Made by a program: the position numbers and the translations under genes | Part shown: positions 1-64,000 of the stretch, one piece after another | How the letters are laid out: each line of letters begins with the position of its first letter | Position numbering within the stretch: the stretch's first letter is position 1 | The notes under the pieces: model-generated | Told to the model about the DNA's origin: nothing | The model's database searches: none | The model's input: only the letters and a program-made list of their open reading frames with translations | Assembly: GCF_019900845.1 (NCBI RefSeq) | Contig: NZ_CP074570.1 | Coordinates: 2,418,001-2,482,000 of the forward strand | Source: Paraneptunicella aestuarii | Lineage (GTDB): Bacteria; Pseudomonadota; Gammaproteobacteria; Enterobacterales; Alteromonadaceae | Direction: 5' to 3' | DNA: 64,000 nt

Positions 1-1466
1 GGATCTTTTGCGTAGCGTTTATCCTGAATAATGGATTTAGCCAGTTCGACAATTTTATCGGTGGAAATAAGGTGCTGGTCTGATGAAGTTGATAATTCCC
101 AGGCAACATTATTAGCTCCTGTGGGAAATTCTTCTAAAGAGGCTTGAAGAATTAACTCTTTGGCTTTTTCTTCATTTTGTTTAATTTCAAATCCATTGGC
201 GTGAATGAGTGCGATTTTATACAAGTCAACTGTATCTGGATTGGCCTTTTGAGCTTTTTCTAACAACCATAATGGATTAGCCGCTCTGGGAAATACATTC
301 ATATCCAGATAGTAAAGCGTGGCCAAATATGCGGTTGCATAGGCATTGCCTTTATCCGATAGATTAATGATTCCTTTATAACCAATTTCCTGATCTTTTT
401 CGGTTTTTCCGTACAGTAACAATATGATTTCTTTAATTAATCTTGCTGACTCATCATAATAACTCGCTCGAGATACCCATTTATAAGTTTCAATAATCGC
501 TTCTTTATCTTCGGAATCAAAATACAGGCCAGCAACTCTCATTTGAGCATAAACACGCCCTGATTCCGCCAGTTCCAAGCAGGCTAAAAACGCCTCTGAA
601 TCCCCTACTTCACTGGCTTGATTGCACACCTCAAGATCCGCATCCCAATAGGGTTCTTGCTGTATGACTACGGTTTCACTCTCAATATTTTCATCTTCTA
701 CTTCAATCTTGTCGGACATGAATCGGGTAAATATTGAAAGCATGAATAGCCACAACGCAGCATAGGCCACAAACTTAATGACTCTCTTGGTTCTATTTTC
801 CTGTGGCGCTATGTATTCAGCTTTTTGATTGATGGCAGCACTACCATATGCCGCATAGAAAACAGCATCCATTTCTTCCAGCGAAAAGGCTTTGGAAAGC
901 TCAAGCTCTTGTCCTTGCCAGTCAAAAATGCGAGCAAACTCAGGAACAACATAATCCGGGAGATTGGAGGGGCTCCAATCTTCGCGAGAATGGCATAAGT
1001 GCCCTGCCAATAATTTGAATACCTGATAACTGAGCAATTGTCGGCATTCTGAAGATTGCATCAGTTCGTTATTGAACAGAGCCTTCCAGTCGCCATCGTC
1101 GGTTCGGGAGTTATCAAGCAGTTCGGTGAGAGATGCAAGAAATTGTTCTATCTTATCTTTCAAATAAACTTCCTGTTCTGTCACGGGTTCGATCTCTGCT
1201 ATCCATTGAGAGCCTTGTTCTTCATCCTCTTGCACTTTATCGAATGAGTCATTATTCGAGTCGTCGCCAGTCTGCTCTAAAATCGCATCCTCATTATGAG
1301 ATTCAGAAAATTCGTAACTTAATGCCGCTTGATACGCTTCATTTAGCCGCTGAAATTTTTCTGGTTCATCTTCTGGATGACAGTCACGCAGTAATTTCGC
1401 ATATGCGCGTTTGATCTCTCTTTCATTGTCCGTTGGCGCTATACCTAAAACTTCCCAACAATTCAT
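1..1466 (-). CDS. J-domain protein with membrane anchor (3' end cut by window edge)
   Basis: About 488 codons are visible on the minus strand from an ATG at 1466; the C-terminus lies outside the window. Residues 1-50 form a J domain (starts MNCWEVLGIAPTDNEREIKR). The usual HPD tripeptide reads H30-P31-E32. An acidic linker follows, then one membrane span at about residues 229-250, then a helical region with Sel1/TPR-like spacing. The gene begins 6 bp after the stop of the Hsp70 gene, so the two form one operon and this is very likely its co-chaperone, as DjlB/DjlC are for HscC in E. coli (family knowledge). The J domain precedes the span and is expected on the cytoplasmic side. Substrate unknown. 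Confidence 0.8.
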   Translation of the reverse strand, partial: MNCWEVLGIAPTDNEREIKRAYAKLLRDCHPEDEPEKFQRLNEAYQAALSYEFSESHNEDAILEQTGDDSNNDSFDKVQEDEEQGSQWIAEIEPVTEQEVYLKDKIEQFLASLTELLDNSRTDDGDWKALFNNELMQSSECRQLLSYQVFKLLAGHLCHSREDWSPSNLPDYVVPEFARIFDWQGQELELSKAFSLEEMDAVFYAAYGSAAINQKAEYIAPQENRTKRVIKFVAYAALWLFMLSIFTRFMSDKIEVEDENIESETVVIQQEPYWDADLEVCNQASEVGDSEAFLACLELAESGRVYAQMRVAGLYFDSEDKEAIIETYKWVSRASYYDESARLIKEIILLLYGKTEKDQEIGYKGIINLSDKGNAYATAYLATLYYLDMNVFPRAANPLWLLEKAQKANPDTVDLYKIALIHANGFEIKQNEEKAKELILQASLEEFPTGANNVAWELSTSSDQHLISTDKIVELAKSIIQDKRYAKD

Positions 1467-1472
1467 TAATCG

Positions 1473-3164
1473 TTATCCCTCGATTTGCTTCATTATTGAT
1501 AAAACCTGATTACGTGCGGAGGCTATTGCCTGTTCATTTTGGCTGAGCAAGGTATTTTCAAAATCTTGCAAAACCTGAGCGATGTAAGTACGCATATCAC
1601 CGAGATGCTCTTCATAAAGCCTTTCTAACTGTGCAATGATTTGTTTGTTCAATGCGTTTTCGCGAGGATGAATTTTAATATCGTTCAATTTTGCCAGACT
1701 TTCTTCAATTTCTTCCGGGCTCATATTGGTTGCGGAATTATTAATAATTAAACGTTCCGTTTTCCCGGTGGTTCCAACTTTTAGTATAGCTTCCAAAATA
1801 CCATTGATGTTGTAAGTAAAGCGTATATCAACGAACTGTTCACCCGCCTTGTCTTTCGGCACATCACTTTGGATCTTGCCTATACTGATGTTGTTTTTGG
1901 TTAGCCGGCTTTCGCCTTGAAAGATCTCGCACACAATCTGTTCCTGATTGTCATGAACCGTATGCAGCCTTTTTTCACGGCTTACCGGCACTGTCATATT
2001 ACGCTCGATAATAGGTAGAAAATGTCCGGATTCGTATTGATTAACGCCACGTTCCACCACAATTCCAACCCCCAGTGTATAAGGGCAAACATCGGTTAAT
2101 ACAATGTCGTTTAAGGCTTCGTTTCTGGCTTTTAATGCTGCTTGAATCGCGGTTCCTCTGGCAACCACTTCATCGGGATCAATATGGCTGGTTGGCAGCA
2201 TTTTAAACATCCGAGACACTTCACTTCGAATCCAGGGCATTCTGGTTGCACCGCCAACCAAAATCACTTTATTTAGTTGAGAACTTTCAATCTTGCTATC
2301 TCGTAGCGCGCGTTCAATGGGTAAGGTGAACTGCTTTATTAAATGTTGAATGCACTTTTCAAATTCAGTGCGGGTGCAGTGCCACTGAATCTCTCTGCCG
2401 GCCAGAGATATTGAGACTTCCCCTTCATGTGATATCGACAGTGCATGTTTCAGTGTTTCAATATGAGCATTGAGTCGAGATTGTTCGTTCTTGTCTAATG
2501 CAATGAGTTGAAGATTGTTTTGTTTTAAGAACAGTTCTTTTAACGCTTGAGTAAAGTCCTCTCCACCAAGAAAATTGTTTCCTGATGAAGCTCTTACTTC
2601 AACGATATTATCGAACACATCCAAAATAGAGACATCCAGGGTTCCACCACCAAGGTCGATAACCATGAACATCTGTTCTTCCAACCCTTCATGTATTCCA
2701 TAAGCGAGTGCTGCGGCTGTGGGTTCATTGATCAACCGTTCCACTTTTAGCCCTGCCAACTCCCCTGCTATTTTGGTTGCCGAGCGTTGAGCGTCACTAA
2801 AATAAGCCGGCACACTAATAACGGCTTCCGTTACTTCGCATCCCAGGTAAGCTTCTGCATCCTGTTTAAGTTGTTTTAACATCAGAGCAGAAAGCTCTTC
2901 CGCTTTAAAGGTACGATTACCTAATGTGATTTGCGCTTTTGTTCCCATTTGGCGCTTAAATGTTGCGACACTTAATTCTGGGTGGCTGATTAAGCGCTCT
3001 TTGGCTGACTGCCCAACAATTATTTCCTGACTTTTTTCGTCATAACTGATGACTGACGGTGTGAGGTTGCTACCTAGAGCATTCGGTATGAGTGTTGGTT
3101 GTCCATCTTTCCAAACACAAATCAGGCTGTTTGTTGTGCCCAGATCAATTCCCAGTAAAGCCAT
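1473..3164 (-). CDS. hscC: HscC-type Hsp70 chaperone
   Basis: A 563-residue Hsp70, shorter than DnaK (about 638) and close to HscC (about 556). It carries the N-terminal phosphate-binding loop LGIDLGTTNSLICVWKDG, NEPTAAALAYG, the VIDLGGGTLDVSIL loop and VGGATRMPW, so the ATPase domain (about 1-365) is complete. The substrate-binding beta domain and a short helical lid follow, without a DnaK-like acidic tail. The ATP-driven chaperone probably works with the membrane-anchored J protein encoded 6 bp downstream. The gene diverges from the two-component regulator, with about 220 bp between them. The HscC subfamily call rests on length and J-protein pairing. Confidence 0.85.
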   Translation of the reverse strand: MALLGIDLGTTNSLICVWKDGQPTLIPNALGSNLTPSVISYDEKSQEIIVGQSAKERLISHPELSVATFKRQMGTKAQITLGNRTFKAEELSALMLKQLKQDAEAYLGCEVTEAVISVPAYFSDAQRSATKIAGELAGLKVERLINEPTAAALAYGIHEGLEEQMFMVIDLGGGTLDVSILDVFDNIVEVRASSGNNFLGGEDFTQALKELFLKQNNLQLIALDKNEQSRLNAHIETLKHALSISHEGEVSISLAGREIQWHCTRTEFEKCIQHLIKQFTLPIERALRDSKIESSQLNKVILVGGATRMPWIRSEVSRMFKMLPTSHIDPDEVVARGTAIQAALKARNEALNDIVLTDVCPYTLGVGIVVERGVNQYESGHFLPIIERNMTVPVSREKRLHTVHDNQEQIVCEIFQGESRLTKNNISIGKIQSDVPKDKAGEQFVDIRFTYNINGILEAILKVGTTGKTERLIINNSATNMSPEEIEESLAKLNDIKIHPRENALNKQIIAQLERLYEEHLGDMRTYIAQVLQDFENTLLSQNEQAIASARNQVLSIMKQIEG

Positions 3165-3287
3165 ATATATCCATCATATTGAGTTCAGTATCACGGCTAA
3201 TTTTGCCTGAATCATTTCCTTATGAATAGGCTCTGTTGAAAAGTCATCGAAAAAGTACGGCTTTCAGCCGCCATTTCATTATGCAAG

Positions 3288-3304
3288 CTTAAGATTTTCT
3301 TAAG
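3288..3304 (+). promoter_or_regulatory. PmrA/QseB-type response-regulator box
   Basis: The sequence is CTTAAG, five bases, CTTAAG: two direct half-sites one helical turn apart, the arrangement bound by PmrA/QseB-like OmpR-family regulators. It lies 84 bp upstream of a gene for exactly such a regulator, so it is probably an autoregulatory site. Similar half-sites recur at 7322-7348. Confidence 0.6.
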
Positions 3305-3387
3305 TTTTGACTGCGATTATCGAGTATCAATGCTAAAGTTTTACAGAATTCCCCTTTCACTTATATTTTAATGGACACTCATTCCAA

Positions 3388-4047
3388 ATGAGAATTTTAC
3401 TGGTTGAAGATGATATTCAATTAGCCGATGCGCTAAAAACCTCACTCAGTCATGAGGGATTAACCATTAATCACGTCACGTCTGGAGCGCAAGCGCTTTC
3501 CAGCATTCAAGCTGGTGACTGCGATATGCTGATCCTGGATCTCGGCTTACCGGATATGGATGGAATAAGCGTTCTCAAATCGATTCGTAATTCCAAGAAC
3601 CTGTTACCTGTTCTGATCCTGACCGCCAGAGATTCAATGGATGACAAAATACGTGGTCTTGATACCGGAGCCGATGATTACCTGATTAAACCATTCGAGA
3701 TGCAAGAGTTGTTTGCACGTATCCGGGTCATCGAACGCCGCTTGGGCACTGCTGAACAGTCCGTAATCAGCATAGGTAATGTTAGCCTAAATACCGCGGA
3801 ACATAGTGTAACCCTTGATGCTCAGCCTTTAGAACTGTCGAAGAAAGACTACATGGTATTACGCTCTTTAATGGAAAACGCTGGCCGAGTGGTATCCAAA
3901 GATAAACTGGAATCCTCATTATATGAATGGGGCGAAGAAATCAGCAGTAATGCCATTGAAGTCAGGATCCATCATTTACGCCGTAAACTGCCCGATGGCT
4001 TTATTAAAACCATTCATGGCGTCGGTTACACCATTAAGAAAGTATGA
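3388..4047 (+). CDS. OmpR-family response regulator, QseB/PmrA-like
   Basis: 219 residues. An N-terminal receiver has the acidic pair ED at 8-9, phospho-acceptor D51 (LILDLGLPDMDG), the conserved T of LILTARDS and lysine in LIKPFEM. A C-terminal winged helix of the OmpR/PhoB type ends in IHHLRRKL...IKTIHGVGYTI. The stop overlaps the kinase start by 4 nt (ATGA), so they are co-translated. The QseB/PmrA assignment rests on overall look and on the CTTAAG direct repeat upstream. Its likely targets are its own operon and the 7399 operon. The signal is unknown; the downstream cupredoxin and FTR1-like genes suggest metal, but this is inference. Confidence 0.88.
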   Translation: MRILLVEDDIQLADALKTSLSHEGLTINHVTSGAQALSSIQAGDCDMLILDLGLPDMDGISVLKSIRNSKNLLPVLILTARDSMDDKIRGLDTGADDYLIKPFEMQELFARIRVIERRLGTAEQSVISIGNVSLNTAEHSVTLDAQPLELSKKDYMVLRSLMENAGRVVSKDKLESSLYEWGEEISSNAIEVRIHHLRRKLPDGFIKTIHGVGYTIKKV

Positions 4048-5414
4048 ATTCCATCACTCGATTTTTGGTTAGCATCATCATATCAGTGCTCACATTAGTG
4101 ACCTTCTCTGCCGCTATTCGCGGCTACAATGTGAGTATGAGCAAAGCGAGTTATTTGTTTGATAAAGACTTACAACTCATGGCCGACACCATTCGTTCTT
4201 TACCCACAAGCAAAGACAATCCGCAATTAATAAAGCTACATCAGCAAGATCATCTGGCGTTTCAGATTTGGCATCATGATCAATTGGTACTGAGAACCGA
4301 CAACACTCCTAACACCGCCATCGGCCCCTTGGAAAAAGGCTTTTACGAGCAAAACTTTTCAGGTAAACGTTGGCGCGTGTATGCCACATACGAAACAAAG
4401 AATGAGCGTTTTATTTTAGTGGCTCAATCTATTGATGAACGCTTTTCTGTTGCTGAACAGTTGATCGTCGCAGCAATGAGTCCTTTGATTATCAGTATTC
4501 CGTTTTTGGCTTTATTGATCTTTTTCCTGATTGGCGCAGGTTTAAAACCGTTACGTAAACTGTCCGACCGACTGGATACCAAAAAATCAGATGATTTTAG
4601 CGAAGTTCGATTAACCAATATTCCGGTTGAGCTAAACCCGGTTGTCAGCAAGCTCAATTCTCTACTTTCCCGTTTGGGCGCCTCGTATCAACGAGAGCGT
4701 CGATTTGCCTCGGATGCAGCCCATGAATTAAGAACGCCGCTAAGTGTGCTAACTATTTCCCTGCACAATCTGGCTAATGAACTGCAAGAACAAAACCTGG
4801 ATACCGCACAAGCCAAAGCATTGAATAAAGGCGTGGAGCGAATGGGACACGTCATTGAGCAAATGTTAATGCTGAATCGCACCAATCCAGACACCTTTAT
4901 GCAACAGTTTTCTACGTTCTCTCTTGATGCACTGGTTCGCGAGCAAATTGGTGATTTTTATCCCAAATTAGAAGAAAAGGAACAAACCATAGAGTTTTAT
5001 GGTCAAAACGTCCGGTTAACAGGCGATGAAACCTCGGTAGGCATTTTAATCTTTAATTTATTAAGTAATGCTAACAAATACATTCCTGTTCATGGCAAGA
5101 TCGTGCTCAGTTCGGAATACAGGGAACAACAACCCACCTTGATCATTGAAGACAGTGGCCCGGGCATACCAGAACAAGAATATGAACATGTTTTTCAACG
5201 TTTTTACCGTATTGGTGGAGACAGACATAATTCCAATGAATCAGGATGTGGGCTCGGCTTGGCAATAGTAAAACAAATCTGTGATCTTCATCAGGCACGT
5301 ATAGAATTATCTCGCTCGGAGTCTCTGGGAGGGTTACGCATAACTATATTTTTCAATGAGAATGCTGATTCTAAGCCTAATTACGAGAATGGAGGCTCAA
5401 TTGTTAAAGCTTAG
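4044..5414 (+). CDS. Sensor histidine kinase, QseC/PmrB-like
   Basis: 456 residues. Membrane spans lie at about 6-26 and 143-165 and flank a periplasmic sensor of some 115 residues. A HAMP-like linker follows, then the H box ASDAAHELRTPL with phospho-acceptor H227, the N box (LLSNANKY), G1 (EDSGPGIP) and G2 (GCGLGLAIV). The kinase is therefore complete. It is the partner of the regulator encoded immediately upstream. Its last codons overlap the start of the cupredoxin gene, so all five genes from 3388 to 7272 probably form one transcript. Confidence 0.9.
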   Translation: MNSITRFLVSIIISVLTLVTFSAAIRGYNVSMSKASYLFDKDLQLMADTIRSLPTSKDNPQLIKLHQQDHLAFQIWHHDQLVLRTDNTPNTAIGPLEKGFYEQNFSGKRWRVYATYETKNERFILVAQSIDERFSVAEQLIVAAMSPLIISIPFLALLIFFLIGAGLKPLRKLSDRLDTKKSDDFSEVRLTNIPVELNPVVSKLNSLLSRLGASYQRERRFASDAAHELRTPLSVLTISLHNLANELQEQNLDTAQAKALNKGVERMGHVIEQMLMLNRTNPDTFMQQFSTFSLDALVREQIGDFYPKLEEKEQTIEFYGQNVRLTGDETSVGILIFNLLSNANKYIPVHGKIVLSSEYREQQPTLIIEDSGPGIPEQEYEHVFQRFYRIGGDRHNSNESGCGLGLAIVKQICDLHQARIELSRSESLGGLRITIFFNENADSKPNYENGGSIVKA

Positions 5415-5784
5415 AGCCCCGCGCCTGGCTTCCCTATTGTTCTTCACTTTTTCCTGTTCGGTTTTTGCCGTAACGGAAGAGTATTTCCTGACCATAGAAA
5501 ACCATTTGTTCTATCCCTCAGAGCTGAAAGTACCCGCGAATCAAAAAATCAAGCTCACCATTATTAACAAGGATGATGAAGCTGAAGAGTTCGATAGCTT
5601 TGACTTAAACAGAGAAAAAGTCATCTTCGGTAATCGTAAAGGCACTATCTATATTGGGCCTCTTGAACCGGGTGAATATCATTTTATTGGTGAATACAAT
5701 CCTAATTCTGCACGAGGATTAGTCATTGCCGTTTCCCCTGAACAATTGGCAACAGAAGAAACAGGAGTGAGCGATGCTAATTAA
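5401..5784 (+). CDS. Periplasmic cupredoxin-domain protein
   Basis: About 127 residues with a signal peptide ending near CSVFA, followed by a single cupredoxin-like beta domain (EEYFLTIENHLFYPSELKVP to ARGLVIAVSP). I prefer the TTG at 5401 because GGAGG lies 5 nt upstream; an in-frame ATG at 5389 and more distant starts are alternatives. I do not see the Cys/His/Met set of a type-1 copper site, so it may bind another metal or none. Genes of this kind sit beside FTR1-type permeases (as in EfeO and related proteins), and here the next gene is FTR1-like. It overlaps the neighbouring genes on both sides. Confidence 0.75.
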   Translation: MLKLRAPRLASLLFFTFSCSVFAVTEEYFLTIENHLFYPSELKVPANQKIKLTIINKDDEAEEFDSFDLNREKVIFGNRKGTIYIGPLEPGEYHFIGEYNPNSARGLVIAVSPEQLATEETGVSDAN

Positions 5785-6574
5785 TACCGTCGTTTTATTC
5801 CTGAGTGATGCTTTGCCAACCTTTTTATTGATGGCACTTCTTTTAGCGAATAGCCATAGCCCTTCATTAATGTCCTCAATGACCAAAAGTATGGTGTACG
5901 GCACGATATTGGGGGTGTTTGTGTCGATTGTATTGATGAAGATTGTGGCTAATGCATCGGACTATTTTGAAGGCAATCTCTACGAGCTCATCTTGTCGTT
6001 CCTATTACTCGTGTTTTATAGCACCGCGATGGCTTATCTATTTACCCTTAATGGTCGTTTCCAAGGTTACAACCCAGTCATTGCGTTAATCTTGATTAGT
6101 ATCAGTGTGGGTATCAATGGAGCCAGCCTGTTTACCTATTTATATACATTTTGGTCGCATACCGCAGCGAATGTATTGTCATTGGGTATCGTATTAGGAA
6201 CAGGGATCAGTGTGTGTGTCGCAGTGATCCTGTTTTATGCCGCACAATGGACGTACATCAGTTGGCATTACAATGCCCCTATTTGGTTGTTTATTTGTCA
6301 TATCGCCGGTCAAATGCACCAAATTATCCACTACCTGGAACAAATTGGCTGGCTTCAAAGTGGTATGCCGGTCTGGAATACTCGTCAGCTATTGTCTGAG
6401 CGTTCTGAAGTTGGGCATTTCCTGACTTCATTTATCGGTTATAAAGACTCTCCCAGTATGCTGCACCTCCTTGTGTTCATGTTAGCAATAGGTTTTGGTG
6501 CTGCTATTTACTACTGGAGTAAACATAACAACTTTCAATCCACACCTCGTAAAGATACAGAGGTATTATCATGA
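5774..6574 (+). CDS. FTR1-like multi-span membrane protein lacking REXXE motifs
   Basis: 266 residues with about seven hydrophobic spans. Context (cupredoxin before, outer-membrane-like protein after) and the YFEG motif at about 64-67 followed by a long hydrophobic helix fit the FTR1/EfeU iron permease family. Where FTR1 proteins carry their first REXXE in span 1, this protein reads SDALPT (11-16), and the second REXXE position (near VGINGASLF) also lacks the Arg-Glu pair. Those residues are needed for ferric iron transport in known FTR1 proteins, so the role here may differ. It overlaps the genes on both sides. FTR1 membership is probable, not proven. Confidence 0.6.
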   Translation: MLINTVVLFLSDALPTFLLMALLLANSHSPSLMSSMTKSMVYGTILGVFVSIVLMKIVANASDYFEGNLYELILSFLLLVFYSTAMAYLFTLNGRFQGYNPVIALILISISVGINGASLFTYLYTFWSHTAANVLSLGIVLGTGISVCVAVILFYAAQWTYISWHYNAPIWLFICHIAGQMHQIIHYLEQIGWLQSGMPVWNTRQLLSERSEVGHFLTSFIGYKDSPSMLHLLVFMLAIGFGAAIYYWSKHNNFQSTPRKDTEVLS

Positions 6575-7272
6575 TGTTACGTCTATTACTGCTGCTGGCT
6601 ATAAGCCTGTATATCACCTCAACACAAGCCAACGAAGCCATTATTGATAAGGTTTATCACCCCTATGTACTTAGCACTGAGCGTAAAGTGGAATGGCGCT
6701 TTGTCTCCCGTGAATCCGATAATGGCAACATTCTGGCGCAACGTTTGGGTTATGGTCATTCACTACGCGAAGACTTGTCCCTTGAAGTCTATCTGATCGG
6801 TGAGCGCGATAGTGAAGACAACTTCGGTATTCAAGCCTATGAAATAGAATCTCGTTGGGTGTTGACCGAACAAGGTCGCTATTGGGCTGACTGGGGAATT
6901 CTGGTCGAGCTGGAAAAAGAACGGGCTGAAAACACCTGGGAATCCTCAATTGCACTGTTGTTTGAAAAAGAAATTAATCGCACCAGCTTAACCATGAACC
7001 TGTTCGTGGGCAAAGAATGGGGAGACGATGCTGACGAAGATGAATTACAGGTCTCATTTAGAATGAATTATCGCTATCGTCTATGGCCAGAGTTTCAACC
7101 CGCTATAGAAGTGTATACCGGCGATGAAGTGTTCGGAATTGGCCCAGCTTTCACAGGTGTTTATCGTTATGAAGGGAAAAAACAACTTAATTACGATTTG
7201 GGCTTTATTTACGATACCAGTGGAAAAGGCCAAGAACGAAGCCTCAGGTTCTCTCTGGAATGGGAGTTTTAA
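6571..7272 (+). CDS. Putative outer-membrane beta-barrel protein
   Basis: 233 residues with a signal peptide (cleavage near TQANEA). The rest is rich in alternating, charged, amphipathic strands and ends in the aromatic-terminated strand RFSLEWEF; a C-terminal Phe is typical of outer-membrane barrels. No cysteine or metal motif is evident. It starts 4 nt inside the FTR1-like gene and is the last gene of the regulator-kinase-cupredoxin-FTR1 set, so it may be the outer-membrane part of that system. I do not recognise a named family. Confidence 0.65.
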   Translation: MMLRLLLLLAISLYITSTQANEAIIDKVYHPYVLSTERKVEWRFVSRESDNGNILAQRLGYGHSLREDLSLEVYLIGERDSEDNFGIQAYEIESRWVLTEQGRYWADWGILVELEKERAENTWESSIALLFEKEINRTSLTMNLFVGKEWGDDADEDELQVSFRMNYRYRLWPEFQPAIEVYTGDEVFGIGPAFTGVYRYEGKKQLNYDLGFIYDTSGKGQERSLRFSLEWEF

Positions 7273-7321
7273 ATCATTAAAAATCAAATAGTTAAAATAA
7301 ATTAATAGAAATTCCTTTAAT

Positions 7322-7348
7322 CTTAAGCACTCCTAAGAATTTCTTAAG
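7322..7348 (+). promoter_or_regulatory. Three CTTAAG-like half-sites upstream of the hemolysin/HDO operon
   Basis: The stretch holds CTTAAG at 7322, an imperfect CTAAG at 7333 and CTTAAG at 7343, spaced about 10-11 bp on the same strand. This matches the box at 3288-3304 and the arrangement bound by PmrA/QseB-like regulators. It ends 50 bp upstream of the preferred start at 7399, where a promoter should be. Confidence 0.55.
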
Positions 7349-7398
7349 AACTATTGACTATTGTTGTTACCATGAAAATGATTAAAGGTAACAACAGC

Positions 7399-8130
7399 AT
7401 GCAACTGCTTGACTCAATTTCCTTTGAATGTGCCAGTGTAGAGCCGCAATTTAAAACACCTTCTTTTGAGAATATTGTTGCTCCTGCGTTATATACCCAG
7501 CCTCTGGAAGCGCTGATAGCACAACAAGGTGATATTTCTCGTGCCACTGTCGAAGCCTTTATCAAACAAGGTTTTCAGCAGGTTCATCAGGCTTCTATTC
7601 ATTCCTTTATGCCTTCACTGTTGTATTTAAGAAAGTATGGTTTGATTCAGTCAGCCCTGGGTGTACGAGTATGCTCCGAGAACACATTTCTAGCTCAATA
7701 CTTTGACCAACCTTTAGCGCAAGAGCTTAATCAGTCGGGTTTTCAGGTGGAATTGCAAGATTGTGTCGAAATAGGCAACCTGCGCAGCATTTCCAACACC
7801 TATACGCAGCATCTGTTTTTAATGGCTGTTCTTGCCTTATCGTTGCGCGACAAGTCAGTCATGCTGTTTACCGCGATACCACCGGTAGTCAATATTCTGG
7901 TTAAGCACAATATTCCTTATGTGGAATTAGCGGCCGCGGATGAATCCAGAGTGTCGGGTGGCCCAGATAGCTGGGGAAGTTACTACCAACACAAACCAAT
8001 GGTAATGGCCGTGCGTATTGCCGATGTTATCTCCTGTATTGCTGAATCCAAGCTGCTATCCGCTTTATCGCTAACCTTTGACGGATTAATCCAGCAATTG
8101 GCAGAGCAACTAGAGGATGCTGGTGTATGA
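7399..8130 (+). CDS. Thermostable-hemolysin family protein
   Basis: 243 residues from the ATG at 7399 (AAAGG 10 nt upstream); in-frame ATGs at 7372 and 7378 are possible. It resembles the thermostable hemolysin (delta-VPH) family, whose fold is acetyltransferase-like: SIHSFMPSLLYLRK and a C-terminal helical part. No signal peptide is visible, so a secreted toxin role is doubtful despite the family name. Its stop overlaps the ligase start (ATGA). The surrounding ligase, diiron-oxidase candidate and SDR suggest it may act as an acyl-handling enzyme in a small-molecule pathway (inference). Confidence 0.7.
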   Translation: MQLLDSISFECASVEPQFKTPSFENIVAPALYTQPLEALIAQQGDISRATVEAFIKQGFQQVHQASIHSFMPSLLYLRKYGLIQSALGVRVCSENTFLAQYFDQPLAQELNQSGFQVELQDCVEIGNLRSISNTYTQHLFLMAVLALSLRDKSVMLFTAIPPVVNILVKHNIPYVELAAADESRVSGGPDSWGSYYQHKPMVMAVRIADVISCIAESKLLSALSLTFDGLIQQLAEQLEDAGV

Positions 8131-9605
8131 ACTCCTATTCATTTCCTTACCCAAAGGCGTCTGATTGTAATGCTCATGCCTTGGTATATGGCTCTACTAC
8201 ATTAACGTATTCTGATTTAAAAGAAGCCGTTGCAGAACGCGCTAACTGGTTGCAGGAAAACCAGATAGAGCGAGTGGCCATTGGCATGGATAATCATCTT
8301 GAATGGGTATTATTCGATCTGGCTTGCCTAACCAGCAATGTATGCTGTATTCCCCTGCCCGGTTATTTTACAGAAAGCCAAACCAACCACATTTTGATGG
8401 AAACCGGCACGTCATCAATATTGACGTTGAAACCCGAGCCCATTTTAAATAGAGCACTTTCCTGTGAAACGCCTTTTGATGGTGTATACCTGCAAAATGT
8501 GGAAATAGAACAAGTGGTTCACCTTCCTGAAGGAACACAGAAAATCACCTTTACCTCGGGTTCTACGGGCTCTCCCAAAGGTGTGTGTTTAAGTATTGAA
8601 AACCAGATTAACGTGGCTGAATCACTGAAAACGGTCACTGGATTATCACGCCCGGTATTTTTGAGCCTTCTTCCATTAGCGACTCTGCTTGAAAATGTAG
8701 CCGGTGTTTACGGTACGCTTATGGCTGGAGGAACCGTTGTTCTTGCTAATGAAAACGACAGAGGCTTTTCTGGAAGCAAACTGGTGTCACCCGAATCCAT
8801 GTTGGTATTGTTGAGTAAAACCAGCCCCAATGCCTTAAACCTGGTGCCAGAACTGTTGATGGTATTGCTTAATGCGTGTCAACAAGGATGGAAAGCGCCG
8901 GAGTCCTTACAGTTTATTGCCGTTGGCGGCAGCAAAGTCGATCCGAAACTGCTCACTGCCGCAGCGCAGTTAGGTTTACCGGTGTATCAGGGCTATGGGT
9001 TATCGGAATGCGCATCGGTTGTTGCTATCAATCATATTAATGATAACGACCTAAACAGCGTTGGGCAGATCCTGCCTCACCTGCAAGGTCATTGCCGTAT
9101 TGAAAACGGTGAGCTGGTCGTGAGCAATAATGTGTTCCTGGGCTACATTCATGATCCACAAACCTGGGCTCCTAAAGAGGTTCGAACTGGTGATCTGGCA
9201 TCCCTGGGGAGTGAAAACGAGAATCGCCTTTTTATTGAAGGGCGTAAAAAGAATCTCTTGATTAACTCATTTGGTCGAAACATTTCTCCGGAATGGCCTG
9301 AATCATTGTTACTGGCGACCGGACAGTTTCGACACGTAGTTGTATTTGGTGATGCCAAGCCTTTCTGTACGGCATTATTGGTTCCACTTAACCCTATGTT
9401 GACGGCTAGCGACTTAACGCCAGTGATGGCGGCGGTAAATGCTCAACTTCCTGATTATGCACAAATTCAAAAGTGGTTCATTGCTGACCAACCGCTTAGC
9501 AGTGGCAACGGACTATTAACGGCCAATATGAGGCCAAAACGAAACGCTATTTTTAACTATTTCTCGGCACAAATCGAAGAGCTATACAGCTCCCAACAAG
9601 CGTAA
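8127..9605 (+). CDS. AMP-forming acyl ligase (ANL superfamily)
   Basis: 492 residues with the ANL motifs: P-loop ITFTSGSTGSPKGV, the A5 region QGYGLSECASV, TGDLA, and the hinge GRKKNLLINSFGRNISP. It adenylates a carboxylate, most likely a fatty acid given the LC-acyl-CoA-ligase look, and passes it to CoA or a protein thiol. The usual C-terminal catalytic lysine region is short and ends near ANMRPKRN. It overlaps the gene before it by 4 nt, and the oxidase gene follows within 30 nt. In this operon it would activate the substrate handled by the oxidase and SDR (inference). Confidence 0.85.
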   Translation: MNSYSFPYPKASDCNAHALVYGSTTLTYSDLKEAVAERANWLQENQIERVAIGMDNHLEWVLFDLACLTSNVCCIPLPGYFTESQTNHILMETGTSSILTLKPEPILNRALSCETPFDGVYLQNVEIEQVVHLPEGTQKITFTSGSTGSPKGVCLSIENQINVAESLKTVTGLSRPVFLSLLPLATLLENVAGVYGTLMAGGTVVLANENDRGFSGSKLVSPESMLVLLSKTSPNALNLVPELLMVLLNACQQGWKAPESLQFIAVGGSKVDPKLLTAAAQLGLPVYQGYGLSECASVVAINHINDNDLNSVGQILPHLQGHCRIENGELVVSNNVFLGYIHDPQTWAPKEVRTGDLASLGSENENRLFIEGRKKNLLINSFGRNISPEWPESLLLATGQFRHVVVFGDAKPFCTALLVPLNPMLTASDLTPVMAAVNAQLPDYAQIQKWFIADQPLSSGNGLLTANMRPKRNAIFNYFSAQIEELYSSQQA

Positions 9606-9631
9606 CGCAGTTGGACTATGGAGAACGACAA

Positions 9632-10303
9632 ATGACTTTTTATTCTCAATTAGTAAATGCAACACTGAAAGAAAAAGAATACTTACGTTCATCAAGCATC
9701 GTACAACGTTGCTTTACGGGTGATATTTCTCTGGATGATTACGTGGCATTCCTGCAACAAGCCTATCATCACGTAAAACATACCGTTCCCCTATTAATGG
9801 CAACCGGTTCCAAAATCCCATTTGATAAAGAATGGCTACGTGAAGCCATTGGTGAATACATTGAAGAAGAAACCGGGCATCAGGAATGGATCTTGAACGA
9901 CATTGCAGCCTGCGGTTATGACAAAGAGCAAGTACGTCGCAGTCAACCGGCAATGGCAACCGAGCTGATGGTTTCCTATGCCTATGATTCGATCAATCGC
10001 ATTAGCCCATTGTGTTTCTTCGGCATGGTCTTTGTGCTGGAAGGTACAAGCATTGAGTTAGCTGACGCAGCTGCAAAGAGCATTGGTGACAAGTTAGCAT
10101 TACCGTCGAAAGCCTTTTCTTACCTGCGTTCACATGGTGCATTGGATCAAGAACATATCGTCTTTTTCCAATCCTTGATGGATCGCATTACGGATCCACA
10201 AGAGCAAGCCCTGATCATTCATAGCGCAAAAATGTTCTTCAAACTTTATGGTGATATTTTCCACGGCCTAACGACTGAACACGGCGTTAAATTGGCTGCC
10301 TAG
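9632..10303 (+). CDS. Haem-oxygenase-like diiron oxidase candidate (TenA/UndA fold)
   Basis: 223 residues from the ATG at 9632, with GGAG 8 nt upstream. All-helical, in the TenA / iron-containing redox enzyme superfamily. Potential metal ligands are placed as in haem-oxygenase-like diiron oxidases such as UndA and SznF: E80-x2-H83, E137 and H168-x3-D172-x2-H175; a further ligand from the first core helix may be H46 or H47. A TenA thiaminase would not be expected to keep the HxxxDxxH pattern. The family uses O2 to cleave, hydroxylate or desaturate small substrates, including fatty acids. An AMP ligase before it and an SDR after it suggest an activated fatty acid or amino acid substrate. Confidence 0.75.
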   Translation: MTFYSQLVNATLKEKEYLRSSSIVQRCFTGDISLDDYVAFLQQAYHHVKHTVPLLMATGSKIPFDKEWLREAIGEYIEEETGHQEWILNDIAACGYDKEQVRRSQPAMATELMVSYAYDSINRISPLCFFGMVFVLEGTSIELADAAAKSIGDKLALPSKAFSYLRSHGALDQEHIVFFQSLMDRITDPQEQALIIHSAKMFFKLYGDIFHGLTTEHGVKLAA

Positions 10304-10334
10304 TCACCTGTTACAGAATGAGCGGAGAAACGAA

Positions 10335-11153
10335 ATGAACTGGCAGAACATTAACTGTCTGTTAACTGGAGCCTCAGGAGGCATAGGGCAAGCCATCGCT
10401 TTTGAACTGGCGAGCCTTGGCGTTAACCTGACGCTAACAGGGCGCAATGAAATCAAGTTAAAAGACATGGTGCAGCAGTTATCCCTTGTCTCAGCAGGAA
10501 ATCATCGCTATGTGGTTGCCGATATTGCGCAAGCAGAACAAAGAGAAGCATTGATTCAGAAATTAAAAGGATCAGGTGGCATTAATATGGTGATCAATAA
10601 TGCTGGCGTGTCGAGCTTTGGTGAGTTTGACCAGCAAAAAGCCTCTGACATTCAGCAGCAAATTGAGTTGAATCTGACCATTCCCATGATGTTGATCCAC
10701 GGCTTATTGCCCGTGTTAAAGCAGCAACCAGAAGCCTATATTGTCAATGTGGGTTCCACCTTTGGCAGTATCGGGTTCCCCTGCTTTACCAGCTATTGTG
10801 CCAGCAAGTTTGGGTTAAGAGGATTTACCGAAGCCTTACAGCGAGAATTGGCAGATACCAAAGTCAAAACCCTGTATTTCGCGCCTCGTACCACAACCAC
10901 AAGCATTAACAGCCCAACGGTAGTGGCGATGAATCAGGCATTAGGAAACCATTCCGACACACCTGAACAGGTCGCTCGTAAACTGGTTAATCAACTACAG
11001 AGCGCTCGCGCCCGTGAATTTGTTGGTTGGCCGGAAAAACTGTTTGTTCGGGTTAACGGCTTTTTGCCAAAACTTGTCGACAACGCACTAATGAAAAAAC
11101 TACCTGTTATTAAGAAATTCGCCAATTTAACTACTGTGGAGAACCAATCATGA
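10335..11153 (+). CDS. Short-chain dehydrogenase/reductase
   Basis: 272 residues of classical SDR type: cofactor motif TGASGGIG at 10-17, NNAG at about 88-91, a serine in VGSTFGS, and the catalytic YCASK. The basic residue after the third strand (TGRNEIK) suggests NADPH. It follows the oxidase gene by about 30 nt with an AGCGGAG ribosome site, and its stop overlaps the start of the TPR gene by 4 nt. It would reduce or oxidise a carbonyl/alcohol in the pathway of this operon; the substrate cannot be read from sequence. Confidence 0.88.
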   Translation: MNWQNINCLLTGASGGIGQAIAFELASLGVNLTLTGRNEIKLKDMVQQLSLVSAGNHRYVVADIAQAEQREALIQKLKGSGGINMVINNAGVSSFGEFDQQKASDIQQQIELNLTIPMMLIHGLLPVLKQQPEAYIVNVGSTFGSIGFPCFTSYCASKFGLRGFTEALQRELADTKVKTLYFAPRTTTTSINSPTVVAMNQALGNHSDTPEQVARKLVNQLQSARAREFVGWPEKLFVRVNGFLPKLVDNALMKKLPVIKKFANLTTVENQS

Positions 11154-11815
11154 AACCACTTATCGCTTTAACTTGTGCATTGGCTCTATATGTACCATTA
11201 AGCCAGGCCGACATGCCACAAACACCTCAAGCGACCACTTCAATGTCGACGCTTTTGGATATTCAACATAACTGGGCCAAAGCCAACTATCAGTTACGTG
11301 ACGATGCTCAGGTTGCCGCTTTTGAAGCCTTGCTGAAAGATGCCAAAGCCTTATCTGACAGCGATCCACTTAAAGCTGAAAGCTGGATTTGGTTGGGTAT
11401 CACTCAGTCTACCTTTGCCGGCGTAAAAGGCGGATTAGGTGCCTTGTCACTAGCCGAAGATGCAAAAAAATCATTAGAGAAAGCTCTGGAAATCAACCCG
11501 GATGCGTTACAAGGCTCAGCCTATACAAGTCTGGGGACGCTGTATCATAAAGTTCCGGGCTGGCCGATTGGCTTTGGTAGTGACAAAACCGCGAAAGAAA
11601 TGCTGCAAAAGGCACTAGAGATTAACCCGGAAGGTATTGACCCTAACTATTTCTACGGTGAGTTCTTGTACGACAAACACAAATACAAAGCCGCTAAAAA
11701 ATACTTACTGAAAGCGCAAAATGCCCAAAGCCGTCCAGATCGCCCTGTTGCTGACAGCGGTCGTCAGCAGGAAATTAAGGATTTGCTGGCTAAAATTGAA
11801 CGTAAGCTGGATTAA
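11150..11815 (+). CDS. Exported TPR protein
   Basis: 221 residues with a signal peptide (MKPLIALTCALALYVPLSQA) and at least two TPR-like units (AKKSLEKALEINPDALQGSA and AKEMLQKALEINPEGIDPNY), each with the PDA/PEG turn. It looks like the TatT/TRAP-associated TPR group. It is the last gene before a strong terminator at 11847 and overlaps the SDR gene by 4 nt, so it belongs to the same operon. It would act in the periplasm, perhaps as a lipid- or protein-binding partner of the product (inference). Confidence 0.7.
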   Translation: MKPLIALTCALALYVPLSQADMPQTPQATTSMSTLLDIQHNWAKANYQLRDDAQVAAFEALLKDAKALSDSDPLKAESWIWLGITQSTFAGVKGGLGALSLAEDAKKSLEKALEINPDALQGSAYTSLGTLYHKVPGWPIGFGSDKTAKEMLQKALEINPEGIDPNYFYGEFLYDKHKYKAAKKYLLKAQNAQSRPDRPVADSGRQQEIKDLLAKIERKLD

Positions 11816-11846
11816 TCCTCTTACTGTATCGATATGATGAAATAGC

Positions 11847-11873
11847 AAAAAGCCCGTACAAAACGGGCTTTTT
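11847..11873. terminator. Bidirectional intrinsic terminator
   Basis: An 11-bp inverted repeat (AAAAAGCCCGT / ACGGGCTTTTT) with a 5-nt loop, T-rich on both strands, sits between the convergent TPR and chemoreceptor genes and can end transcription from either side. Confidence 0.9.
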
Positions 11874-11893
11874 CAATTTATTTGTGCAGCGTT

Positions 11894-12976
11894 CTAGCCT
11901 GCCAATGAATCCAAAAGCTTCATCACTTCCTGGCTTGCTTTTTCCATAGCAAGCAGATTACGTATGCCTTCATCCTTATGACCTTGCTGAATTTGCTTAA
12001 TCGCTTCAACGCCTGAGCGGTGAACTTCAGCATGAGGTCTATCCAGGTCTCTATAAGATTTGTTTTGGGCAAAACGCTGGCGACCACCATTGTTGTACCA
12101 TTTTCCTAATCGGCATGAGGTGTGGTCGGCAAATTCTCCGACCGATTTATTGCTCAGCCCATAAACAACGGAATACACATCGGTTTTCCATACAATGTGA
12201 TCCAGTTTAACGGTTTGAATAAAGGTTCTTAAGGAAGAATCCGAAATGGTTCCTTTCATGGAATTACAATAGGACACCATCGAATCATATTGAGAATTTA
12301 GCTGGCTAACGCCAACTGATAAGGTGTCATTGTTACTTTTAAGATCGCCAACGGCGCCAACGGCTTCTTTGGTGGAGCCGATAATACTGGTCACCAAATC
12401 AGACACTTCACTTGCCGATTTATTGGTTTCATTCGCCAATGAGCGCACTTCATCGGCAACCACACTAAAACCTCTACCTGCATCCCCTGCTCTGGCGGCT
12501 TCAATGGCAGCGTTTAATGCTAACAAGTTGGTTTGATCTGAAATGCTGGTGATGGTGGTTACGAAGGTGTTGATACTATCAGCAGTATTGGAAAGTCCGG
12601 AAATACTGGTAGTCATCCCTTCCATTTTGGTGCTCATGCCATTCATGGAAGACACAATTTCATTGAGAGAGCGAGAGGAAACGTCGAAAAGTTCATTTAT
12701 AGAGGAAATGGCTTCACTTTCTTTACTGATGCGCTCATAAGCATCCAATACCGTTTGCCTGACCCCTTCAACCTGGTTGAGAGAATCAATCATGCACTGT
12801 ACCAGCATATTATCGTAAGTTTTATCGACCGATTGTTCTTGTAACAATAATTCCAGTTTCAGTTCTTCGTTCTCGGCTTTAACACTTTCAAGCTCATTTT
12901 CCAGTTCAATAATACGTTGATTTAGACGCTGATTATCTGACTCTGAACCTTTGTATTTTGAGGATAGTACAAACAT
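11894..12976 (-). CDS. Soluble methyl-accepting chemotaxis protein with CZB domain
   Basis: 360 residues without membrane spans. Residues 5-60 are a predicted coiled coil. The signalling domain follows, with the receptor hairpin tip around [22 protein letters not shown]-terminal CZB (chemoreceptor zinc-binding) domain shows its pattern HIVWK, CRLGKWY, then two further His (RPHAEVH). CZB domains bind zinc and respond to hypochlorous acid or zinc in characterised proteins. This is a cytoplasmic receptor. It is transcribed alone and converges on the TPR operon at a shared terminator. Confidence 0.9.
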
Positions 12977-13120
12977 TAATTAGACCTTTCGCTATCACAT
13001 CGCCTAAGTTACCGCAGTTTGAACGATGTTGACTTAGTGATAAAAATTCGCCGGGTATTATTCCACTCTCAAGCGTCACCTGTCGATAATTAACTGGATA
13101 AATGCTGCAATAAATAAAAC

Positions 13121-16100
13121 TCAGGTTTCAGATTTATTTTCGCTTATTGCTTTTGAGCAGGAATGCAGATCTATTTTTCCATTAGGTAAGGTGGGTATCG
13201 TCTTAAAAATATAGATCTGCTCAGGAATCATAAAACTCGGCAAACGAGCGGCTAGCTCCCGCCTTACATGCTCTTCCACCAATATTGTATCGGCTGAATC
13301 TGATGGCTGAATGTAAGCAACAACAAATCCTTCCGATTCAGTAGCCGAATCAAGCTTCACCACTTTGGCAATTTGCACAATGGATAATTTCATTAAATGA
13401 GCTTCTATTTCATCCAGCTCTAATCTATGCCCATTAATTTTTACTTGATGATCGCTGCGACCACAAAATTCTATATTGCCATTTCGTCGTCTGGCTAAAT
13501 CCCCCGTGCGATACATGCGCTCAAATCCCGCGCTTTGGGAAAAGGGATTGGCAATAAAGCAACGGTCTGTCATCGCTGGTAAGTTTTGATATTCCCGGGC
13601 TAAACAGCAACCTGACACATACACCTCACCAATAACGCCATCAGGTAATAATTTTAAATTCTGATCCAGAATATAAAGCTGGATATTGGCAATCGGTGTT
13701 CCAATAGGCACAACCGCTCTGTCTGGTACAGAATGGCTAGCCTGGAGAGAGTTTCCAAGGACTAATCGTTGAGGAATTGGGTCGTTTTCTATGATTTCTG
13801 ACGCAATCTGAAGTTGATCGTTCAATACCGCTAATAAATCCTCATATCGAGTCAGTGGATTAATAGGCACAACGCGAAAAACGGTAATCTTCTCTTCGCC
13901 ATAGCGCTTATGCAATATACGCGTTTTCGAGACAAAGGTTTCACCACGCAAGAATTGTTGTGTCTGGATGTCATCTGTCGCAGCACTAATCTGAGCATTT
14001 TCGGAGGCAGAATAAGGCTTCTTGTTCTGATTATCCTCAATACTGGTCGCTGTATTTCGTAATGCTTTAGGAATATAACGGTAGTTAATAATGTTTAAAT
14101 CGTTCTCGCCGACCAGTTCAAAAGCGTCTGATTGCTCGATCAATTCACGAAAATAAGCCGTCTTTTCCATGCTCTGACTCAACATCCAGGAATAGCCTTG
14201 GTGTGAGAACAGGTGCAATGAGGCGTGAAGCATCAAGGAAGCGGCGGGTCGAGAACCTTCCAACGTAAATTGGCCTAAATCAAAACTACCTGATGCGGCC
14301 TGATAATCGGCATGAGTGGTAACAGCAAAGACACTTTGCGGATCCTTAAACAAACACAAGCTAATCCCTTGAGCCAGATACAGCTGCTTATGAGCACAGA
14401 AGGTAATGGTGTCGGCGTGCTCAATGCCATTGAGCTTAAATCGATAATCGTCTGAAAAAACAAATGCCCCTCCCCAAGCAGCATCAACATGGAAATGAAT
14501 ATCGTGCTGTTGGGCGATTTGAGCCATTTCGGGTAGAGGATCGATCGTGCCGGTTTCGGTTGCACCCGCAATACCGATGATGGCGATAATAAACTGTTTA
14601 TTCTCTCTGCATTGCTGGATCTGCGCTTGTAGCTCGGCGGTTTTAATGCGTTGCTGCTCATCCTGCTCGATCAGGATCAGGTTGTTCTCGCCCAAGCCTA
14701 ACAAACCAACGGTTTTCTTAATGGAATAATGGGCTAATCGCGATACAAGAATAACCGCTTTCTTATAACCCAAAGACAGCAACGCTTCGTTTGCGCCAAT
14801 TTGCTGTAATTGAGCTTTATTGATGCCTTGCGCGATAAGCCCTTTATTGCGAGCACAATACAGCGCAGTGATATTGGCAAGTGAGCCTCCGCTGGTCACA
14901 ATACCAAACATATTGTGAGGATCCTGAACTCGCTCACGATAATAAGCATTCTCATCATTGAAGAATAATTTGTGCAGCATTGCCATCACTTGTCGTTCCA
15001 TCAAGGTCAGGCTTTTTGAGGTTTCGACTTTAACCACATTCTGGTTAGCCTGGCTTATAAAGCGGCTAAATTCGGGAATGAAATTAGGAAGCGCCGATGT
15101 CATGTGACCAATGTATTTCTTGGATGAAACATTGATCATATAAGGAAACAGATCTTGCTGTAACTGTTGAAAATAGGCTTCAAAATCTTTGGGATGCGCC
15201 GGCAATTCAACCTGTGAAAATTTCTCTTTCAGCTCTTCCAAAGGCACATTAGGTTGAGTGATCTTCTCTCCCTGATAATGGGACAATTCGGTTTTGCCTA
15301 GTTGAGAATAAGCATTTTTAAACGTTCTGGCTCCGGGAATCGAATCCTGTTCTTGCTGAAAGTATTTCAGCACTCCCATGTATTCCGGGTACTGCGCGTG
15401 GTACAGCGTTACGTCAGCACCGGTCTCAGTGGAGCCATAAACATTGACCAACTCCACTTTACCCTGAAAATACCAATGAAATTCATCAACTAAATGCTGA
15501 AACAAAGGCTCTCCACTACTAAAAACCATCTTCAATGCACGTAAGAAATGATTATTCTCGTGGGCAAGCATTGCCTGTAGTTGTGAAGGTATTAATGTAA
15601 TGCGTTGAATAGAATAAGAACGGATCGCCTCAAGTAATGGAGATGCTCTATTCTCTTTTGAATCCAGCATAACCAAAGTGCTACCAGAAACCAGAGGTTG
15701 TAACACTTCGGCAATATGATCGATGAAGCTAATGCTGGTTTTACCGGCAAATACAGTATGTTTATCCGCAGGGAATTGTTCTTGAAACCACATCAAGCGA
15801 TTAATAATACTGTCGTGAGTTCCGACAACGCCTTTAGGTACACCTGTTGAACCGGATGTGTACATTACATACGCTGGTAAACCGGAAGCATTCGCGATAG
15901 CCGGAAGCTGCGAAGGCATACCATCTAAATTGGAAATTATTGAGGGTGAATCCAGGGTAATGAAAGAAACATCATGGGACTTAAATACATTGCGAGTTGA
16001 TTGCTCATTAATGACGTATTTCAGCGCGGAGTCACCCACCATAAAATCCAAGCGTTGTGATGGATACTCAGGATCCAGAGGCACATATTGAGCCCCGCAT

Positions 16101-17665
16101 TTGAATATCGCCAGCATCGCAATAAGGACGTTAGGGCTATATTGCAAGCACACTCCAACGCGATCCGATTTCCCTGAACCTTTATCAGCATCTAGTCCAA
16201 CGCCCATAGAAAGCAAATAATTAGCGAGCCGGTTAGCCTGTTCGTTCAAATCCCGATAGCTAAGCCGGATAACATCACCATTATTATCACGCCAAATTAC
16301 AGCATCATTGTTCGCGTAACGTTGAGCTATTTTGTCTATCTGGGCGAGCAATTCATTTTCAGCACTAAAATACTCGGGTTTCTCGAACATGTTATTGGTT
16401 AATAACGACTGGCGATGCTCTTCTGAAAGCAAGGAATAACAGAATATATCGTTGCCCGGATTACGAATAGTTTGTAGCAACAATTCGCTGAATGAATTGC
16501 AAAACTGATGAATGGTTTTCAGATTAAACAAATTGGCATCATAGCCCCAGTGCCATGAGTATTCTGTTTTACTCTCTGCTTTTTGCTTCGATTCGTTCTT
16601 GGCGTTGTCCTTCTCTGTGTTGGTGCTCTCATTTTTAGCGCGTATTGTCGCAGACAGGTTTAATTCCAACTCCACATTATGAAAATGCGTCGAAATATCA
16701 TTAAAAGTTTCGAAATCACTCGAAAAGTCAAAATTTCCAATTTGATTAATTACTGAGATGTTCAAAGAACAAGCTTTATGACCACTGTTCAGTAATGAAT
16801 TTGGGGTTAATTCATGCTCAAATAGCGCTTCTTTCAACTGCTTTTGAACTTGAGCAAGCAATGCTAAATAAGAAGAACTATCTTCTGCGTTCACACATAA
16901 AAAGAAGGGCTGACTATTTGAAGAATTGGAAATAGTCACTTTAAGTAATGCCTGCCGACGCAGAGTGTATCTGATTAGCCAAACTGAAAAAGTGGTGAGA
17001 ACATGCACAACATCTGAAAATGGCTCAAGTGATAGAGGCAATAACGTTCGTTCTTGTGCTTTTGCTTTTAATTCTGGTTTTAGCTCAGAAAGTGCGACAC
17101 TTAGCTCGTCAGGAAAATCAGGCACGGTTTCAAGCATAAATGACTTTTGTTTTGCCTGCTTTGGCTTGTCGTAGGGTAAGCCGACATTTGTGGTTAAGAA
17201 TCGCTTGATAAACGCTTCAAGATTACCTTGCTTTCTACGATTACGTTCCAACCAGTAACGGTTAATGCTTGATATATCTTCGCTATAGGGCAACATGATG
17301 GGAAAACAGCATTCAGGATATTGGCTTTGCAACCTGGTTTCCAACTCCCAAACAAGGTTCGTCAATTCCGTTGATCCTGAAGAAGAATATTGATTCCTGT
17401 TTATTTCTTGTGCTTCCAATGCTGGAGAAATTAACAGCAAAATCTCCCCTTGAGCTGTGCCTTCTACCACTTCAACGGCTTGAACTGAGTCTATAAATGG
17501 TTCGGAACTTAAAAGCTGAATCAATTCATCTACAGAGATGCCCTGCTCCTTCATCGCATTATTCATGCGGCAGTGCGAAATAATAAAATCGCTGGATATA
17601 GGTTTTAAAGATGCAATGACGGAAGAACGAGGCGATGACTTCGCCTCAATTTGCTTGTTTGACAT
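13121..17665 (-). CDS. NRPS-like adenylation domain interrupted by a PanP-like aspartate decarboxylase
   Basis: 1514 residues. 1-215 unassigned; 215-420 resembles the C-terminal lobe of a condensation domain, without HHxxxDG. 430-757 is the adenylation core, with P-loop YTSGSTGVPKG near 602-612 and YGSTETG at 743-749. 758-1300 is a complete group II PLP decarboxylase most like PanP/TIGR03799: IGHMTSALP, HVDAAWGGA at 1059-1067, PLP lysine K1093 in AHKQ, TLEGSRP. 1301-1505 resumes the adenylation domain (YRTGDLARR, GRSDHQVKINGHRLEL, LPNGKIDL with K1497). No carrier domain (GGxS) follows. Code residues aligned to PheA 235/236/301/330/331 are I648, D649, S716, A750, D751, beta-alanine-like. One chain may therefore make beta-alanine from aspartate and adenylate it. 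Single-gene unit; a terminator separates it from the ligase gene upstream. Confidence 0.85.
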   Translation of the reverse strand: MSNKQIEAKSSPRSSVIASLKPISSDFIISHCRMNNAMKEQGISVDELIQLLSSEPFIDSVQAVEVVEGTAQGEILLLISPALEAQEINRNQYSSSGSTELTNLVWELETRLQSQYPECCFPIMLPYSEDISSINRYWLERNRRKQGNLEAFIKRFLTTNVGLPYDKPKQAKQKSFMLETVPDFPDELSVALSELKPELKAKAQERTLLPLSLEPFSDVVHVLTTFSVWLIRYTLRRQALLKVTISNSSNSQPFFLCVNAEDSSSYLALLAQVQKQLKEALFEHELTPNSLLNSGHKACSLNISVINQIGNFDFSSDFETFNDISTHFHNVELELNLSATIRAKNESTNTEKDNAKNESKQKAESKTEYSWHWGYDANLFNLKTIHQFCNSFSELLLQTIRNPGNDIFCYSLLSEEHRQSLLTNNMFEKPEYFSAENELLAQIDKIAQRYANNDAVIWRDNNGDVIRLSYRDLNEQANRLANYLLSMGVGLDADKGSGKSDRVGVCLQYSPNVLIAMLAIFKCGAQYVPLDPEYPSQRLDFMVGDSALKYVINEQSTRNVFKSHDVSFITLDSPSIISNLDGMPSQLPAIANASGLPAYVMYTSGSTGVPKGVVGTHDSIINRLMWFQEQFPADKHTVFAGKTSISFIDHIAEVLQPLVSGSTLVMLDSKENRASPLLEAIRSYSIQRITLIPSQLQAMLAHENNHFLRALKMVFSSGEPLFQHLVDEFHWYFQGKVELVNVYGSTETGADVTLYHAQYPEYMGVLKYFQQEQDSIPGARTFKNAYSQLGKTELSHYQGEKITQPNVPLEELKEKFSQVELPAHPKDFEAYFQQLQQDLFPYMINVSSKKYIGHMTSALPNFIPEFSRFISQANQNVVKVETSKSLTLMERQVMAMLHKLFFNDENAYYRERVQDPHNMFGIVTSGGSLANITALYCARNKGLIAQGINKAQLQQIGANEALLSLGYKKAVILVSRLAHYSIKKTVGLLGLGENNLILIEQDEQQRIKTAELQAQIQQCRENKQFIIAIIGIAGATETGTIDPLPEMAQIAQQHDIHFHVDAAWGGAFVFSDDYRFKLNGIEHADTITFCAHKQLYLAQGISLCLFKDPQSVFAVTTHADYQAASGSFDLGQFTLEGSRPAASLMLHASLHLFSHQGYSWMLSQSMEKTAYFRELIEQSDAFELVGENDLNIINYRYIPKALRNTATSIEDNQNKKPYSASENAQISAATDDIQTQQFLRGETFVSKTRILHKRYGEEKITVFRVVPINPLTRYEDLLAVLNDQLQIASEIIENDPIPQRLVLGNSLQASHSVPDRAVVPIGTPIANIQLYILDQNLKLLPDGVIGEVYVSGCCLAREYQNLPAMTDRCFIANPFSQSAGFERMYRTGDLARRRNGNIEFCGRSDHQVKINGHRLELDEIEAHLMKLSIVQIAKVVKLDSATESEGFVVAYIQPSDSADTILVEEHVRRELAARLPSFMIPEQIYIFKTIPTLPNGKIDLHSCSKAISENKSET

Positions 17666-17837
17666 TCAACTACACCAGATACGGAAAGGTATTTGATCCT
17701 AAGCTACAGCTATTGGGAAAATAAGTATTCTTGTTGTTCCAAACATAAGCAAATCTTCTTATTCAATCGGCCTATATCTGAAATCACCTATACCTGAAAT
17801 TATTTGGGGCGTGAGTTTAACACAGTCAAGATAGAAA

Positions 17838-17860
17838 AAGAGAGCGCTATACGCTCTCTT
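17838..17860 (-). terminator. Intrinsic terminator after the acyl-CoA ligase
   Basis: Inverted repeat AAGAGAGCG / CGCTCTCTT with a 5-nt loop, followed on the minus strand by a T-rich tract. It lies 29 bp past the ligase stop and should insulate the hybrid NRPS gene from it. Confidence 0.8.
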
Positions 17861-17888
17861 CTTAAACAATTTGATTTGTCCGCAAGCT

Positions 17889-19535
17889 TTATTGCCAAAT
17901 GACCTGCCCTGGTTTTACCTTTTGAGCTTCATCCAGGTACTGCTTTTCAACTACATGTCTTTTCACTTTTAGCGTTGGGGTCAATTCACCACTTTCTGTT
18001 GTCCAGTTTGTATTGGTCACAATGATGCCACCTACTTTTTCATGGGACTCCAGCTTTTCATTAATCTGGTGCATAGTATTCGCTAAACTTTCCTGCAACA
18101 CTTCTCTGGCAACGCCATCAGCATGAGAGCTCAAGTTTGCAATTAAAATAGGCTGAACCAAATGAGTTCCCATCAGGCACATCTGTTCGATATATTCATT
18201 TTCGGCAAACTCAGATTCGATAGGAATTGGCGCAACGTACTTGCCCTTTTCAGTTTTGAAGATATCTTTCTTACGACCAACGATAGAAACATAACCATCT
18301 TCCATTTTCCCTAGATCGCCAGTATGAAAGAAACCGTCAGAACGTAGTATTTCTCGACTTTTTTCTTCATCCTTAAAATATCCCATCATGGCAGACGTCG
18401 ACTTCAACAAGATTTCATCGTCATCGGCGATCTTGATATCAACCTCAAATCCTGGCTGCGAAATAGTGCCGAATCTCACTTCGGTATTTGGTCCTGGCAA
18501 GCAGCCACAAGCGAAGGTCTCGGTCATGCCCCATCCTTCCGCGATATGGATATCCAGCTTTTTATACCATTGCAACAGTTTCTCAGACAAAGGCGCAGAA
18601 CCACTTAAAAACACTCTGGCACTGCTTAGCCCCATCTGCTTCTTGATCTTGTTTTTAACAATGCCGCTCACTACTGGAATTTTCAGTAATAGCTGTAACT
18701 TTCTATTGGGAAGTTTGTGCAAAATCTTCTTTTGAAACTGAGTCCAAAGTCGGGGAACTGAACCAAAAACCGTAGGATTGGCATAAATGAGGTTGTCTGC
18801 AAACGTCTCAAGTGATTCAACAAAATAGGCATTGAAACCATAATTGATGAAAACTGAACACACATAATTTCGCTCGGTACAGTGTGACATAGGCAAGTAA
18901 GACAAAATGCGATCCTGTGGTGTCGCTTGCATACTTGCCCCAGTGTTTTTCCCTGAACGCACAAAGCTGTCGTAGCTATGCATGGCTCCCTTGGGGTCTC
19001 CCGTACTACCAGAAGTATAGAGAATGGTCATTAAATCAGAGCCTTCAACTTCTGGCACATCATAATCAGGCTCATATTCATCCATAATATCCTGCCATTG
19101 AAACTGAGCTGGCATTGTAGGATATGGCATAGAAACTCTAGGGATGTCTTGCGGAATAGCTTGCTCGACCGACTTCCAGTCATCCAGCTTACCCACGACA
19201 ACAAACTTGCATTCCGCATGTTGCAGGATATAAGAAATGGTTTCGGCATTTGCAGTAGGATATATAGGAATACTGACATACCCGCCTAACATCAAGGCAA
19301 GGTCGGCAATAATCCATTCAGCACAGTTTTTTGACAAAATAGCAACGGTGTCGCCTTTATTAAGCCCTTGGCGTTTTAAGAAAGCGAATAGTCGATGCGC
19401 ATTGTCAGATATTTGTTTCCAGTTGTAAGTTTTATATTGCCCGTTAACAGGTTGATGCAGTACGGCTCTATCACCATCGTTCTCGACCCAATATGCCAGC
19501 TTGTCTTTCGGTAGAGGGATATGCGTTGTATTCAT
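17889..19535 (-). CDS. Long-chain fatty acid-CoA ligase (AMP-forming)
   Basis: 548 residues from the ATG at 19535, chosen because GAGG lies 8 nt upstream; a start at 19559 would add 8 residues. ANL motifs are complete: TILYTSGSTGDPKGAMHS, EGWGMTETFACG, FFHTGDLGKMEDGYVSIVGRKKDI. The group of long ligases with a tall N-domain and FKTEKGKYVAP corresponds to long-chain acyl-CoA synthetases. It activates long-chain fatty acids with ATP and CoA at the cytoplasmic membrane face. It is upstream of the NRPS-PanP gene on the same strand but separated by a terminator, so shared function is only a possibility. Confidence 0.85.
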   Translation of the reverse strand: MNTTHIPLPKDKLAYWVENDGDRAVLHQPVNGQYKTYNWKQISDNAHRLFAFLKRQGLNKGDTVAILSKNCAEWIIADLALMLGGYVSIPIYPTANAETISYILQHAECKFVVVGKLDDWKSVEQAIPQDIPRVSMPYPTMPAQFQWQDIMDEYEPDYDVPEVEGSDLMTILYTSGSTGDPKGAMHSYDSFVRSGKNTGASMQATPQDRILSYLPMSHCTERNYVCSVFINYGFNAYFVESLETFADNLIYANPTVFGSVPRLWTQFQKKILHKLPNRKLQLLLKIPVVSGIVKNKIKKQMGLSSARVFLSGSAPLSEKLLQWYKKLDIHIAEGWGMTETFACGCLPGPNTEVRFGTISQPGFEVDIKIADDDEILLKSTSAMMGYFKDEEKSREILRSDGFFHTGDLGKMEDGYVSIVGRKKDIFKTEKGKYVAPIPIESEFAENEYIEQMCLMGTHLVQPILIANLSSHADGVAREVLQESLANTMHQINEKLESHEKVGGIIVTNTNWTTESGELTPTLKVKRHVVEKQYLDEAQKVKPGQVIWQ

Positions 19536-19593
19536 TATTATTTCCTCGGTATAGGGCACGTTTCAGGTAGCTGTTCTATTGTTTTTTACTGCT

Positions 19594-20148
19594 TTACCAC
19601 ATCAAATCATCCGGTACTTTGAAGTCTGCATACCAATCATCTTCATCTGAGCTTGATGTTTCCTGTGGCGATTCATTATCAGAGACATATACAACGATAT
19701 CCGCGTCTCTTTGTGAGATTTTGTCTGCTGCTGGCATAGGAATGATCTCGTAACCATCCTGATAACTTACAATTGCCAGTTTCCCATCTTGAAGAGCCTG
19801 CTGTGTGCGAACATCTACGTGAATGCGCTTGATGAGATTGTCATGAGTAAAATTAAATGAAATATCACCGTTCTTAATATCAATTTTATTAAGTTGGATA
19901 ATTTGCAATATTTGATAAGCAATCGCTTTTCTTTCAGCTTCTTCTTTAGTCTTTTGGTTCAAAGCTCTATCGCGTGCTTTCTTCTCTTCAATCTGTTGCT
20001 CAACAGACAGCTTGGTTTCGTCAACATCCACACGCTTTTGGGTACGCTTGATTTTATCTTTCTTGCGTTTTTCCTGTTTAATTTGCTGTGATTTCTTTTT
20101 ATCAGCGAGACCAGCTTTAAGTAATTGTTCCTGTAGTGACAAAGCCAT
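19594..20148 (-). CDS. DUF2058 (YaiL-type) protein
   Basis: 184 residues. It starts MALSLQEQLLKAGLADKKKS, the hallmark of DUF2058. A strongly basic coiled coil (about 15-75) follows, then a compact domain with IKRIHVDV and GYEIIP, and an acidic tail ending WYADFKVPDDLMW. The family occurs widely in gammaproteobacteria; its function is not established, though YaiL has been described as nucleoprotein-associated. It is monocistronic, with its own 5' gap of about 380 bp. Confidence 0.88.
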   Translation of the reverse strand: MALSLQEQLLKAGLADKKKSQQIKQEKRKKDKIKRTQKRVDVDETKLSVEQQIEEKKARDRALNQKTKEEAERKAIAYQILQIIQLNKIDIKNGDISFNFTHDNLIKRIHVDVRTQQALQDGKLAIVSYQDGYEIIPMPAADKISQRDADIVVYVSDNESPQETSSSDEDDWYADFKVPDDLMW

Positions 20149-20530
20149 GCCTTAACCTACCGTAATACATTGAAAAATGTGGAGTATACCACCACGAAAT
20201 GAAGTAAGCGTATATGCTACTTCAGGTTTAAATTCATTAACACCTTTTTAAACTAACCAGAGATACGCATAAGAAGAGTCTATGCCAGTGATTTCGTTGC
20301 CTCATAAACATTTTGATATAGATAAACATACCCGATTCAACACCTTAAAACAGCTTTTTTCCCTTGAGATGCTAGACCCATTGGCGGTTTTAAACAGTTG
20401 CCAAATAGATTAATTAAAATACAATACAGGCATAAAAGTATTACTAATCGTACTTTTAGATCCCTATTAAGATGTTTCAGGGAAACTTCTGGGCACTGGA
20501 TATAGTTATAACTGAGGTTATCCGAAGTAG
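20149..20530. other. Intergenic gap between divergent genes
   Basis: 382 bp between DUF2058 (minus) and the small unknown gene (plus). It must hold promoters for both, but I see no RNA gene, repeat or clear operator. The only ribosome-site-like sequence before 20531 is GAGG in ACTGAGGTTATCC, about 14 nt upstream. Confidence 0.4.
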
Positions 20531-20947
20531 ATGTTCGATAAAAAATTACAAGTAGAAAAAGTCGAAATGGTGAAGAAGATCATTCGCCAGAATAGCTACC
20601 TCAACTTCGACAAGTCACACAAACAATGTATAGAGCTTGGCATTCGAGTAAACCGCCCCGCTCTGGACAACTTCGGCAAGAAGCTTAAACAGCTTGATCT
20701 CGCTAAAAAGCCCCCAAATGCAAAAGAGCAGAATAGTAATCGCATTCACTCTGGCGGTGAAATTCTGGAATTCAAGAAACCGGGTTCCAATGGAAAGAGC
20801 AATGTAGCCATTGATATCGTTTCCATGACACTGGAAGAAGCTAAACAACGAGAAACAGAAATTACGTACGAACTCGGGGAATTAAAAATTAAGGAGAATG
20901 CACTATTAAATGAATTGGCAGTTATTAATAAAAAATTTGGATTGTAA
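20531..20947 (+). CDS. Hypothetical protein, small and helical
   Basis: 138 residues, not recognised. The first half is basic and helical and could be a small DNA-binding unit (KKIIRQNSYLNFDKSHKQCI, then RPALDNFGKKLKQL). A low-complexity middle follows (KKPPNAKEQNSNR), then a C-terminal coiled coil (MTLEEAKQRETEITYELGEL to ALLNELAVINKKFG). It has no signal peptide or membrane span. It stands alone between long gaps, upstream of the sigma-54 activator, and could be a regulator; this is only a guess. Confidence 0.6.
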   Translation: MFDKKLQVEKVEMVKKIIRQNSYLNFDKSHKQCIELGIRVNRPALDNFGKKLKQLDLAKKPPNAKEQNSNRIHSGGEILEFKKPGSNGKSNVAIDIVSMTLEEAKQRETEITYELGELKIKENALLNELAVINKKFGL

Positions 20948-21336
20948 TTCATATCTGCTTTTTCCAATTTCTTCTGTTTTTATTGGCTATGTTTTCTTAT
21001 TCGGTTTTGTCCAAGTTACAGCTTTGCGTTAAACAAAATCACTCTACAAACCCGATCCCCTCAAGCAATTAAAAAGATAAATTTAAATCAAATAAACCGA
21101 TCAATAACTCACTGGTCTGACTAGAGTTTTTTACCTTTTAACTCATTTATCTTTAGACAAAACTCACCTTTCACTGTATGTAAAAACATGATTTTGATCT
21201 AAAAAAAACCGCCCTTTGTTACGCGTAACCAATATTATGAAAAAATGTGTATATTTTTGGTAAATTTGCTTGAAAAAACGTGAGTATTTAACTAATCATA
21301 TTCGTTCCGTAGCAAAAAAATTAATTTGGTTTCAGC
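20948..21336. other. AT-rich leader of the sigma-54 activator gene, with a palindrome
   Basis: 389 bp, very AT-rich. It contains the perfect 12-bp palindrome GTTACGCGTAAC at 21218-21229, about 110 bp before the activator start. Such a site could be an operator. No gene or RNA is evident. Confidence 0.4.
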
Positions 21337-22737
21337 ATGATACTTAGGGATTCACAGGTACGTGTTGTATCTTTCGTTGATGAATATACAAGCTATTCCG
21401 TAATCGAATTACTCGGTTCGGGGCAAATTAAAACGCGTCAATTTGAAACGATTACACACGAGGAAACAGATAATAGTGCACCAATTATTTGGTTGATACT
21501 TATTAATAATGTTGATCAGATCTCTGAAATTGATATTCGTCGTTATCATGCCAACCACGAGCAATACATATATCTTGTATGTAACCAGCTCCCTACTGTA
21601 TTACCGTCACAATTAAGTCATAACACCATATTCTTAAAAACAGGTGAGAATAACCTGCTTGAATCCATTGCATACTCAGAGCAGCGAATACTGCAACGAC
21701 AGCATTTTGTGCCCCTGGATGTGGATGAGGCATTCATTAAACTTAATTTCTACGGTCGTTCTAGCCAATTTGTCAAAGCAGTTAAATTAATCAAGAAAGT
21801 ATCCAAAGCCGATGCCAACGTTTTTATCAAAGGCGAAACCGGTACAGGTAAGGAATTAACAGCAAGAGCCATTCACTATCTTAGTGAGCGTAAAGAAGCC
21901 CCCTTTATACCCATTAACTGTGGTGCATTTTCTGATGATCTGATCCTTAGTGAGTTATTTGGCCATGAAAAAGGTGCATTTACCGGCGCAGATAAATCCA
22001 AGAAAGGCCTATTGGAAATGGCTGATAATGGAACTGTCTTCCTGGATGAAGTCGACAGCTTGTCCAGCAAAGCTCAGGTTGCCCTTTTACGCTATTTGCA
22101 AGACAGTGAAGTTCGCCAAATCGGTAGTAACAAGTTCAAAAAGCTCAATGTAAGAATTATCGCAGCGAGTAACGCAAATATCCGAGAACATATCTCTAAC
22201 GGTTCATTCCGGGAAGATTTAATGTATCGTCTGGATGTGCTGCAAGTCACTTTGCCACAACTCAAAAAACGTGGTGAAGATATTCAGTTGTTAGCGCAAC
22301 ACTTTTTAGCTGGTCTTGCTCTCGTCAACGATAACAAAGTTAAAGTGTTTCACCCCTCCCTTATTGCAGCTATGCATACCTATAATTGGGAAGGTAACGT
22401 CAGGGAATTGGATAACTTCGTTAAACGCGCCTATTTTCTTACGGAAGATTATGTCATTAATGATTCATCTTTACTTTCAGGATTGGAAGATCTTGATGGT
22501 GAACTTCAAGCATTACCAATGGCTACAATTAAACCCCGACTGGGAAGTAGTTTTCAGGATGCAAAAGATCAACTCATCTATCAATTTGAGCGTGATTATC
22601 TGGCTCAATTGCTCACACACACCCGTGGCAATGTGTCAAAAGCGGCAAAAATCGCCAAAAAAGAGCGTCGTTCTTTCTGTCGTTTGATGCAAAAACACGG
22701 TCTGGATAGAAGCCAATTTATTGTCCAGGCGCAGTAA
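21337..22737 (+). CDS. Sigma-54-dependent transcriptional activator
   Basis: 466 residues. The N-terminal 130 residues look like a receiver that has lost its acidic pocket and phospho-acceptor region, so phosphorylation control is unlikely. The AAA+ domain is complete: Walker A GETGTGKE (166-173), the sigma-54 loop GAFTGA (213-218), Walker B FLDEVD (235-240) and a conserved arginine in FREDLMYRLDV. The C-terminus is a Fis-type helix-turn-helix (RGNVSKAAKIAKKERRSFCR). It should open sigma-54 promoters. It is the only such activator in the window; a -24-like element precedes the T6SS cluster at 31301, but a link is inference. Confidence 0.9.
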   Translation: MILRDSQVRVVSFVDEYTSYSVIELLGSGQIKTRQFETITHEETDNSAPIIWLILINNVDQISEIDIRRYHANHEQYIYLVCNQLPTVLPSQLSHNTIFLKTGENNLLESIAYSEQRILQRQHFVPLDVDEAFIKLNFYGRSSQFVKAVKLIKKVSKADANVFIKGETGTGKELTARAIHYLSERKEAPFIPINCGAFSDDLILSELFGHEKGAFTGADKSKKGLLEMADNGTVFLDEVDSLSSKAQVALLRYLQDSEVRQIGSNKFKKLNVRIIAASNANIREHISNGSFREDLMYRLDVLQVTLPQLKKRGEDIQLLAQHFLAGLALVNDNKVKVFHPSLIAAMHTYNWEGNVRELDNFVKRAYFLTEDYVINDSSLLSGLEDLDGELQALPMATIKPRLGSSFQDAKDQLIYQFERDYLAQLLTHTRGNVSKAAKIAKKERRSFCRLMQKHGLDRSQFIVQAQ

Positions 22738-22904
22738 CTTTTAAGCTCCCAAACATCCTTTACCAAACATCTCTAAAAAGTTAATCGTTTTAGATTTTCT
22801 GTTTAATCTCAATTTCTATTAACGATATTTCTACTACGAGAAAGCTTCTATAGCTATCTTAAAAAATTTTAAATCTGGATGATAGAAATAAAATTATTAA
22901 CTCA

Positions 22905-23615
22905 TTGAAATATAAATATTTAAATATCAATTTTGAGGTTTTGTCGCGTGCAATAATTTCACCCCGCTGCATAATGTATTCTTCGGTTAAAAAAGGGAAC
23001 TATTTATCTTTAAAACCTTTTTTAGACCTAAATCAAAATGATCAATGGGATGAAAATGAAGAGTTCCTATCAGAAGTAAATTTGATACAGAAAAATAAAA
23101 CATTTAGAAAAAACGTTACAAACAACAGCATTAAACTTTATGGAATAGATGCTTACAATCCCAAAACATACACCATTGATGATGAGGAATTAAACAACCC
23201 TTTCATTACGCCAAAATATCAGGATATTAAACTTGAATCTCATCCTGGTGGTGAAGTTGAGCTTAAAATTCCTTTTTATATTCATTTTGAAATTGAAGGA
23301 GAAATTCAACTCTTTGATGATGATAACAATCCCATAGAGCGAGTCGGCCAACTGCCTCTTAATCTATACAAATATAATGATGATGAACAGGGAAATGAAC
23401 AACCCGAGCTATTTAAAACATACTGGTCAGAGCCTGATGGCTTCTATGTTTTGGATAAGGTAAGGCCAGGAAAATACATGCTTAGGATAGATAATGAATT
23501 TATTGCTGGACAAGAAATAACCTGTACCACATGTGAATTTATTCTAAATACCGAAGAAGCCAAAGATTATGTTTTATTTGCGAATACACTTACTTTAAAA
23601 AAACAAAAAAGATAA
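22905..23615 (+). CDS. Hypothetical protein, possibly the 3' part of a larger surface-protein gene
   Basis: Up to 236 codons; the reading frame opens at 22863 and the only early starts are TTG at 22905 or ATG at 22974. It lacks a signal peptide. FLDLNQNDQWDENEEFL resembles the EF-hand-like loops of surface proteins and the C-termini of CS1-type pilus ushers, and DGFYVLDKVRPGKYMLRI resembles the following carboxypeptidase-regulatory-like fold. Both are normally at the end of much longer exported proteins, so this may be a decayed remnant. The region is markedly more AT-rich than its surroundings. Confidence 0.45.
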   Translation: MKYKYLNINFEVLSRAIISPRCIMYSSVKKGNYLSLKPFLDLNQNDQWDENEEFLSEVNLIQKNKTFRKNVTNNSIKLYGIDAYNPKTYTIDDEELNNPFITPKYQDIKLESHPGGEVELKIPFYIHFEIEGEIQLFDDDNNPIERVGQLPLNLYKYNDDEQGNEQPELFKTYWSEPDGFYVLDKVRPGKYMLRIDNEFIAGQEITCTTCEFILNTEEAKDYVLFANTLTLKKQKR

Positions 23616-23813
23616 CATTAAATATAAACCCCATTTGTTTCACTTATATAAAAAAAACCATCCTTTATTTAACATCCACAAAAACAGAAATAACCAATTT
23701 TTATTTTTATTTATCTTAATTAAGAATTGCAGCCAATACCTTATAACTAAAAGGGATAAATATTATCACCATTTTGTTTGCACAAAACTTAATTCAAGTG
23801 CATTAATATATCT

Positions 23814-23833
23814 ACGGTTACTATATTAACCGT
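23814..23833. promoter_or_regulatory. Inverted repeat upstream of subtilase 1
   Basis: ACGGTTA and TAACCGT are separated by 6 nt, centred about 53 bp before the subtilase start. The size and position suit a dimeric repressor or activator site. It is not found upstream of the second subtilase. Confidence 0.4.
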
Positions 23834-23876
23834 TAATAATAGTCTTTCATCTAACAACTATATGAGAGTACATATA

Positions 23877-25463
23877 ATGAAAAAATTAAATAACAAGTTT
23901 GTAGGAATAGGTGTTTCAGCGTTGTCATTAATTGCTTCTGGCGTTATGGCAGCAGGTCTTAACCATGTAGGCACTACTGAAAGTGCGGCATCATTAAAAC
24001 TTGCCGGCACTAATGGGCAAGGCGCACAAGTTGAGATACAAGGTCGTTATATCATTGTATATAAACCTGAAGTATCCAAATTCACTGACAATGCTCAGTC
24101 TCGCACTGCTCAAGTCAATGCGATTGAAGCTGCCGGTGGTAAATTCATTAGCGCAATTAAAGGCCAACGCATGGCTGTCGCTAATCTGGATAAAATGGCA
24201 TACAACAAGCTATTAAAAGACGAAAGCATTGAATCAATCTCTCTTGATGCCAAGCGCTACTTAATGGCTCAAAGCACACCATTTGGTATTCCAATGGTGC
24301 AAGCTGACCTGTTAAACCAACCTAATAAAACCGCACGTAAAGTGTGTATTATTGATACGGGTTATTCTTATGGTCACGAAGATTTACCAACCGACGTAAC
24401 GGGCGTAGCGAATAGCAGCCAGGTAGGTAGCTGGAACAACGACGGTCACGGCCACGGTTCTCACGTTGCTGGTACTATTGCTGGATTAGACAACACTGTA
24501 GGCGTTGTGGGCGTATACCCAGATGTTGATTTGCACATCGTTAAAATCTTCAACGATCAGGGTAGCTGGACTCAATCTTCAGACCTGATCGTGGGTATGC
24601 AACAGTGTGCTGATGCTGGCGCGAACGTTATCAGCATGAGTTTGGGTGGTGGCGCTTCTTCTGCCGCTGAAGAAAATGCCGTTAATGGTTTCGTAAGCCA
24701 AGGTATTTTACTGATTGCTGCTGCGGGTAACGATGGTAACAGCAGTATGTCTTACCCTGCATCTTATGACGGCATCATGTCTGTTGCTGCGGTAGACTCT
24801 TCTTCTAATGTTGCGTCTTTCTCTCAGTACAACAGCCAGGTTGAAATTGCAGCACCAGGTGTTGCTGTAAACTCAACTTTGCCTGGTAATACTTATGCAG
24901 CATGGAGCGGTACTTCCATGGCAACGCCTCACGTTTCAGGTGTCGCAGCATTGGTATGGTCGTTCTATCAACAATGTTCTAACGAGCAAATTCGTGAAGC
25001 ATTACAAGCAACTGCACAAGATCGCGGCGCGGCAGGTAAAGACAACTTCTATGGTTGGGGTATCGTTAAAGCCAAAGACGCTTATGATTACCTGAATACT
25101 TGGGGTTGTGCTGGTGATCCTAACTTCCCACCAACTGGTGGTGGCGGTGGCGGTGGCGTTGATCCCGTATCTGGTTCTTTAAGCAACCTATCTGGAAACA
25201 GAGGCGCATGGGATCACTACACTTGGGATATCCCAGCTGGTGTTGCTGTGATGACAGTATCTATCTCTGGCGGTACGGGTGATGCCGACTTGTACACAAG
25301 ATTCGGAGCAACTCCTACCAGTACAGTATATGATTGCCGTCCATACCTGGCTGGTAACAACGAGACTTGTACTCACAGTAGCCCACAAGCCGGTACATGG
25401 TATATCAGTCTACACGCTTACCAGAAGTACAGCGGCGTAACCATGAATTACAGCTACGAGTAA
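23877..25463 (+). CDS. Secreted subtilisin-like serine protease with PPC domain (copy 1)
   Basis: 528 residues from the ATG at 23877. A signal peptide ends near GVMAAG. An inhibitor-type propeptide (QGRYIIVYKPE onward) follows, then the S8 catalytic domain: Asp near 160 (VCIIDTGYS), His near 192 (GHGHGSHVAGT) and Ser near 345 (SGTSMATPHVSG). A Gly-rich linker (PPTGGGGGGG) leads to a C-terminal PPC domain of about 95 residues with paired cysteines, usually removed or used for substrate binding after secretion. The triad and oxyanion Asn (AAAGNDGNS) are present, so an active extracellular protease is expected. A close paralogue follows 515 bp downstream. Confidence 0.93.
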   Translation: MKKLNNKFVGIGVSALSLIASGVMAAGLNHVGTTESAASLKLAGTNGQGAQVEIQGRYIIVYKPEVSKFTDNAQSRTAQVNAIEAAGGKFISAIKGQRMAVANLDKMAYNKLLKDESIESISLDAKRYLMAQSTPFGIPMVQADLLNQPNKTARKVCIIDTGYSYGHEDLPTDVTGVANSSQVGSWNNDGHGHGSHVAGTIAGLDNTVGVVGVYPDVDLHIVKIFNDQGSWTQSSDLIVGMQQCADAGANVISMSLGGGASSAAEENAVNGFVSQGILLIAAAGNDGNSSMSYPASYDGIMSVAAVDSSSNVASFSQYNSQVEIAAPGVAVNSTLPGNTYAAWSGTSMATPHVSGVAALVWSFYQQCSNEQIREALQATAQDRGAAGKDNFYGWGIVKAKDAYDYLNTWGCAGDPNFPPTGGGGGGGVDPVSGSLSNLSGNRGAWDHYTWDIPAGVAVMTVSISGGTGDADLYTRFGATPTSTVYDCRPYLAGNNETCTHSSPQAGTWYISLHAYQKYSGVTMNYSYE

Positions 25464-25493
25464 TCATTACTCGAAGAAAATTCATGAATGATG

Positions 25494-25519
25494 AAGCCCG
25501 GGATCTCCCGGGCTTTTTT
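25494..25519 (+). terminator. Intrinsic terminator of subtilase 1
   Basis: The 10-bp stem AAGCCCGGGA / TCCCGGGCTT has a 2-nt loop and is followed by a T run. It starts 30 bp after the stop. The second subtilase has a near-identical terminator, which suggests the terminator was duplicated with the gene. Confidence 0.92.
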
Positions 25520-25978
25520 GAATTTGAACCCTACATAACTGTTCCAAATAATCAGTCACCGACAGAAAGTTGGGAGCAGACCCACAGCCGCAAGGGATTG
25601 ATTTACGGCGAGTCTGCGACCAATTTCTGTAGGTAGCTTGCAGTTATACACACTTATTTAGACCACCAATCAAAGCAGGTGATTATCATGTAATTGCAGC
25701 GTAGCTTTCTCTTCCTACAACAATTCCCCATACTCTTCTTCATATTCTGATTAACTTTCTATATCAGTTAGTTACATGACTTTTCACCCTAAACCGCTTT
25801 TTGAGTATTCGCTGTATTTAAATGCCATGTAATAAATATGAAATATCTTATGCACAAACAGGATAGTTATTTTCTCGTTTATTGTTTGCACTTGGAAAAT
25901 TTTTAGGCATAAATATAAATGGGTTAAATATGTAACCAGATTGAAAACAAGAATTACATTCACTAACGAGAAACAATA
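25520..25978. other. Gap between the subtilases, with a hairpin-forming element
   Basis: 459 bp. At 25576-25617 GCAGAC and GTCTGC bracket GCCG...CGGC, so the stretch can fold into a nested hairpin. Its higher GC than the flanks suggests a dispersed extragenic repeat, but only one copy is in the window. The last 120 bp are AT-rich and should hold the promoter of subtilase 2. Confidence 0.35.
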
Positions 25979-27559
25979 ATGAAAAACCTAAATACCAAAG
26001 TTGTAGGATTGGGCGTATCTGCTCTTTCTTTAGTTGCAGCCAGTGTAATGGCCGCAGGTATTGAACATGTAGGAACGTCATACGAAGCCCCTGCCCTTAA
26101 ACTGGTTGGTGCAAACGGCAATGCAAGCGAACAGAAGCAATACATCGTTGTATTTAAAGAAGGTGCTCAAAACCTTGCTAACGAAGGCGAGTCTCGCACT
26201 GGTCAACTAAACTCTATCAGCGCTGCTGGCGGTAAGTTCATTAACTCTATCCGTGGTCAACGTATGGCTGTTGCCAAGCTTGACAAAAAGGCTTACAACG
26301 CGCTGATTAACGACAGAAATGTTGAAACTATCTCTGAAGACCCTAAGCGTTACCTGATGGCTCAAACAGCACCATTCGGTATTGCGATGGTTCAAGCTGA
26401 CCAACTGTCTCAGCCTAACAAAACTGCACGTAAAGTATGTATCATTGATACTGGTTATTCTTTGGGCCATGAAGACTTGCCTACTGATGTAACGGGTCAG
26501 GCAAACAACAGTCAGGTTGGTAGCTGGAACAACGACGGTCATGGTCACGGTTCTCACGTTGCGGGTACTATCGCTGGTTTAGATAACACTGTAGGTGTTG
26601 TGGGCGTATATCCTGATGCAGACCTGCATATCGTTAAAATCTTTAACGATTCTGGTAGCTGGACTTCAGCATCTGACCTGATCACTGGTATGCAACAGTG
26701 TGCGGACGCTGGCGCAAACGTAATCAGCATGAGCTTGGGTGGTGGCGCAGCTTCTACTGCAGAAGAAACTGCGGTAAATAATCTGGTTAGCCAAGGCATC
26801 CTATTGATCGCAGCTGCGGGTAACGATGGTAACAGCACCATGTCTTACCCAGCATCTTACGACGGCATCATGTCTGTTGCTGCGGTAGACTCTTCTTCAA
26901 ATGTTGCGTCTTTCTCTCAATACAACAGCCAAGTTGAAATTGCAGCTCCTGGTGTAGCGGTTAACTCAACTTTGCCTGGTAATACTTATGCAGCATGGAG
27001 CGGTACTTCCATGGCAACGCCTCACGTTTCTGGTGTTGCAGCATTGGTTTGGTCTTTCTTCCAACAATGTACTAACGAGCAAATCCGTGAAGCATTGCAA
27101 GCAACTGCACAAGATCGTGGCGCGTCTGGTAAAGACAACTTCTACGGCTGGGGTATTGTAAAAGCGCAAGACGCTTACGATTACCTGAACACTTGGGGCT
27201 GTGACGGCGATCCTGCATTCCCACCAACGGGGGGCGGCGGTGGCGGCGGTACTGTTGATCCAGTATCTGGCACCTTGACTAAACTAAGCGGCAGAACTGG
27301 TGCTTGGGACAACTATACATTAGACGTTCCAGATGGCGCAGCAGTCCTGAATGTAAACATTTCAGGTGGTTCTGGTGATGCAGACCTATACGTCAAGTAT
27401 GGTTCTCAACCTACTTCCAGCAACTATGACTGCCGTCCTTACCTGACTGGCAACAACGAATCTTGTACTTTTGCAAGCCCAGCAGCTGGCACTTATCATG
27501 TTAGCTTGTACGCTTACGCAAGATACAGAAACGTGACTATGAACTACAGCTACGAGTAA
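25979..27559 (+). CDS. Secreted subtilisin-like serine protease with PPC domain (copy 2)
   Basis: 526 residues with the same layout as copy 1: signal peptide (ends near SVMAAG), propeptide (KQYIVVFKEG), S8 domain with triad motifs VCIIDTGYS, GHGHGSHVAGT and SGTSMATPHVSG, Gly-rich linker and PPC domain. The catalytic domains are nearly identical; the propeptides and PPC domains have diverged more. It is preceded by AACGAGAAAC and followed by its own terminator, so the two copies are probably expressed separately. Confidence 0.93.
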   Translation: MKNLNTKVVGLGVSALSLVAASVMAAGIEHVGTSYEAPALKLVGANGNASEQKQYIVVFKEGAQNLANEGESRTGQLNSISAAGGKFINSIRGQRMAVAKLDKKAYNALINDRNVETISEDPKRYLMAQTAPFGIAMVQADQLSQPNKTARKVCIIDTGYSLGHEDLPTDVTGQANNSQVGSWNNDGHGHGSHVAGTIAGLDNTVGVVGVYPDADLHIVKIFNDSGSWTSASDLITGMQQCADAGANVISMSLGGGAASTAEETAVNNLVSQGILLIAAAGNDGNSTMSYPASYDGIMSVAAVDSSSNVASFSQYNSQVEIAAPGVAVNSTLPGNTYAAWSGTSMATPHVSGVAALVWSFFQQCTNEQIREALQATAQDRGASGKDNFYGWGIVKAQDAYDYLNTWGCDGDPAFPPTGGGGGGGTVDPVSGTLTKLSGRTGAWDNYTLDVPDGAAVLNVNISGGSGDADLYVKYGSQPTSSNYDCRPYLTGNNESCTFASPAAGTYHVSLYAYARYRNVTMNYSYE

Positions 27560-27592
27560 TCGATACGCTAGCTTTATCGTTCATCAAATGAA

Positions 27593-27616
27593 GAAGCCCG
27601 GGAATTCCCGGGCTTC
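27593..27616. terminator. Intrinsic terminator of subtilase 2
   Basis: A perfect 24-bp palindrome with GAAGCCCGGGAA as its left arm, followed by TTTTG, 34 bp after the stop. The core is the same as the terminator of copy 1. Confidence 0.85.
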
Positions 27617-27685
27617 TTTTGTTTTTTACAAGTCATCCTGTTAGCGTCTGTCAGACCTTCTCAGTCAACGCAATTCCGTACTGCA

Positions 27686-28366
27686 TTAAACCTGTGAAAA
27701 CTGACGAATTAAATTGTGATAAACATGATGTAAATTGTCGAGTTGCTGGCGATTGGCGTTGCTATCTATTGCCAGACTTTGAATGGTTTGATCCAATTGA
27801 AATAGCGTTTGTCGCATAGATTGGTCTGTCACCAGACTTTGCATCCAGGTAATGGCCGCAATTCTTGTACCTTGAGTCACTGGCGTTACTTTGTGCAGGC
27901 TGCTGGAAGGATACACAATGGCATCTCCCGCCTGACATTTAACTCTATGCTCGCCAAATTCCGTGGCAATGACCAATTCCCCGCCCTGATATTCATCGGG
28001 CTCGCTGAGAAATAGCGTCATCGACATATCGCTGCGGATCACATCCTGACTATTCGGCAACCGCATAATCGCAGCATCAACATGGAAACCATAGGTTTCG
28101 TGCTCACTGTAGCGATTAAAACAAGGCGGAAATATTTTGTGTGGCAAGGCGGCAGACACCAATTTGGGTGTTGTCCCCATTTTGGCAAGGACGCCGTTTG
28201 CCAGTTGTTGTACCTGGGCGTCATTGGCATCTGCCTGACCGTTTTGTTTCACATCGGCGGCCATTCCCATGGCGGTTTGCTTACCGTCGTTCCACGGAAC
28301 CTGCTTAAGTGCAAAGCGATATTGATGCACTTCATCCTTGCTAAAAAATTGCTCAATAATAACCAT
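27686..28366 (-). CDS. piuC: PKHD-type Fe(II)/2-oxoglutarate hydroxylase (PiuC/YbiX)
   Basis: 226 residues. It contains the HxD...H iron triad (FHVDAAIMRL and SSSLHKVTPVTQGTR), with the 2-oxoglutarate-binding Arg in the last motif. It starts MVIIEQFFSKDEV, like YbiX/PiuC. These proteins are typically encoded next to Fiu/PiuA-type catecholate siderophore receptors and are iron-regulated; here the receptor gene is immediately upstream on the same strand. The substrate in this family is unsettled. It is likely co-transcribed with the receptor, although hairpins between them may reduce its expression. Confidence 0.88.
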   Translation of the reverse strand: MVIIEQFFSKDEVHQYRFALKQVPWNDGKQTAMGMAADVKQNGQADANDAQVQQLANGVLAKMGTTPKLVSAALPHKIFPPCFNRYSEHETYGFHVDAAIMRLPNSQDVIRSDMSMTLFLSEPDEYQGGELVIATEFGEHRVKCQAGDAIVYPSSSLHKVTPVTQGTRIAAITWMQSLVTDQSMRQTLFQLDQTIQSLAIDSNANRQQLDNLHHVYHNLIRQFSQV

Positions 28367-28392
28367 AATTCAATATTGCCTCAGAAATAAGA

Positions 28393-28414
28393 TAGGTGCC
28401 CTTTTAGGCACCTA
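28393..28414. terminator. Hairpin between receptor and PiuC genes
   Basis: TAGGTGCC / GGCACCTA with a 6-nt loop and only a weak T tract on the minus strand. A second small hairpin (CTAGAG / CTCTAG) lies at 28439-28454. They may act as partial terminators or 3'-end stabilisers within the operon. Confidence 0.5.
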
Positions 28415-28464
28415 CCGTTGTAATAATGGCTGTCATGACTAGAGCACGCTCTAGTGAAATCTGA

Positions 28465-30792
28465 TTAGAATTTCCAGGTCACTGTTCCACGAATACTACG
28501 CGCTTCACCAAGATACATAAAGGAACCGGAACGATATGCCGCAGTCCAGTATTCTTTGTCAGTGATGTTGCCAATGTTCAAGCCAAAGTTAATGTCTTCT
28601 GAGTAATAATAGTTAGCAAACACATCAAACACGGTATAGCTTGGTACAACAATGGAGTATTCACCCAGAGTCGAGTTGTATCCCGCTGCGGTATCGGGTT
28701 GACCACCGTACATTTCGCCCTGATAAGTCACCGATGCACCAAAGGCAAAACTGTCATTTGGCTGATAACGAAGCTGAGTATAGAAGCTTTCTTCTGCAAA
28801 GTTACTGAGCGCCAGGCCAATACTGTCTTCATTGAAGGAATCCAATACCTCAGAATCCATTTTTGTGGCACTTAACTGAATGCTCAAGGCTTCAGTAATC
28901 GCACCCGTCAATGAAATCTCAATCCCTTTGACTCTGTTTTCACCCGTATTCAGAGTACCCAATGATGAATAGGCATCACCGACACTTTCCATGACATCCG
29001 ATTTAGTGATTTGGAAAATTGCCGCAGTAGCAAGCAATTTGTCGTCGAACAACTGCCATTTAGTACCAATTTCAATGTTTTTAACGCGCTCAGGATCTGA
29101 CATCTGCACTTGATCCGGTGAACCACATAACCCACCGTAACCACAACTGCCACCCACATCCGACTCGCCACCATTGATATTGGTCGCGGTGCTGTATGTC
29201 AGGTAAATGTTGCCATCTTCGACAATCTTGTACACAAGGCCAATGTGACCATTGAACAAGTCGTCAGAATATTCATAAATAGCGCTATTGCCACCGCTAA
29301 GTACATCATTCTTATACTCAAAGCTATCGTTACGCAGACCAAAGAAAAGATCAGCGTCTTCAGACAGGCTCAACGTATTCATGAAATACAAAGAGGTGGT
29401 TTCAATATCCGATTGTGCATCAGGAGCACCGCGCTCAAAACTGCGTTGCATTAACCCTCGCAAGTTTTCAACCACATTACCGTTGCCATCCAGTGCACAG
29501 AATCCCTCAGTTACGCCACGACGACCAGCAACAAGACAATTAGACTGTCCCTGGGTTGTTATGTTGTAAACACCGTTATCAACAGATTCATCCGAATAAT
29601 CAAACCCAAAGACCCACTTGCTTGGCATGGACGCAATGCTTGTTTCCCAGAACAAATTGAACTGAGTCGCCACATAATCCACTTCTTGCCACCCCTGATG
29701 GGTACTCAAAGTTATGGTCGCAGCGCCAGGAGCAACAGTATCACTGGCATCACGATTGGAACCACGAGCTCCCGTGGTAATGTAACCATTGTTGGTTTTA
29801 CCCACACGAGTCGCGTTGTAAAAACGCCAGTTATCATTGATGTCGTAATGGGTTCGCAACGTTAAAGCCGTTACTTCAGTGTCAAGAAAGTCTTCGTTCT
29901 GCGCATAAACAGGAATGTTGCTAATGGGCTTACGAGCCTGAGAATCAAAGTAACTGCCAAGATCCGGAACATCTTCAGCATTGAGATAGTAAACATCACC
30001 AATGAAGGACAGCTTGTCGGTCGCTTCGGTGTAACCCGAAAGTAACAAACCCTGACGAGAACGCTCAATACCGTCACGATCGGGGATGGTTTCATCGGCT
30101 TGCAATACATTGATACGAATGGCGTTGTTTTCATTAATAGCAATGTTACTGTCCAATACAACGCGATAGTGTTCGTCAGAACCAATGCTGGCATCGACAC
30201 GGTTAAAATCAAAATTTGGGGAAGCCTGTTTTGTGATGCTGTTAACTGCACCGCCGGAAGAACCGCGCCCCGCAAATGTTGCACTTGGGCCTTTGGTGAT
30301 CTCGATTTGCTCTGAAGCAAAACTTTCACGAGTGGTCATGCCTGGATCTCGCAATCCATCAACAAATACATCGCTACGAGCTTCATGACCACGAATAATA
30401 TATCGGTCACCAAATGCGTTACCGTTTTCTCCCGTGCCCAAAGTAATACCGGCTTGAGCCGACAGCACTTCTTTTAAATCAGATTTGCCTGAATCCTGTA
30501 GTTGCTGTTGCGTTAAAATTTGCAGTGTTTGAGGCAAATCAGCCAAATCGGCAAGCCGACGTTCATCACCTGAGCGTTCAGCACGATAAGGAGACAGTGC
30601 GTTGCCATACACTTCAATCAGCTCAATTTGCTTGCTGTCATCTTTTTTATTTACACATACAGCAGCATTGTTTTGCTTACCTTTGTCTGTGCAAAGGTCG
30701 TTACTCTCCGCCCCCGCTAGTGTTGGAGCGGCAGCCAATGCTACTAATAGAGCCTGTGATCCCAATGTTCGGGTGGTTTTAGAGTGTGTCAA
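28465..30792 (-). CDS. TonB-dependent siderophore receptor
   Basis: 775 residues from a TTG at 30792 with GGAG 7 nt upstream; this start gives a normal signal peptide (MTHSKTTRTLGSQALLVALA to TLAGA), whereas a GTG at 30864 would put 24 extra residues before it. The plug domain follows the TonB-box region (IELIEVYGN) with QTLQILTQQQLQDSGKSDLK and EITKGPSATFAGRGSSGG, then a 22-strand-type barrel ending in GTVTWKF. The PiuC neighbour and Fur box suggest a catecholate-type ferric siderophore. It is in the outer membrane. Confidence 0.92.
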   Translation of the reverse strand: MTHSKTTRTLGSQALLVALAAAPTLAGAESNDLCTDKGKQNNAAVCVNKKDDSKQIELIEVYGNALSPYRAERSGDERRLADLADLPQTLQILTQQQLQDSGKSDLKEVLSAQAGITLGTGENGNAFGDRYIIRGHEARSDVFVDGLRDPGMTTRESFASEQIEITKGPSATFAGRGSSGGAVNSITKQASPNFDFNRVDASIGSDEHYRVVLDSNIAINENNAIRINVLQADETIPDRDGIERSRQGLLLSGYTEATDKLSFIGDVYYLNAEDVPDLGSYFDSQARKPISNIPVYAQNEDFLDTEVTALTLRTHYDINDNWRFYNATRVGKTNNGYITTGARGSNRDASDTVAPGAATITLSTHQGWQEVDYVATQFNLFWETSIASMPSKWVFGFDYSDESVDNGVYNITTQGQSNCLVAGRRGVTEGFCALDGNGNVVENLRGLMQRSFERGAPDAQSDIETTSLYFMNTLSLSEDADLFFGLRNDSFEYKNDVLSGGNSAIYEYSDDLFNGHIGLVYKIVEDGNIYLTYSTATNINGGESDVGGSCGYGGLCGSPDQVQMSDPERVKNIEIGTKWQLFDDKLLATAAIFQITKSDVMESVGDAYSSLGTLNTGENRVKGIEISLTGAITEALSIQLSATKMDSEVLDSFNEDSIGLALSNFAEESFYTQLRYQPNDSFAFGASVTYQGEMYGGQPDTAAGYNSTLGEYSIVVPSYTVFDVFANYYYSEDINFGLNIGNITDKEYWTAAYRSGSFMYLGEARSIRGTVTWKF

Positions 30793-30865
30793 GTGTGTAC
30801 TCCGATTGCAGTATGATGAAAATTTCACGTGGAGTATAAGCAGAGATTTATAAAATGTATACACA

Positions 30866-30884
30866 AATGATAACTATTATCATT
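30866..30884. promoter_or_regulatory. Fur box
   Basis: AATGATAACTATTATCATT is a near-perfect 19-bp palindrome matching the Fur consensus. It lies 73 bp upstream of the receptor start, so iron repression of receptor and piuC is expected. Confidence 0.85.
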
Positions 30885-31370
30885 CGCATAAGTATCAATA
30901 TGACTTAACAGTAACAATAAGACTCCTCTTTATGAATTTATGAACAACATGAGCCTTGGTGTCGTTATGCCTACTACCTTAATGCTCATTCAAGCTAACT
31001 GCTCATTCCAATCTGATAGTCCCATAAGCACTGATCAATCAGGATGCCAGTGCCGATTCCTACCTAAATCCCTTTTATGTTCAAAATTCAACCTATTGAT
31101 ATTAATCATAATTTTCACTGTATAAATGGCTAGGGCTAAATCGCCCTACTGTGTCACAAAGCGCCCAATTTGCATTTAACCCGTATTTTTTCTCGCCTAA
31201 GGTGCAATTGTTTATTTTTTAATAGGGCATTTTGGCCTCAGAACAAAAAACAAACAGTTTTTTATTTCCTTTAAATTCAATAAGTTAAATAGGTTTCAGG
31301 TTGGCACGATTTGTGAGTGTATGAGGGTTGGTTACAAGCCTACTGCAACAACTTAATCGGATCTAAAAAC
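30885..31370. other. Gap between the receptor and the T6SS cluster
   Basis: 486 bp with no credible gene; the short open frames have no ribosome site. It contains the sigma-54-like element at 31301 near its right end. No terminator or RNA is clear. Confidence 0.4.
31301..31317 (+). promoter_or_regulatory. Sigma-54-like promoter element before the T6SS cluster
   Basis: TTGGCACG at 31301-31308 is a perfect -24 element. At the proper distance the -12 position reads GTGAG rather than TTGCA, so the diagnostic GC is GA. It lies about 55 bp upstream of the first T6SS gene. Sigma-54 drives T6SS operons in several Vibrio species, which supports the idea, but the -12 mismatch lowers confidence. Confidence 0.35.
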
Positions 31371-31610
31371 ATGGCATCACAACCAGTTATCGTCGAAAAC
31401 ATTGCCATGGAAATAAAAGAATATTTCCAGGGTAACCCTAATGCTGGGGACACGGTGGATGGGATAGCAAATTGGTGGGTCACCAAACAAAGCTTGAACA
31501 ACGCCAAAGATCTCGTGCAGCAAGCCCTTGAGTTCCTGGTAGCGAAAGGTGAATTGCATAAACGAGTCTACGGAGGACGCGTCATATATGTTCGAGAAGC
31601 ACTTCACTAG
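31371..31610 (+). CDS. Small winged-helix-like protein at the head of the T6SS operon
   Basis: 79 residues from the ATG at 31371; an upstream in-frame start at 31317 would add 18 residues with no good ribosome site. The pattern GIANWWVTKQSLNNAKDLVQ, ALEFLVAKGELHKR, GGRVIYVRE looks like a minimal winged helix with a beta wing. It lies 46 bp before the sheath gene on the same strand. Small proteins of this shape occur beside some T6SS clusters; a structural or regulatory role is possible but not known to me. Confidence 0.7.
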   Translation: MASQPVIVENIAMEIKEYFQGNPNAGDTVDGIANWWVTKQSLNNAKDLVQQALEFLVAKGELHKRVYGGRVIYVREALH

Positions 31611-31656
31611 TGCCTGGAACATGTACGCTAAGTTTAATTAAACGGAGGCTAGTCGA

Positions 31657-33816
31657 ATGTCGAATAGCATACAACACAAACTGAGTAGAGTACGCCCTCC
31701 CAGGGTTCAAATCACATACGATGTTGAAACGGGGGGAGCGATTGAGAAGAAGGAACTCCCTTTTATAGTAGGGATTATCGCACCACTATCAGCGAAATCT
31801 GATAAGAAAATGCCACCATTGCGTGACAGAAAAATGGTGCAAATAGACCGCGACAATTTCAACAAAGTCATGGAATCCATTGAGCCGCGACTCAAGTACA
31901 GTGTTCCTAATACACTGCCAGGAGAAAAGGAACCAATGCAGGTAAACGTTGCGTTTCACCACATTGACGATTTCGATCCTGTTGCAGTGGTTAATCGCGT
32001 ACCGAAACTAAAAGCGCTTTATGATGAACGCAGCAGACTGCGTGACTTCCTGGCCAAATTAGACGGTAACGACGGATTAAATAACATTCTGGTTAATATC
32101 TTGAAAGACAAAGATAAACTGGATGCCATTAAAGCAGTCATCGACGGCGCTAAAGAAACATTAGCGGCAAATCGCGAGAAACTTGCGAAAAGCGAACTGG
32201 ATCAGAAAGCCTACGATGACGCAACACTGGAGTTGTTCAAAGATGAACTGGCAGACGGTAAAGACATCAACAGTATGTTAACCGACGGCCAATTGATTTT
32301 GGATCAACCACAAAAGCCTTATGCGTTAGAACTGATTGCAGAATATGTGACTCAGATCCTGGCTAATGACGATCTTATCCCGAAAGCTGAAGGTAAAGAT
32401 GCCCCTGACTATAACATCGGTGGCATGATCACAACACGTATCGCGCAAAAAGATAAAGTCATCAGCCGACAGTTAAACCACATTATCCATCATGATGAAT
32501 TCCAGGCTCTGGAAGGCAGCTGGCGTGGTTTACACTTCCTGGTAATGAACACTGAAACCAGCACCAAGTTGAAGTTGAAATTGTTGAACGTGTCATACGA
32601 CGACCTTTACAAAGACTTGGATAAAGCGGTTGAGTTTGATCAAAGCGCCCTATTCAAAATCGTTTATGAAGAAGAATACGGTACATTTGGTGGCGAACCC
32701 TACAGTGTACTGATTGGTGACTACCAATTAGGCCGTACAGCCCGAGACATCAAGTTCCTGGAAATGATCAGCGGTGTTGCAGCAGCAGCTCACGCCCCAT
32801 TCATTGCCTCAGCTTACGCGAAACTGTTTGACCTGGAAGATTACGCCAACCTGTACAAACCAAGAGATCTGAGCAAGATCTTCGAAAGTGCCGAGCTAAT
32901 CAAATGGCGTTCGTTCCGTGAAACAGAAGATTCACGCTACGTTACCCTGACCTTACCTCGCGTTATGCTTCGCTTACCTTATCATCATGAAAACAACCCG
33001 GTTGAAGGTATCTACTTCGACGAAGATGTTGCAGTAAACCTGTATAAAACCGACGATGATGGCAATCTGGTACTTGAAGGTGGCAAACCGGTTTGGGTTC
33101 TGGACAAAGACGACGACGGCATTGAGTTCGAGAAAACCATTAAGCAAGTTGATGCTCGCAAGATTTTGTGGGGCAACCCGGCTTATATTCTTGGACAACG
33201 TATCACCAACGCTTTCTCACTGCACGGCTGGACTGCCGCTATTCGTGGTGTTGAAGGTGGTGGATTGGTTGAAGGCTTACCTGCCTATACCTTTGAAACC
33301 GAAAACGGTGACATCGATCTAACCTGCCCGACTGAAGTGTCTATTACTGACCGTCGTGAGAAGGAATTGAACGACTTGGGCTTCATGGCTATTTGTCACT
33401 GTAAAGGTACGGATAAAGCCGCCTTCTTCGGTGGTCAAAGCACCAACAAGCCAAAACAATATCTGACTGACAGTGCAACGGCAAATGCGCGCATTTCGTC
33501 CATGTTGCCATACGTTATGTCAGCCTCTCGTTTTGCTCACTACATCAAGGTATTGATGCGCGAGAAGATTGGTAGCTTCATGACTCGTCAAAACGTTGAA
33601 GCTTACCTGAACACATGGATTGCTCAATATGTATTGCTGGATGACACTCCACCTCAACATATCAAGGCTAAATATCCATTACGTGAAGCTCGCATTAACG
33701 TCACCGACGTACCAGGGAAGCCGGGAGCATACCGTGCCACGGTATTCTTGAAACCTCATTTTCAGTTAGAAGAACTCTCCACCTCGATTCGTCTGGTGGC
33801 AGATCTTCCTTCCTGA
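31657..33816 (+). CDS. tssBC: T6SS contractile sheath protein, TssB-TssC fusion
   Basis: 719 residues in one uninterrupted frame. Residues 1-165 are TssB/VipA (RVQITYDVETGGAIEKKELP, KMPPLRDRKMVQIDRDNF, DDFDPVAVV). About 165-240 is a charged helical linker (LDAIKAVIDGAKETLAANRE). About 240-719 is TssC/VipB (HHDEFQALEGSWRGLHFLV, YSVLIGDYQLGR, RFAHYIKVLMREKIGSF, EARINVTDVPGKPGAYRATV). In most systems these are two proteins that assemble 1:1. The TssC part also has an insert of about 35 residues at NLYKTDDDGNLVLEGGKP. A ribosome site (GGAGG) precedes the start. It forms the contractile sheath in the cytoplasm. Confidence 0.93.
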   Translation: MSNSIQHKLSRVRPPRVQITYDVETGGAIEKKELPFIVGIIAPLSAKSDKKMPPLRDRKMVQIDRDNFNKVMESIEPRLKYSVPNTLPGEKEPMQVNVAFHHIDDFDPVAVVNRVPKLKALYDERSRLRDFLAKLDGNDGLNNILVNILKDKDKLDAIKAVIDGAKETLAANREKLAKSELDQKAYDDATLELFKDELADGKDINSMLTDGQLILDQPQKPYALELIAEYVTQILANDDLIPKAEGKDAPDYNIGGMITTRIAQKDKVISRQLNHIIHHDEFQALEGSWRGLHFLVMNTETSTKLKLKLLNVSYDDLYKDLDKAVEFDQSALFKIVYEEEYGTFGGEPYSVLIGDYQLGRTARDIKFLEMISGVAAAAHAPFIASAYAKLFDLEDYANLYKPRDLSKIFESAELIKWRSFRETEDSRYVTLTLPRVMLRLPYHHENNPVEGIYFDEDVAVNLYKTDDDGNLVLEGGKPVWVLDKDDDGIEFEKTIKQVDARKILWGNPAYILGQRITNAFSLHGWTAAIRGVEGGGLVEGLPAYTFETENGDIDLTCPTEVSITDRREKELNDLGFMAICHCKGTDKAAFFGGQSTNKPKQYLTDSATANARISSMLPYVMSASRFAHYIKVLMREKIGSFMTRQNVEAYLNTWIAQYVLLDDTPPQHIKAKYPLREARINVTDVPGKPGAYRATVFLKPHFQLEELSTSIRLVADLPS

Positions 33817-33840
33817 TCAACAAATTAAGAGGAATAGATT

Positions 33841-34386
33841 ATGGATTTAGTACTGTTAAAACCCGGTCTTTCAGACTTGGCTGGAGCCAGTTTGATTGAC
33901 GGTGATTTGGTTGATGCGGGAGATGATCTGTCAGGTTGTATTGAGCTGGTATCCATGCACTTTGGCATGAAACAGCAAATGACGACTGATGTTAGTAACT
34001 CTGCTCGTACCTCTGGTCGTCCAGTGTTAAACGACATCACAGCAGTAAAGTATCTGGATAAAACATCCCCGCTACTTTACAAACACTGTTTGTCTGCAAC
34101 ACCTATTGACGATGGCTCTGAGCCAACACAAATTTTCTTGTGTCGTAACGCCAATATGGACGGAGACGGTAACAGCATCATTGGTAACATCATGACAGTT
34201 AAGCTGTACAACTGCATGATCAGCTCGGTAGAAGCGCAATCGCATCCAAACGATATGGCGACTGAGCAAATTACCTTGAACTTTACCGATATCGAGTGGA
34301 CAACCTCTCATCAGGATAGCCAAGCTCTTATTACGGGTAGCTTCGTTTACTCCTGGAGTGTTGCTCGTAATAGAGGTCCGATGTAA
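33841..34386 (+). CDS. hcp: T6SS tube protein Hcp
   Basis: 181 residues. Hcp-family beta barrel features: IELVSMHFGMKQQM, the YLDKTSPLLYKHCL segment and a C-terminal strand SFVYSWSVARNRG. It is slightly longer than the usual 160-172. It stacks as hexameric rings into the expelled inner tube and can carry effectors. It follows the sheath gene by 24 bp with AGAGGAATAG as ribosome site. Its stop shares one base with the TssE start. Confidence 0.9.
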   Translation: MDLVLLKPGLSDLAGASLIDGDLVDAGDDLSGCIELVSMHFGMKQQMTTDVSNSARTSGRPVLNDITAVKYLDKTSPLLYKHCLSATPIDDGSEPTQIFLCRNANMDGDGNSIIGNIMTVKLYNCMISSVEAQSHPNDMATEQITLNFTDIEWTTSHQDSQALITGSFVYSWSVARNRGPM

Positions 34387-34805
34387 TGCAGCGCTTCCTC
34401 TTTGATAGATTATGCGCACCTTTGCAACCCGAGCCGACTGATGAGTTCAGTCAGCTTGCGTTGCTGCGCCAATCTATCACTGAGGAGCTACAGAGATTGG
34501 TCTCGGGAAGAGCCTATTTCGATGGCATTAAACCAGGATATATGGGACATAAGTCTGTGCTCAATTGGGGCATAGACAGTCCTGTAGATTTTGGGAATAA
34601 CTATGGCGATGCCAAAATTCTGATGGATCAGATTCTGGAATTAATCAGGGCTTTCGAGCCACGGATTATTAATCCCAAAGTGCAACTACGTAAAACCAAT
34701 AATCAATTATCACCCGCCGCAGTAGAGATCTCCGGTCAGATTAAAGTTGATCGCATTTCAGCGCCGTTTAATCACAAAATCAGTTTTAGCGGAGCCAGAC
34801 AATGA
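34386..34805 (+). CDS. tssE: T6SS baseplate protein TssE (gp25-like)
   Basis: 139 residues of the GPW/gp25 family: FDRLCAPL, SVLNWGID, FEPRIINPKVQL. TssE is the baseplate wedge part that connects to the sheath. The start overlaps the Hcp stop, and the gene ends 4 nt inside tssF, showing tight translational coupling. Confidence 0.9.
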   Translation: MQRFLFDRLCAPLQPEPTDEFSQLALLRQSITEELQRLVSGRAYFDGIKPGYMGHKSVLNWGIDSPVDFGNNYGDAKILMDQILELIRAFEPRIINPKVQLRKTNNQLSPAAVEISGQIKVDRISAPFNHKISFSGARQ

Positions 34806-36631
34806 ACGAAGTGCGTGAACAATTAACCGATTATTTTAAATCTGAGCTGGCAGAGCTGCGCTCGGATGCCCTGCAATTCGCCCATGATTACCCTCGCATT
34901 GCAGAAGAACTGTCCTTCAACGGTGACAAGTCGCGCGATCCACATATTGAGCTATTGTTGCAATCCTTTTCCTGGATGACAGGACGGTTACGCCAAAATA
35001 TGGAAGCAGAAGCCAAGCAACTGCCATCCATGTTGTTACAGCAACTGTACCCACAATTAATGACTTCCATTCCTTCTATGGCAATCATGGAATGTGAAGT
35101 TCACGGTAGCAGTGCTGATTTTGATAAAGGTTATCGCTTCGAAGGCAACCGCCTTTTTGAACCGTCAAAAATAGAAGCAAAACCGGAAACTGCAAACAAG
35201 TTATCCAATTGCCGCTTTTCTTCCTGCCACTCGCAATTGTTGTGGCCGTTGAAAGTGGCCTCTGTTGCCAAGTTCCCGGTTAACCAGCAAGAATACGTCA
35301 CCAGCCATTTTCCCAGAGCGCAGTCCATTATTGATATCAATATCAAATCGACGCCTGAGGATTCCAATGATGGATTGATGCTAAGTAAACCACTGCGTTT
35401 CTTTATGAATCTGGACGAGAACAGCAAGTTTCCTTTTTATGACTTGATGGCTTGTCACTTTATTGGAGCCGTGGTTTTTGATGCTGAAGGCAATCGTGTT
35501 GCAACACTGAACAAAGACAACCTGAAATTTGCCGGCTTTGCGGATCATGAAAGAAGCTTGCCAGCCACCAAACAGCAAGATTTGGGTTTAACCCTGCTAT
35601 TGGATTACATGAGCTTTCCAGAAAAGTTCCTGTTTTTCGATTTAACCGGTATGGAGCACATTCAGTTCAAGCAAAATCTGCGCATTATGCTGGTGTTGGA
35701 TAATGCCATTCCCAAAAGCATTCAGTTAACCAACCAATCGTTGAAATTAAACTGTATTCCCGTGGTGAATTTGTTCCAGAAAACCTCGGAGCCCATTCCA
35801 CTCACCTACAAAGATTACCGCTACAAGCTTTTCCCAAGCAGAGAACAATACGACTGCTACGAAATCTACCGTATTAATAAAGTGTTCTCCATGAATCGTC
35901 GCGGTGCATCACGAGAGCTATTGCCCTATTTTTGTTTAAGTCGCCGCGACCAGTTAAAAACCGACTATCGTTGGCAGGCGCAAATTGAAGCCAGTCATAA
36001 AAAACAATTGCCTGGTAGCGAAACCTATATTTCGTTGTTTAACAAAGATTACGCTCGAGACTGCCCGCAAGGTGAGACCATTTACGCGCAAACCTTGTGC
36101 TGCAACCGAACCATTGCCGAATTTTTCAATACCGGACAAACCTTCTCGGTCATTGGTAGCTCGCCCATTGTTAAGGCGACCATGTTAACGCGCCCTACCC
36201 GTTATCGCGGCGTGAAAGCAAATCAGCAACATCTGTGGAAAGTGCTGTCGCATTTATCTTTGTACTATGTGTCGTTAACCGACAAAGAGCTGGCGCAAGA
36301 TACATTAACCACCATTTTAGAGCTGTATACCTCGGCAGAAAACTCGGTGAATCAGCGTCAAATTGAAAGTATTGAAAGCTTTACCGCTCATGAAGACGTT
36401 TACCCTGTCACCAAACATGGTTGGCGCGGTTACTATCAAGGTGTGAATTTTAAATTAACTTTATTCGACCGCAAATTTGATAACGCAAGCACCATCCTGT
36501 TCGGCTCTGTGCTGAATCAGTTTCTTGCGTTGTTTTGTCATATCAATTCGTTTGTGCGATTGGAAATGTTTATCGGTAGCAAAAAGGTGTATGAATGGAA
36601 ACCGTTGAGTGGCCACAAGCATCTAGCCTAG
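34802..36631 (+). CDS. tssF: T6SS baseplate protein TssF
   Basis: 609 residues, normal TssF length. Typical opening (YFKSELAELRSDALQFAHDY, DPHIELLLQSFSWMTGRLRQ) and the conserved SMLLQQLYPQLMTSIPSMAI. The C-terminal part has LSLYYVSLTDKELAQDTL and FGSVLNQFLALFCHINSFV. With TssE, TssG and TssK it builds the baseplate wedge. It overlaps tssE by 4 nt and tssG by 37 nt. Confidence 0.92.
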   Translation: MNEVREQLTDYFKSELAELRSDALQFAHDYPRIAEELSFNGDKSRDPHIELLLQSFSWMTGRLRQNMEAEAKQLPSMLLQQLYPQLMTSIPSMAIMECEVHGSSADFDKGYRFEGNRLFEPSKIEAKPETANKLSNCRFSSCHSQLLWPLKVASVAKFPVNQQEYVTSHFPRAQSIIDINIKSTPEDSNDGLMLSKPLRFFMNLDENSKFPFYDLMACHFIGAVVFDAEGNRVATLNKDNLKFAGFADHERSLPATKQQDLGLTLLLDYMSFPEKFLFFDLTGMEHIQFKQNLRIMLVLDNAIPKSIQLTNQSLKLNCIPVVNLFQKTSEPIPLTYKDYRYKLFPSREQYDCYEIYRINKVFSMNRRGASRELLPYFCLSRRDQLKTDYRWQAQIEASHKKQLPGSETYISLFNKDYARDCPQGETIYAQTLCCNRTIAEFFNTGQTFSVIGSSPIVKATMLTRPTRYRGVKANQQHLWKVLSHLSLYYVSLTDKELAQDTLTTILELYTSAENSVNQRQIESIESFTAHEDVYPVTKHGWRGYYQGVNFKLTLFDRKFDNASTILFGSVLNQFLALFCHINSFVRLEMFIGSKKVYEWKPLSGHKHLA

Positions 36632-37710
36632 ACATGCTCACAGCGCAAGCTGAGGAGTTTAATTTCTATCAGGCGATCCGAATGTTGGAAAGTTCAACTG
36701 ACCAGCATGGGAAGCGCTTTGACATTTCCTATGAGGCAGTCAACACCCAGGCATTCAAGCCCAACTTTATTGATGACATAGAAATTGACAAGCATCATCG
36801 TAAAGCCAAAGTCAGTGTCAATGGCTTTAGCATTGCCGGGCAGCAAGGCCCTCTGCCTGATGTATTTGCGGAATTACTGCAAAGAGAAAAAAATTCTGGC
36901 AACAAAGGCCCCGACGCCTTTATTAACCTGTTTAATAATCGTTTGATAAAGCTGCTTTACGACATTAAAAAGCAACTTAATCCCATGCTGTTTAACGATT
37001 CCGTTGAAAACAGCAATACCTATGACATGCTCAGCGCTATTGCTGGCCATCAAACCATGGAAGTCTATGATCGCCTGCCACTCTGCCCTGAACAATTATT
37101 AAGCTTTGCCAGTTTATTGGTGGGTAACAGACAAAATTACTCGGTTTTAAAGAACATTCTGGAAACGGTGTTTGATTGCGAACTGGAAATTGAACCCTGC
37201 GTTGGTGCATGGAAAAAATTGCCAGAACGCTATCGAACCAAATTGGGCGATAGTACCGCCATATTGGGCTCAGGTGTGGGCCTTGGTAAACACTTTTGGG
37301 ATAACCAGGCCGCAATCGGACTGAAAATGCGAGTACGCAGCATCGAATATTGCCACAAACTCATGCCTAATGGCTCTTTGCATAATATTCTGGCATCCAT
37401 GCTGTCAATGCTAACCGATGGGCTGTACCAGATTAATGTCGAATTAGAATTGAACTGGGAAACCATTCCTCTCTCTGATTTTTCCAACGGCATTCCCATG
37501 TATCTAGGTCATTCCAGCTGGCTCAGAGGCCGAGTTTCATTGAAAACCGGTATGAGATTGGGCGACTTGCCACAAGAAAATGTCAGCACTGAAAAACGCG
37601 ATAGAGAATCACTCTATCAACAGGAAGTGTATAAACATTTCGGCATGAACACGCCCGGCTTTACGGTGCATCCTTCTCTTGAACATAAGTTTGGGAGTTT
37701 CGCACTATGA
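36595..37710 (+). CDS. tssG: T6SS baseplate protein TssG
   Basis: 371 residues. It opens with EEFNFYQAIRMLESSTDQHG and has SIAGQQGPLPDVFAELL and DAFINLFNNRLIKLLYDIKK, the signature segments of TssG (VasB/ImpH). Two copies pair with TssF in the wedge. The long overlap with tssF and the 4-nt overlap with vgrG suggest fixed stoichiometry. The start could be at 36595 or slightly downstream; no internal start has a better ribosome site. Confidence 0.9.
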   Translation: METVEWPQASSLDMLTAQAEEFNFYQAIRMLESSTDQHGKRFDISYEAVNTQAFKPNFIDDIEIDKHHRKAKVSVNGFSIAGQQGPLPDVFAELLQREKNSGNKGPDAFINLFNNRLIKLLYDIKKQLNPMLFNDSVENSNTYDMLSAIAGHQTMEVYDRLPLCPEQLLSFASLLVGNRQNYSVLKNILETVFDCELEIEPCVGAWKKLPERYRTKLGDSTAILGSGVGLGKHFWDNQAAIGLKMRVRSIEYCHKLMPNGSLHNILASMLSMLTDGLYQINVELELNWETIPLSDFSNGIPMYLGHSSWLRGRVSLKTGMRLGDLPQENVSTEKRDRESLYQQEVYKHFGMNTPGFTVHPSLEHKFGSFAL

Positions 37711-40574
37711 AGTACAAAACCGGACACAACACTCAACAAATATTGGAACGTTTGGACTATACCAATCTTCCAAACCCTAAACCGACAGACTTTGTTCCAC
37801 CTCCTCGCTGTAGTCTGGATTTCTATATTGAACTGGATGATGGAACCATACTGGATGATCAAGTGTTTCGTATTCAACAATTTGGCGGCCATGAAAACCT
37901 GTCGCAAATGTTTGAATTTAACGCAACATTACATGCCAATACCTTCACATCAAGTGGTCAAAACCAGCCTTGGGGGACATTAATTGCTGGCGCTGGAGAC
38001 TATGGTTCATTGTTACAGGAAGGCGGCCCAACCAGTCAAAAGATAGACTTCAATAAAATTCTGGGAGCTAAAGCCTGTATTCGTATGGGTTTACCGGAAA
38101 CCTCCAAAGACGAATTAGAAGGTGAATACCCTGAAGATCGCCCTGTGGTGTTTTATAACGGCATTATCAGCAGCTTCTCAATGGCTGAACGTGGTGTTTA
38201 TCAGGCCAGCATAAAACCTGCATTGTTCAAACTCACCTTACAGAACAACTATCGCCTGTTTTCTCAGAAAACTATTCTTGAAGTCATCATTGAAGTGCTG
38301 TCAGAGAACAATATCTCCTTCAATAAAATGGAATTGGAAGCCGCCCCTAACAAAATTATCAGAGGTTTGGCCAACTACCGTAAGCAAGACTGGTTACAGG
38401 CTGGCGAAACCGACATGGACTTCCTGAACCGCCTGATGCACAAGGTACACTTGTTCTATTACTTTACCCATAGTAACGACACGCACACCATGATCATTAC
38501 GGATCAACCCTATTATCAAAACATTTACCGACGCGAAGTGGGTGACAGCGGCAGATTTGAAGAAACGGAAGATCTGAAGCCCATGTATTTGAGTTTCAGT
38601 AAGCAACAAACCCTGGATAGAGACGACTACATTACCCAGTTTAACTATCAGCAAAACCTGACAACGTCGGGCATTACTACGGTATTGGCACAAAAAGAAG
38701 CAAACTGGGAATCTCAGAAAACGGCACAAACCTCGCCTATTTATCTGGATTTCATGAACACGACTGAAAAATTGAACATGGAAATGTTGCACATCGTTCA
38801 GTATGGCGCTACGGAAAAAGAGATGGAGCACCTTGCCCATACCAATATGAATATATTGACGGCATCGCGATTCAGCTTTTCAGGCTCATCAACCTGCAAC
38901 GAATTCAAACCCGGATATAAGTTTTTATTAAAGCAGCGCGACGGCAAAGGCTCTGGCTACAATGATGTGCCTATATTTCCAACACTGGAAGATCAGGAAT
39001 TTGTCGTCATTTCAGTGCAACATCACGGCACGGTCGAAGGCGAATACAGTAACCAGTTTCAGGCTGCCGACGCCAGAGGCTTGGCAATGCCCTTCTCCAG
39101 CCAAACCGGCAACATGGGTAGCATTTTGGCTAAGGTCATTGATAACAGTGCAGCAAAAGCAGCTCAGGCAGCAAAAGAAGAAGATTACGAAGGCAGCGTC
39201 GATATCATCAAACAACAAGGCTCACCCGAAAAATACCTGAAAAAAGACGTATTCAGCTTCGACAGTAAAGATTTTTACTACGACGACTCTCAAGAAAGCT
39301 TCAAATGCAAAGGCATCTTTGTGCGTTTTATCGACCAGCCAGAAGATGTCTCTCCAACCTGGGTTAAATTGGCAGAGCATATGCAAACCATCCCGGAAGT
39401 GGATACCTTTGTCACCGTAGGCCGATCAAACGATGACACAGAAATTCCAGAAGTTCAGCAAAGCCTGCAAGCCAAGGGCTCGAAAGTGATTATGCCCGAG
39501 GACTACACGTGCCACACCAGCGTGGGTAATAACTACAATACCAACTACGGTGACAGCACCAGTATTAGTTTTGGTTGGGATGTCACTCGCCCACTAAGCT
39601 TTGCCAAAAACATCGTTGAAACCGAGCGTAAAACCAATAACTACAATGGCGTCAGTTACAGCGAAAGCAGTAATTACAGCTATTCCATTAGCAAACGTTC
39701 GCACAATATTTCCCGAACCGGAGACGGCCCGGATCAGCCCTTTAATCCGTCAGATATGATGTCCTACGTCAGTTATGGTAATCAAACCACTTACGGCAAC
39801 ACCTATAACAAGTCGGTACATACCGGTAACAGCAATATGTACAACACCCAAACCGGGCATTCGTACAGTGAATCGAACCAGACGGGCGGCTCTACCAGCG
39901 TCCAAAATATTGACTGGACCGACAGCACCTCCACTATCGGCAGCTCAAGCAGCATGTCTACTATTGGCTCTTCGGATAACACCAGCCTTGTTGGCACCAG
40001 TAGTAACATCTCTATCACTGGGCAACAAACAGGGATCAACGTAACCGGGATCGCGGGCAATGTTTCCACAACGGGCGTCTCGGTGAGTGCAAACCTGACG
40101 GGGATGACAATGAACTCGTCCATGACCGGCATGAGTATCAATACCAATATGTTGGGGCTGTCTGTTGACATGTCGATGATTGGCCTGACAAGCAGTACCA
40201 GTGAAATTGGTACAACAAACAGTACGTCAATGATTGGGGTGAGCAACAGTACCAATATGGTTGGTGTTTCCAATAACACCTCGTTAACTGGCGCTGCCAT
40301 TAGTACAGGACTCACCGGTGCATCGTCGTCAACCAACCTTACTGGATCGTCCGACAGCACCAACCTGACGGGTAGCTCTGTTAGCACTAACCTGACAGGA
40401 AGCAATACCTCGACCAATATTACGGGCAGTAGCACAGACACCAGTATTACAGGTTCATCCAACTCCATTTCAATTACCGGCGGTGGTTCATACATTAGCC
40501 TGAATGCGGCTGTGAACTTATTAACCACCGAAATGGAAAATGAGATCATTGCTGTCATGAGATCGGTGCTATAG
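37707..40574 (+). CDS. vgrG: T6SS spike protein VgrG with nonapeptide-repeat needle
   Basis: 955 residues. Residues 20-500 are the gp27-like base (SLDFYIELDDGTILDDQVFR, GLANYRKQDWLQAGETDMDF, HHGTVEGEYSNQFQA). A gp5-like OB region and a Ser/Asn/Tyr-rich stretch follow (about 600-735). Residues 740-925 are about 20 tandem nonapeptides of type STNLTGSSx, ending in a short hydrophobic helix (ENEIIAVMRSV). No enzymatic toxin domain is seen. The repeat region is probably a long triple-stranded beta-helix needle that receives the PAAR-like tip. It overlaps tssG by 4 nt and nearly abuts the DUF2169 gene. Confidence 0.9.
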   Translation: MKYKTGHNTQQILERLDYTNLPNPKPTDFVPPPRCSLDFYIELDDGTILDDQVFRIQQFGGHENLSQMFEFNATLHANTFTSSGQNQPWGTLIAGAGDYGSLLQEGGPTSQKIDFNKILGAKACIRMGLPETSKDELEGEYPEDRPVVFYNGIISSFSMAERGVYQASIKPALFKLTLQNNYRLFSQKTILEVIIEVLSENNISFNKMELEAAPNKIIRGLANYRKQDWLQAGETDMDFLNRLMHKVHLFYYFTHSNDTHTMIITDQPYYQNIYRREVGDSGRFEETEDLKPMYLSFSKQQTLDRDDYITQFNYQQNLTTSGITTVLAQKEANWESQKTAQTSPIYLDFMNTTEKLNMEMLHIVQYGATEKEMEHLAHTNMNILTASRFSFSGSSTCNEFKPGYKFLLKQRDGKGSGYNDVPIFPTLEDQEFVVISVQHHGTVEGEYSNQFQAADARGLAMPFSSQTGNMGSILAKVIDNSAAKAAQAAKEEDYEGSVDIIKQQGSPEKYLKKDVFSFDSKDFYYDDSQESFKCKGIFVRFIDQPEDVSPTWVKLAEHMQTIPEVDTFVTVGRSNDDTEIPEVQQSLQAKGSKVIMPEDYTCHTSVGNNYNTNYGDSTSISFGWDVTRPLSFAKNIVETERKTNNYNGVSYSESSNYSYSISKRSHNISRTGDGPDQPFNPSDMMSYVSYGNQTTYGNTYNKSVHTGNSNMYNTQTGHSYSESNQTGGSTSVQNIDWTDSTSTIGSSSSMSTIGSSDNTSLVGTSSNISITGQQTGINVTGIAGNVSTTGVSVSANLTGMTMNSSMTGMSINTNMLGLSVDMSMIGLTSSTSEIGTTNSTSMIGVSNSTNMVGVSNNTSLTGAAISTGLTGASSSTNLTGSSDSTNLTGSSVSTNLTGSNTSTNITGSSTDTSITGSSNSISITGGGSYISLNAAVNLLTTEMENEIIAVMRSVL
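39925..40490 (+). repeat. 27-bp coding repeat array in vgrG
   Basis: About 20 degenerate 27-bp units encode [S/D]STN[L/I/M][T/V]G[S/V][S/T]. DNA identity is highest in the last eight units (40320-40470) and lower earlier, which suggests recent expansion at the 3' end. Stretches such as ACCAACCTGACGGGTAGC recur with few changes. Confidence 0.85.
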
Positions 40575-40576
40575 CC

Positions 40577-43225
40577 ATGAAATTGATTAAACCAATGAAA
40601 ATGGGACTCTTGCATAAAACCTACACATTCAGGTTTGAGCATCATACTGTCATTTCGCCATTGGTCTTTTTCCAATTAGCCGACCATGATTCTCTGGAAA
40701 CCGAACACCCACATATTGGTGAAGTGTTAACAGAGAACATGCAATGGCCATTAATTATGGAAGCGTTAGGACAAGACATCCTCGACATGGTAATGCCCAA
40801 GCCTAACGCAGAGGTATTGGTTGCTGGTAGCGCATTTAATCCAGCCCCGGAAACTAACACATTTCAGGCTGCAATTGAGCTCGGTAATGTTCGAAAAGCC
40901 TTGAACCTGTTTGGCGAAAGAGAATGGAAAAAAGCGCTGGTAGGGTATAGCGCAACCCAGGCACTTCCCGTGCAATCAGTTTCGTTATCTGCCGCCAACA
41001 GTTTTGGTGGAGAAGGCTTTCAGGATAACCCCAAAGGAAGTGGTTATTATGAAGATCGTTCTAAATCTCCACTGCGCTTAGCGCCTATAGAAGATTTGCA
41101 TTTTAACGTTACGTCCATCCGTCAAAAACCCGCTCCGGCAGGATTTGGACAGTTGGATATGACCCATTCCCAACGCGCCAAATATAACGGGGACTACACT
41201 AAAAAAGATTGGTTAGAAAATCACTGCCCTGCTCTGGCTCCCGACACGGATATGCGCTTATTTCAGGCCGCCAGAGACGATCAACAATTTAAAGGCTATC
41301 TGCAAGGCAACGAAGCCTACACGCTGATCAATCTGAATGAATCCTTCCCGGTAATTAGCGGGATACTTCCCGACATTCGACCGCGAGCATTTATTACTCG
41401 CAATCCTCTTTTTGCCAGTGAACAAGGGAAATCCCCTCTGGCTATAGAAGAGTTATCGCTCAATTTAGACACAGTCTGGTTTTTCCCTAATCAACGCATT
41501 GGCTGCCTTATTTATCGCGGTCAAACCAAAGTGAACGACCCGGATGGATTGGACATTAGCAATGTCATGCTCGCTTATGAAAAGCAAGCCGATGAGCCTC
41601 GCCCAATTGCCTACTATCAACAGGTATTGGAAGAACGTCTGGATCCAGAAATTGGGGCTTTGGTAAGCATGGATGAATCTCAATTATCCCCGGTTAAAAC
41701 CGAGCAACAACTGGCTCAGGAACAACAGGAAATAGAAGATGAAAAAGCTCAGGCAGCCGAAATTATGGCTGAACAACAAGCTCAAACCATTGAAGACATC
41801 AAGGCCGCGAACAATGGCAAACTGCCTGAAGGTTTTACGGCGCCTACATTGCCAGAACCCAAAATACTAATATCAAAAGCGGCTATCGCTCGTGGAGACT
41901 TCAATGCCAAAGCGTTAGTAGACGACGCCAAACAGCAAAAAGCGGAATTAGAAGCCAAACAAGCGCAATTACAAGCCCAGTTCGACCAGGAAAAGAGCAA
42001 AGCTGAAGCCAAAAAAGCAACCGCTGACCCGGATATTCTTGCAGCAGCAGAAAAGAAAGAACCACTTTCCGTTACATTTCCCAAATTAAAAGCCATGGCT
42101 GCAGACCGAGGCATTGAGCTGGATGAAGAACAAATGGCAAAGCTTGAAGAACTACAGCTTCAAGCACCCAAATTCAATATGAGCCCGTTAGAAAACAGGC
42201 CTGAAGACGCCATTGCCCAACAAAAACGTGCGGTATTCATCGCCGCACTTGAAGCTGGTGAAGCTCTGAATGCCAGAGATTGGTCGGGTTGCGACTTATC
42301 TCATCTGGATTTATCAGGCCAAGATTTATCGCAATGCAACTTTGAAAACTGCAATTTCGAAGGTTCGCTATTAAACCAATCCAATCTGTCTGGCACTGCC
42401 TTTACCGGCGCGCGTTTAATTAAAACCCAATTTAATGCGGCAAACTTGCAAGAAGCGAACTTATCAAGCGCGGTAGGAACACAAGCATCGTTCAATCAAA
42501 GCAAGATGGAAAAAACCATTATTGCGAAAGCCTTCCTAAGCAACTGCAATTTTTCCCATTGCCACTTTACTCAGGCAACAATAATGGAATCTGTGCTGAC
42601 AGGAAGCCAATTCAATCACTGTAAAGTGGTGAAATCGGTGCTTGTGGGTTCCCACCTTCCCGACTGTGATTTCAACCATAGCCAGATAGAAATGACCAGC
42701 GTGATGAAGTGCAACTTGGCCTTAACTCGTTGGAATGAATCGCAAATGGAACGTTGTGCGTTTTTGGATTGCCAACTGCCTGTCAGCAGCTTTGCCCAAG
42801 CCAAGCTCAATAAGTGCCAATTTAGCGGTAAAAACGACTTAAATGGCAGCCAATTTAGCAAAGCGCAATTGGAACAATGCGGTTTACGTCGTATATCAGG
42901 TAATTATTTACGCGCAGTTAGCACCTTGTTTAATCAATGCGATATGGGTGACAGCGAATTCAAATACGCCAGGTTTACAAAAGCTCAATGTATTCAGGCG
43001 ATTATGTCTGACAGTATTTTCCTGGGCGCGGATTTTAGCCAGGCGAATTTATATACGTCACTATTAAGAAAAACACGCTTACTACATTGCAATTTGACCA
43101 AAGCGAACTTTTTAGAAACGGATTCAGTCATGACTATTGCCAACTACAGCAATTACAAAGATGCGCTGAATGTCGCGCCATTAGCATTACGGAGGTGGAA
43201 AGATGCCGAACGCAATGCTGCATAA
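40577..43225 (+). CDS. DUF2169-pentapeptide repeat protein (T6SS tip accessory)
   Basis: 882 residues. Residues 1-330 match DUF2169 (MKMGLLHKTYTFRFEHHT, SIRQKPAPAGFGQLDM, NESFPVISGILPDIRPRAF). Residues 365-500 are an Ala/Glu/Gln/Lys-rich coiled coil. Residues 560-860 are pentapeptide repeats (LSHLDLSGQDLSQCNFENC), forming a right-handed quadrilateral helix. DUF2169 proteins accompany VgrG, DUF3540 and PAAR-like DUF4150 and are thought to load tip cargo. It begins 2 nt after vgrG and overlaps the next gene by 23 nt. Confidence 0.88.
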   Translation: MKLIKPMKMGLLHKTYTFRFEHHTVISPLVFFQLADHDSLETEHPHIGEVLTENMQWPLIMEALGQDILDMVMPKPNAEVLVAGSAFNPAPETNTFQAAIELGNVRKALNLFGEREWKKALVGYSATQALPVQSVSLSAANSFGGEGFQDNPKGSGYYEDRSKSPLRLAPIEDLHFNVTSIRQKPAPAGFGQLDMTHSQRAKYNGDYTKKDWLENHCPALAPDTDMRLFQAARDDQQFKGYLQGNEAYTLINLNESFPVISGILPDIRPRAFITRNPLFASEQGKSPLAIEELSLNLDTVWFFPNQRIGCLIYRGQTKVNDPDGLDISNVMLAYEKQADEPRPIAYYQQVLEERLDPEIGALVSMDESQLSPVKTEQQLAQEQQEIEDEKAQAAEIMAEQQAQTIEDIKAANNGKLPEGFTAPTLPEPKILISKAAIARGDFNAKALVDDAKQQKAELEAKQAQLQAQFDQEKSKAEAKKATADPDILAAAEKKEPLSVTFPKLKAMAADRGIELDEEQMAKLEELQLQAPKFNMSPLENRPEDAIAQQKRAVFIAALEAGEALNARDWSGCDLSHLDLSGQDLSQCNFENCNFEGSLLNQSNLSGTAFTGARLIKTQFNAANLQEANLSSAVGTQASFNQSKMEKTIIAKAFLSNCNFSHCHFTQATIMESVLTGSQFNHCKVVKSVLVGSHLPDCDFNHSQIEMTSVMKCNLALTRWNESQMERCAFLDCQLPVSSFAQAKLNKCQFSGKNDLNGSQFSKAQLEQCGLRRISGNYLRAVSTLFNQCDMGDSEFKYARFTKAQCIQAIMSDSIFLGADFSQANLYTSLLRKTRLLHCNLTKANFLETDSVMTIANYSNYKDALNVAPLALRRWKDAERNAA

Positions 43226-44264
43226 AAAAGCTCGACTATTTCGCCCTATTGAACAACCCGACATGGTAGATGTTCAACTGGCTAATATTGCCCTTAAAGA
43301 TGCAGTATTTAGTGGTGTGCATTTTACCGAGGCTAATTTTACCGGCGCGACGCTAGAAAAAGTGACCTTCTTGAATTGCACTTTTGATCTTGCTGTTTTT
43401 AATCAGGCAACGCTTGAAATCTGTACCTTCCAGAATTGCCGGTTACTGCAATCGAACTGGACTGACGCTAATTTGAGCAAATGTACCTTTAGCCGTTGTG
43501 ATCTCACAAACGCGTTAATGAATCAAACTCAAATAAAAGCATGCACCTTCTCCGAATGCCATTGCCCGGAAATACAGTTTATATCAGCCAGAATACAAGA
43601 ATCGGCCTGGTTTAAAACGGAATTGCTTCAAAGCACATTTAAGCAATGTGTAATGAATAACTTTCTCATGGGAGAAACCGATTTCACCCATATCAACCTG
43701 TTAAATAACGATATTTCGCAAGGCTTAATGCTGAAGTGTCAGTTTAATCAGAAAGACTTTCAGGGTACTCAATGGCGTTACTGCACCTTTAGTGAAAGCA
43801 CCTTTAATGAGTGCAATTTCGCCACTTCGAACCTGGAAGGATTGAATTTCTCCAGCGCGACCCTAAATCAGTGCGTCTTTGATCAGGCTCGGCTAACGCA
43901 AAGCCTGTTTATCAAGGCCAAAATAACCGATTCGTCCTTTGTTAATTGCACCATGCCAGAGTGTAATTTTTCTGAAGCCGTAATCAGCCAATGCCATTGG
44001 AATAACAGCAAGGCCGAAAAAGGACAGTTTCAGAAAACCCAATTTAACGAGTGCCAACTACAGCAAGTGCAATTTTCCATGGCTGATTTTTCCCATGCTG
44101 TTTTTGATCATTCGAATGTGACTCAGTGCCAGTTTGAATTTGCCAACTGGCATGAGACTACGCGAAAAGATGGAAAATGGAAAAATAACAATCAAAACAT
44201 GTTACGCAAAACCGACCCAGAACGACAAAAAGCTGAACAAGCAATAAATGCTCAGGCTGCGTAA
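43203..44264 (+). CDS. Pentapeptide repeat protein
   Basis: 353 residues, almost all pentapeptide repeats (FTEANFTGATLEKVTFLNCT, CHWNNSKAEKGQFQKTQFNE) with frequent Cys at the fifth position. The C-terminus is a short basic tail. It resembles a continuation of the helix of the preceding protein, whose gene it overlaps, so the two may stack or co-assemble. Some pentapeptide proteins mimic DNA and bind gyrase; I see no direct evidence for that here. It could be structural scaffold or cargo. Confidence 0.85.
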   Translation: MPNAMLHKKARLFRPIEQPDMVDVQLANIALKDAVFSGVHFTEANFTGATLEKVTFLNCTFDLAVFNQATLEICTFQNCRLLQSNWTDANLSKCTFSRCDLTNALMNQTQIKACTFSECHCPEIQFISARIQESAWFKTELLQSTFKQCVMNNFLMGETDFTHINLLNNDISQGLMLKCQFNQKDFQGTQWRYCTFSESTFNECNFATSNLEGLNFSSATLNQCVFDQARLTQSLFIKAKITDSSFVNCTMPECNFSEAVISQCHWNNSKAEKGQFQKTQFNECQLQQVQFSMADFSHAVFDHSNVTQCQFEFANWHETTRKDGKWKNNNQNMLRKTDPERQKAEQAINAQAA

Positions 44265-44274
44265 GGAAAAAATC

Positions 44275-44862
44275 ATGAATCAGTTAAATAACACCTACAA
44301 TGTCACTCCGCTTCCCGTTCAACCTGCGTTAGGTATGAAATCGGGGGTAATCAGCTATGTTGAAGGCAATGTATATGTTATCGACGGCACATTACCGGCT
44401 CAGCAAGCATTGAGTTGCCTGATCAAACCGACAATGGACGACAAGGTTTTATATTGTGTACAAGGTGACGAATGCTGGATTTTGGCTGTGCTTTACAGCA
44501 CAAATCAAGGCAACGCAGCCCAAGAAAACACAGAGCAAGACAGTAGAGAAATAGCGCTGCCGAATCGCGCACCGATGCAAATGAATACACGCAAACTCAC
44601 CGTCAATGCCAGTGAGCAGATTGATATGAACAGTATGGGTGATATCAACCTCAATTCAGTCATGGGCAAGCTCAGCATGTCGGCAAAGCGTTGCTATCAA
44701 ACGATTCAGGATTCTTTTATCCAGCTTGCCAAACATATCGTGCATCGAGGTGAGTACATCGATCATCAAGCTGACAAGCTGTTAAAAACTCATGCGGCTC
44801 AGCATTTGATGACAGCCGACAACGATATCAAGATTGATGCTGAACGCATCAATATGGGATAA
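44275..44862 (+). CDS. DUF3540 protein (T6SS tip accessory)
   Basis: 195 residues from the ATG at 44275, preceded by AAGGAAAAAATC. N-terminal OB-like strands (GVISYVEGNVYVIDG, LYCVQGDECWILAVLY) are followed by a beta-helical stretch of VgrG-needle type (TVNASEQIDMNSMGDINLNS) and repeated near the end (MTADNDIKIDAERINMG). DUF3540 is found between DUF2169 and DUF4150 genes and likely forms part of the spike tip. An earlier start at 44248 overlaps the previous gene and is less likely. Confidence 0.82.
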   Translation: MNQLNNTYNVTPLPVQPALGMKSGVISYVEGNVYVIDGTLPAQQALSCLIKPTMDDKVLYCVQGDECWILAVLYSTNQGNAAQENTEQDSREIALPNRAPMQMNTRKLTVNASEQIDMNSMGDINLNSVMGKLSMSAKRCYQTIQDSFIQLAKHIVHRGEYIDHQADKLLKTHAAQHLMTADNDIKIDAERINMG

Positions 44863-44878
44863 GGAATAGGAGTGATAT

Positions 44879-45280
44879 ATGTTTTGTAAAACACAAATGT
44901 TCTCAATATCGTTCGCTTTCCCTGACACTTGCAAAATATTAATGCCGGCGCCGACCCCTACGCCATTGCCTAACTTTGCATTTTCAACAATGGCGATCCC
45001 CAACATTTTTAACTTTTTCATTACCGCCATGCCGGTTCATAACCTGGGCACCACAACCTCAATTAGCACTGGCAATGAAGTTTCCGCAGCTGGCGGCGGC
45101 GGTGTGGTATCAAACCTGTTTATTGGTTCCAAACGTAATTCTCTAGGAAGTTTTAAGACTTTCTTTTCTTGTATGCCTTCTACGCGAATGCTGGATATGA
45201 GCTTACAAAATGGCGCAGCAAGCAATATTCCAGGGTTAAATTTATCCCCCTGCCAAATCAAAATACTGATATTAGCGTAG
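44879..45280 (+). CDS. PAAR-like DUF4150 tip protein
   Basis: 133 residues with AGGAG 6 nt before the ATG. DUF4150 features: PDTCKILMPAPTPTPLPNFA, MPVHNLGTTTSISTGNEVSA, GGGGVVSNLFIGSKRNS and LSPCQIKILI. These proteins cap the VgrG needle. In many systems DUF4150 is fused to a toxin, but this one stops after the tip domain, so a separate cargo would be needed. Confidence 0.83.
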   Translation: MFCKTQMFSISFAFPDTCKILMPAPTPTPLPNFAFSTMAIPNIFNFFITAMPVHNLGTTTSISTGNEVSAAGGGGVVSNLFIGSKRNSLGSFKTFFSCMPSTRMLDMSLQNGAASNIPGLNLSPCQIKILILA

Positions 45281-45291
45281 GAGCATTGGCG

Positions 45292-45801
45292 ATGAGAATG
45301 TTAACGAAAACCACCACCCACATACTTGCACTCTTACTTAGCCTCTGGCTATCGGGATGCTCAACCATTCAGAGCATTAACGAGTCCATGCCCTGGCATT
45401 CTGGTAATGAAGTGGAAAGCATCGCGTTACAGGTGAAGTTTGATGCTCAGTTACAACATGCAGTATCGGTGGATGTGGTGTTCGTTTATGACGATAATCT
45501 CATTGCTCTTTTAAGCAATGCCAGTGCCGCGCAATGGTTTATGGAGAAAAAGGGCTACATGGCAAACTACGGTATTAACATGGATATTATCCATCGTGAA
45601 ATTGTACCGGGTTACAGCGAAAGCATTGTTGAACTACCCGACAGGCACAAAGATGCCAAATCGGTTATCGCATTTGCCCTTTATCCGCAAAACCCTAATG
45701 CCAAAGCCGACTTAACCCTATTAGCTACCCCTTGGCTGCTATTCGATGCACAGCAAATGCAAGTTGCCGCAGCAGCGCCTACTACACCTGGAGTCAAATA
45801 A
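45292..45801 (+). CDS. tssJ: T6SS outer-membrane lipoprotein TssJ
   Basis: 169 residues from the ATG at 45292 (TAGGAG 8 nt upstream). The lipobox LSGC puts the lipidated cysteine at residue 23. The mature part has a TssJ-like transthyretin fold (VESIALQVKFDAQL, VDVVFVYDDN) and an Ala/Pro-rich tail. It anchors the TssL-TssM complex to the outer membrane. It begins 11 nt after the DUF4150 gene and is followed immediately by tssK. Confidence 0.87.
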   Translation: MRMLTKTTTHILALLLSLWLSGCSTIQSINESMPWHSGNEVESIALQVKFDAQLQHAVSVDVVFVYDDNLIALLSNASAAQWFMEKKGYMANYGINMDIIHREIVPGYSESIVELPDRHKDAKSVIAFALYPQNPNAKADLTLLATPWLLFDAQQMQVAAAAPTTPGVK

Positions 45802-45802
45802 G

Positions 45803-47212
45803 ATGAGCACCCTGCAACAAATACCAGATCAAGTACAATGGTTTGAAGGAATGCTGCTTTCTCCGCAACACTTCCAGCAAAACAATTTTTACTTTGAACA
45901 GCTCATCAACCAAAAAATAGCTCTAACACAGCCTTTTTATTGGGGCATTACCCGACTGGAAATCGATTCAACCGCGATTACCCGTAACGAAATCCACGTT
46001 AAGCAGGTTGAAGGCATCATGCCTGACGGCACTTATGTGCGTTATGGCCTGGAAACGCCCGAACAGGAAAAGAAACAACCTACGGGAGATACTCACCTTG
46101 AAGTTGATCACTGTTTAAAGCTGGAACTGAAAAAGCTTGAGCAGGTGAAAACCGGCACGATCCTGACAGTGTTTCTGGCCGTGCCCATTATGTCAGATGC
46201 CTGCGCCAGTGACGATGAGAGTGAGCGTAAGCGTTACGACAGCGTGAATGTGGGTAAAATCATCGACAACAACGATATCAACAACAAAGTGGATTTGGTG
46301 CGTTTACGCCCTCGCCTGCAACTTTTGGTGGGAGAGCAATACGATAAATCCAAATATAGCGGCATTCCGTTGTTTAAGTTAAAAGCCATTAACGATGGTG
46401 ACTTCACGCAAGAGCCTTTCACGCCGCCTATTTTGTCGGTAACGAAAACAGCGATCCCTCATAATGTGACTATTGGTAAACGTCTGGAAAAGCTGCTCAC
46501 AGATATTCATAATAAAGCCAAAGGGTTACGTGACTTTTTTGTTGATAGAAGCAATGATTTCAACATCGTCAGTAACTTACAAAAACAGCGTATTCACCAC
46601 ATGATGGCACATTACCCCAATGTGGAAATGCTGTTAAATACAGAACAGGTTCACCCGTTTGAACTTTATAAAGCTTTGGTAAGCATGGTGGGACAAATTG
46701 CCTTGTTGCATTCGTCTAATATGCCCCCGTCAATTCCCGGTTATTACCATGATGATATTGATGCAACATTTAATACAGTAATCCAATTTATCTCCGAGAT
46801 TATCAACGAAATTTCGCTTAATTTTACAGCAGTGCCATTTCAGGAAATTGAGAACAATAAATTTGAAGTCTTTGTTGATAAATTGCCCACAAAAGATGAG
46901 CCATTTAAGATTGTTTGCCAACACTCAAAAGGCTCTTCTCCTGAAATGTTGCAAAAATGGATGCAATCGGCTCAAATTAGCTCGGAAAGTTATTGGGGCG
47001 ATCTTTTACTTTCACGTATATCGGGAGCTGAAAGGAAAATTGTTAAACAATTTAGTGATTTAAAAGTGACTCTGGGCGATAAAGAAGTATTCTTTGAAAT
47101 CAGCAATACAGATAACTTAATAAAGGAAAATGATAAACTGATTATCGGCGGTACAGAGGACTCCTTAAAGGAGCACAAACCCGCGTTTATTAATTGGTAT
47201 ATCGCGAAATAA
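45803..47212 (+). CDS. tssK: T6SS baseplate-to-membrane adaptor TssK
   Basis: 469 residues from the ATG at 45803. It opens MSTLQQIPDQVQWFEGMLLS followed by PQHFQQ, the diagnostic start of TssK. It also has DVNHKVD-like IDNNDINNKVDLVRLRPRLQ and a C-terminal membrane-complex-binding domain (MQSAQISSESYWGDLLLSRI). It is slightly longer than the usual 445. It lies 1 nt after tssJ. Confidence 0.9.
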   Translation: MSTLQQIPDQVQWFEGMLLSPQHFQQNNFYFEQLINQKIALTQPFYWGITRLEIDSTAITRNEIHVKQVEGIMPDGTYVRYGLETPEQEKKQPTGDTHLEVDHCLKLELKKLEQVKTGTILTVFLAVPIMSDACASDDESERKRYDSVNVGKIIDNNDINNKVDLVRLRPRLQLLVGEQYDKSKYSGIPLFKLKAINDGDFTQEPFTPPILSVTKTAIPHNVTIGKRLEKLLTDIHNKAKGLRDFFVDRSNDFNIVSNLQKQRIHHMMAHYPNVEMLLNTEQVHPFELYKALVSMVGQIALLHSSNMPPSIPGYYHDDIDATFNTVIQFISEIINEISLNFTAVPFQEIENNKFEVFVDKLPTKDEPFKIVCQHSKGSSPEMLQKWMQSAQISSESYWGDLLLSRISGAERKIVKQFSDLKVTLGDKEVFFEISNTDNLIKENDKLIIGGTEDSLKEHKPAFINWYIAK

Positions 47213-47227
47213 AAAGGCTTTGAAATA

Positions 47228-48079
47228 ATGACGTTAGCACCTTCGGCCATGTACAACAATAGAGTGATTCTTCACCGTTTTGAAGAATCGCTGGCCTATT
47301 GGTGCGAGCTAAAACAAAAACTGCAAGAACATGCAAAATCAGGTACGCAATTGGGTGACAATAAGCAAACCCAAATTACAGATGTCCCTTTATATACTCA
47401 CTCATTATTGATGGAACATTTCACCCATCAGGAAAATGAAGTGAAAAGTATTTCATCCAGCGCTCAATTCCATCTATACAAGCAAGCTCAATACGCCATT
47501 GTGGCGTTAATTGATGATCAACTGCTGAAAAATCCGCCCTGGAAAGATGATTCATGGTTGAATTATTTATTGGAGAATAAACTGTTTTATAGCCGCATTG
47601 CCGGACAACGACTAATTGGTGAAATAGAAAAGCTGGTTGACGTTGATGCCACTCAAAAACAAATAACAGCCCAAACCAAACAGCTGGCTTATATATACCT
47701 GAGTGTGTTGTGGCAAGGCTTTAAAGGTAAATTATTCAACAAGGAAGAACGTCTGAAAGAACTACAGTCTTCTTTGATTCAATTAACCGAATACACACCT
47801 GTTAACCTCAACGCAGATCGCTTATTAGAACAGCCATATAACTTTAATAGCGAAGAAGAAGAGGAAGAAGCAGAGAACCGCCGTTTAGCACCGATATCCC
47901 GATGGCACAGAGTGGTATTATTTGGCATCGCTTTATATGCCATTGTTAGTACAGGCATATGGTACGGCTTTACCTGGGATCTTAAAAATACGCTTGAGAA
48001 TATCACTCATTCCGACAGCAAAGCGGTGAAAAAAGAAAACAGCCCTGCTGAACAGAATAAAAACAAGGAGGTTAAATAA
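47228..48079 (+). CDS. tssL: T6SS inner-membrane protein TssL (DotU-like)
   Basis: 283 residues. The cytoplasmic hook domain has AQYAIVALIDDQLLKNPPWK and the conserved KLFYSRIAGQRLIGEIEKL. A single C-terminal span at about 229-250 (VVLFGIALYAIVSTGIWYGF) is followed by a short periplasmic tail. There is no peptidoglycan-binding OmpA extension. An acidic run (SEEEEEEAEN) precedes the span. The stop overlaps the tssM start (TAATG). Confidence 0.88.
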   Translation: MTLAPSAMYNNRVILHRFEESLAYWCELKQKLQEHAKSGTQLGDNKQTQITDVPLYTHSLLMEHFTHQENEVKSISSSAQFHLYKQAQYAIVALIDDQLLKNPPWKDDSWLNYLLENKLFYSRIAGQRLIGEIEKLVDVDATQKQITAQTKQLAYIYLSVLWQGFKGKLFNKEERLKELQSSLIQLTEYTPVNLNADRLLEQPYNFNSEEEEEEAENRRLAPISRWHRVVLFGIALYAIVSTGIWYGFTWDLKNTLENITHSDSKAVKKENSPAEQNKNKEVK

Positions 48080-51000
48080 TGAATTTTACTTCCTTGCAAC
48101 ATTCGTTAAGCCGCTCATTTAATGCTGCCAACCAATACGGCCTTGGCTGGTTGTTGATTATTGTCGTCGTTGGCTTTTTGATTTGGTATTTTGCCAAAGG
48201 GAACAAGATCTCATTCAGAATCCCCTTCTTGCCGCGTTTTATGAACAAGGTTTCTTTCTCTAAAGATGATCTTAGCGCGTTAAAAGATAAGGCCGAAGCC
48301 AGTATGTCGAAAAGCGCTTCGGCTGATCCCATTGCATCTGAAAGTACGACCTCGTCAGGTTCCAAACCACTGCCATTTGAAAGTACCTTTAAATTGTTAT
48401 TCGGTGTTCAGGAACGTCGCTATAAAATCCCGACTTATATGCTGATTAGCGGCGATACGGCTGACAATGACAGCGAAATGCTGAAAGAAATGGAAAATGT
48501 GTTAGGGAAAAAAGAGCGCCTGATCCTGAAAAGCCTGGGTAACTCACAAAAATACTGGCATGTGTACCAACGAGGCTGTGTGTTACATGATCAGGATCCC
48601 GCGAACATCGTCAACGAGCTCAAACAATATCGGCCTGAGCGCCCTGTTGATGGCCTGATCGTAACCTTGCCTCTTTCCAAATTACAGTCCCGCACTGAAA
48701 GAGAACTGGAAAGCTGGGCTGGTACAATTTATAAGCACATCTGGCATGTTCAGCAAAATACCGGGTTCATTTTACCGATTTACCTTTTGGTCACTGAATG
48801 CCACGAATTGAAAGGCTTTAATTCATTTTGGGGAAGAGGCAAGCTTGCCGACAAACTGGATCAACAGTTTGGCTGGGCGAATCCTTACAACCATTCTGAA
48901 GCTTATCAACCAAGCTGGATCAACGAAGCGATTACCATGCTTGGCAAGCATATTCGCAATATTCAAATTGCCTTTATGCGCAATGAGGGAACTCAATCCA
49001 ATACCGACGCCAACAATGCCGAGAAAAAGCAGGATAGTTCAAATGATGAAAAATCATTGCAATATCTGCTATTGGCGAATGAATTTGAAAGACTGCGTCC
49101 GGCAATTACACTGTTCTGTAATGTATTGTTTTCCAAAACCATTTTGCAATCCCCTCTCATGCTAAGAGGGTTGTATTTTACTGGTAAACATTCTGTTGAG
49201 TTGGAGAATGGCAAGCCTGAGATGCGCCATTTGTTCCTAAAAGAACTCCTGGAACAGAAAGTTTTTGCTGAAAATTCAATGGCTTTCGCACCACAAAGCA
49301 AGCTGTTGTCGAGTAACTCAAAATTACGTGCTTATCAGTATTCGAGTATTGTGGCATTTGTTACCTTAAGCTTATTGCTCACTATTGATTCTCTCGCCTT
49401 AAGAGATCAAACCGTTAGCCTTGTCAGTTCCATGAATAGTGAGCCCAAGGAAATAAATTATAAGAGAGAAATCGACTACATTAATGCGGTCATTGACCAC
49501 GTTGCCGATATGGATGCGGGAAGTATCAATTACCTTAGCCTTCCGTTGTCATGGAACACACCTTTTAACGGTGAGCTGGAAAACTATTTCTCCAAACATA
49601 CCTTTGGCGAAATCATGTTCCCGCAATTGCAATGTGATATGCAACGAAGCCTGCAATCACGCATGAATGACATTTCCCAAAAACAATCCATTGACAGTTT
49701 CTCAAGCTGGCTCGATGACTTCGCAGTGAACGTTTCCAAAGGGAAGCAACTGGATGACCTTATCCATAAAGTCCACGATCCGGATAATGTGCTTAGGTCT
49801 CTGGAAGATATCGTTCTCTATTTGTACAACCACCCACTGCCAAACAGTTTTTATCAACGTTCAGACTTGTATGTGCGTGCCATTGCCAATAGCGACAATT
49901 CATCCAAACAATCTCATTGCAAGATCCGCTTTGAAGATAAGCAACAAGCCTGGGAAACCATTATGGCCTATGCCAATGGCGAAGTGGATGTCATCGTTGA
50001 TGAATTAGCCGCGCCTCGCGACTTTTTCAGTATCAGCGAACAAATGAACAGCCTGCCAAGCGTTGTCAGTTGGTACAGCAAAATTCCCGAGTTTTCCGAT
50101 GCCTTGAGTCATTACACAAAATGGTCGACTCATATTCGCGACTATTGGTTAACAGGGCATGCCAAGCCTAACGAATGTGGTCGCATATACCATGCGCTAA
50201 GCGGCATATCAAAAGAGATCTTCCCCGAAGGTGAAAAAGCAGCAGAAACATTCCTGTATACCTGCCTGACTCGTGCCGAAAAGGTTCTGATAAATGATAA
50301 CCGTCAATTAGGCGTGACGCTGTACATGACCAAGCAAGCCGCAGGCGTTAAATCGGAAGATAACTCTGGTTTGGTTCATCCTTTCACGCTAACAGAAGAA
50401 GCACAAACCCTGTTTCGCGAAGTGGATGCCCTTAATGAGCTTTCATACATAGGCCACCATACATCGAATGATAAAGAAGCAATGGAATCCGGTTTCTTCT
50501 GGTCAATTGAAAACCTGAATCGTGCATTAGCACTGCAAGAAGAATATGAAACCTTTGCTTTGGCTGAATATAAGAGCCTTTGGCTACCTAAAAAAGCGGG
50601 GAGCGACACAGCCAAGTATTTTGCCCAAGGCATTGCGTTAAAACAACTTCAATATGCAATGAACGACTATGTACTAAATGCTCAGGTACATGAAACGACC
50701 GAATTCAGCCCTGAACATTTACGTCCTGTTAGCCAGCAAGAAGCGTATCTGGCCGCCGCCATTGGCAACTTTAAAAAATCAATGGATTCAGTGATGGCAC
50801 TGTTGCTGGCGTTCAAACAGCTTGAATTCACTGAGAGCCATCGCTGGTTACAGCAAATTAGTCAGGCTCACGCCTATGAGTTGCTGCGCCAGGTCGATCG
50901 CCTGTATCAAGATAACCATATTTTCAAACCTTTAGATAAAGCAAGATGGTCAGCGCATCAATACAATGATGTTTTATTTGCCATTACCAGTGAAGGTCAA

Positions 51001-52143
51001 TTACAGGATTACCTGGCTGCACAAACCGAAAGAGCCAATTACATTGCTTTTGAATACGCAGAGCCTTTGGTTGTGTTCTTGCTTAATACCAAAGGTAAAT
51101 ATGTCAATTACAAACTATTTGGCAAATGGCAGAACTCATTAATTGAACTAAATAAATCGCAAAGCAAAAATCCGTCCAACAGTGTCGATTATTTAAAACA
51201 ATTCATGAGTAACCAGATGGCAGTCATTGATCAAAGTAACTGCTTTGACAAAACAAAAGAATTGGATGCACCTGCCGGTAGCGACATTTTTGCCGACAAT
51301 CAACGTACTATTATTCAACGCGCGATAGACCACTGTAACAGCTTTAGAGCTGACAAAATCAAAAAAGAATATGCTCAAATTGTTGCGTTGTTTAATCAAT
51401 ATCTTGCTGGGAAAGCGCCCTTTAGTCGTTCAGCTAAAGCGAAACAGATTTCACCACAAGATATGCAAAGCTTCCTCACCCAATATCGAGCTGTTTCAGA
51501 CGGATTATCACATCGCATGGGGCTTATGGTGTGGAAAGATACGCGTTACAAGGATGCTCAGGAATTTTTGAATCAGTTAGATAAATCAGTGCTGCTATTC
51601 GACAATATTCTTGGGGCAACATCGAGCAAAGACAGCGTCGGCGTTGAAATGAACATTGAATTCAATGTTATGGAAAGTAATGCTGGCTTTGTACGCCATT
51701 TGAGTCAATGGCAATTCCAGTCAGGAAGTGAACTGACCACCTACCCCGGTGAATCAAAAGCGATATTCTGGAAACCTGGTGATAACTTACAACTAACCTT
51801 GAATTGGGCCGAACAATCGCCTTACAAAGCATTTGCCATCAACGGCTCAAGCAGACTACAGAATCAGCTGGAGTATTCTGCCAACGGGCTTTGGAGCTTA
51901 CTCGATTTTATAAAAACATACTCTAGCAGCATCTATGATGATGAAAGTTTGAATGAGCATTCCCGGTTATTGGCATTTGAAGCCAAGGTATTACCCAAAG
52001 AAGCTCAATCCGCAGCACCAGAATCTAATCAACTTAAAGCTTATGCTCGGTTGGTGTTGTACGGTAATGATCCAAAAGACAATAAGAAGATAGTTTTAGA
52101 ATTCCCGGATTCATTCCCGGACTCCGCGCCAAAGGCATTATAA
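48079..52143 (+). CDS. tssM: T6SS inner-membrane protein TssM (IcmF-like), P-loop absent
   Basis: 1354 residues. A first membrane span at about 22-40 (WLLIIVVVGFLIWYFAKG) is followed by a cytoplasmic domain in which the position of Walker A reads LISGDTADNDSE and the DTAGRY segment is missing; the following KQYRPERPVDGLIVTLPLSK is normal. A second span is near 415-432 (YSSIVAFVTLSLLLTIDSLA). The large periplasmic region contains typical TssM segments (AIFWKPGDNLQLTLNW, SAPYK-like EQSPYKAFAI, GLWSLLDFI). It spans the periplasm and contacts TssJ. NTPase activity is unlikely. Confidence 0.88.
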   Translation: MNFTSLQHSLSRSFNAANQYGLGWLLIIVVVGFLIWYFAKGNKISFRIPFLPRFMNKVSFSKDDLSALKDKAEASMSKSASADPIASESTTSSGSKPLPFESTFKLLFGVQERRYKIPTYMLISGDTADNDSEMLKEMENVLGKKERLILKSLGNSQKYWHVYQRGCVLHDQDPANIVNELKQYRPERPVDGLIVTLPLSKLQSRTERELESWAGTIYKHIWHVQQNTGFILPIYLLVTECHELKGFNSFWGRGKLADKLDQQFGWANPYNHSEAYQPSWINEAITMLGKHIRNIQIAFMRNEGTQSNTDANNAEKKQDSSNDEKSLQYLLLANEFERLRPAITLFCNVLFSKTILQSPLMLRGLYFTGKHSVELENGKPEMRHLFLKELLEQKVFAENSMAFAPQSKLLSSNSKLRAYQYSSIVAFVTLSLLLTIDSLALRDQTVSLVSSMNSEPKEINYKREIDYINAVIDHVADMDAGSINYLSLPLSWNTPFNGELENYFSKHTFGEIMFPQLQCDMQRSLQSRMNDISQKQSIDSFSSWLDDFAVNVSKGKQLDDLIHKVHDPDNVLRSLEDIVLYLYNHPLPNSFYQRSDLYVRAIANSDNSSKQSHCKIRFEDKQQAWETIMAYANGEVDVIVDELAAPRDFFSISEQMNSLPSVVSWYSKIPEFSDALSHYTKWSTHIRDYWLTGHAKPNECGRIYHALSGISKEIFPEGEKAAETFLYTCLTRAEKVLINDNRQLGVTLYMTKQAAGVKSEDNSGLVHPFTLTEEAQTLFREVDALNELSYIGHHTSNDKEAMESGFFWSIENLNRALALQEEYETFALAEYKSLWLPKKAGSDTAKYFAQGIALKQLQYAMNDYVLNAQVHETTEFSPEHLRPVSQQEAYLAAAIGNFKKSMDSVMALLLAFKQLEFTESHRWLQQISQAHAYELLRQVDRLYQDNHIFKPLDKARWSAHQYNDVLFAITSEGQLQDYLAAQTERANYIAFEYAEPLVVFLLNTKGKYVNYKLFGKWQNSLIELNKSQSKNPSNSVDYLKQFMSNQMAVIDQSNCFDKTKELDAPAGSDIFADNQRTIIQRAIDHCNSFRADKIKKEYAQIVALFNQYLAGKAPFSRSAKAKQISPQDMQSFLTQYRAVSDGLSHRMGLMVWKDTRYKDAQEFLNQLDKSVLLFDNILGATSSKDSVGVEMNIEFNVMESNAGFVRHLSQWQFQSGSELTTYPGESKAIFWKPGDNLQLTLNWAEQSPYKAFAINGSSRLQNQLEYSANGLWSLLDFIKTYSSSIYDDESLNEHSRLLAFEAKVLPKEAQSAAPESNQLKAYARLVLYGNDPKDNKKIVLEFPDSFPDSAPKAL

Positions 52144-52154
52144 AAGGTACGACC

Positions 52155-53270
52155 ATGAGTACAGAAATAAGTGTATTAGAGAAACAGTTTGAACAGTTGG
52201 TTGGTGTACCGATTGAATCGCTATTGCAGGATATTGATAAAGAGAACCGTTATGGTTCAAACCTGAAATATAATGGCGTGTATTCTGCTATCAACGCGGC
52301 GCGTACTGCTGATGATCCCAGTGTACCGATGGGACAGTGGGAACACGACTTAAACACGGCAGACTGGGAAGAAGTAAAGCGTTTGGCGCTTGATGCATTA
52401 AGCAACAAGAGCAAAGACCTGCAAATTGCGATCTGGTTAATGGAAGCGATGATCCATCAGAATGGTTTCTCTGCCATTGGCCCTTGTTTTCATCTGTTGC
52501 ATCAGTTAACAGAAAACTTTTGGGATGGTTTGTATCCACAAATCGAAGATGAGAATGATCTTGATTATCGAACAAATTTGATCGCATGGGTAAATGACAA
52601 ACTTCAACCCGTAATCAAATTGCTTCCGCTCACGTTTACCCGTAATGAACAGATTTTCACTTGGGCAGATTGGGAAATGGCTGCGCATTTCGAGCAGCTT
52701 CCAGCCGATCAGAAAAAAGCGCTGGCCAAAGACTACGTGCAAACCAATAGTATTGTCACCGCAATTATTGCAACGCCTATCGAATTTTATAAACGCTTGT
52801 TTAAAGACATCGACCAGGCACTGAGTGCAATTGATAATTATTCCAAGTTGCTGGATAAGCTCTGTGCTGATGAAGCCCCTTCTCTTCTCGCTTTTCGAAC
52901 CTTGCTACAAGAGATTTACGAAACTTTGTATAGCCATGTAAAACATCGCGCGGGAGAAACCAATAATGCATCTCAACCAGAAGAAAGCTCAACCGCAGCT
53001 GCAATCAATGACCTGCAAGGCGGTGGTGGTAATGGTTCTGGCCCAATTAAAAACCGGATGGATGCTTATGCTCGACTGGCAGAAGCGGCCGAATATCTGG
53101 CAATGGACGACCCCCATAGCCCAGTACCCTATCTGGTTTACAAGGCCATTGAATGGGGGCAATTAAATACGGCTGAGTTATATCAGGAGCTGTTTGTACA
53201 GTATCAGGGACAACTCAATATCTTTGATTTGCTTGGTCTTGAGTTAGATCCAAAACAACAAAAACGCTAA
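52155..53270 (+). CDS. tssA: T6SS cap/assembly protein TssA
   Basis: 371 residues. The ImpA N-terminal domain is clear (IESLLQDIDKENRYGSNLKY, DWEEVKRLALDALSNKSKDL, LTENFWDGLYPQIEDENDLD). A Gly/Asn linker and a short C-terminal helical domain (RMDAYARLAEAAEYLAMDDP HSPVPYLVYKAIEWG) follow, as in the short TssA class. TssA primes sheath polymerisation and may cap the distal end. Last recognisable T6SS gene of the cluster; it follows tssM by 11 nt. Confidence 0.9.
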   Translation: MSTEISVLEKQFEQLVGVPIESLLQDIDKENRYGSNLKYNGVYSAINAARTADDPSVPMGQWEHDLNTADWEEVKRLALDALSNKSKDLQIAIWLMEAMIHQNGFSAIGPCFHLLHQLTENFWDGLYPQIEDENDLDYRTNLIAWVNDKLQPVIKLLPLTFTRNEQIFTWADWEMAAHFEQLPADQKKALAKDYVQTNSIVTAIIATPIEFYKRLFKDIDQALSAIDNYSKLLDKLCADEAPSLLAFRTLLQEIYETLYSHVKHRAGETNNASQPEESSTAAAINDLQGGGGNGSGPIKNRMDAYARLAEAAEYLAMDDPHSPVPYLVYKAIEWGQLNTAELYQELFVQYQGQLNIFDLLGLELDPKQQKR

Positions 53271-53302
53271 GCATCAGGTAAGGAAACAGACAGGTTAACG
53301 CA

Positions 53303-53821
53303 ATGCAACAACCCAACGACATTCAACTACCAGAGTACGAAGTACGCAGCTTTGAGATCCCTACTCAAGCTGGCAACTTCCTGCTGGAAACAGGAATGGC
53401 ACCGTTGGGTAAACGCGAACATCCCATTGAAGCAAAAATTGCCAATTTGGAAACGCAACAGCTTGGTTTCCATGCTCTGGAATATGAAGGTTATATCAAC
53501 CTGTTCGATGAGCAAGAGCAATTAGTTGGTGGTTTGCAATTACAACGTCGTTGGAACATAGCCAAACTGTATTCACTTTGGGTAGAGCCTGAACTTAGAG
53601 GTTTAGGTTTGGGACAAGCGTTAATGCAATCAGCAGAAGAGCTGTCTTTATCCATGGGCGCAAATGCCATTATGCTGGAAACCAGCACTCTGCATAACTA
53701 TGAGTTTTATCTTAAGCTCGGTTTTGAAATAGCTAATGAGTTTACCGGTTTTATTCCGGGAGCCAGCTACTTTTTCATGATGAAGAACTTAATTCCTGAA
53801 AATACAGGAATGCCAGCATGA
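53303..53821 (+). CDS. GNAT-family N-acetyltransferase
   Basis: 172 residues. The acetyl-CoA-binding motif is present as LYSLWVEPELRGLGLGQALM, followed by ANAIMLETSTLHNYEFYLKL and a C-terminal strand. The substrate is unknown. It lies 32 bp after tssA on the same strand with TAAGGAAAC upstream, so it may be co-transcribed, but no T6SS role is established for it. Confidence 0.82.
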   Translation: MQQPNDIQLPEYEVRSFEIPTQAGNFLLETGMAPLGKREHPIEAKIANLETQQLGFHALEYEGYINLFDEQEQLVGGLQLQRRWNIAKLYSLWVEPELRGLGLGQALMQSAEELSLSMGANAIMLETSTLHNYEFYLKLGFEIANEFTGFIPGASYFFMMKNLIPENTGMPA

Positions 53822-53860
53822 TGATAATGGCTAATAGAACATTGGAAAAACGGGCAACAC

Positions 53861-54307
53861 TTACAACTGGAAGTTGTAATCACCACGAACTGTGCGCAGT
53901 ACCATTCCACCCAACGTATGGACAACCGGGCTTACTGTGCTACTTGGCTTCGGTTGCGTCGCAATTGCCGCACCAAGGTGGACGGAATCCAGCTCCGGAC
54001 GCGGCTGAAAATGATTACGCCCCTTATTTTCAATTGGACGTAATCCGCCACGCAGTTGGCTTTGGAGATGTGGTGAAAGCTGATGAGCAAGAATGGACTG
54101 CTCTCGAGCCGGTAGAGGTTCTTTTATGCTAGCGCCCTCGTCTGTTGCTCTGCCATTGTACTCAATACCCCAGGCAGCGTTAACAGCTGATCGAGGATCA
54201 GTAGCACTACCGTATTCCCGGCCAAATTGTATGGCTGGTTCAAACGGCGCATTTATTCCGATCAATCGAACCGGATTTCGCCCTAAACGATTATCAGCAA
54301 CAGTCAT
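53861..54307 (-). CDS. Hypothetical protein
   Basis: 148 residues, not recognised; no signal peptide or span. It is rich in Pro, Arg and Gly (NRLGRNPVRLIGINAPFEPA; LSPHLQSQLRGGLRP). The ATG has AGGGG 4 nt upstream. A plus-strand frame at 53818-54132, coupled to the GNAT stop by ATGA, covers much of the same DNA and is the alternative. I prefer the minus frame for its more protein-like composition and its ribosome site. The local GC is higher than that of the neighbours. Confidence 0.5.
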   Translation of the reverse strand: MTVADNRLGRNPVRLIGINAPFEPAIQFGREYGSATDPRSAVNAAWGIEYNGRATDEGASIKEPLPAREQSILAHQLSPHLQSQLRGGLRPIENKGRNHFQPRPELDSVHLGAAIATQPKPSSTVSPVVHTLGGMVLRTVRGDYNFQL

Positions 54308-54419
54308 TTAACCCCTGACAAATTAACTAAGAGTATCCTTATACGAGAGCAAAAAGATATCAACGATACATCGACAATAGATTCAATTTACTTATATTTC
54401 AAACACTATTTTAAATTTA

Positions 54420-54710
54420 GTGGGTATTTTTGTGCGTGTATTTCAAACATTTAACCGCAATGAAGCTCGTCGAGTTATACATATCACGCAACATAAAGGA
54501 CAGGCTGATCTCTGCGTATACATAGTAAAATCAAAGTCTCTAGCCTATAAGGAAGCTTATTGGTATATCAGTAAAAACAAGCTCGATTCCGATGCCGCTT
54601 TTTATTTTGGTAGCCGAGGCTCGGCATGCGTAAACGTTTACTTTGTAAACAGCCAAGCACAGGCAGGCTGGCAAAATGATCATCCACTTAAAGGCCGTTT
54701 AAAATATTAA
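54420..54710 (+). CDS. Small protein resembling DUF6150
   Basis: 96 residues from a GTG at 54420, or 92 from a GTG at 54432; neither has a strong ribosome site. The pattern of two repeats (GQADLCVYIVKSKSLAYKEA; SACVNVYFVNSQAQAGWQND) ending in LKGRLKY resembles the small DUF6150 proteins. Function unknown. It converges on the minus-strand gene at 54725, only 14 bp away. Confidence 0.55.
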   Translation: MGIFVRVFQTFNRNEARRVIHITQHKGQADLCVYIVKSKSLAYKEAYWYISKNKLDSDAAFYFGSRGSACVNVYFVNSQAQAGWQNDHPLKGRLKY

Positions 54711-54724
54711 AGAATGAAGAAGTG

Positions 54725-55393
54725 CTACTTTTTAGGTTCTGCCGGGGGGCTTTCGCTTTGCTCTGAAATAGCCTCTACCAATTTCTTCACCAACTCTGTT
54801 TTTTCGTCCTTTTTCTCTTCTTCTTTCTCTGGAAAACGAACGATTTGAAGATTTAGGTCATACCTGGACTCTAAACGCAATTTTTCACTATATGCTTTTC
54901 CTTCATCGTCATACTTACCTATAGTGATCAATGTAACTTTTTTATTGGTTGGCGTTTTGAATTTGAATTTTTGTACCAGTTTAGGATCCAGTTCGAGGCT
55001 TTTGATTTCTGAATCGGCTAACGCATCATTTAAAAATGTACCGAAATAGATAGTAGTAGAGGCTGGCTTGGTAGGGTTACGTAACAAATCCGCCTGTGTG
55101 AAATAATCGGCATCATCCTCTTCTGGCTGTGCCTGAGTAGCTTGCGCTTGCTCGTCCGTTTGAGCTCCTGGAGTTTGTCCGTCAGCAGTTACCTGTTGAA
55201 TATCAGAAGAGGCTTGTTGTGTTTCTTCCTGAATATCCTGCTCAGCCGTTTCTGCCCCCCCTTTCATTTTAATGATAAGCGCATTTACAGGTTCCTTCAC
55301 CTGATCGGCTATATCACTGGGTAAAGGGAAAAAGATAGCGGCACCATATCCTAAAGCTATCAACAATGCTGCGATCAGCAATTTCTTGATCAT
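54725..55393 (-). CDS. Membrane-anchored protein with possible SPOR-like end
   Basis: 222 residues. An N-terminal signal anchor (KKLLIAALLIALGYGAAIFF) is followed by a Gln/Ala/Glu-rich low-complexity region (about 50-95) and a compact C-terminal domain (TIYFGTFLNDALADSEIKSL; VTLITIGKYDDEGKAYSEKL; LNLQIVRFPEK) whose strand-helix pattern suggests a SPOR-like fold. This is inference. The tail is highly charged. It is transcribed away from the bacterioferritin genes, with which it shares the upstream gap. Confidence 0.65.
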   Translation of the reverse strand: MIKKLLIAALLIALGYGAAIFFPLPSDIADQVKEPVNALIIKMKGGAETAEQDIQEETQQASSDIQQVTADGQTPGAQTDEQAQATQAQPEEDDADYFTQADLLRNPTKPASTTIYFGTFLNDALADSEIKSLELDPKLVQKFKFKTPTNKKVTLITIGKYDDEGKAYSEKLRLESRYDLNLQIVRFPEKEEEKKDEKTELVKKLVEAISEQSESPPAEPKK

Positions 55394-55567
55394 CCTGGCA
55401 ACTCAAACCTGCAACTAACTAATAAATAAAGGATAAGCATAAACTGAATTGGGAATATTTGAGAGTAAAACATAGTAAATATTACCCAAATCAAAAACGA
55501 ATTGATAACAATGGTCTAAACAAGAATCATTATTGTTGTTATCTCATTGTTTTTTATCGGTTTTTCT

Positions 55568-55581
55568 TTGATCTAAATCAA
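55568..55581. promoter_or_regulatory. FNR/Anr box upstream of bacterioferritin genes
   Basis: TTGATCTAAATCAA fits TTGAT-N4-ATCAA exactly. Its centre lies 62 bp before the first bacterioferritin start. If it works as a class II activator site (-41.5), transcription would begin near 55616, with TACGAT at 55601 as a possible -10. Confidence 0.7.
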
Positions 55582-55636
55582 TTTTGCGACTACACTTCTC
55601 TACGATTACTAACTAACAGACTTGAGCGACATCACT

Positions 55637-56107
55637 ATGCAAGGCAATACGAGCATCATTACGCTCCTAAATGAAGTGCTTACCCAGGAATTAACATCTA
55701 TAAACCAGTTTTTCCTACACGCACGCATGTATAAAAATTGGGGATTAGGCAAGCTCAATGATGTTTGCTACAAGAAATCCATTCTTGATATGAAGCAAGC
55801 CGATAAATTAATGGAGCGAATTCTGTTTTTAGAAGGACTTCCCAATCTACAGAATTTAGGCAAGTTGCAGATTGGTGAACACACGGAGGAAATGCTGAAG
55901 TGTGATTATGATTTCGAAGTAGCTCAATTACCGAAAATTAAACAGGCAATCATGACTTGTGAACAAGAAAAAGACTTTGTTACTCGTGAATTGCTTGTGG
56001 AATTACTGGATAAAGAAGAAGAGCATATTGATTGGCTGGAAACGCAATTTTATCAAATTGATAAAATGGGAATTGAAACTTACCTGCAAGCTCAACTAGA
56101 GGATTAA
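55637..56107 (+). CDS. bfr: Bacterioferritin, haem-binding type subunit
   Basis: 156 residues from the ATG at 55637; a TTG at 55622 is an alternative. Bacterioferritin fold opening [20 protein letters not shown]. The haem-ligand Met52 is present (LDMKQAD). Of the ferroxidase ligands, E18, E94, E127 and H130 are kept, but position 51 is Asp and 54 is Gln instead of Glu and His, so the diiron site is impaired. It matches the haem-binding partner of two-subunit bacterioferritins. The second subunit gene follows 4 nt later. Confidence 0.88.
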
Positions 56108-56111
56108 TATC

Positions 56112-56579
56112 ATGCAAGGCAAACAAAAAGTGATTGATGCATTAAATACATTACTCCGCAATGAGCTAACAGCGATGGATCAGTATTTTATTCATTCCAG
56201 AATGTATCAGGATTGGGGACTCAATAAATTATATGAGCGCATTGATCATGAGTTCGACGATGAAAAACAACATGCTTCATTATTAATTGAGCGTATTTTG
56301 TTTTTGGAAGGTACGCCTGATATGAGTCAGCGTGATCCACTAATGATTGGCAAAGACGTCCCTTCTATGCTGGAGAACGATCTAAAAGTAGAATATCTGG
56401 TTGATACCTTGCTTAAAGATACCATCGCATTATGTGAACAAGAGCAGGATTACGTTACTCGAAATATGCTCCACACATTAATTGAAGATACGGAAATGGA
56501 TCATGCTTATTGGCTGGAAAAACAACTTGGCTTAATTAAGCGCATTGGTTTAAACAATTATTTGCAATCGCAAATGTAA
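56112..56579 (+). CDS. bfr: Bacterioferritin, ferroxidase-type subunit
   Basis: 155 residues. The ferroxidase ligands are present: E18, E51, H54 (DDEKQHA), E94 and the ExxH at 128/131. Position 52 is Lys rather than Met, so this chain cannot ligate haem in the usual way. It complements the preceding subunit, which has the Met but a degenerate ferroxidase site, as in other paired bacterioferritins (for example Neisseria BfrA/BfrB). Mixed 24-mers storing iron are likely. Same operon and FNR-type control. Confidence 0.9.
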
Positions 56580-56597
56580 ATAAATTGCATTATTTAA

Positions 56598-57068
56598 TTA
56601 ACGATTTGTAAAAAAATCGTAAGTCGAAATAACAGTTTGGTTAGCAGATAACCCTAATGCATCTTTATCAGCTTGCCATTCTGTTGTTATTCGCCAATGC
56701 ATTTTTGGTTCACTACAACTCCCAAGAAACATTATTGCGGTAATTTCTTTATTTTGATGATGAATATCCTCGATAATTAAAGGTGATTTCCCCATATACA
56801 TATTTACACCTTCAACCCACGCTTTTTTTAAATTCCATCCATCAGAAAGATACAATTTAACCCTGATTTCAGCTTCAACAACCACGGGATCAGGCGAAAA
56901 AGCAATCTGTAAACGAGCTTTATTCAAACATGCATCCCCGTCCAAACACACTGTTTCCGTAGGACTCAGCGCATTATCATGCTCAGGAATAACCAGCTTA
57001 TTCCATACTCCAATAAAAACGAGAGTCATGAGCAATAAAAATACCGGAAGATAATTGCGAATTTGCAC
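56598..57068 (-). CDS. Membrane-anchored hypothetical protein next to the cbb3 genes
   Basis: 156 residues. An N-terminal anchor (LPVFLLLMTLVFIGVWNKLV) is followed by a periplasmic beta-rich domain with CLDGDACLNKARLQIAFSPD, WNLKKAWVEGVNMYMGK and FLGSCSEPKMHWRITTEW. Three Cys are present. The pattern is reminiscent of FixH/YtkA-like domains, but I do not recognise a family. It diverges from ccoN, and the FNR box at 57118 lies about 56 bp upstream of its start, a good activation distance. A role tied to low-oxygen respiration or metal delivery is possible. Confidence 0.65.
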   Translation of the reverse strand: MQIRNYLPVFLLLMTLVFIGVWNKLVIPEHDNALSPTETVCLDGDACLNKARLQIAFSPDPVVVEAEIRVKLYLSDGWNLKKAWVEGVNMYMGKSPLIIEDIHHQNKEITAIMFLGSCSEPKMHWRITTEWQADKDALGLSANQTVISTYDFFTNR

Positions 57069-57380
57069 AAGTATTAATCTCTTCTAAATTCATTGTTGAT
57101 TCAAATAATTCTATTAATTGATCAAGATCAAGTTAATTCATAAGTCGCTGTTAATTTAGTAAGAAAAACCGTATTATCGGCGCGAATTTGTTTAGCGGCT
57201 TTGGTGCATATTTGACTACTTTTTTTTTAAAGTATGTCTATGCTTTATTAACTGGTTAATTAAACCAGTTTAACAAGAAATGGCAGTTTAAACATTTTTA
57301 ACAGTAGTACGTAGCTATCGCTTATGGTGCTACGGAGTCAACCGCATAAAATATTAGTAACAAGTGGAAGAATCCCGAAA
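57069..57380. other. Divergent regulatory region upstream of ccoN
   Basis: 312 bp between divergent genes. It holds the FNR box at 57118-57131 and, at 57250-57270, AACTGGTT / AACCAGTT with a 5-nt spacer, which is either a leader hairpin or an operator. If the box drives ccoN by class II activation, the leader would be about 215 nt. Confidence 0.5.
57118..57131. promoter_or_regulatory. FNR/Anr box between ccoN and the divergent gene
   Basis: TTGATCAAGATCAA is a perfect FNR/Anr site (TTGAT-N4-ATCAA). cbb3 operons are classic FNR/Anr targets. Its centre is about 56 bp from the divergent start at 57068 and about 256 bp from ccoN. Confidence 0.85.
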
Positions 57381-58817
57381 ATGAGTGAAACGAGTCACAC
57401 ACTCCCAGACTATAACTATAAAATAGTTAGACAATTCGCAGTCATGACTGTGATATGGGGAATTGTCGGAATGACAGTTGGTGTTTTGCTTGCGGCACAG
57501 TTAATTTGGCCCGAGCTAAACTTTAATACCCCTTGGTTAACCTACTCACGTTTAAGGCCGTTGCACACCAACGCGGTAATTTTTGCATTTGGTGGCTGTG
57601 CCCTGTTCGCAACCTCTTACTATGTTGTGCAACGAACGTGTCAAACCCGCATATTTAGTGACAAGTTAGCTTCTTTCACTTTCTGGGGATGGCAAGCAGT
57701 AATTCTTTGTGCTGCATTATCGTTGCCACTGGGATACACCACATCAAAAGAATATGCAGAACTGGAATGGCCAATTGATATTCTAATTGCGGTGGTTTGG
57801 ATTGCTTATCTGATTAACTTCTTTGCTACGTTGGTGATTCGTAAAGTGTCCCATATTTACGTTGCAAACTGGTTTTTTGGTGCGTTTATCGTAACAGTCG
57901 CAGTGCTGCATATCGGTAACAGCATGGCGATTCCGGTTTCATTTACCAAGTCCTACTCAATTTATGCGGGTGCGGTAGATGCCATGATGCAATGGTGGTA
58001 CGGGCACAATGCTGTAGGCTTCTTCCTGACAGCAGGTTTCCTGGGCATGATGTACTACTTCGTACCCAAGCAAGCTGGTCGTCCGGTTTACTCCTATCGC
58101 TTATCGGTTATTCACTTTTGGGCTTTGATTTCTCTTTATATCTGGGCAGGCCCTCACCATTTACATTACACAGCATTGCCTGACTGGACTCAGTCTTTAG
58201 GCATGGTAATGTCAATTATTCTGTTTGTTCCATCCTGGGGTGGCATGATCAACGGTATCATGACGCTATCTGGCGCTTGGCACAAACTACGTTCAGACCC
58301 TATTTTGCGCTTCCTGATTGTATCCCTGTCTTTCTATGGTATGTCTACCTTTGAAGGCCCGATGATGTCAATCAAGACAGTAAACGCACTTTCTCACTAC
58401 ACAGACTGGACCATTGGTCACGTTCACTCAGGAGCTTTAGGTTGGGTAGCCATGGTTTCAATTGGTTCTATTTACCACCTAATCCCTATTTTGTTCGGTC
58501 AAGCACAAATGCATAGCGTTCGTCTGATTAACGTTCATTTCTGGTTAACCACTATTGGCGTTGTACTGTACATCGTTGCCATGTGGATATCCGGTATCAT
58601 GCAAGGTTTGATGTGGCGCGCAGTGAATGCTGACGGAACACTCACCTATAGCTTTGTAGAAAGTGTTGAAGCTTCAATGCCTTACTACTTCATGCGCTTT
58701 CTGGGTGGCTGCTTCATCGTTGTAGGTATGTTTGTCATGGCCTATAACGTTTACCGCACTATTGCTGCTCCAAAAGCAGAAGCGGAAAACAAAGAATTAG
58801 AAGCACAGCCGGCATAA
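57381..58817 (+). CDS. ccoN: cbb3-type cytochrome c oxidase subunit I
   Basis: 478 residues from the ATG at 57381 (GGAAG 10 nt upstream); a start at 57324 would add 19 residues without function. Twelve spans. Haem and copper ligands are in place: [15 protein letters not shown] (low-spin haem), [19 protein letters not shown] (CuB histidines) and [11 protein letters not shown]. It reduces O2 at high affinity in the inner membrane and pumps protons. First gene of ccoNOQP. Confidence 0.95.
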
Positions 58818-58827
58818 GGAGAAGCAC

Positions 58828-59433
58828 ATGAAAAACGTACATGAAATAGTAGAAAAGAATACTGGCCTACTCGCTATATTCATTTTGATTGCTATCAGCT
58901 TCGGTGCCATGGTTGAGATTGCTCCACTAATGTATCAACAACAAACCATGACACCTGTTGATGGCCTTAAGCCTTACTCAGCCCTGCAATTGGAAGGCCG
59001 CGATATTTATATTCGCGAAGGCTGTGTGGGTTGCCATAGTCAGATGATCCGTCCATTCAGAGCGGAAACTGAGCGTTATGGTCACTACTCAGTCGCCGGT
59101 GAATCTGTATGGGAACATCCTTTCTTGTGGGGTTCCAAACGTACAGGTCCGGATCTGGCTCGAGTAGGTGGTCGTTATAGTGATGATTGGCACAGAGTTC
59201 ATTTAACCAACCCAAGAGCTGTAGTACCAGAATCCAATATGCCAGCCTATCCATGGTTGTTAGAAAACAAGCTGGATGGCAAACATACCGCCAAGAAAAT
59301 GGAAGTCTTTCAGTCCTTCGGTGTTCCTTACACGAAAGAAGACATTGAAGGTGCCCAGAAAGCTGTTGCAGGTAAAACTGAAATGGAAGCGCTTATTTCA
59401 TATCTGCAATCTTTGGGAACTGCACTGAAATGA
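58828..59433 (+). CDS. ccoO: cbb3-type cytochrome c oxidase subunit II
   Basis: 201 residues with one N-terminal span ([20 protein letters not shown]) and a periplasmic monohaem cytochrome domain with [12 protein letters not shown] and axial Met in ESNMPAYPW. It passes electrons from CcoP to CcoN. It starts 10 nt after ccoN; its stop overlaps the ccoQ start. Confidence 0.95.
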
Positions 59434-59618
59434 TGGACTACGGCATAGTCGGTAGCATTTTCACAGTGCTGGTATTGGTATTTTTTATTGGGATTGTTAT
59501 TTGGGCGTTTAGCAAAAAATCCCAGAAAGGCTTTGACGAAGCAGCCAATCTGGTTTTTGACGACGAACAAGATAATAAGGCTTCAGCCGAGTATAAACGG
59601 GAGTCATCGTTAAAATGA
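59430..59618 (+). CDS. ccoQ: cbb3-type oxidase subunit CcoQ
   Basis: 62 residues with a single span ([20 protein letters not shown]) followed by [20 protein letters not shown], the usual CcoQ layout. It stabilises the oxidase complex. It overlaps both neighbours by 4 nt. Confidence 0.9.
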
Positions 59619-60565
59619 GTAGTTTTTGGAGCATTTGGATCAGCATAATCAGCTTGGGTACAATAATGGGTTGCTTCCTATTATTGCGCTGGTGCTTGAA
59701 AAACAAAACAGGCGTAAAAGAAGGTGACGATATGCATCATGAATTTGATGGTATCGTTGAAATTAACAACCAGTTGCCGCGTTGGTGGACAATCATGTTC
59801 TACGCAACGTCGGTTTGGGCTTTGGTTTATCTGGCACTCTACCCAGGTTTAGGTAATTTTGAAGGCTTGTTAGGCTGGAAGAGTTCGAATCAGGGCGTAT
59901 TGTCGATGGCTGAATCTAAAGCAGCGGTTGAAGAAGCCAGCAAAAACGGCAAACTGGTTCAGTATGACCGTGAAATGAGAATGGCAGAAGAACGCTTTGA
60001 CCCTATTTTCAAAGCCTATGCAGCTAAGCCAACAACGGATTTGATTAACGATCCGGAAGCCATGAAAGTAGGCCAGCGTTTGTTCTTGCAGAACTGTTCT
60101 CAGTGTCATGGTTCAGACGCTCGCGGTCAACGCGGCTTCCCTAACCTGACCGACAATGACTGGTTGTATGGTGGTACACCTGACAAAATCAAGGAAACCA
60201 TTTTGCATGGACGTCACGGCAACATGCCTTCATGGGCATCGTTTGGCGAGCAAGGTGTTAAAGAAGTTGTTGCTTATGCACTAAGCTTAAGCGGACGTTC
60301 TGTTGATGAAGACCTGCAAGAAAAAGGTAAAGCCCGTTTCGCAGTTTGTGCCGGTTGTCACGGTATGGATGCTAAAGGTAATCAAGCTCTTGGCGCACCA
60401 AACCTGACCGACAACATCTGGTTATACGGCGCAAGTGAAAAAGCGGTGACAGAAAGTGTTACAAATGGTCGTGCTGGTGTTATGCCTGCGTTTAAAGACC
60501 GTTTAGGCGAAGACAAAGTACACGTTCTAGCATCGTATATTTACAGCCTCTCACAAGAACAATAA
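59615..60565 (+). CDS. ccoP: cbb3-type cytochrome c oxidase subunit III (dihaem)
   Basis: 316 residues. Two N-terminal spans; the conserved FDGIVEINNQLPRWW between them. Two cytochrome c domains carry CSQCHG and CAGCHG, with the Met ligand regions GNMPSWASFG and GVMPAFKDRLG. It accepts electrons from cytochrome c. It ends at a strong terminator, so the assembly genes may be transcribed less than the structural genes. Confidence 0.95.
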   Translation: MSSFWSIWISIISLGTIMGCFLLLRWCLKNKTGVKEGDDMHHEFDGIVEINNQLPRWWTIMFYATSVWALVYLALYPGLGNFEGLLGWKSSNQGVLSMAESKAAVEEASKNGKLVQYDREMRMAEERFDPIFKAYAAKPTTDLINDPEAMKVGQRLFLQNCSQCHGSDARGQRGFPNLTDNDWLYGGTPDKIKETILHGRHGNMPSWASFGEQGVKEVVAYALSLSGRSVDEDLQEKGKARFAVCAGCHGMDAKGNQALGAPNLTDNIWLYGASEKAVTESVTNGRAGVMPAFKDRLGEDKVHVLASYIYSLSQEQ

Positions 60566-60576
60566 AATCTGTTCTT

Positions 60577-60602
60577 AAAGCCCCGGCATTTACCGGGGCT
60601 TT
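60577..60602 (+). terminator. Intrinsic terminator after ccoP
   Basis: The 10-bp stem AAAGCCCCGG / CCGGGGCTTT with a 6-nt loop sits 12 bp after the ccoP stop, between structural and assembly genes. Its T run is short, so read-through is possible. Confidence 0.8.
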
Positions 60603-60655
60603 GATTATGTACCTCTAGAACACAGCATTTCCTTAAGGAACAACAAGTAGCATCC

Positions 60656-61150
60656 ATGTTCAAAGACAACGACAAATTGCCTTGGCATAAACAATTCTGG
60701 CCCTGGTTTCTTATTACCATGCCAGTTCTTTCCGTAGCCTTAGGCATACTTATGCTGGTATTGGCAACCACCACCGAAAACAGTCTGGTACGGGACGATT
60801 ACTACAAAGAAGGCAAAGCAATTAACATCAATATTGAAAAATTGCGTCATGCCAAAGAGTTAGGCATTGAAGCTGAGCTCAAAGTGTCACCCGATAAAGT
60901 GCAATTAACGTTCATTCATGCGGAGCCTGAAGATAAAGCCGCATTAATGCTAGAGTTTTATCATTCAACACAGGAAGAGAAAGACGTTAATGTTCTACTG
61001 ACCCGTAATCTCCAAGGGGTCTACGAAGCCAGTTTAAGCGAGCCCTTGCAAGGAAAATGGCAAATCACCTTATGGCCACATCACAAGGAATGGAAAATTC
61101 AGGAAACGATTGGTCTTCCTCAAAGTGGCACAATTAAATTAATCCCCTAG
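60656..61150 (+). CDS. ccoH: cbb3 oxidase assembly protein CcoH/FixH
   Basis: 164 residues. The FixH pattern is PWHKQFWPWFLITMPVLSVA (single span) and then the conserved VRDDYYKEGKAININ, with a periplasmic beta domain. It assists maturation of the cbb3 oxidase. It is preceded by AAGGAACAAC and lies 25 bp before ccoI. No ccoG (ferredoxin-like) gene lies between ccoP and ccoH, where it often sits. Confidence 0.9.
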   Translation: MFKDNDKLPWHKQFWPWFLITMPVLSVALGILMLVLATTTENSLVRDDYYKEGKAININIEKLRHAKELGIEAELKVSPDKVQLTFIHAEPEDKAALMLEFYHSTQEEKDVNVLLTRNLQGVYEASLSEPLQGKWQITLWPHHKEWKIQETIGLPQSGTIKLIP

Positions 61151-61175
61151 CCGTCCATTAGACTAGCAACGAACA

Positions 61176-63647
61176 ATGCATCCAGATAGCCATACCTGTT
61201 TTCACTGCGCTCAACCCTTACCTGCTGATCAGAAGTTCAAGGTGAGTATTCTTGGACACGACGAATCATTTTGCTGCCCGGGATGCCAAGCCGTGGCTCA
61301 AGCTGTGGTAGACAATGGGCTGGAAGACTATTATCGCTTCCGCTCCGAACCAGCAGAAAAAGCCTCAGATGAAGACGAATTAGTCAGCCAGTTACAGTTG
61401 TACGACAACCCTGTTCTGCGCGACGAACTGGTATTGGATGAAGGCGATACCAGTACAATCCAGCTCACCATTGAAGGTATGAAGTGTGCAGCCTGCGCCT
61501 GGCTCATTGAAAAGCAGGTATTACAGCTCAACGGCGTTCTACGTATTGGCGTTGATGTCAGTGCCAACCGTGCAACCGTTGTCTGGCAGAAAAGCCAGCT
61601 ACCGCTAAGTAGAATACTGGAATGTATTGCAGAAATTGGTTATCAGGCACGTCCTTTTCAACCTGACGCTTTTGAAGAAAACTATAAAACCGAAACCAAA
61701 CGTTTTCTTAAAAAGCTCGGTTTGTCTGGCTTGCTTTCCATGCAAGTCATGATGTTCGCTTTCGGCCTGTATTTCGGTATTTTCGGAGACATAGACGCCG
61801 AAACGCAAACCTATTTCCACTGGATAAGCCTCATTCTCACCGTGCCTGTTGTTGTTTACTCAGGCTCTGAATTTTTTGTCAGTGCCCTCAATGCGCTTTC
61901 AGCACGCCAAGTGAATATGGATGTGCCCATTAGCCTGGCTATCCTGATCATTTTCTCCTCAAGTGCGTATGCCACTGTTCAAGATCATGGCGCAGTCTAT
62001 TTTGAATCCGTCTGTATGTTTATTTTCTTGCTGCTCATAAGCCGCTTTTTAGAACATTTAAGCCGACGTAAAGCCGCAATGATGGCAGCTAACAGCAATA
62101 AACACATGCCTGTTACCGCCCGGCTTCTTATTGACGGTATTGAACAGCAATGTTTAGCTAAAACGTTAAAACCGGGACAGATCGTTAGAACCAAACCGGG
62201 AGAAATGCTGCCAGTCGATGGCAAAGTGGTTCAAGGGCAAAGCCATGTCGATGAATCCATGCTCACCGGTGAGTTCCAACCGGAACTAAAAAACGTTGGT
62301 GATACGGTTTATGGCGGAACAGTCAATCAAGGTAGTGTGTTAGAAGTCGAAGTCACACATAGCTTACAAAACTCCGCAGTGAGGCATATTAGTCGCCTTC
62401 AAGAGCTGGCTTTGGGAGAAAAACCCAGAATTGCCATTTTCGCCGATAAGCTCGCTAAGTTCTTTGTTTACGCGGTTTTATTGTTTGCAACAGGCACATT
62501 CCTGTATTGGTCAACCCTGCAAGACGAACATGCCTTAATGTATGCCGTTGCCGTGCTGGTTGCCACCTGCCCTTGTGCCTTGGGGCTCGCAACGCCCAGT
62601 GCATTGACCGCCGCAATGGCCAAGCTCAAGCAGTTTAATTTGATCCTGAAATCTGCCGATTTTCTGGAAAACCTTAATCAAATCGACACGGTTGTTTTTG
62701 ATAAAACCGGCACATTAACCGAAGGCAAATTCAGCCTGTTCCATTGGAAAAATTACAGCGATTTAAATGACGATCTGGTGTTAAGTATTGCGACCAGTTT
62801 GGAAGCCTGCTCCGAACACCCTATCGCCAAAGCCTTTACGGCACAGAACATAGAAAAAGTCGAACAGAGTAAAAACCACGTAGGTAAAGGTGTTGAAGGG
62901 GTTATTGCAGGTAAACACTATAAGATTGGCTCTGCAAACTATATTTTTAACTCCTCTACCCTGGAACAGCCTCATACACACAAAGAAGCCAACGTCTTTC
63001 TTGAATGCGAAGGTAAACTGATTGCCAGCTTTGAACTGCGAGATAAATTAAGCGAAGGAGTCCTCGCCTTTATTGATACCATTCGTCATTTACAACCAGT
63101 GATATTAAGTGGTGACAACAGAGCAAACGTAGCCAACATTGCCGAAGAATTGAATATCGCAGAATGGAAAGCAGAATGTCGCCCTGAAGACAAGCTGGAT
63201 TATATCAAGTCATTACAAGCTCAAGGCAAACGCGTGTTAATGGTAGGCGACGGCATTAATGATGGCCCTGTTTTAGCACAGGCAGATATTTCCGTAGCCG
63301 CATCAGGCGCTTCGGATCTCGCCAAAAATGCAGCGGATGTCATTATGCTGGGCGGCAACATTAGCAAATTAATCGCGTTATTTCGTATCGCTCAAAAAAC
63401 GCGCAATACTATCCGCACCAATATTCTCTGGGCATTGGGTTACAACACATCGGTATTACCCCTCGCCATGATCGGTTTTTTAACGCCCTGGATGGCCGTC
63501 ATCGGCATGTCACTGAGTTCTATCATTGTTGTCTATAACTCTACCCGACTTCTTTCTGTTAATATTCCCGACATTGCTAATGTACAGAGTTCTGACAACA
63601 ATCCACTCATGTCAGAAACAAAAGAAACGCCCAGAGAAACAGTATGA
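61176..63647 (+). CDS. ccoI: Copper-exporting P-type ATPase CcoI
   Basis: 823 residues. An N-terminal zinc-ribbon-like segment ([14 protein letters not shown]) is followed by a heavy-metal domain (MKCAACAWL). Eight spans, with the copper CPC motif in [13 protein letters not shown]. Catalytic motifs: [17 protein letters not shown] of CSEHPIAKA and [13 protein letters not shown] (the Gly after ND is usual in CcoI). It supplies copper to the CuB site of CcoN. It overlaps ccoS by 4 nt. Confidence 0.93.
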
Positions 63648-63931
63648 GTATTATTTACGTATTAATTCCATTAGCGATTCTCATTGTAGCCATCGCCATT
63701 GTGGTTTTCTTTTGGGCAGTAAAGAGCGATCAGTTTAATGATCTTGATAGGCAGGGATACAACATATTATTTGATGAGGACATTAAGCAGGATCATGCAT
63801 CAAAAGAAGCTCCTACCTCAGTAAATAATCATCATAGCCAAGCAGAGAAAGAGGAACCGTCTGTACATGAGGGCTCTGTCAGCGAAGAAAACTCTCAGCA
63901 ACCTTCCTCTTCTTCCAATCATGCACGTTGA
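63644..63931 (+). CDS. ccoS: cbb3 oxidase maturation protein CcoS, long form
   Basis: 95 residues. The first 45 match CcoS: one span ([20 protein letters not shown]) and then [20 protein letters not shown]. The remaining 50 residues are a Ser/Glu/His-rich tail, longer than most CcoS proteins (about 50-70). It is required for cofactor insertion in the oxidase in studied species. It overlaps the next gene by 11 nt. Confidence 0.9.
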
Positions 63932-64000
63932 TCTGATAGCCGCTTTTTTAATTGGCCTCGCTGGCAGTGTTCATTGTGTGTCGATGTGCGGCGGTGTCGT
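63921..64000 (+). CDS. TauE/SafE-family membrane protein (start only)
   Basis: The first 26 codons are visible from the ATG at 63921: a hydrophobic start and the diagnostic HCVSMCGGV. This motif marks the TauE/SafE-like proteins (sulfite-exporter superfamily, DsbD-like HCxxMCGG) that follow ccoS in many gammaproteobacteria and are probably linked to copper or oxidase assembly. It continues beyond the window. Confidence 0.8.
   Translation, partial: MHVDLIAAFLIGLAGSVHCVSMCGGV

Follow-up and report, generated by a model that had tools for sequence, protein, structure and literature searches.

An aspartate-decarboxylase-like domain nested in an adenylation domain of Paraneptunicella aestuarii: a putative two-activity β-alanine enzyme

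What does a protein make when an amino acid decarboxylase sits inside the adenylation (A) domain of an NRPS-derived chain? The locus that raises this question lies in the window, as we call the whole 64,000-nt stretch of Paraneptunicella aestuarii DNA analysed here (GCF_019900845.1, NZ_CP074570.1 2,418,001-2,482,000, forward strand). A previous sequence-only reading proposed that the chain produces a decarboxylated amino acid, which it then activates in place. This is the best reading, judging from the nested decarboxylase, A halves predicted to fold together, the A motifs and a β-alanine-type pocket, and we consider a putative two-activity β-alanine enzyme, which may at least partly feed pantothenate synthesis, to be a fairly likely explanation of the locus as a whole.

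Architecture of the chain

The gene (13121..17665, minus strand, as are all the window features below) is a single ORF from ATG to stop encoding 1514 residues, in which Pfam and NCBIfam domains place an aspartate-decarboxylase-like domain within one A domain, after motif A5 and before A6. The first part of the A domain (residues 441-757; 15395..16345) carries motifs A3, A4 and A5 and is supported by Pfam AMP-binding (445-755), TIGR01733 and structure; its A5 motif NVYGSTETGAD (residues 741-751; 15413..15445) holds pocket positions 322, 330 and 331, in gramicidin synthetase numbering. A PanP-like PLP decarboxylase follows A5 in the same frame, as had been read from the sequence, with bounds of about residues 792-1290 (13796..15292; Pfam Pyridoxal_deC, TIGR03799 and fold matches). 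Its predicted PLP-binding lysine, Lys1093 (14387..14389), is Lys in 60/60 aligned rows. The remainder of the A domain (residues 1312-1500; 13166..13732), with motifs A6, A7, A8 and A10, was recognized by second stretches of the NCBIfam models, an AMP-binding_C match just below cut-off, motifs and structure, and the A10 catalytic lysine, Lys1497 (13175..13177), is K in 58/60 rows, the other two being gapped. TIGR01733 reaches 350.5 bits in two stretches (curated cut-off 317.4), and the motifs read YTSGSTGVPKG (A3), YGSTE (A5), YRTGD (A7), GRSDHQVKINGHR (A8) and PNGKID (A10). A foreign catalytic domain is found inside an otherwise whole A domain. In the AlphaFold2 model (pLDDT 88.4) both A halves close around the insert in a predicted complete fold, which answers the packing question left by the sequence-only reading, and the model aligns with gramicidin synthetase 1 over 493 residues at 2.2 Å.

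The surrounding module is incomplete. By hhalign, residues 145-422 (16400..17233) cover only the second lobe of a condensation domain, the HHxxxDG lobe being absent, and no HHxxxD motif occurs anywhere in the chain. Residues 1-144 (17234..17665), modelled with low confidence, are unassigned; they weakly resemble the C-terminal subdomain of an A domain, but the match of residues 1-160 to a degenerate subdomain of this kind is not significant (hhalign E 0.054). The chain ends 17 residues past K1497, with neither a PF00550 match nor a carrier motif after the A domain. The earlier description of half a condensation-like domain before the A domain and no carrier after it was thus correct. Lacking a carrier and a condensation domain with HHxxxDG, the chain is not a complete C-A-T module, and we regard it as an apparently intact NRPS-derived enzyme with two predicted activities.

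Relatives and evolution of the fusion

Homology search revealed that the same fusion recurs widely, as 168 of the 326 collected proteins are nested by the motif test. A carrier motif lies downstream of the insert in 105 of these, the remaining 63 including some fragments. The P. aestuarii chain is a carrier-less offshoot of this family, most of which has a carrier, and a carrier domain is absent in all eight clade members (P0015 by Pfam list only). Nesting spans several phyla, often within C-A-T modules, among the best 80 loci of a genome-contig scan, all of which were motif-scanned and 33 classified (16 nested). A metagenome copy is 86% identical and the congener has its own copy, with both neighbours conserved: a chemoreceptor with a CZB domain (11894..12976; Pfam, 65% identity in synteny) and a fatty-acyl-CoA-ligase-like protein (17889..19559; Pfam, 70%).

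With the domains sampled (75/167 nested, 7/7 tandem, 7/7 uninterrupted AD/GD-type and 30/100 other), the A-domain tree rejects a single nested clade (AU p 0.0004). In the decarboxylase tree (161 domains, leaving out fragments of <420 positions and most of the stand-alone P0184-P0238), stand-alone decarboxylases branch among the nested ones. Both are quick trees to which long-branch warnings apply; taken together, they imply that gains, losses or releases occurred. Additionally, the pairing of decarboxylase and A domain seems to have arisen a second time, in tandem form.

Predicted reactions and β-alanine supply

We propose that the inserted domain would decarboxylate L-aspartate to β-alanine, and that the surrounding A domain would bind this product and adenylate it with ATP. 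The first reaction is probable. TIGR03799 (PanP) is by far the best decarboxylase model (523 bits versus 142 for diaminobutyrate decarboxylase), the predicted fold matches GADL1 and a Sphaerobacter decarboxylase, and the domain has both the PLP lysine (K1093) and the PLP-decarboxylase fold (matches to 4rj0 and 6enz) expected of PanP. Adenylation of β-alanine is likewise probable from the pocket residues, which are near-invariant among nested proteins in the 60-row alignment and form a code that we take to read as β-alanine, with Asp at 236 rather than 235, presumably as in β-amino-acid A domains. A search of the open-access literature for β-alanine code strings found no paper. The 168 nested proteins split into 163 AD and 5 GD, a biased count because the nesting motif itself demands Asp or Gly at position 331; the less biased figure is 59/60 in the alignment, whose rows were chosen from the homologue matches by domain lists with motifs already known, other nested matches being left out.

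Most relatives would then load the activated β-alanine onto a carrier domain of their own chain. In the P. aestuarii chain, β-alanine would be released, or β-alanyl-AMP passed to a partner in trans, since the carrier and half of the condensation domain are gone. Released β-alanine may at least partly supply pantothenate, because the genus has no stand-alone PanP or PanD and yet keeps panB and panC. PanP is over cut-off in 289/295 family genomes (drawn evenly from a larger group, the window's genome included), and the window's genus is the only one of the 52 sampled family genera without it over cut-off in any genome. The nested protein is the only candidate found in the genus from the two usual aspartate-decarboxylase families. 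That it supplies pantothenate and coenzyme A with β-alanine is conceivable, somewhat short of an even chance, and we hold equally tentatively that, once the carrier and half of the condensation domain had been lost, it took over from PanP in providing β-alanine for coenzyme A. If so, a tailoring domain of an assembly line would again serve a housekeeping role, and machinery of secondary metabolism would now carry out one step in the making of vitamin B5.

The search for another β-alanine route covered dihydropyrimidinase in four genomes. The window's genome has one over cut-off (606.7 bits), near PreA (688 bits, cut-off 335) and a carbon-nitrogen hydrolase, and β-alanine could therefore come from uracil; the congener (G001) has no dihydropyrimidinase over cut-off. 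A family genome that is 99% complete (G065) has neither PanP over cut-off nor a nested-type match (best 5.0e-56) and carries dihydropyrimidinase, therefore PanP can be lost in the family without the nested gene.

With its A motifs intact and carriers frequent among its relatives, the chain might instead make and activate β-alanine for loading onto an NRPS or PKS carrier elsewhere in the genome, the product being a secondary metabolite. The whole genome holds 126 PP-binding matches, the nearest about 29 kb off in a 4016-residue NRPS frame (2402109-2402249). However, the 64-kb window has no PP-binding match, the scanned neighbours include no carrier, PPTase or NRPS gene, the neighbours are those kept in the congener and the whole clade is carrier-less; we consider loading in trans unlikely.

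It is also rather doubtful that the A domain is a scaffold or decaying remnant and that β-alanine production alone is selected. The missing carrier and halved condensation domain are consistent with this, as is YRTFD in place of YRTGD in the nearest relatives (P0004-P0006), although the catalytic A residues of the window's chain are intact. P0001 and P0002 share 98% identity in the decarboxylase, 89 and 92% in the A parts and 71% in the N-terminal part, and their A-part to decarboxylase divergence ratio of 5.5 (11% to 2%) is the highest of 16 pairs, a weak measure from one pair with 2% divergence. The ratios are 2.0-3.8 in the seven carrier-bearing pairs and 1.5-3.5 in the other eight carrier-less ones. 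General relaxed selection on the A domain is not supported, because these eight resemble the carrier-bearing pairs and the two groups (nine carrier-less, seven carrier-bearing) overlap. YRTFD and the high P0001/P0002 ratio hint at a possibly reduced importance of adenylation here.

Decarboxylation of glutamate, cysteine sulfinate, diaminobutyrate or a bound amino acid, with the A domain activating that product or something else, is improbable. The TIGR03799 score (523.3 bits) is below the curated PanP cut-off (606.1), Cys1090 replaces an Asp shared by the 13 PanP and 3 tandem proteins compared, and 59/224 PanP-invariant columns are kept in <=5/26 nested proteins; against this stand the lead of TIGR03799 over other models and the near-invariant pocket. 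A frameshift, assembly join or chimeric gene model within 13121-17665 was looked for and rejected, given one ORF, a single-contig genome and the recurrent metagenome, congener and other copies.

Comparison with known systems

TioS, TioN and KtzH are listed among interrupted A domains (PMC11355689), and the available parts of two reviews describe methyltransferase, oxidase, monooxygenase and reductase inserts at a2-a3 or a8-a9 (PMC11355689, PMC8949500). Like these, the P. aestuarii chain has a catalytic insert and retains its A motifs. Its insert, in contrast, is a decarboxylase, expected to work on the free amino acid ahead of adenylation, and it lies between A5 and A6. One enzyme would thus lie within another whose substrate it makes, at a site other than those of the inserts in those parts of the reviews. 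The sequence-only reading was right that insert type and site differ from these systems, but the fusion has a precedent. A 2013 paper mentions that JamL, a PKS/NRPS subunit of the jamaicamide pathway of Lyngbya majuscula, has a Pyridoxal_deC domain within its A domain, whose function is stated there as not clarified (PMC3870968), and nesting occurs in many proteins and genomes. Within the accessible portions of the open-access literature searched, PMC3870968 alone mentions a decarboxylase inside an A domain. By that partial description JamL resembles the P. aestuarii chain, although its insert is called glutamate-decarboxylase-like, whereas ours is PanP-like, and our chain has no carrier and lies outside any biosynthetic cluster.

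The nested domain resembles PanP in its best model and in 140/224 PanP-invariant residues, and differs from it in scoring below cut-off, in lying inside an A domain and in falling elsewhere on the tree from true PanP. The tandem proteins (P0083, P0086-P0089, P0093, P0094) also combine, within a single chain, a PanP-like decarboxylase and an A domain of the same pocket type; unlike in the nested chain, their decarboxylase precedes a whole A domain and groups with true PanP. Nested or tandem pairing may allow β-alanine incorporation to be predicted from sequence, and comparing the two arrangements offers a natural way to ask if the product is channelled by nesting.

Architecture and location of the nested gene

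The nested gene (13121-17665, minus strand) encodes 1514 residues in an uninterrupted reading frame; a sequence-only reading, which did not give the strand, had these coordinates, the single frame and the PLP lysine (K1093) right. Residues 1-144 have no assignment. Next come a condensation domain's second lobe (about 145-422) and the adenylation (A) domain up to motif A5 (441-757); a linker then leads to the PLP decarboxylase (about 792-1290), after which the A domain resumes with motifs A6, A7, A8 and A10 (1312-1500). Half of a condensation-like domain before and no carrier domain after had also been described, and both hold: only the second lobe is found, and the chain stops 17 residues past the A10 lysine.

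The genome is a single contig of 4.9 Mb, of which the window covers positions 2418001-2482000; no PP-binding domain was matched anywhere in these 64 kb. The conserved neighbours proposed as a check on the fusion were found, as the order chemoreceptor, nested gene, acyl-CoA-ligase-like gene, DUF2058, sigma-54 regulator and type VI secretion genes is common to the window and the congener genome (G001). The site is a stable chromosomal location and not a biosynthetic cluster. The type VI cluster (31657-52143), conserved in the congener, includes an ORF that joins VipA and VipB domains (31657-33816) and an IcmF-like gene (48079-52143). Two adjacent, highly similar subtilase-PPC genes (23862-25463 and 25979-27559) are probably a tandem duplication. 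At 27686-30864 a PKHD-type Fe2+-dependent dioxygenase adjoins a TonB receptor, whose top model, under cut-off, is the catecholate siderophore receptor Fiu. A possible operon (7354-11815) comprises, by Pfam, a thermostable-hemolysin family protein, an AMP-binding ligase, a haem-oxygenase-like iron enzyme, a short-chain dehydrogenase and a TPR protein.

Distribution and putative substrate

The homology search suggested for the same fusion, run with the whole chain, retrieved a protein family with the A[decarboxylase]A architecture, and a search from a Hyella NRPS added others, the longest of 4723 residues and some of them carrying PKS domains. By a motif test, the 326 collected proteins comprised 168 nested, 8 tandem (decarboxylase ahead of a whole A domain), 107 stand-alone, 11 other and 32 without decarboxylase; P0079 was dropped from the tandem set on inspection by eye, leaving seven. 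A carrier motif follows the insert in 105/168 nested proteins and is missing from 63, fragments among these; none of the eight members of the window chain's clade shows a carrier domain. Sixteen of the 33 loci classified from the best 80 are nested (Cyanobacteria, Bacteroidota, Gammaproteobacteria, Massilia and one Fibrobacter MAG). Stand-alone relatives lie near NRPS A domains, not all of AD type, in cyanobacterial, Xenorhabdus and Paenibacillus genomes. In the decarboxylase tree, nine stand-alone proteins (rows P0128-P0138 and P0149) form a clade within the nested part, as if the insert had been freed again.

The best decarboxylase model for the insert is PanP, at 523 bits under a cut-off of 606; the diaminobutyrate (142 bits) and tyrosine (115 bits) decarboxylase models score far lower. 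The insert keeps 140 of 224 PanP-invariant residues, and the other decarboxylase of the window genome 68. Counting against PanP identity, 59 of these 224 columns are each conserved in no more than 5 of 26 nested proteins; one of the 59 is Asp1090, close to the PLP lysine. From sequence, the substrate is likely aspartate.

By gramicidin synthetase numbering, the pocket of the window chain reads I-D-A-T-F-S-V-A-D-K. The commonest residues over 60 aligned rows, chosen from the whole-chain matches, are V-D-A-T-(F/I)-S-(I/L)-A-D-K, with Asp236 and Asp331 each in 59. We take the β-alanine code to be Asp at 236 without Asp at 235, plus A-D at 330-331, as in bleomycin BlmIV (VDWVISLADK); no paper with such code strings was found in the open-access literature. 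The seven tandem proteins show SFVDS and AAD, and six of them have Trp at 239. A branch with support of 100 in the A-domain tree separates the nested, tandem and uninterrupted AD/GD domains that were sampled from 30 other A domains.

We infer every chemical step of the following mechanism: Lys1093-PLP would decarboxylate L-aspartate and the surrounding A domain would adenylate the resulting β-alanine; without a carrier, β-alanine would depart to pantothenate, or β-alanyl-AMP would pass to a partner in trans.

β-Alanine supply in the genus and in other hosts

A first set of 59 genomes, the window's own (G000) included, contained 35 of the same family: G000, G001 and 33 others. PanP exceeded the cut-off in all 33 and in neither G000 nor G001, the latter the only other genome of the genus in this set. 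PanD had no match in any of the 35, which makes PanP the enzyme usual in this family. Over 295 family genomes, with absences judged by E-values, PanP exceeded the cut-off in 289; the six without it are G000, G001 and G065 (each 99% complete), G238 (59%), G143 (78%) and G198 (71%). Since PanP does occur in other genomes from the genera of the last four, the window's genus alone, out of 52 sampled, has no genome with PanP over cut-off.

Both genomes of the genus retain panB and panC. panP and panC are no more than 5 kb apart in 27 of the 33 other same-family genomes; the G000 locus reads folK, panB, panC, EAL-type gene (folK and EAL-type assigned from sequence). G000's other decarboxylase reaches 132 bits with PanP and 170 with diaminobutyrate decarboxylase, both far under cut-off. 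With no PanP over cut-off and no PanD match in the genus, these two enzyme families leave only the nested chain as a candidate.

Against a strict need for it, G000 encodes a dihydropyrimidinase that scores over cut-off, and PreA and a carbon-nitrogen hydrolase are encoded close by; β-alanine could therefore derive from uracil. No dihydropyrimidinase over cut-off was found in G001. The dihydropyrimidinase and PreA genes (locus L139, genome positions 4636000-4652000) adjoin an omega-aminotransferase and a methylmalonate-semialdehyde dehydrogenase, a set that likely leads from uracil to β-alanine and onward. G065, with dihydropyrimidinase and neither PanP over cut-off nor a nested-type match, shows that PanP can be lost without a nested-type gene where dihydropyrimidinase is present.

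PanP does not exceed the cut-off in any of the 16 genomes that carry the loci classified as nested, and 11 have PanD; in many hosts, thus, the nested domain probably contributes to a peptide, with PanD serving coenzyme A. Neither enzyme was matched over cut-off in the other five: four MAGs, which may be incomplete, and one isolate, Massilia sp. CFBP 13721 (L055), which is a possible second case of PanP replacement.

Relation to known interrupted A domains

The insert had been held to be unlike those of known interrupted A domains. This stands against the listed inserts (methylation, oxidase, monooxygenase and reductase, mostly at a8-a9, at times a2-a3) in the available parts of PMC11355689 and PMC8949500, and those of PMC8795117, PMC10127204, PMC13324335 and PMC10204066 mention no decarboxylase inserted in an A domain. 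It does not stand against JamL, whose Pyridoxal_deC domain, of unclear function, is embedded within an A domain according to the available part of PMC3870968. Given JamL and the other insert types in reviews, the nested chain is a variant of something already known: as far as that part of PMC3870968 describes it, JamL resembles the window chain in having a decarboxylase domain inside an A domain.
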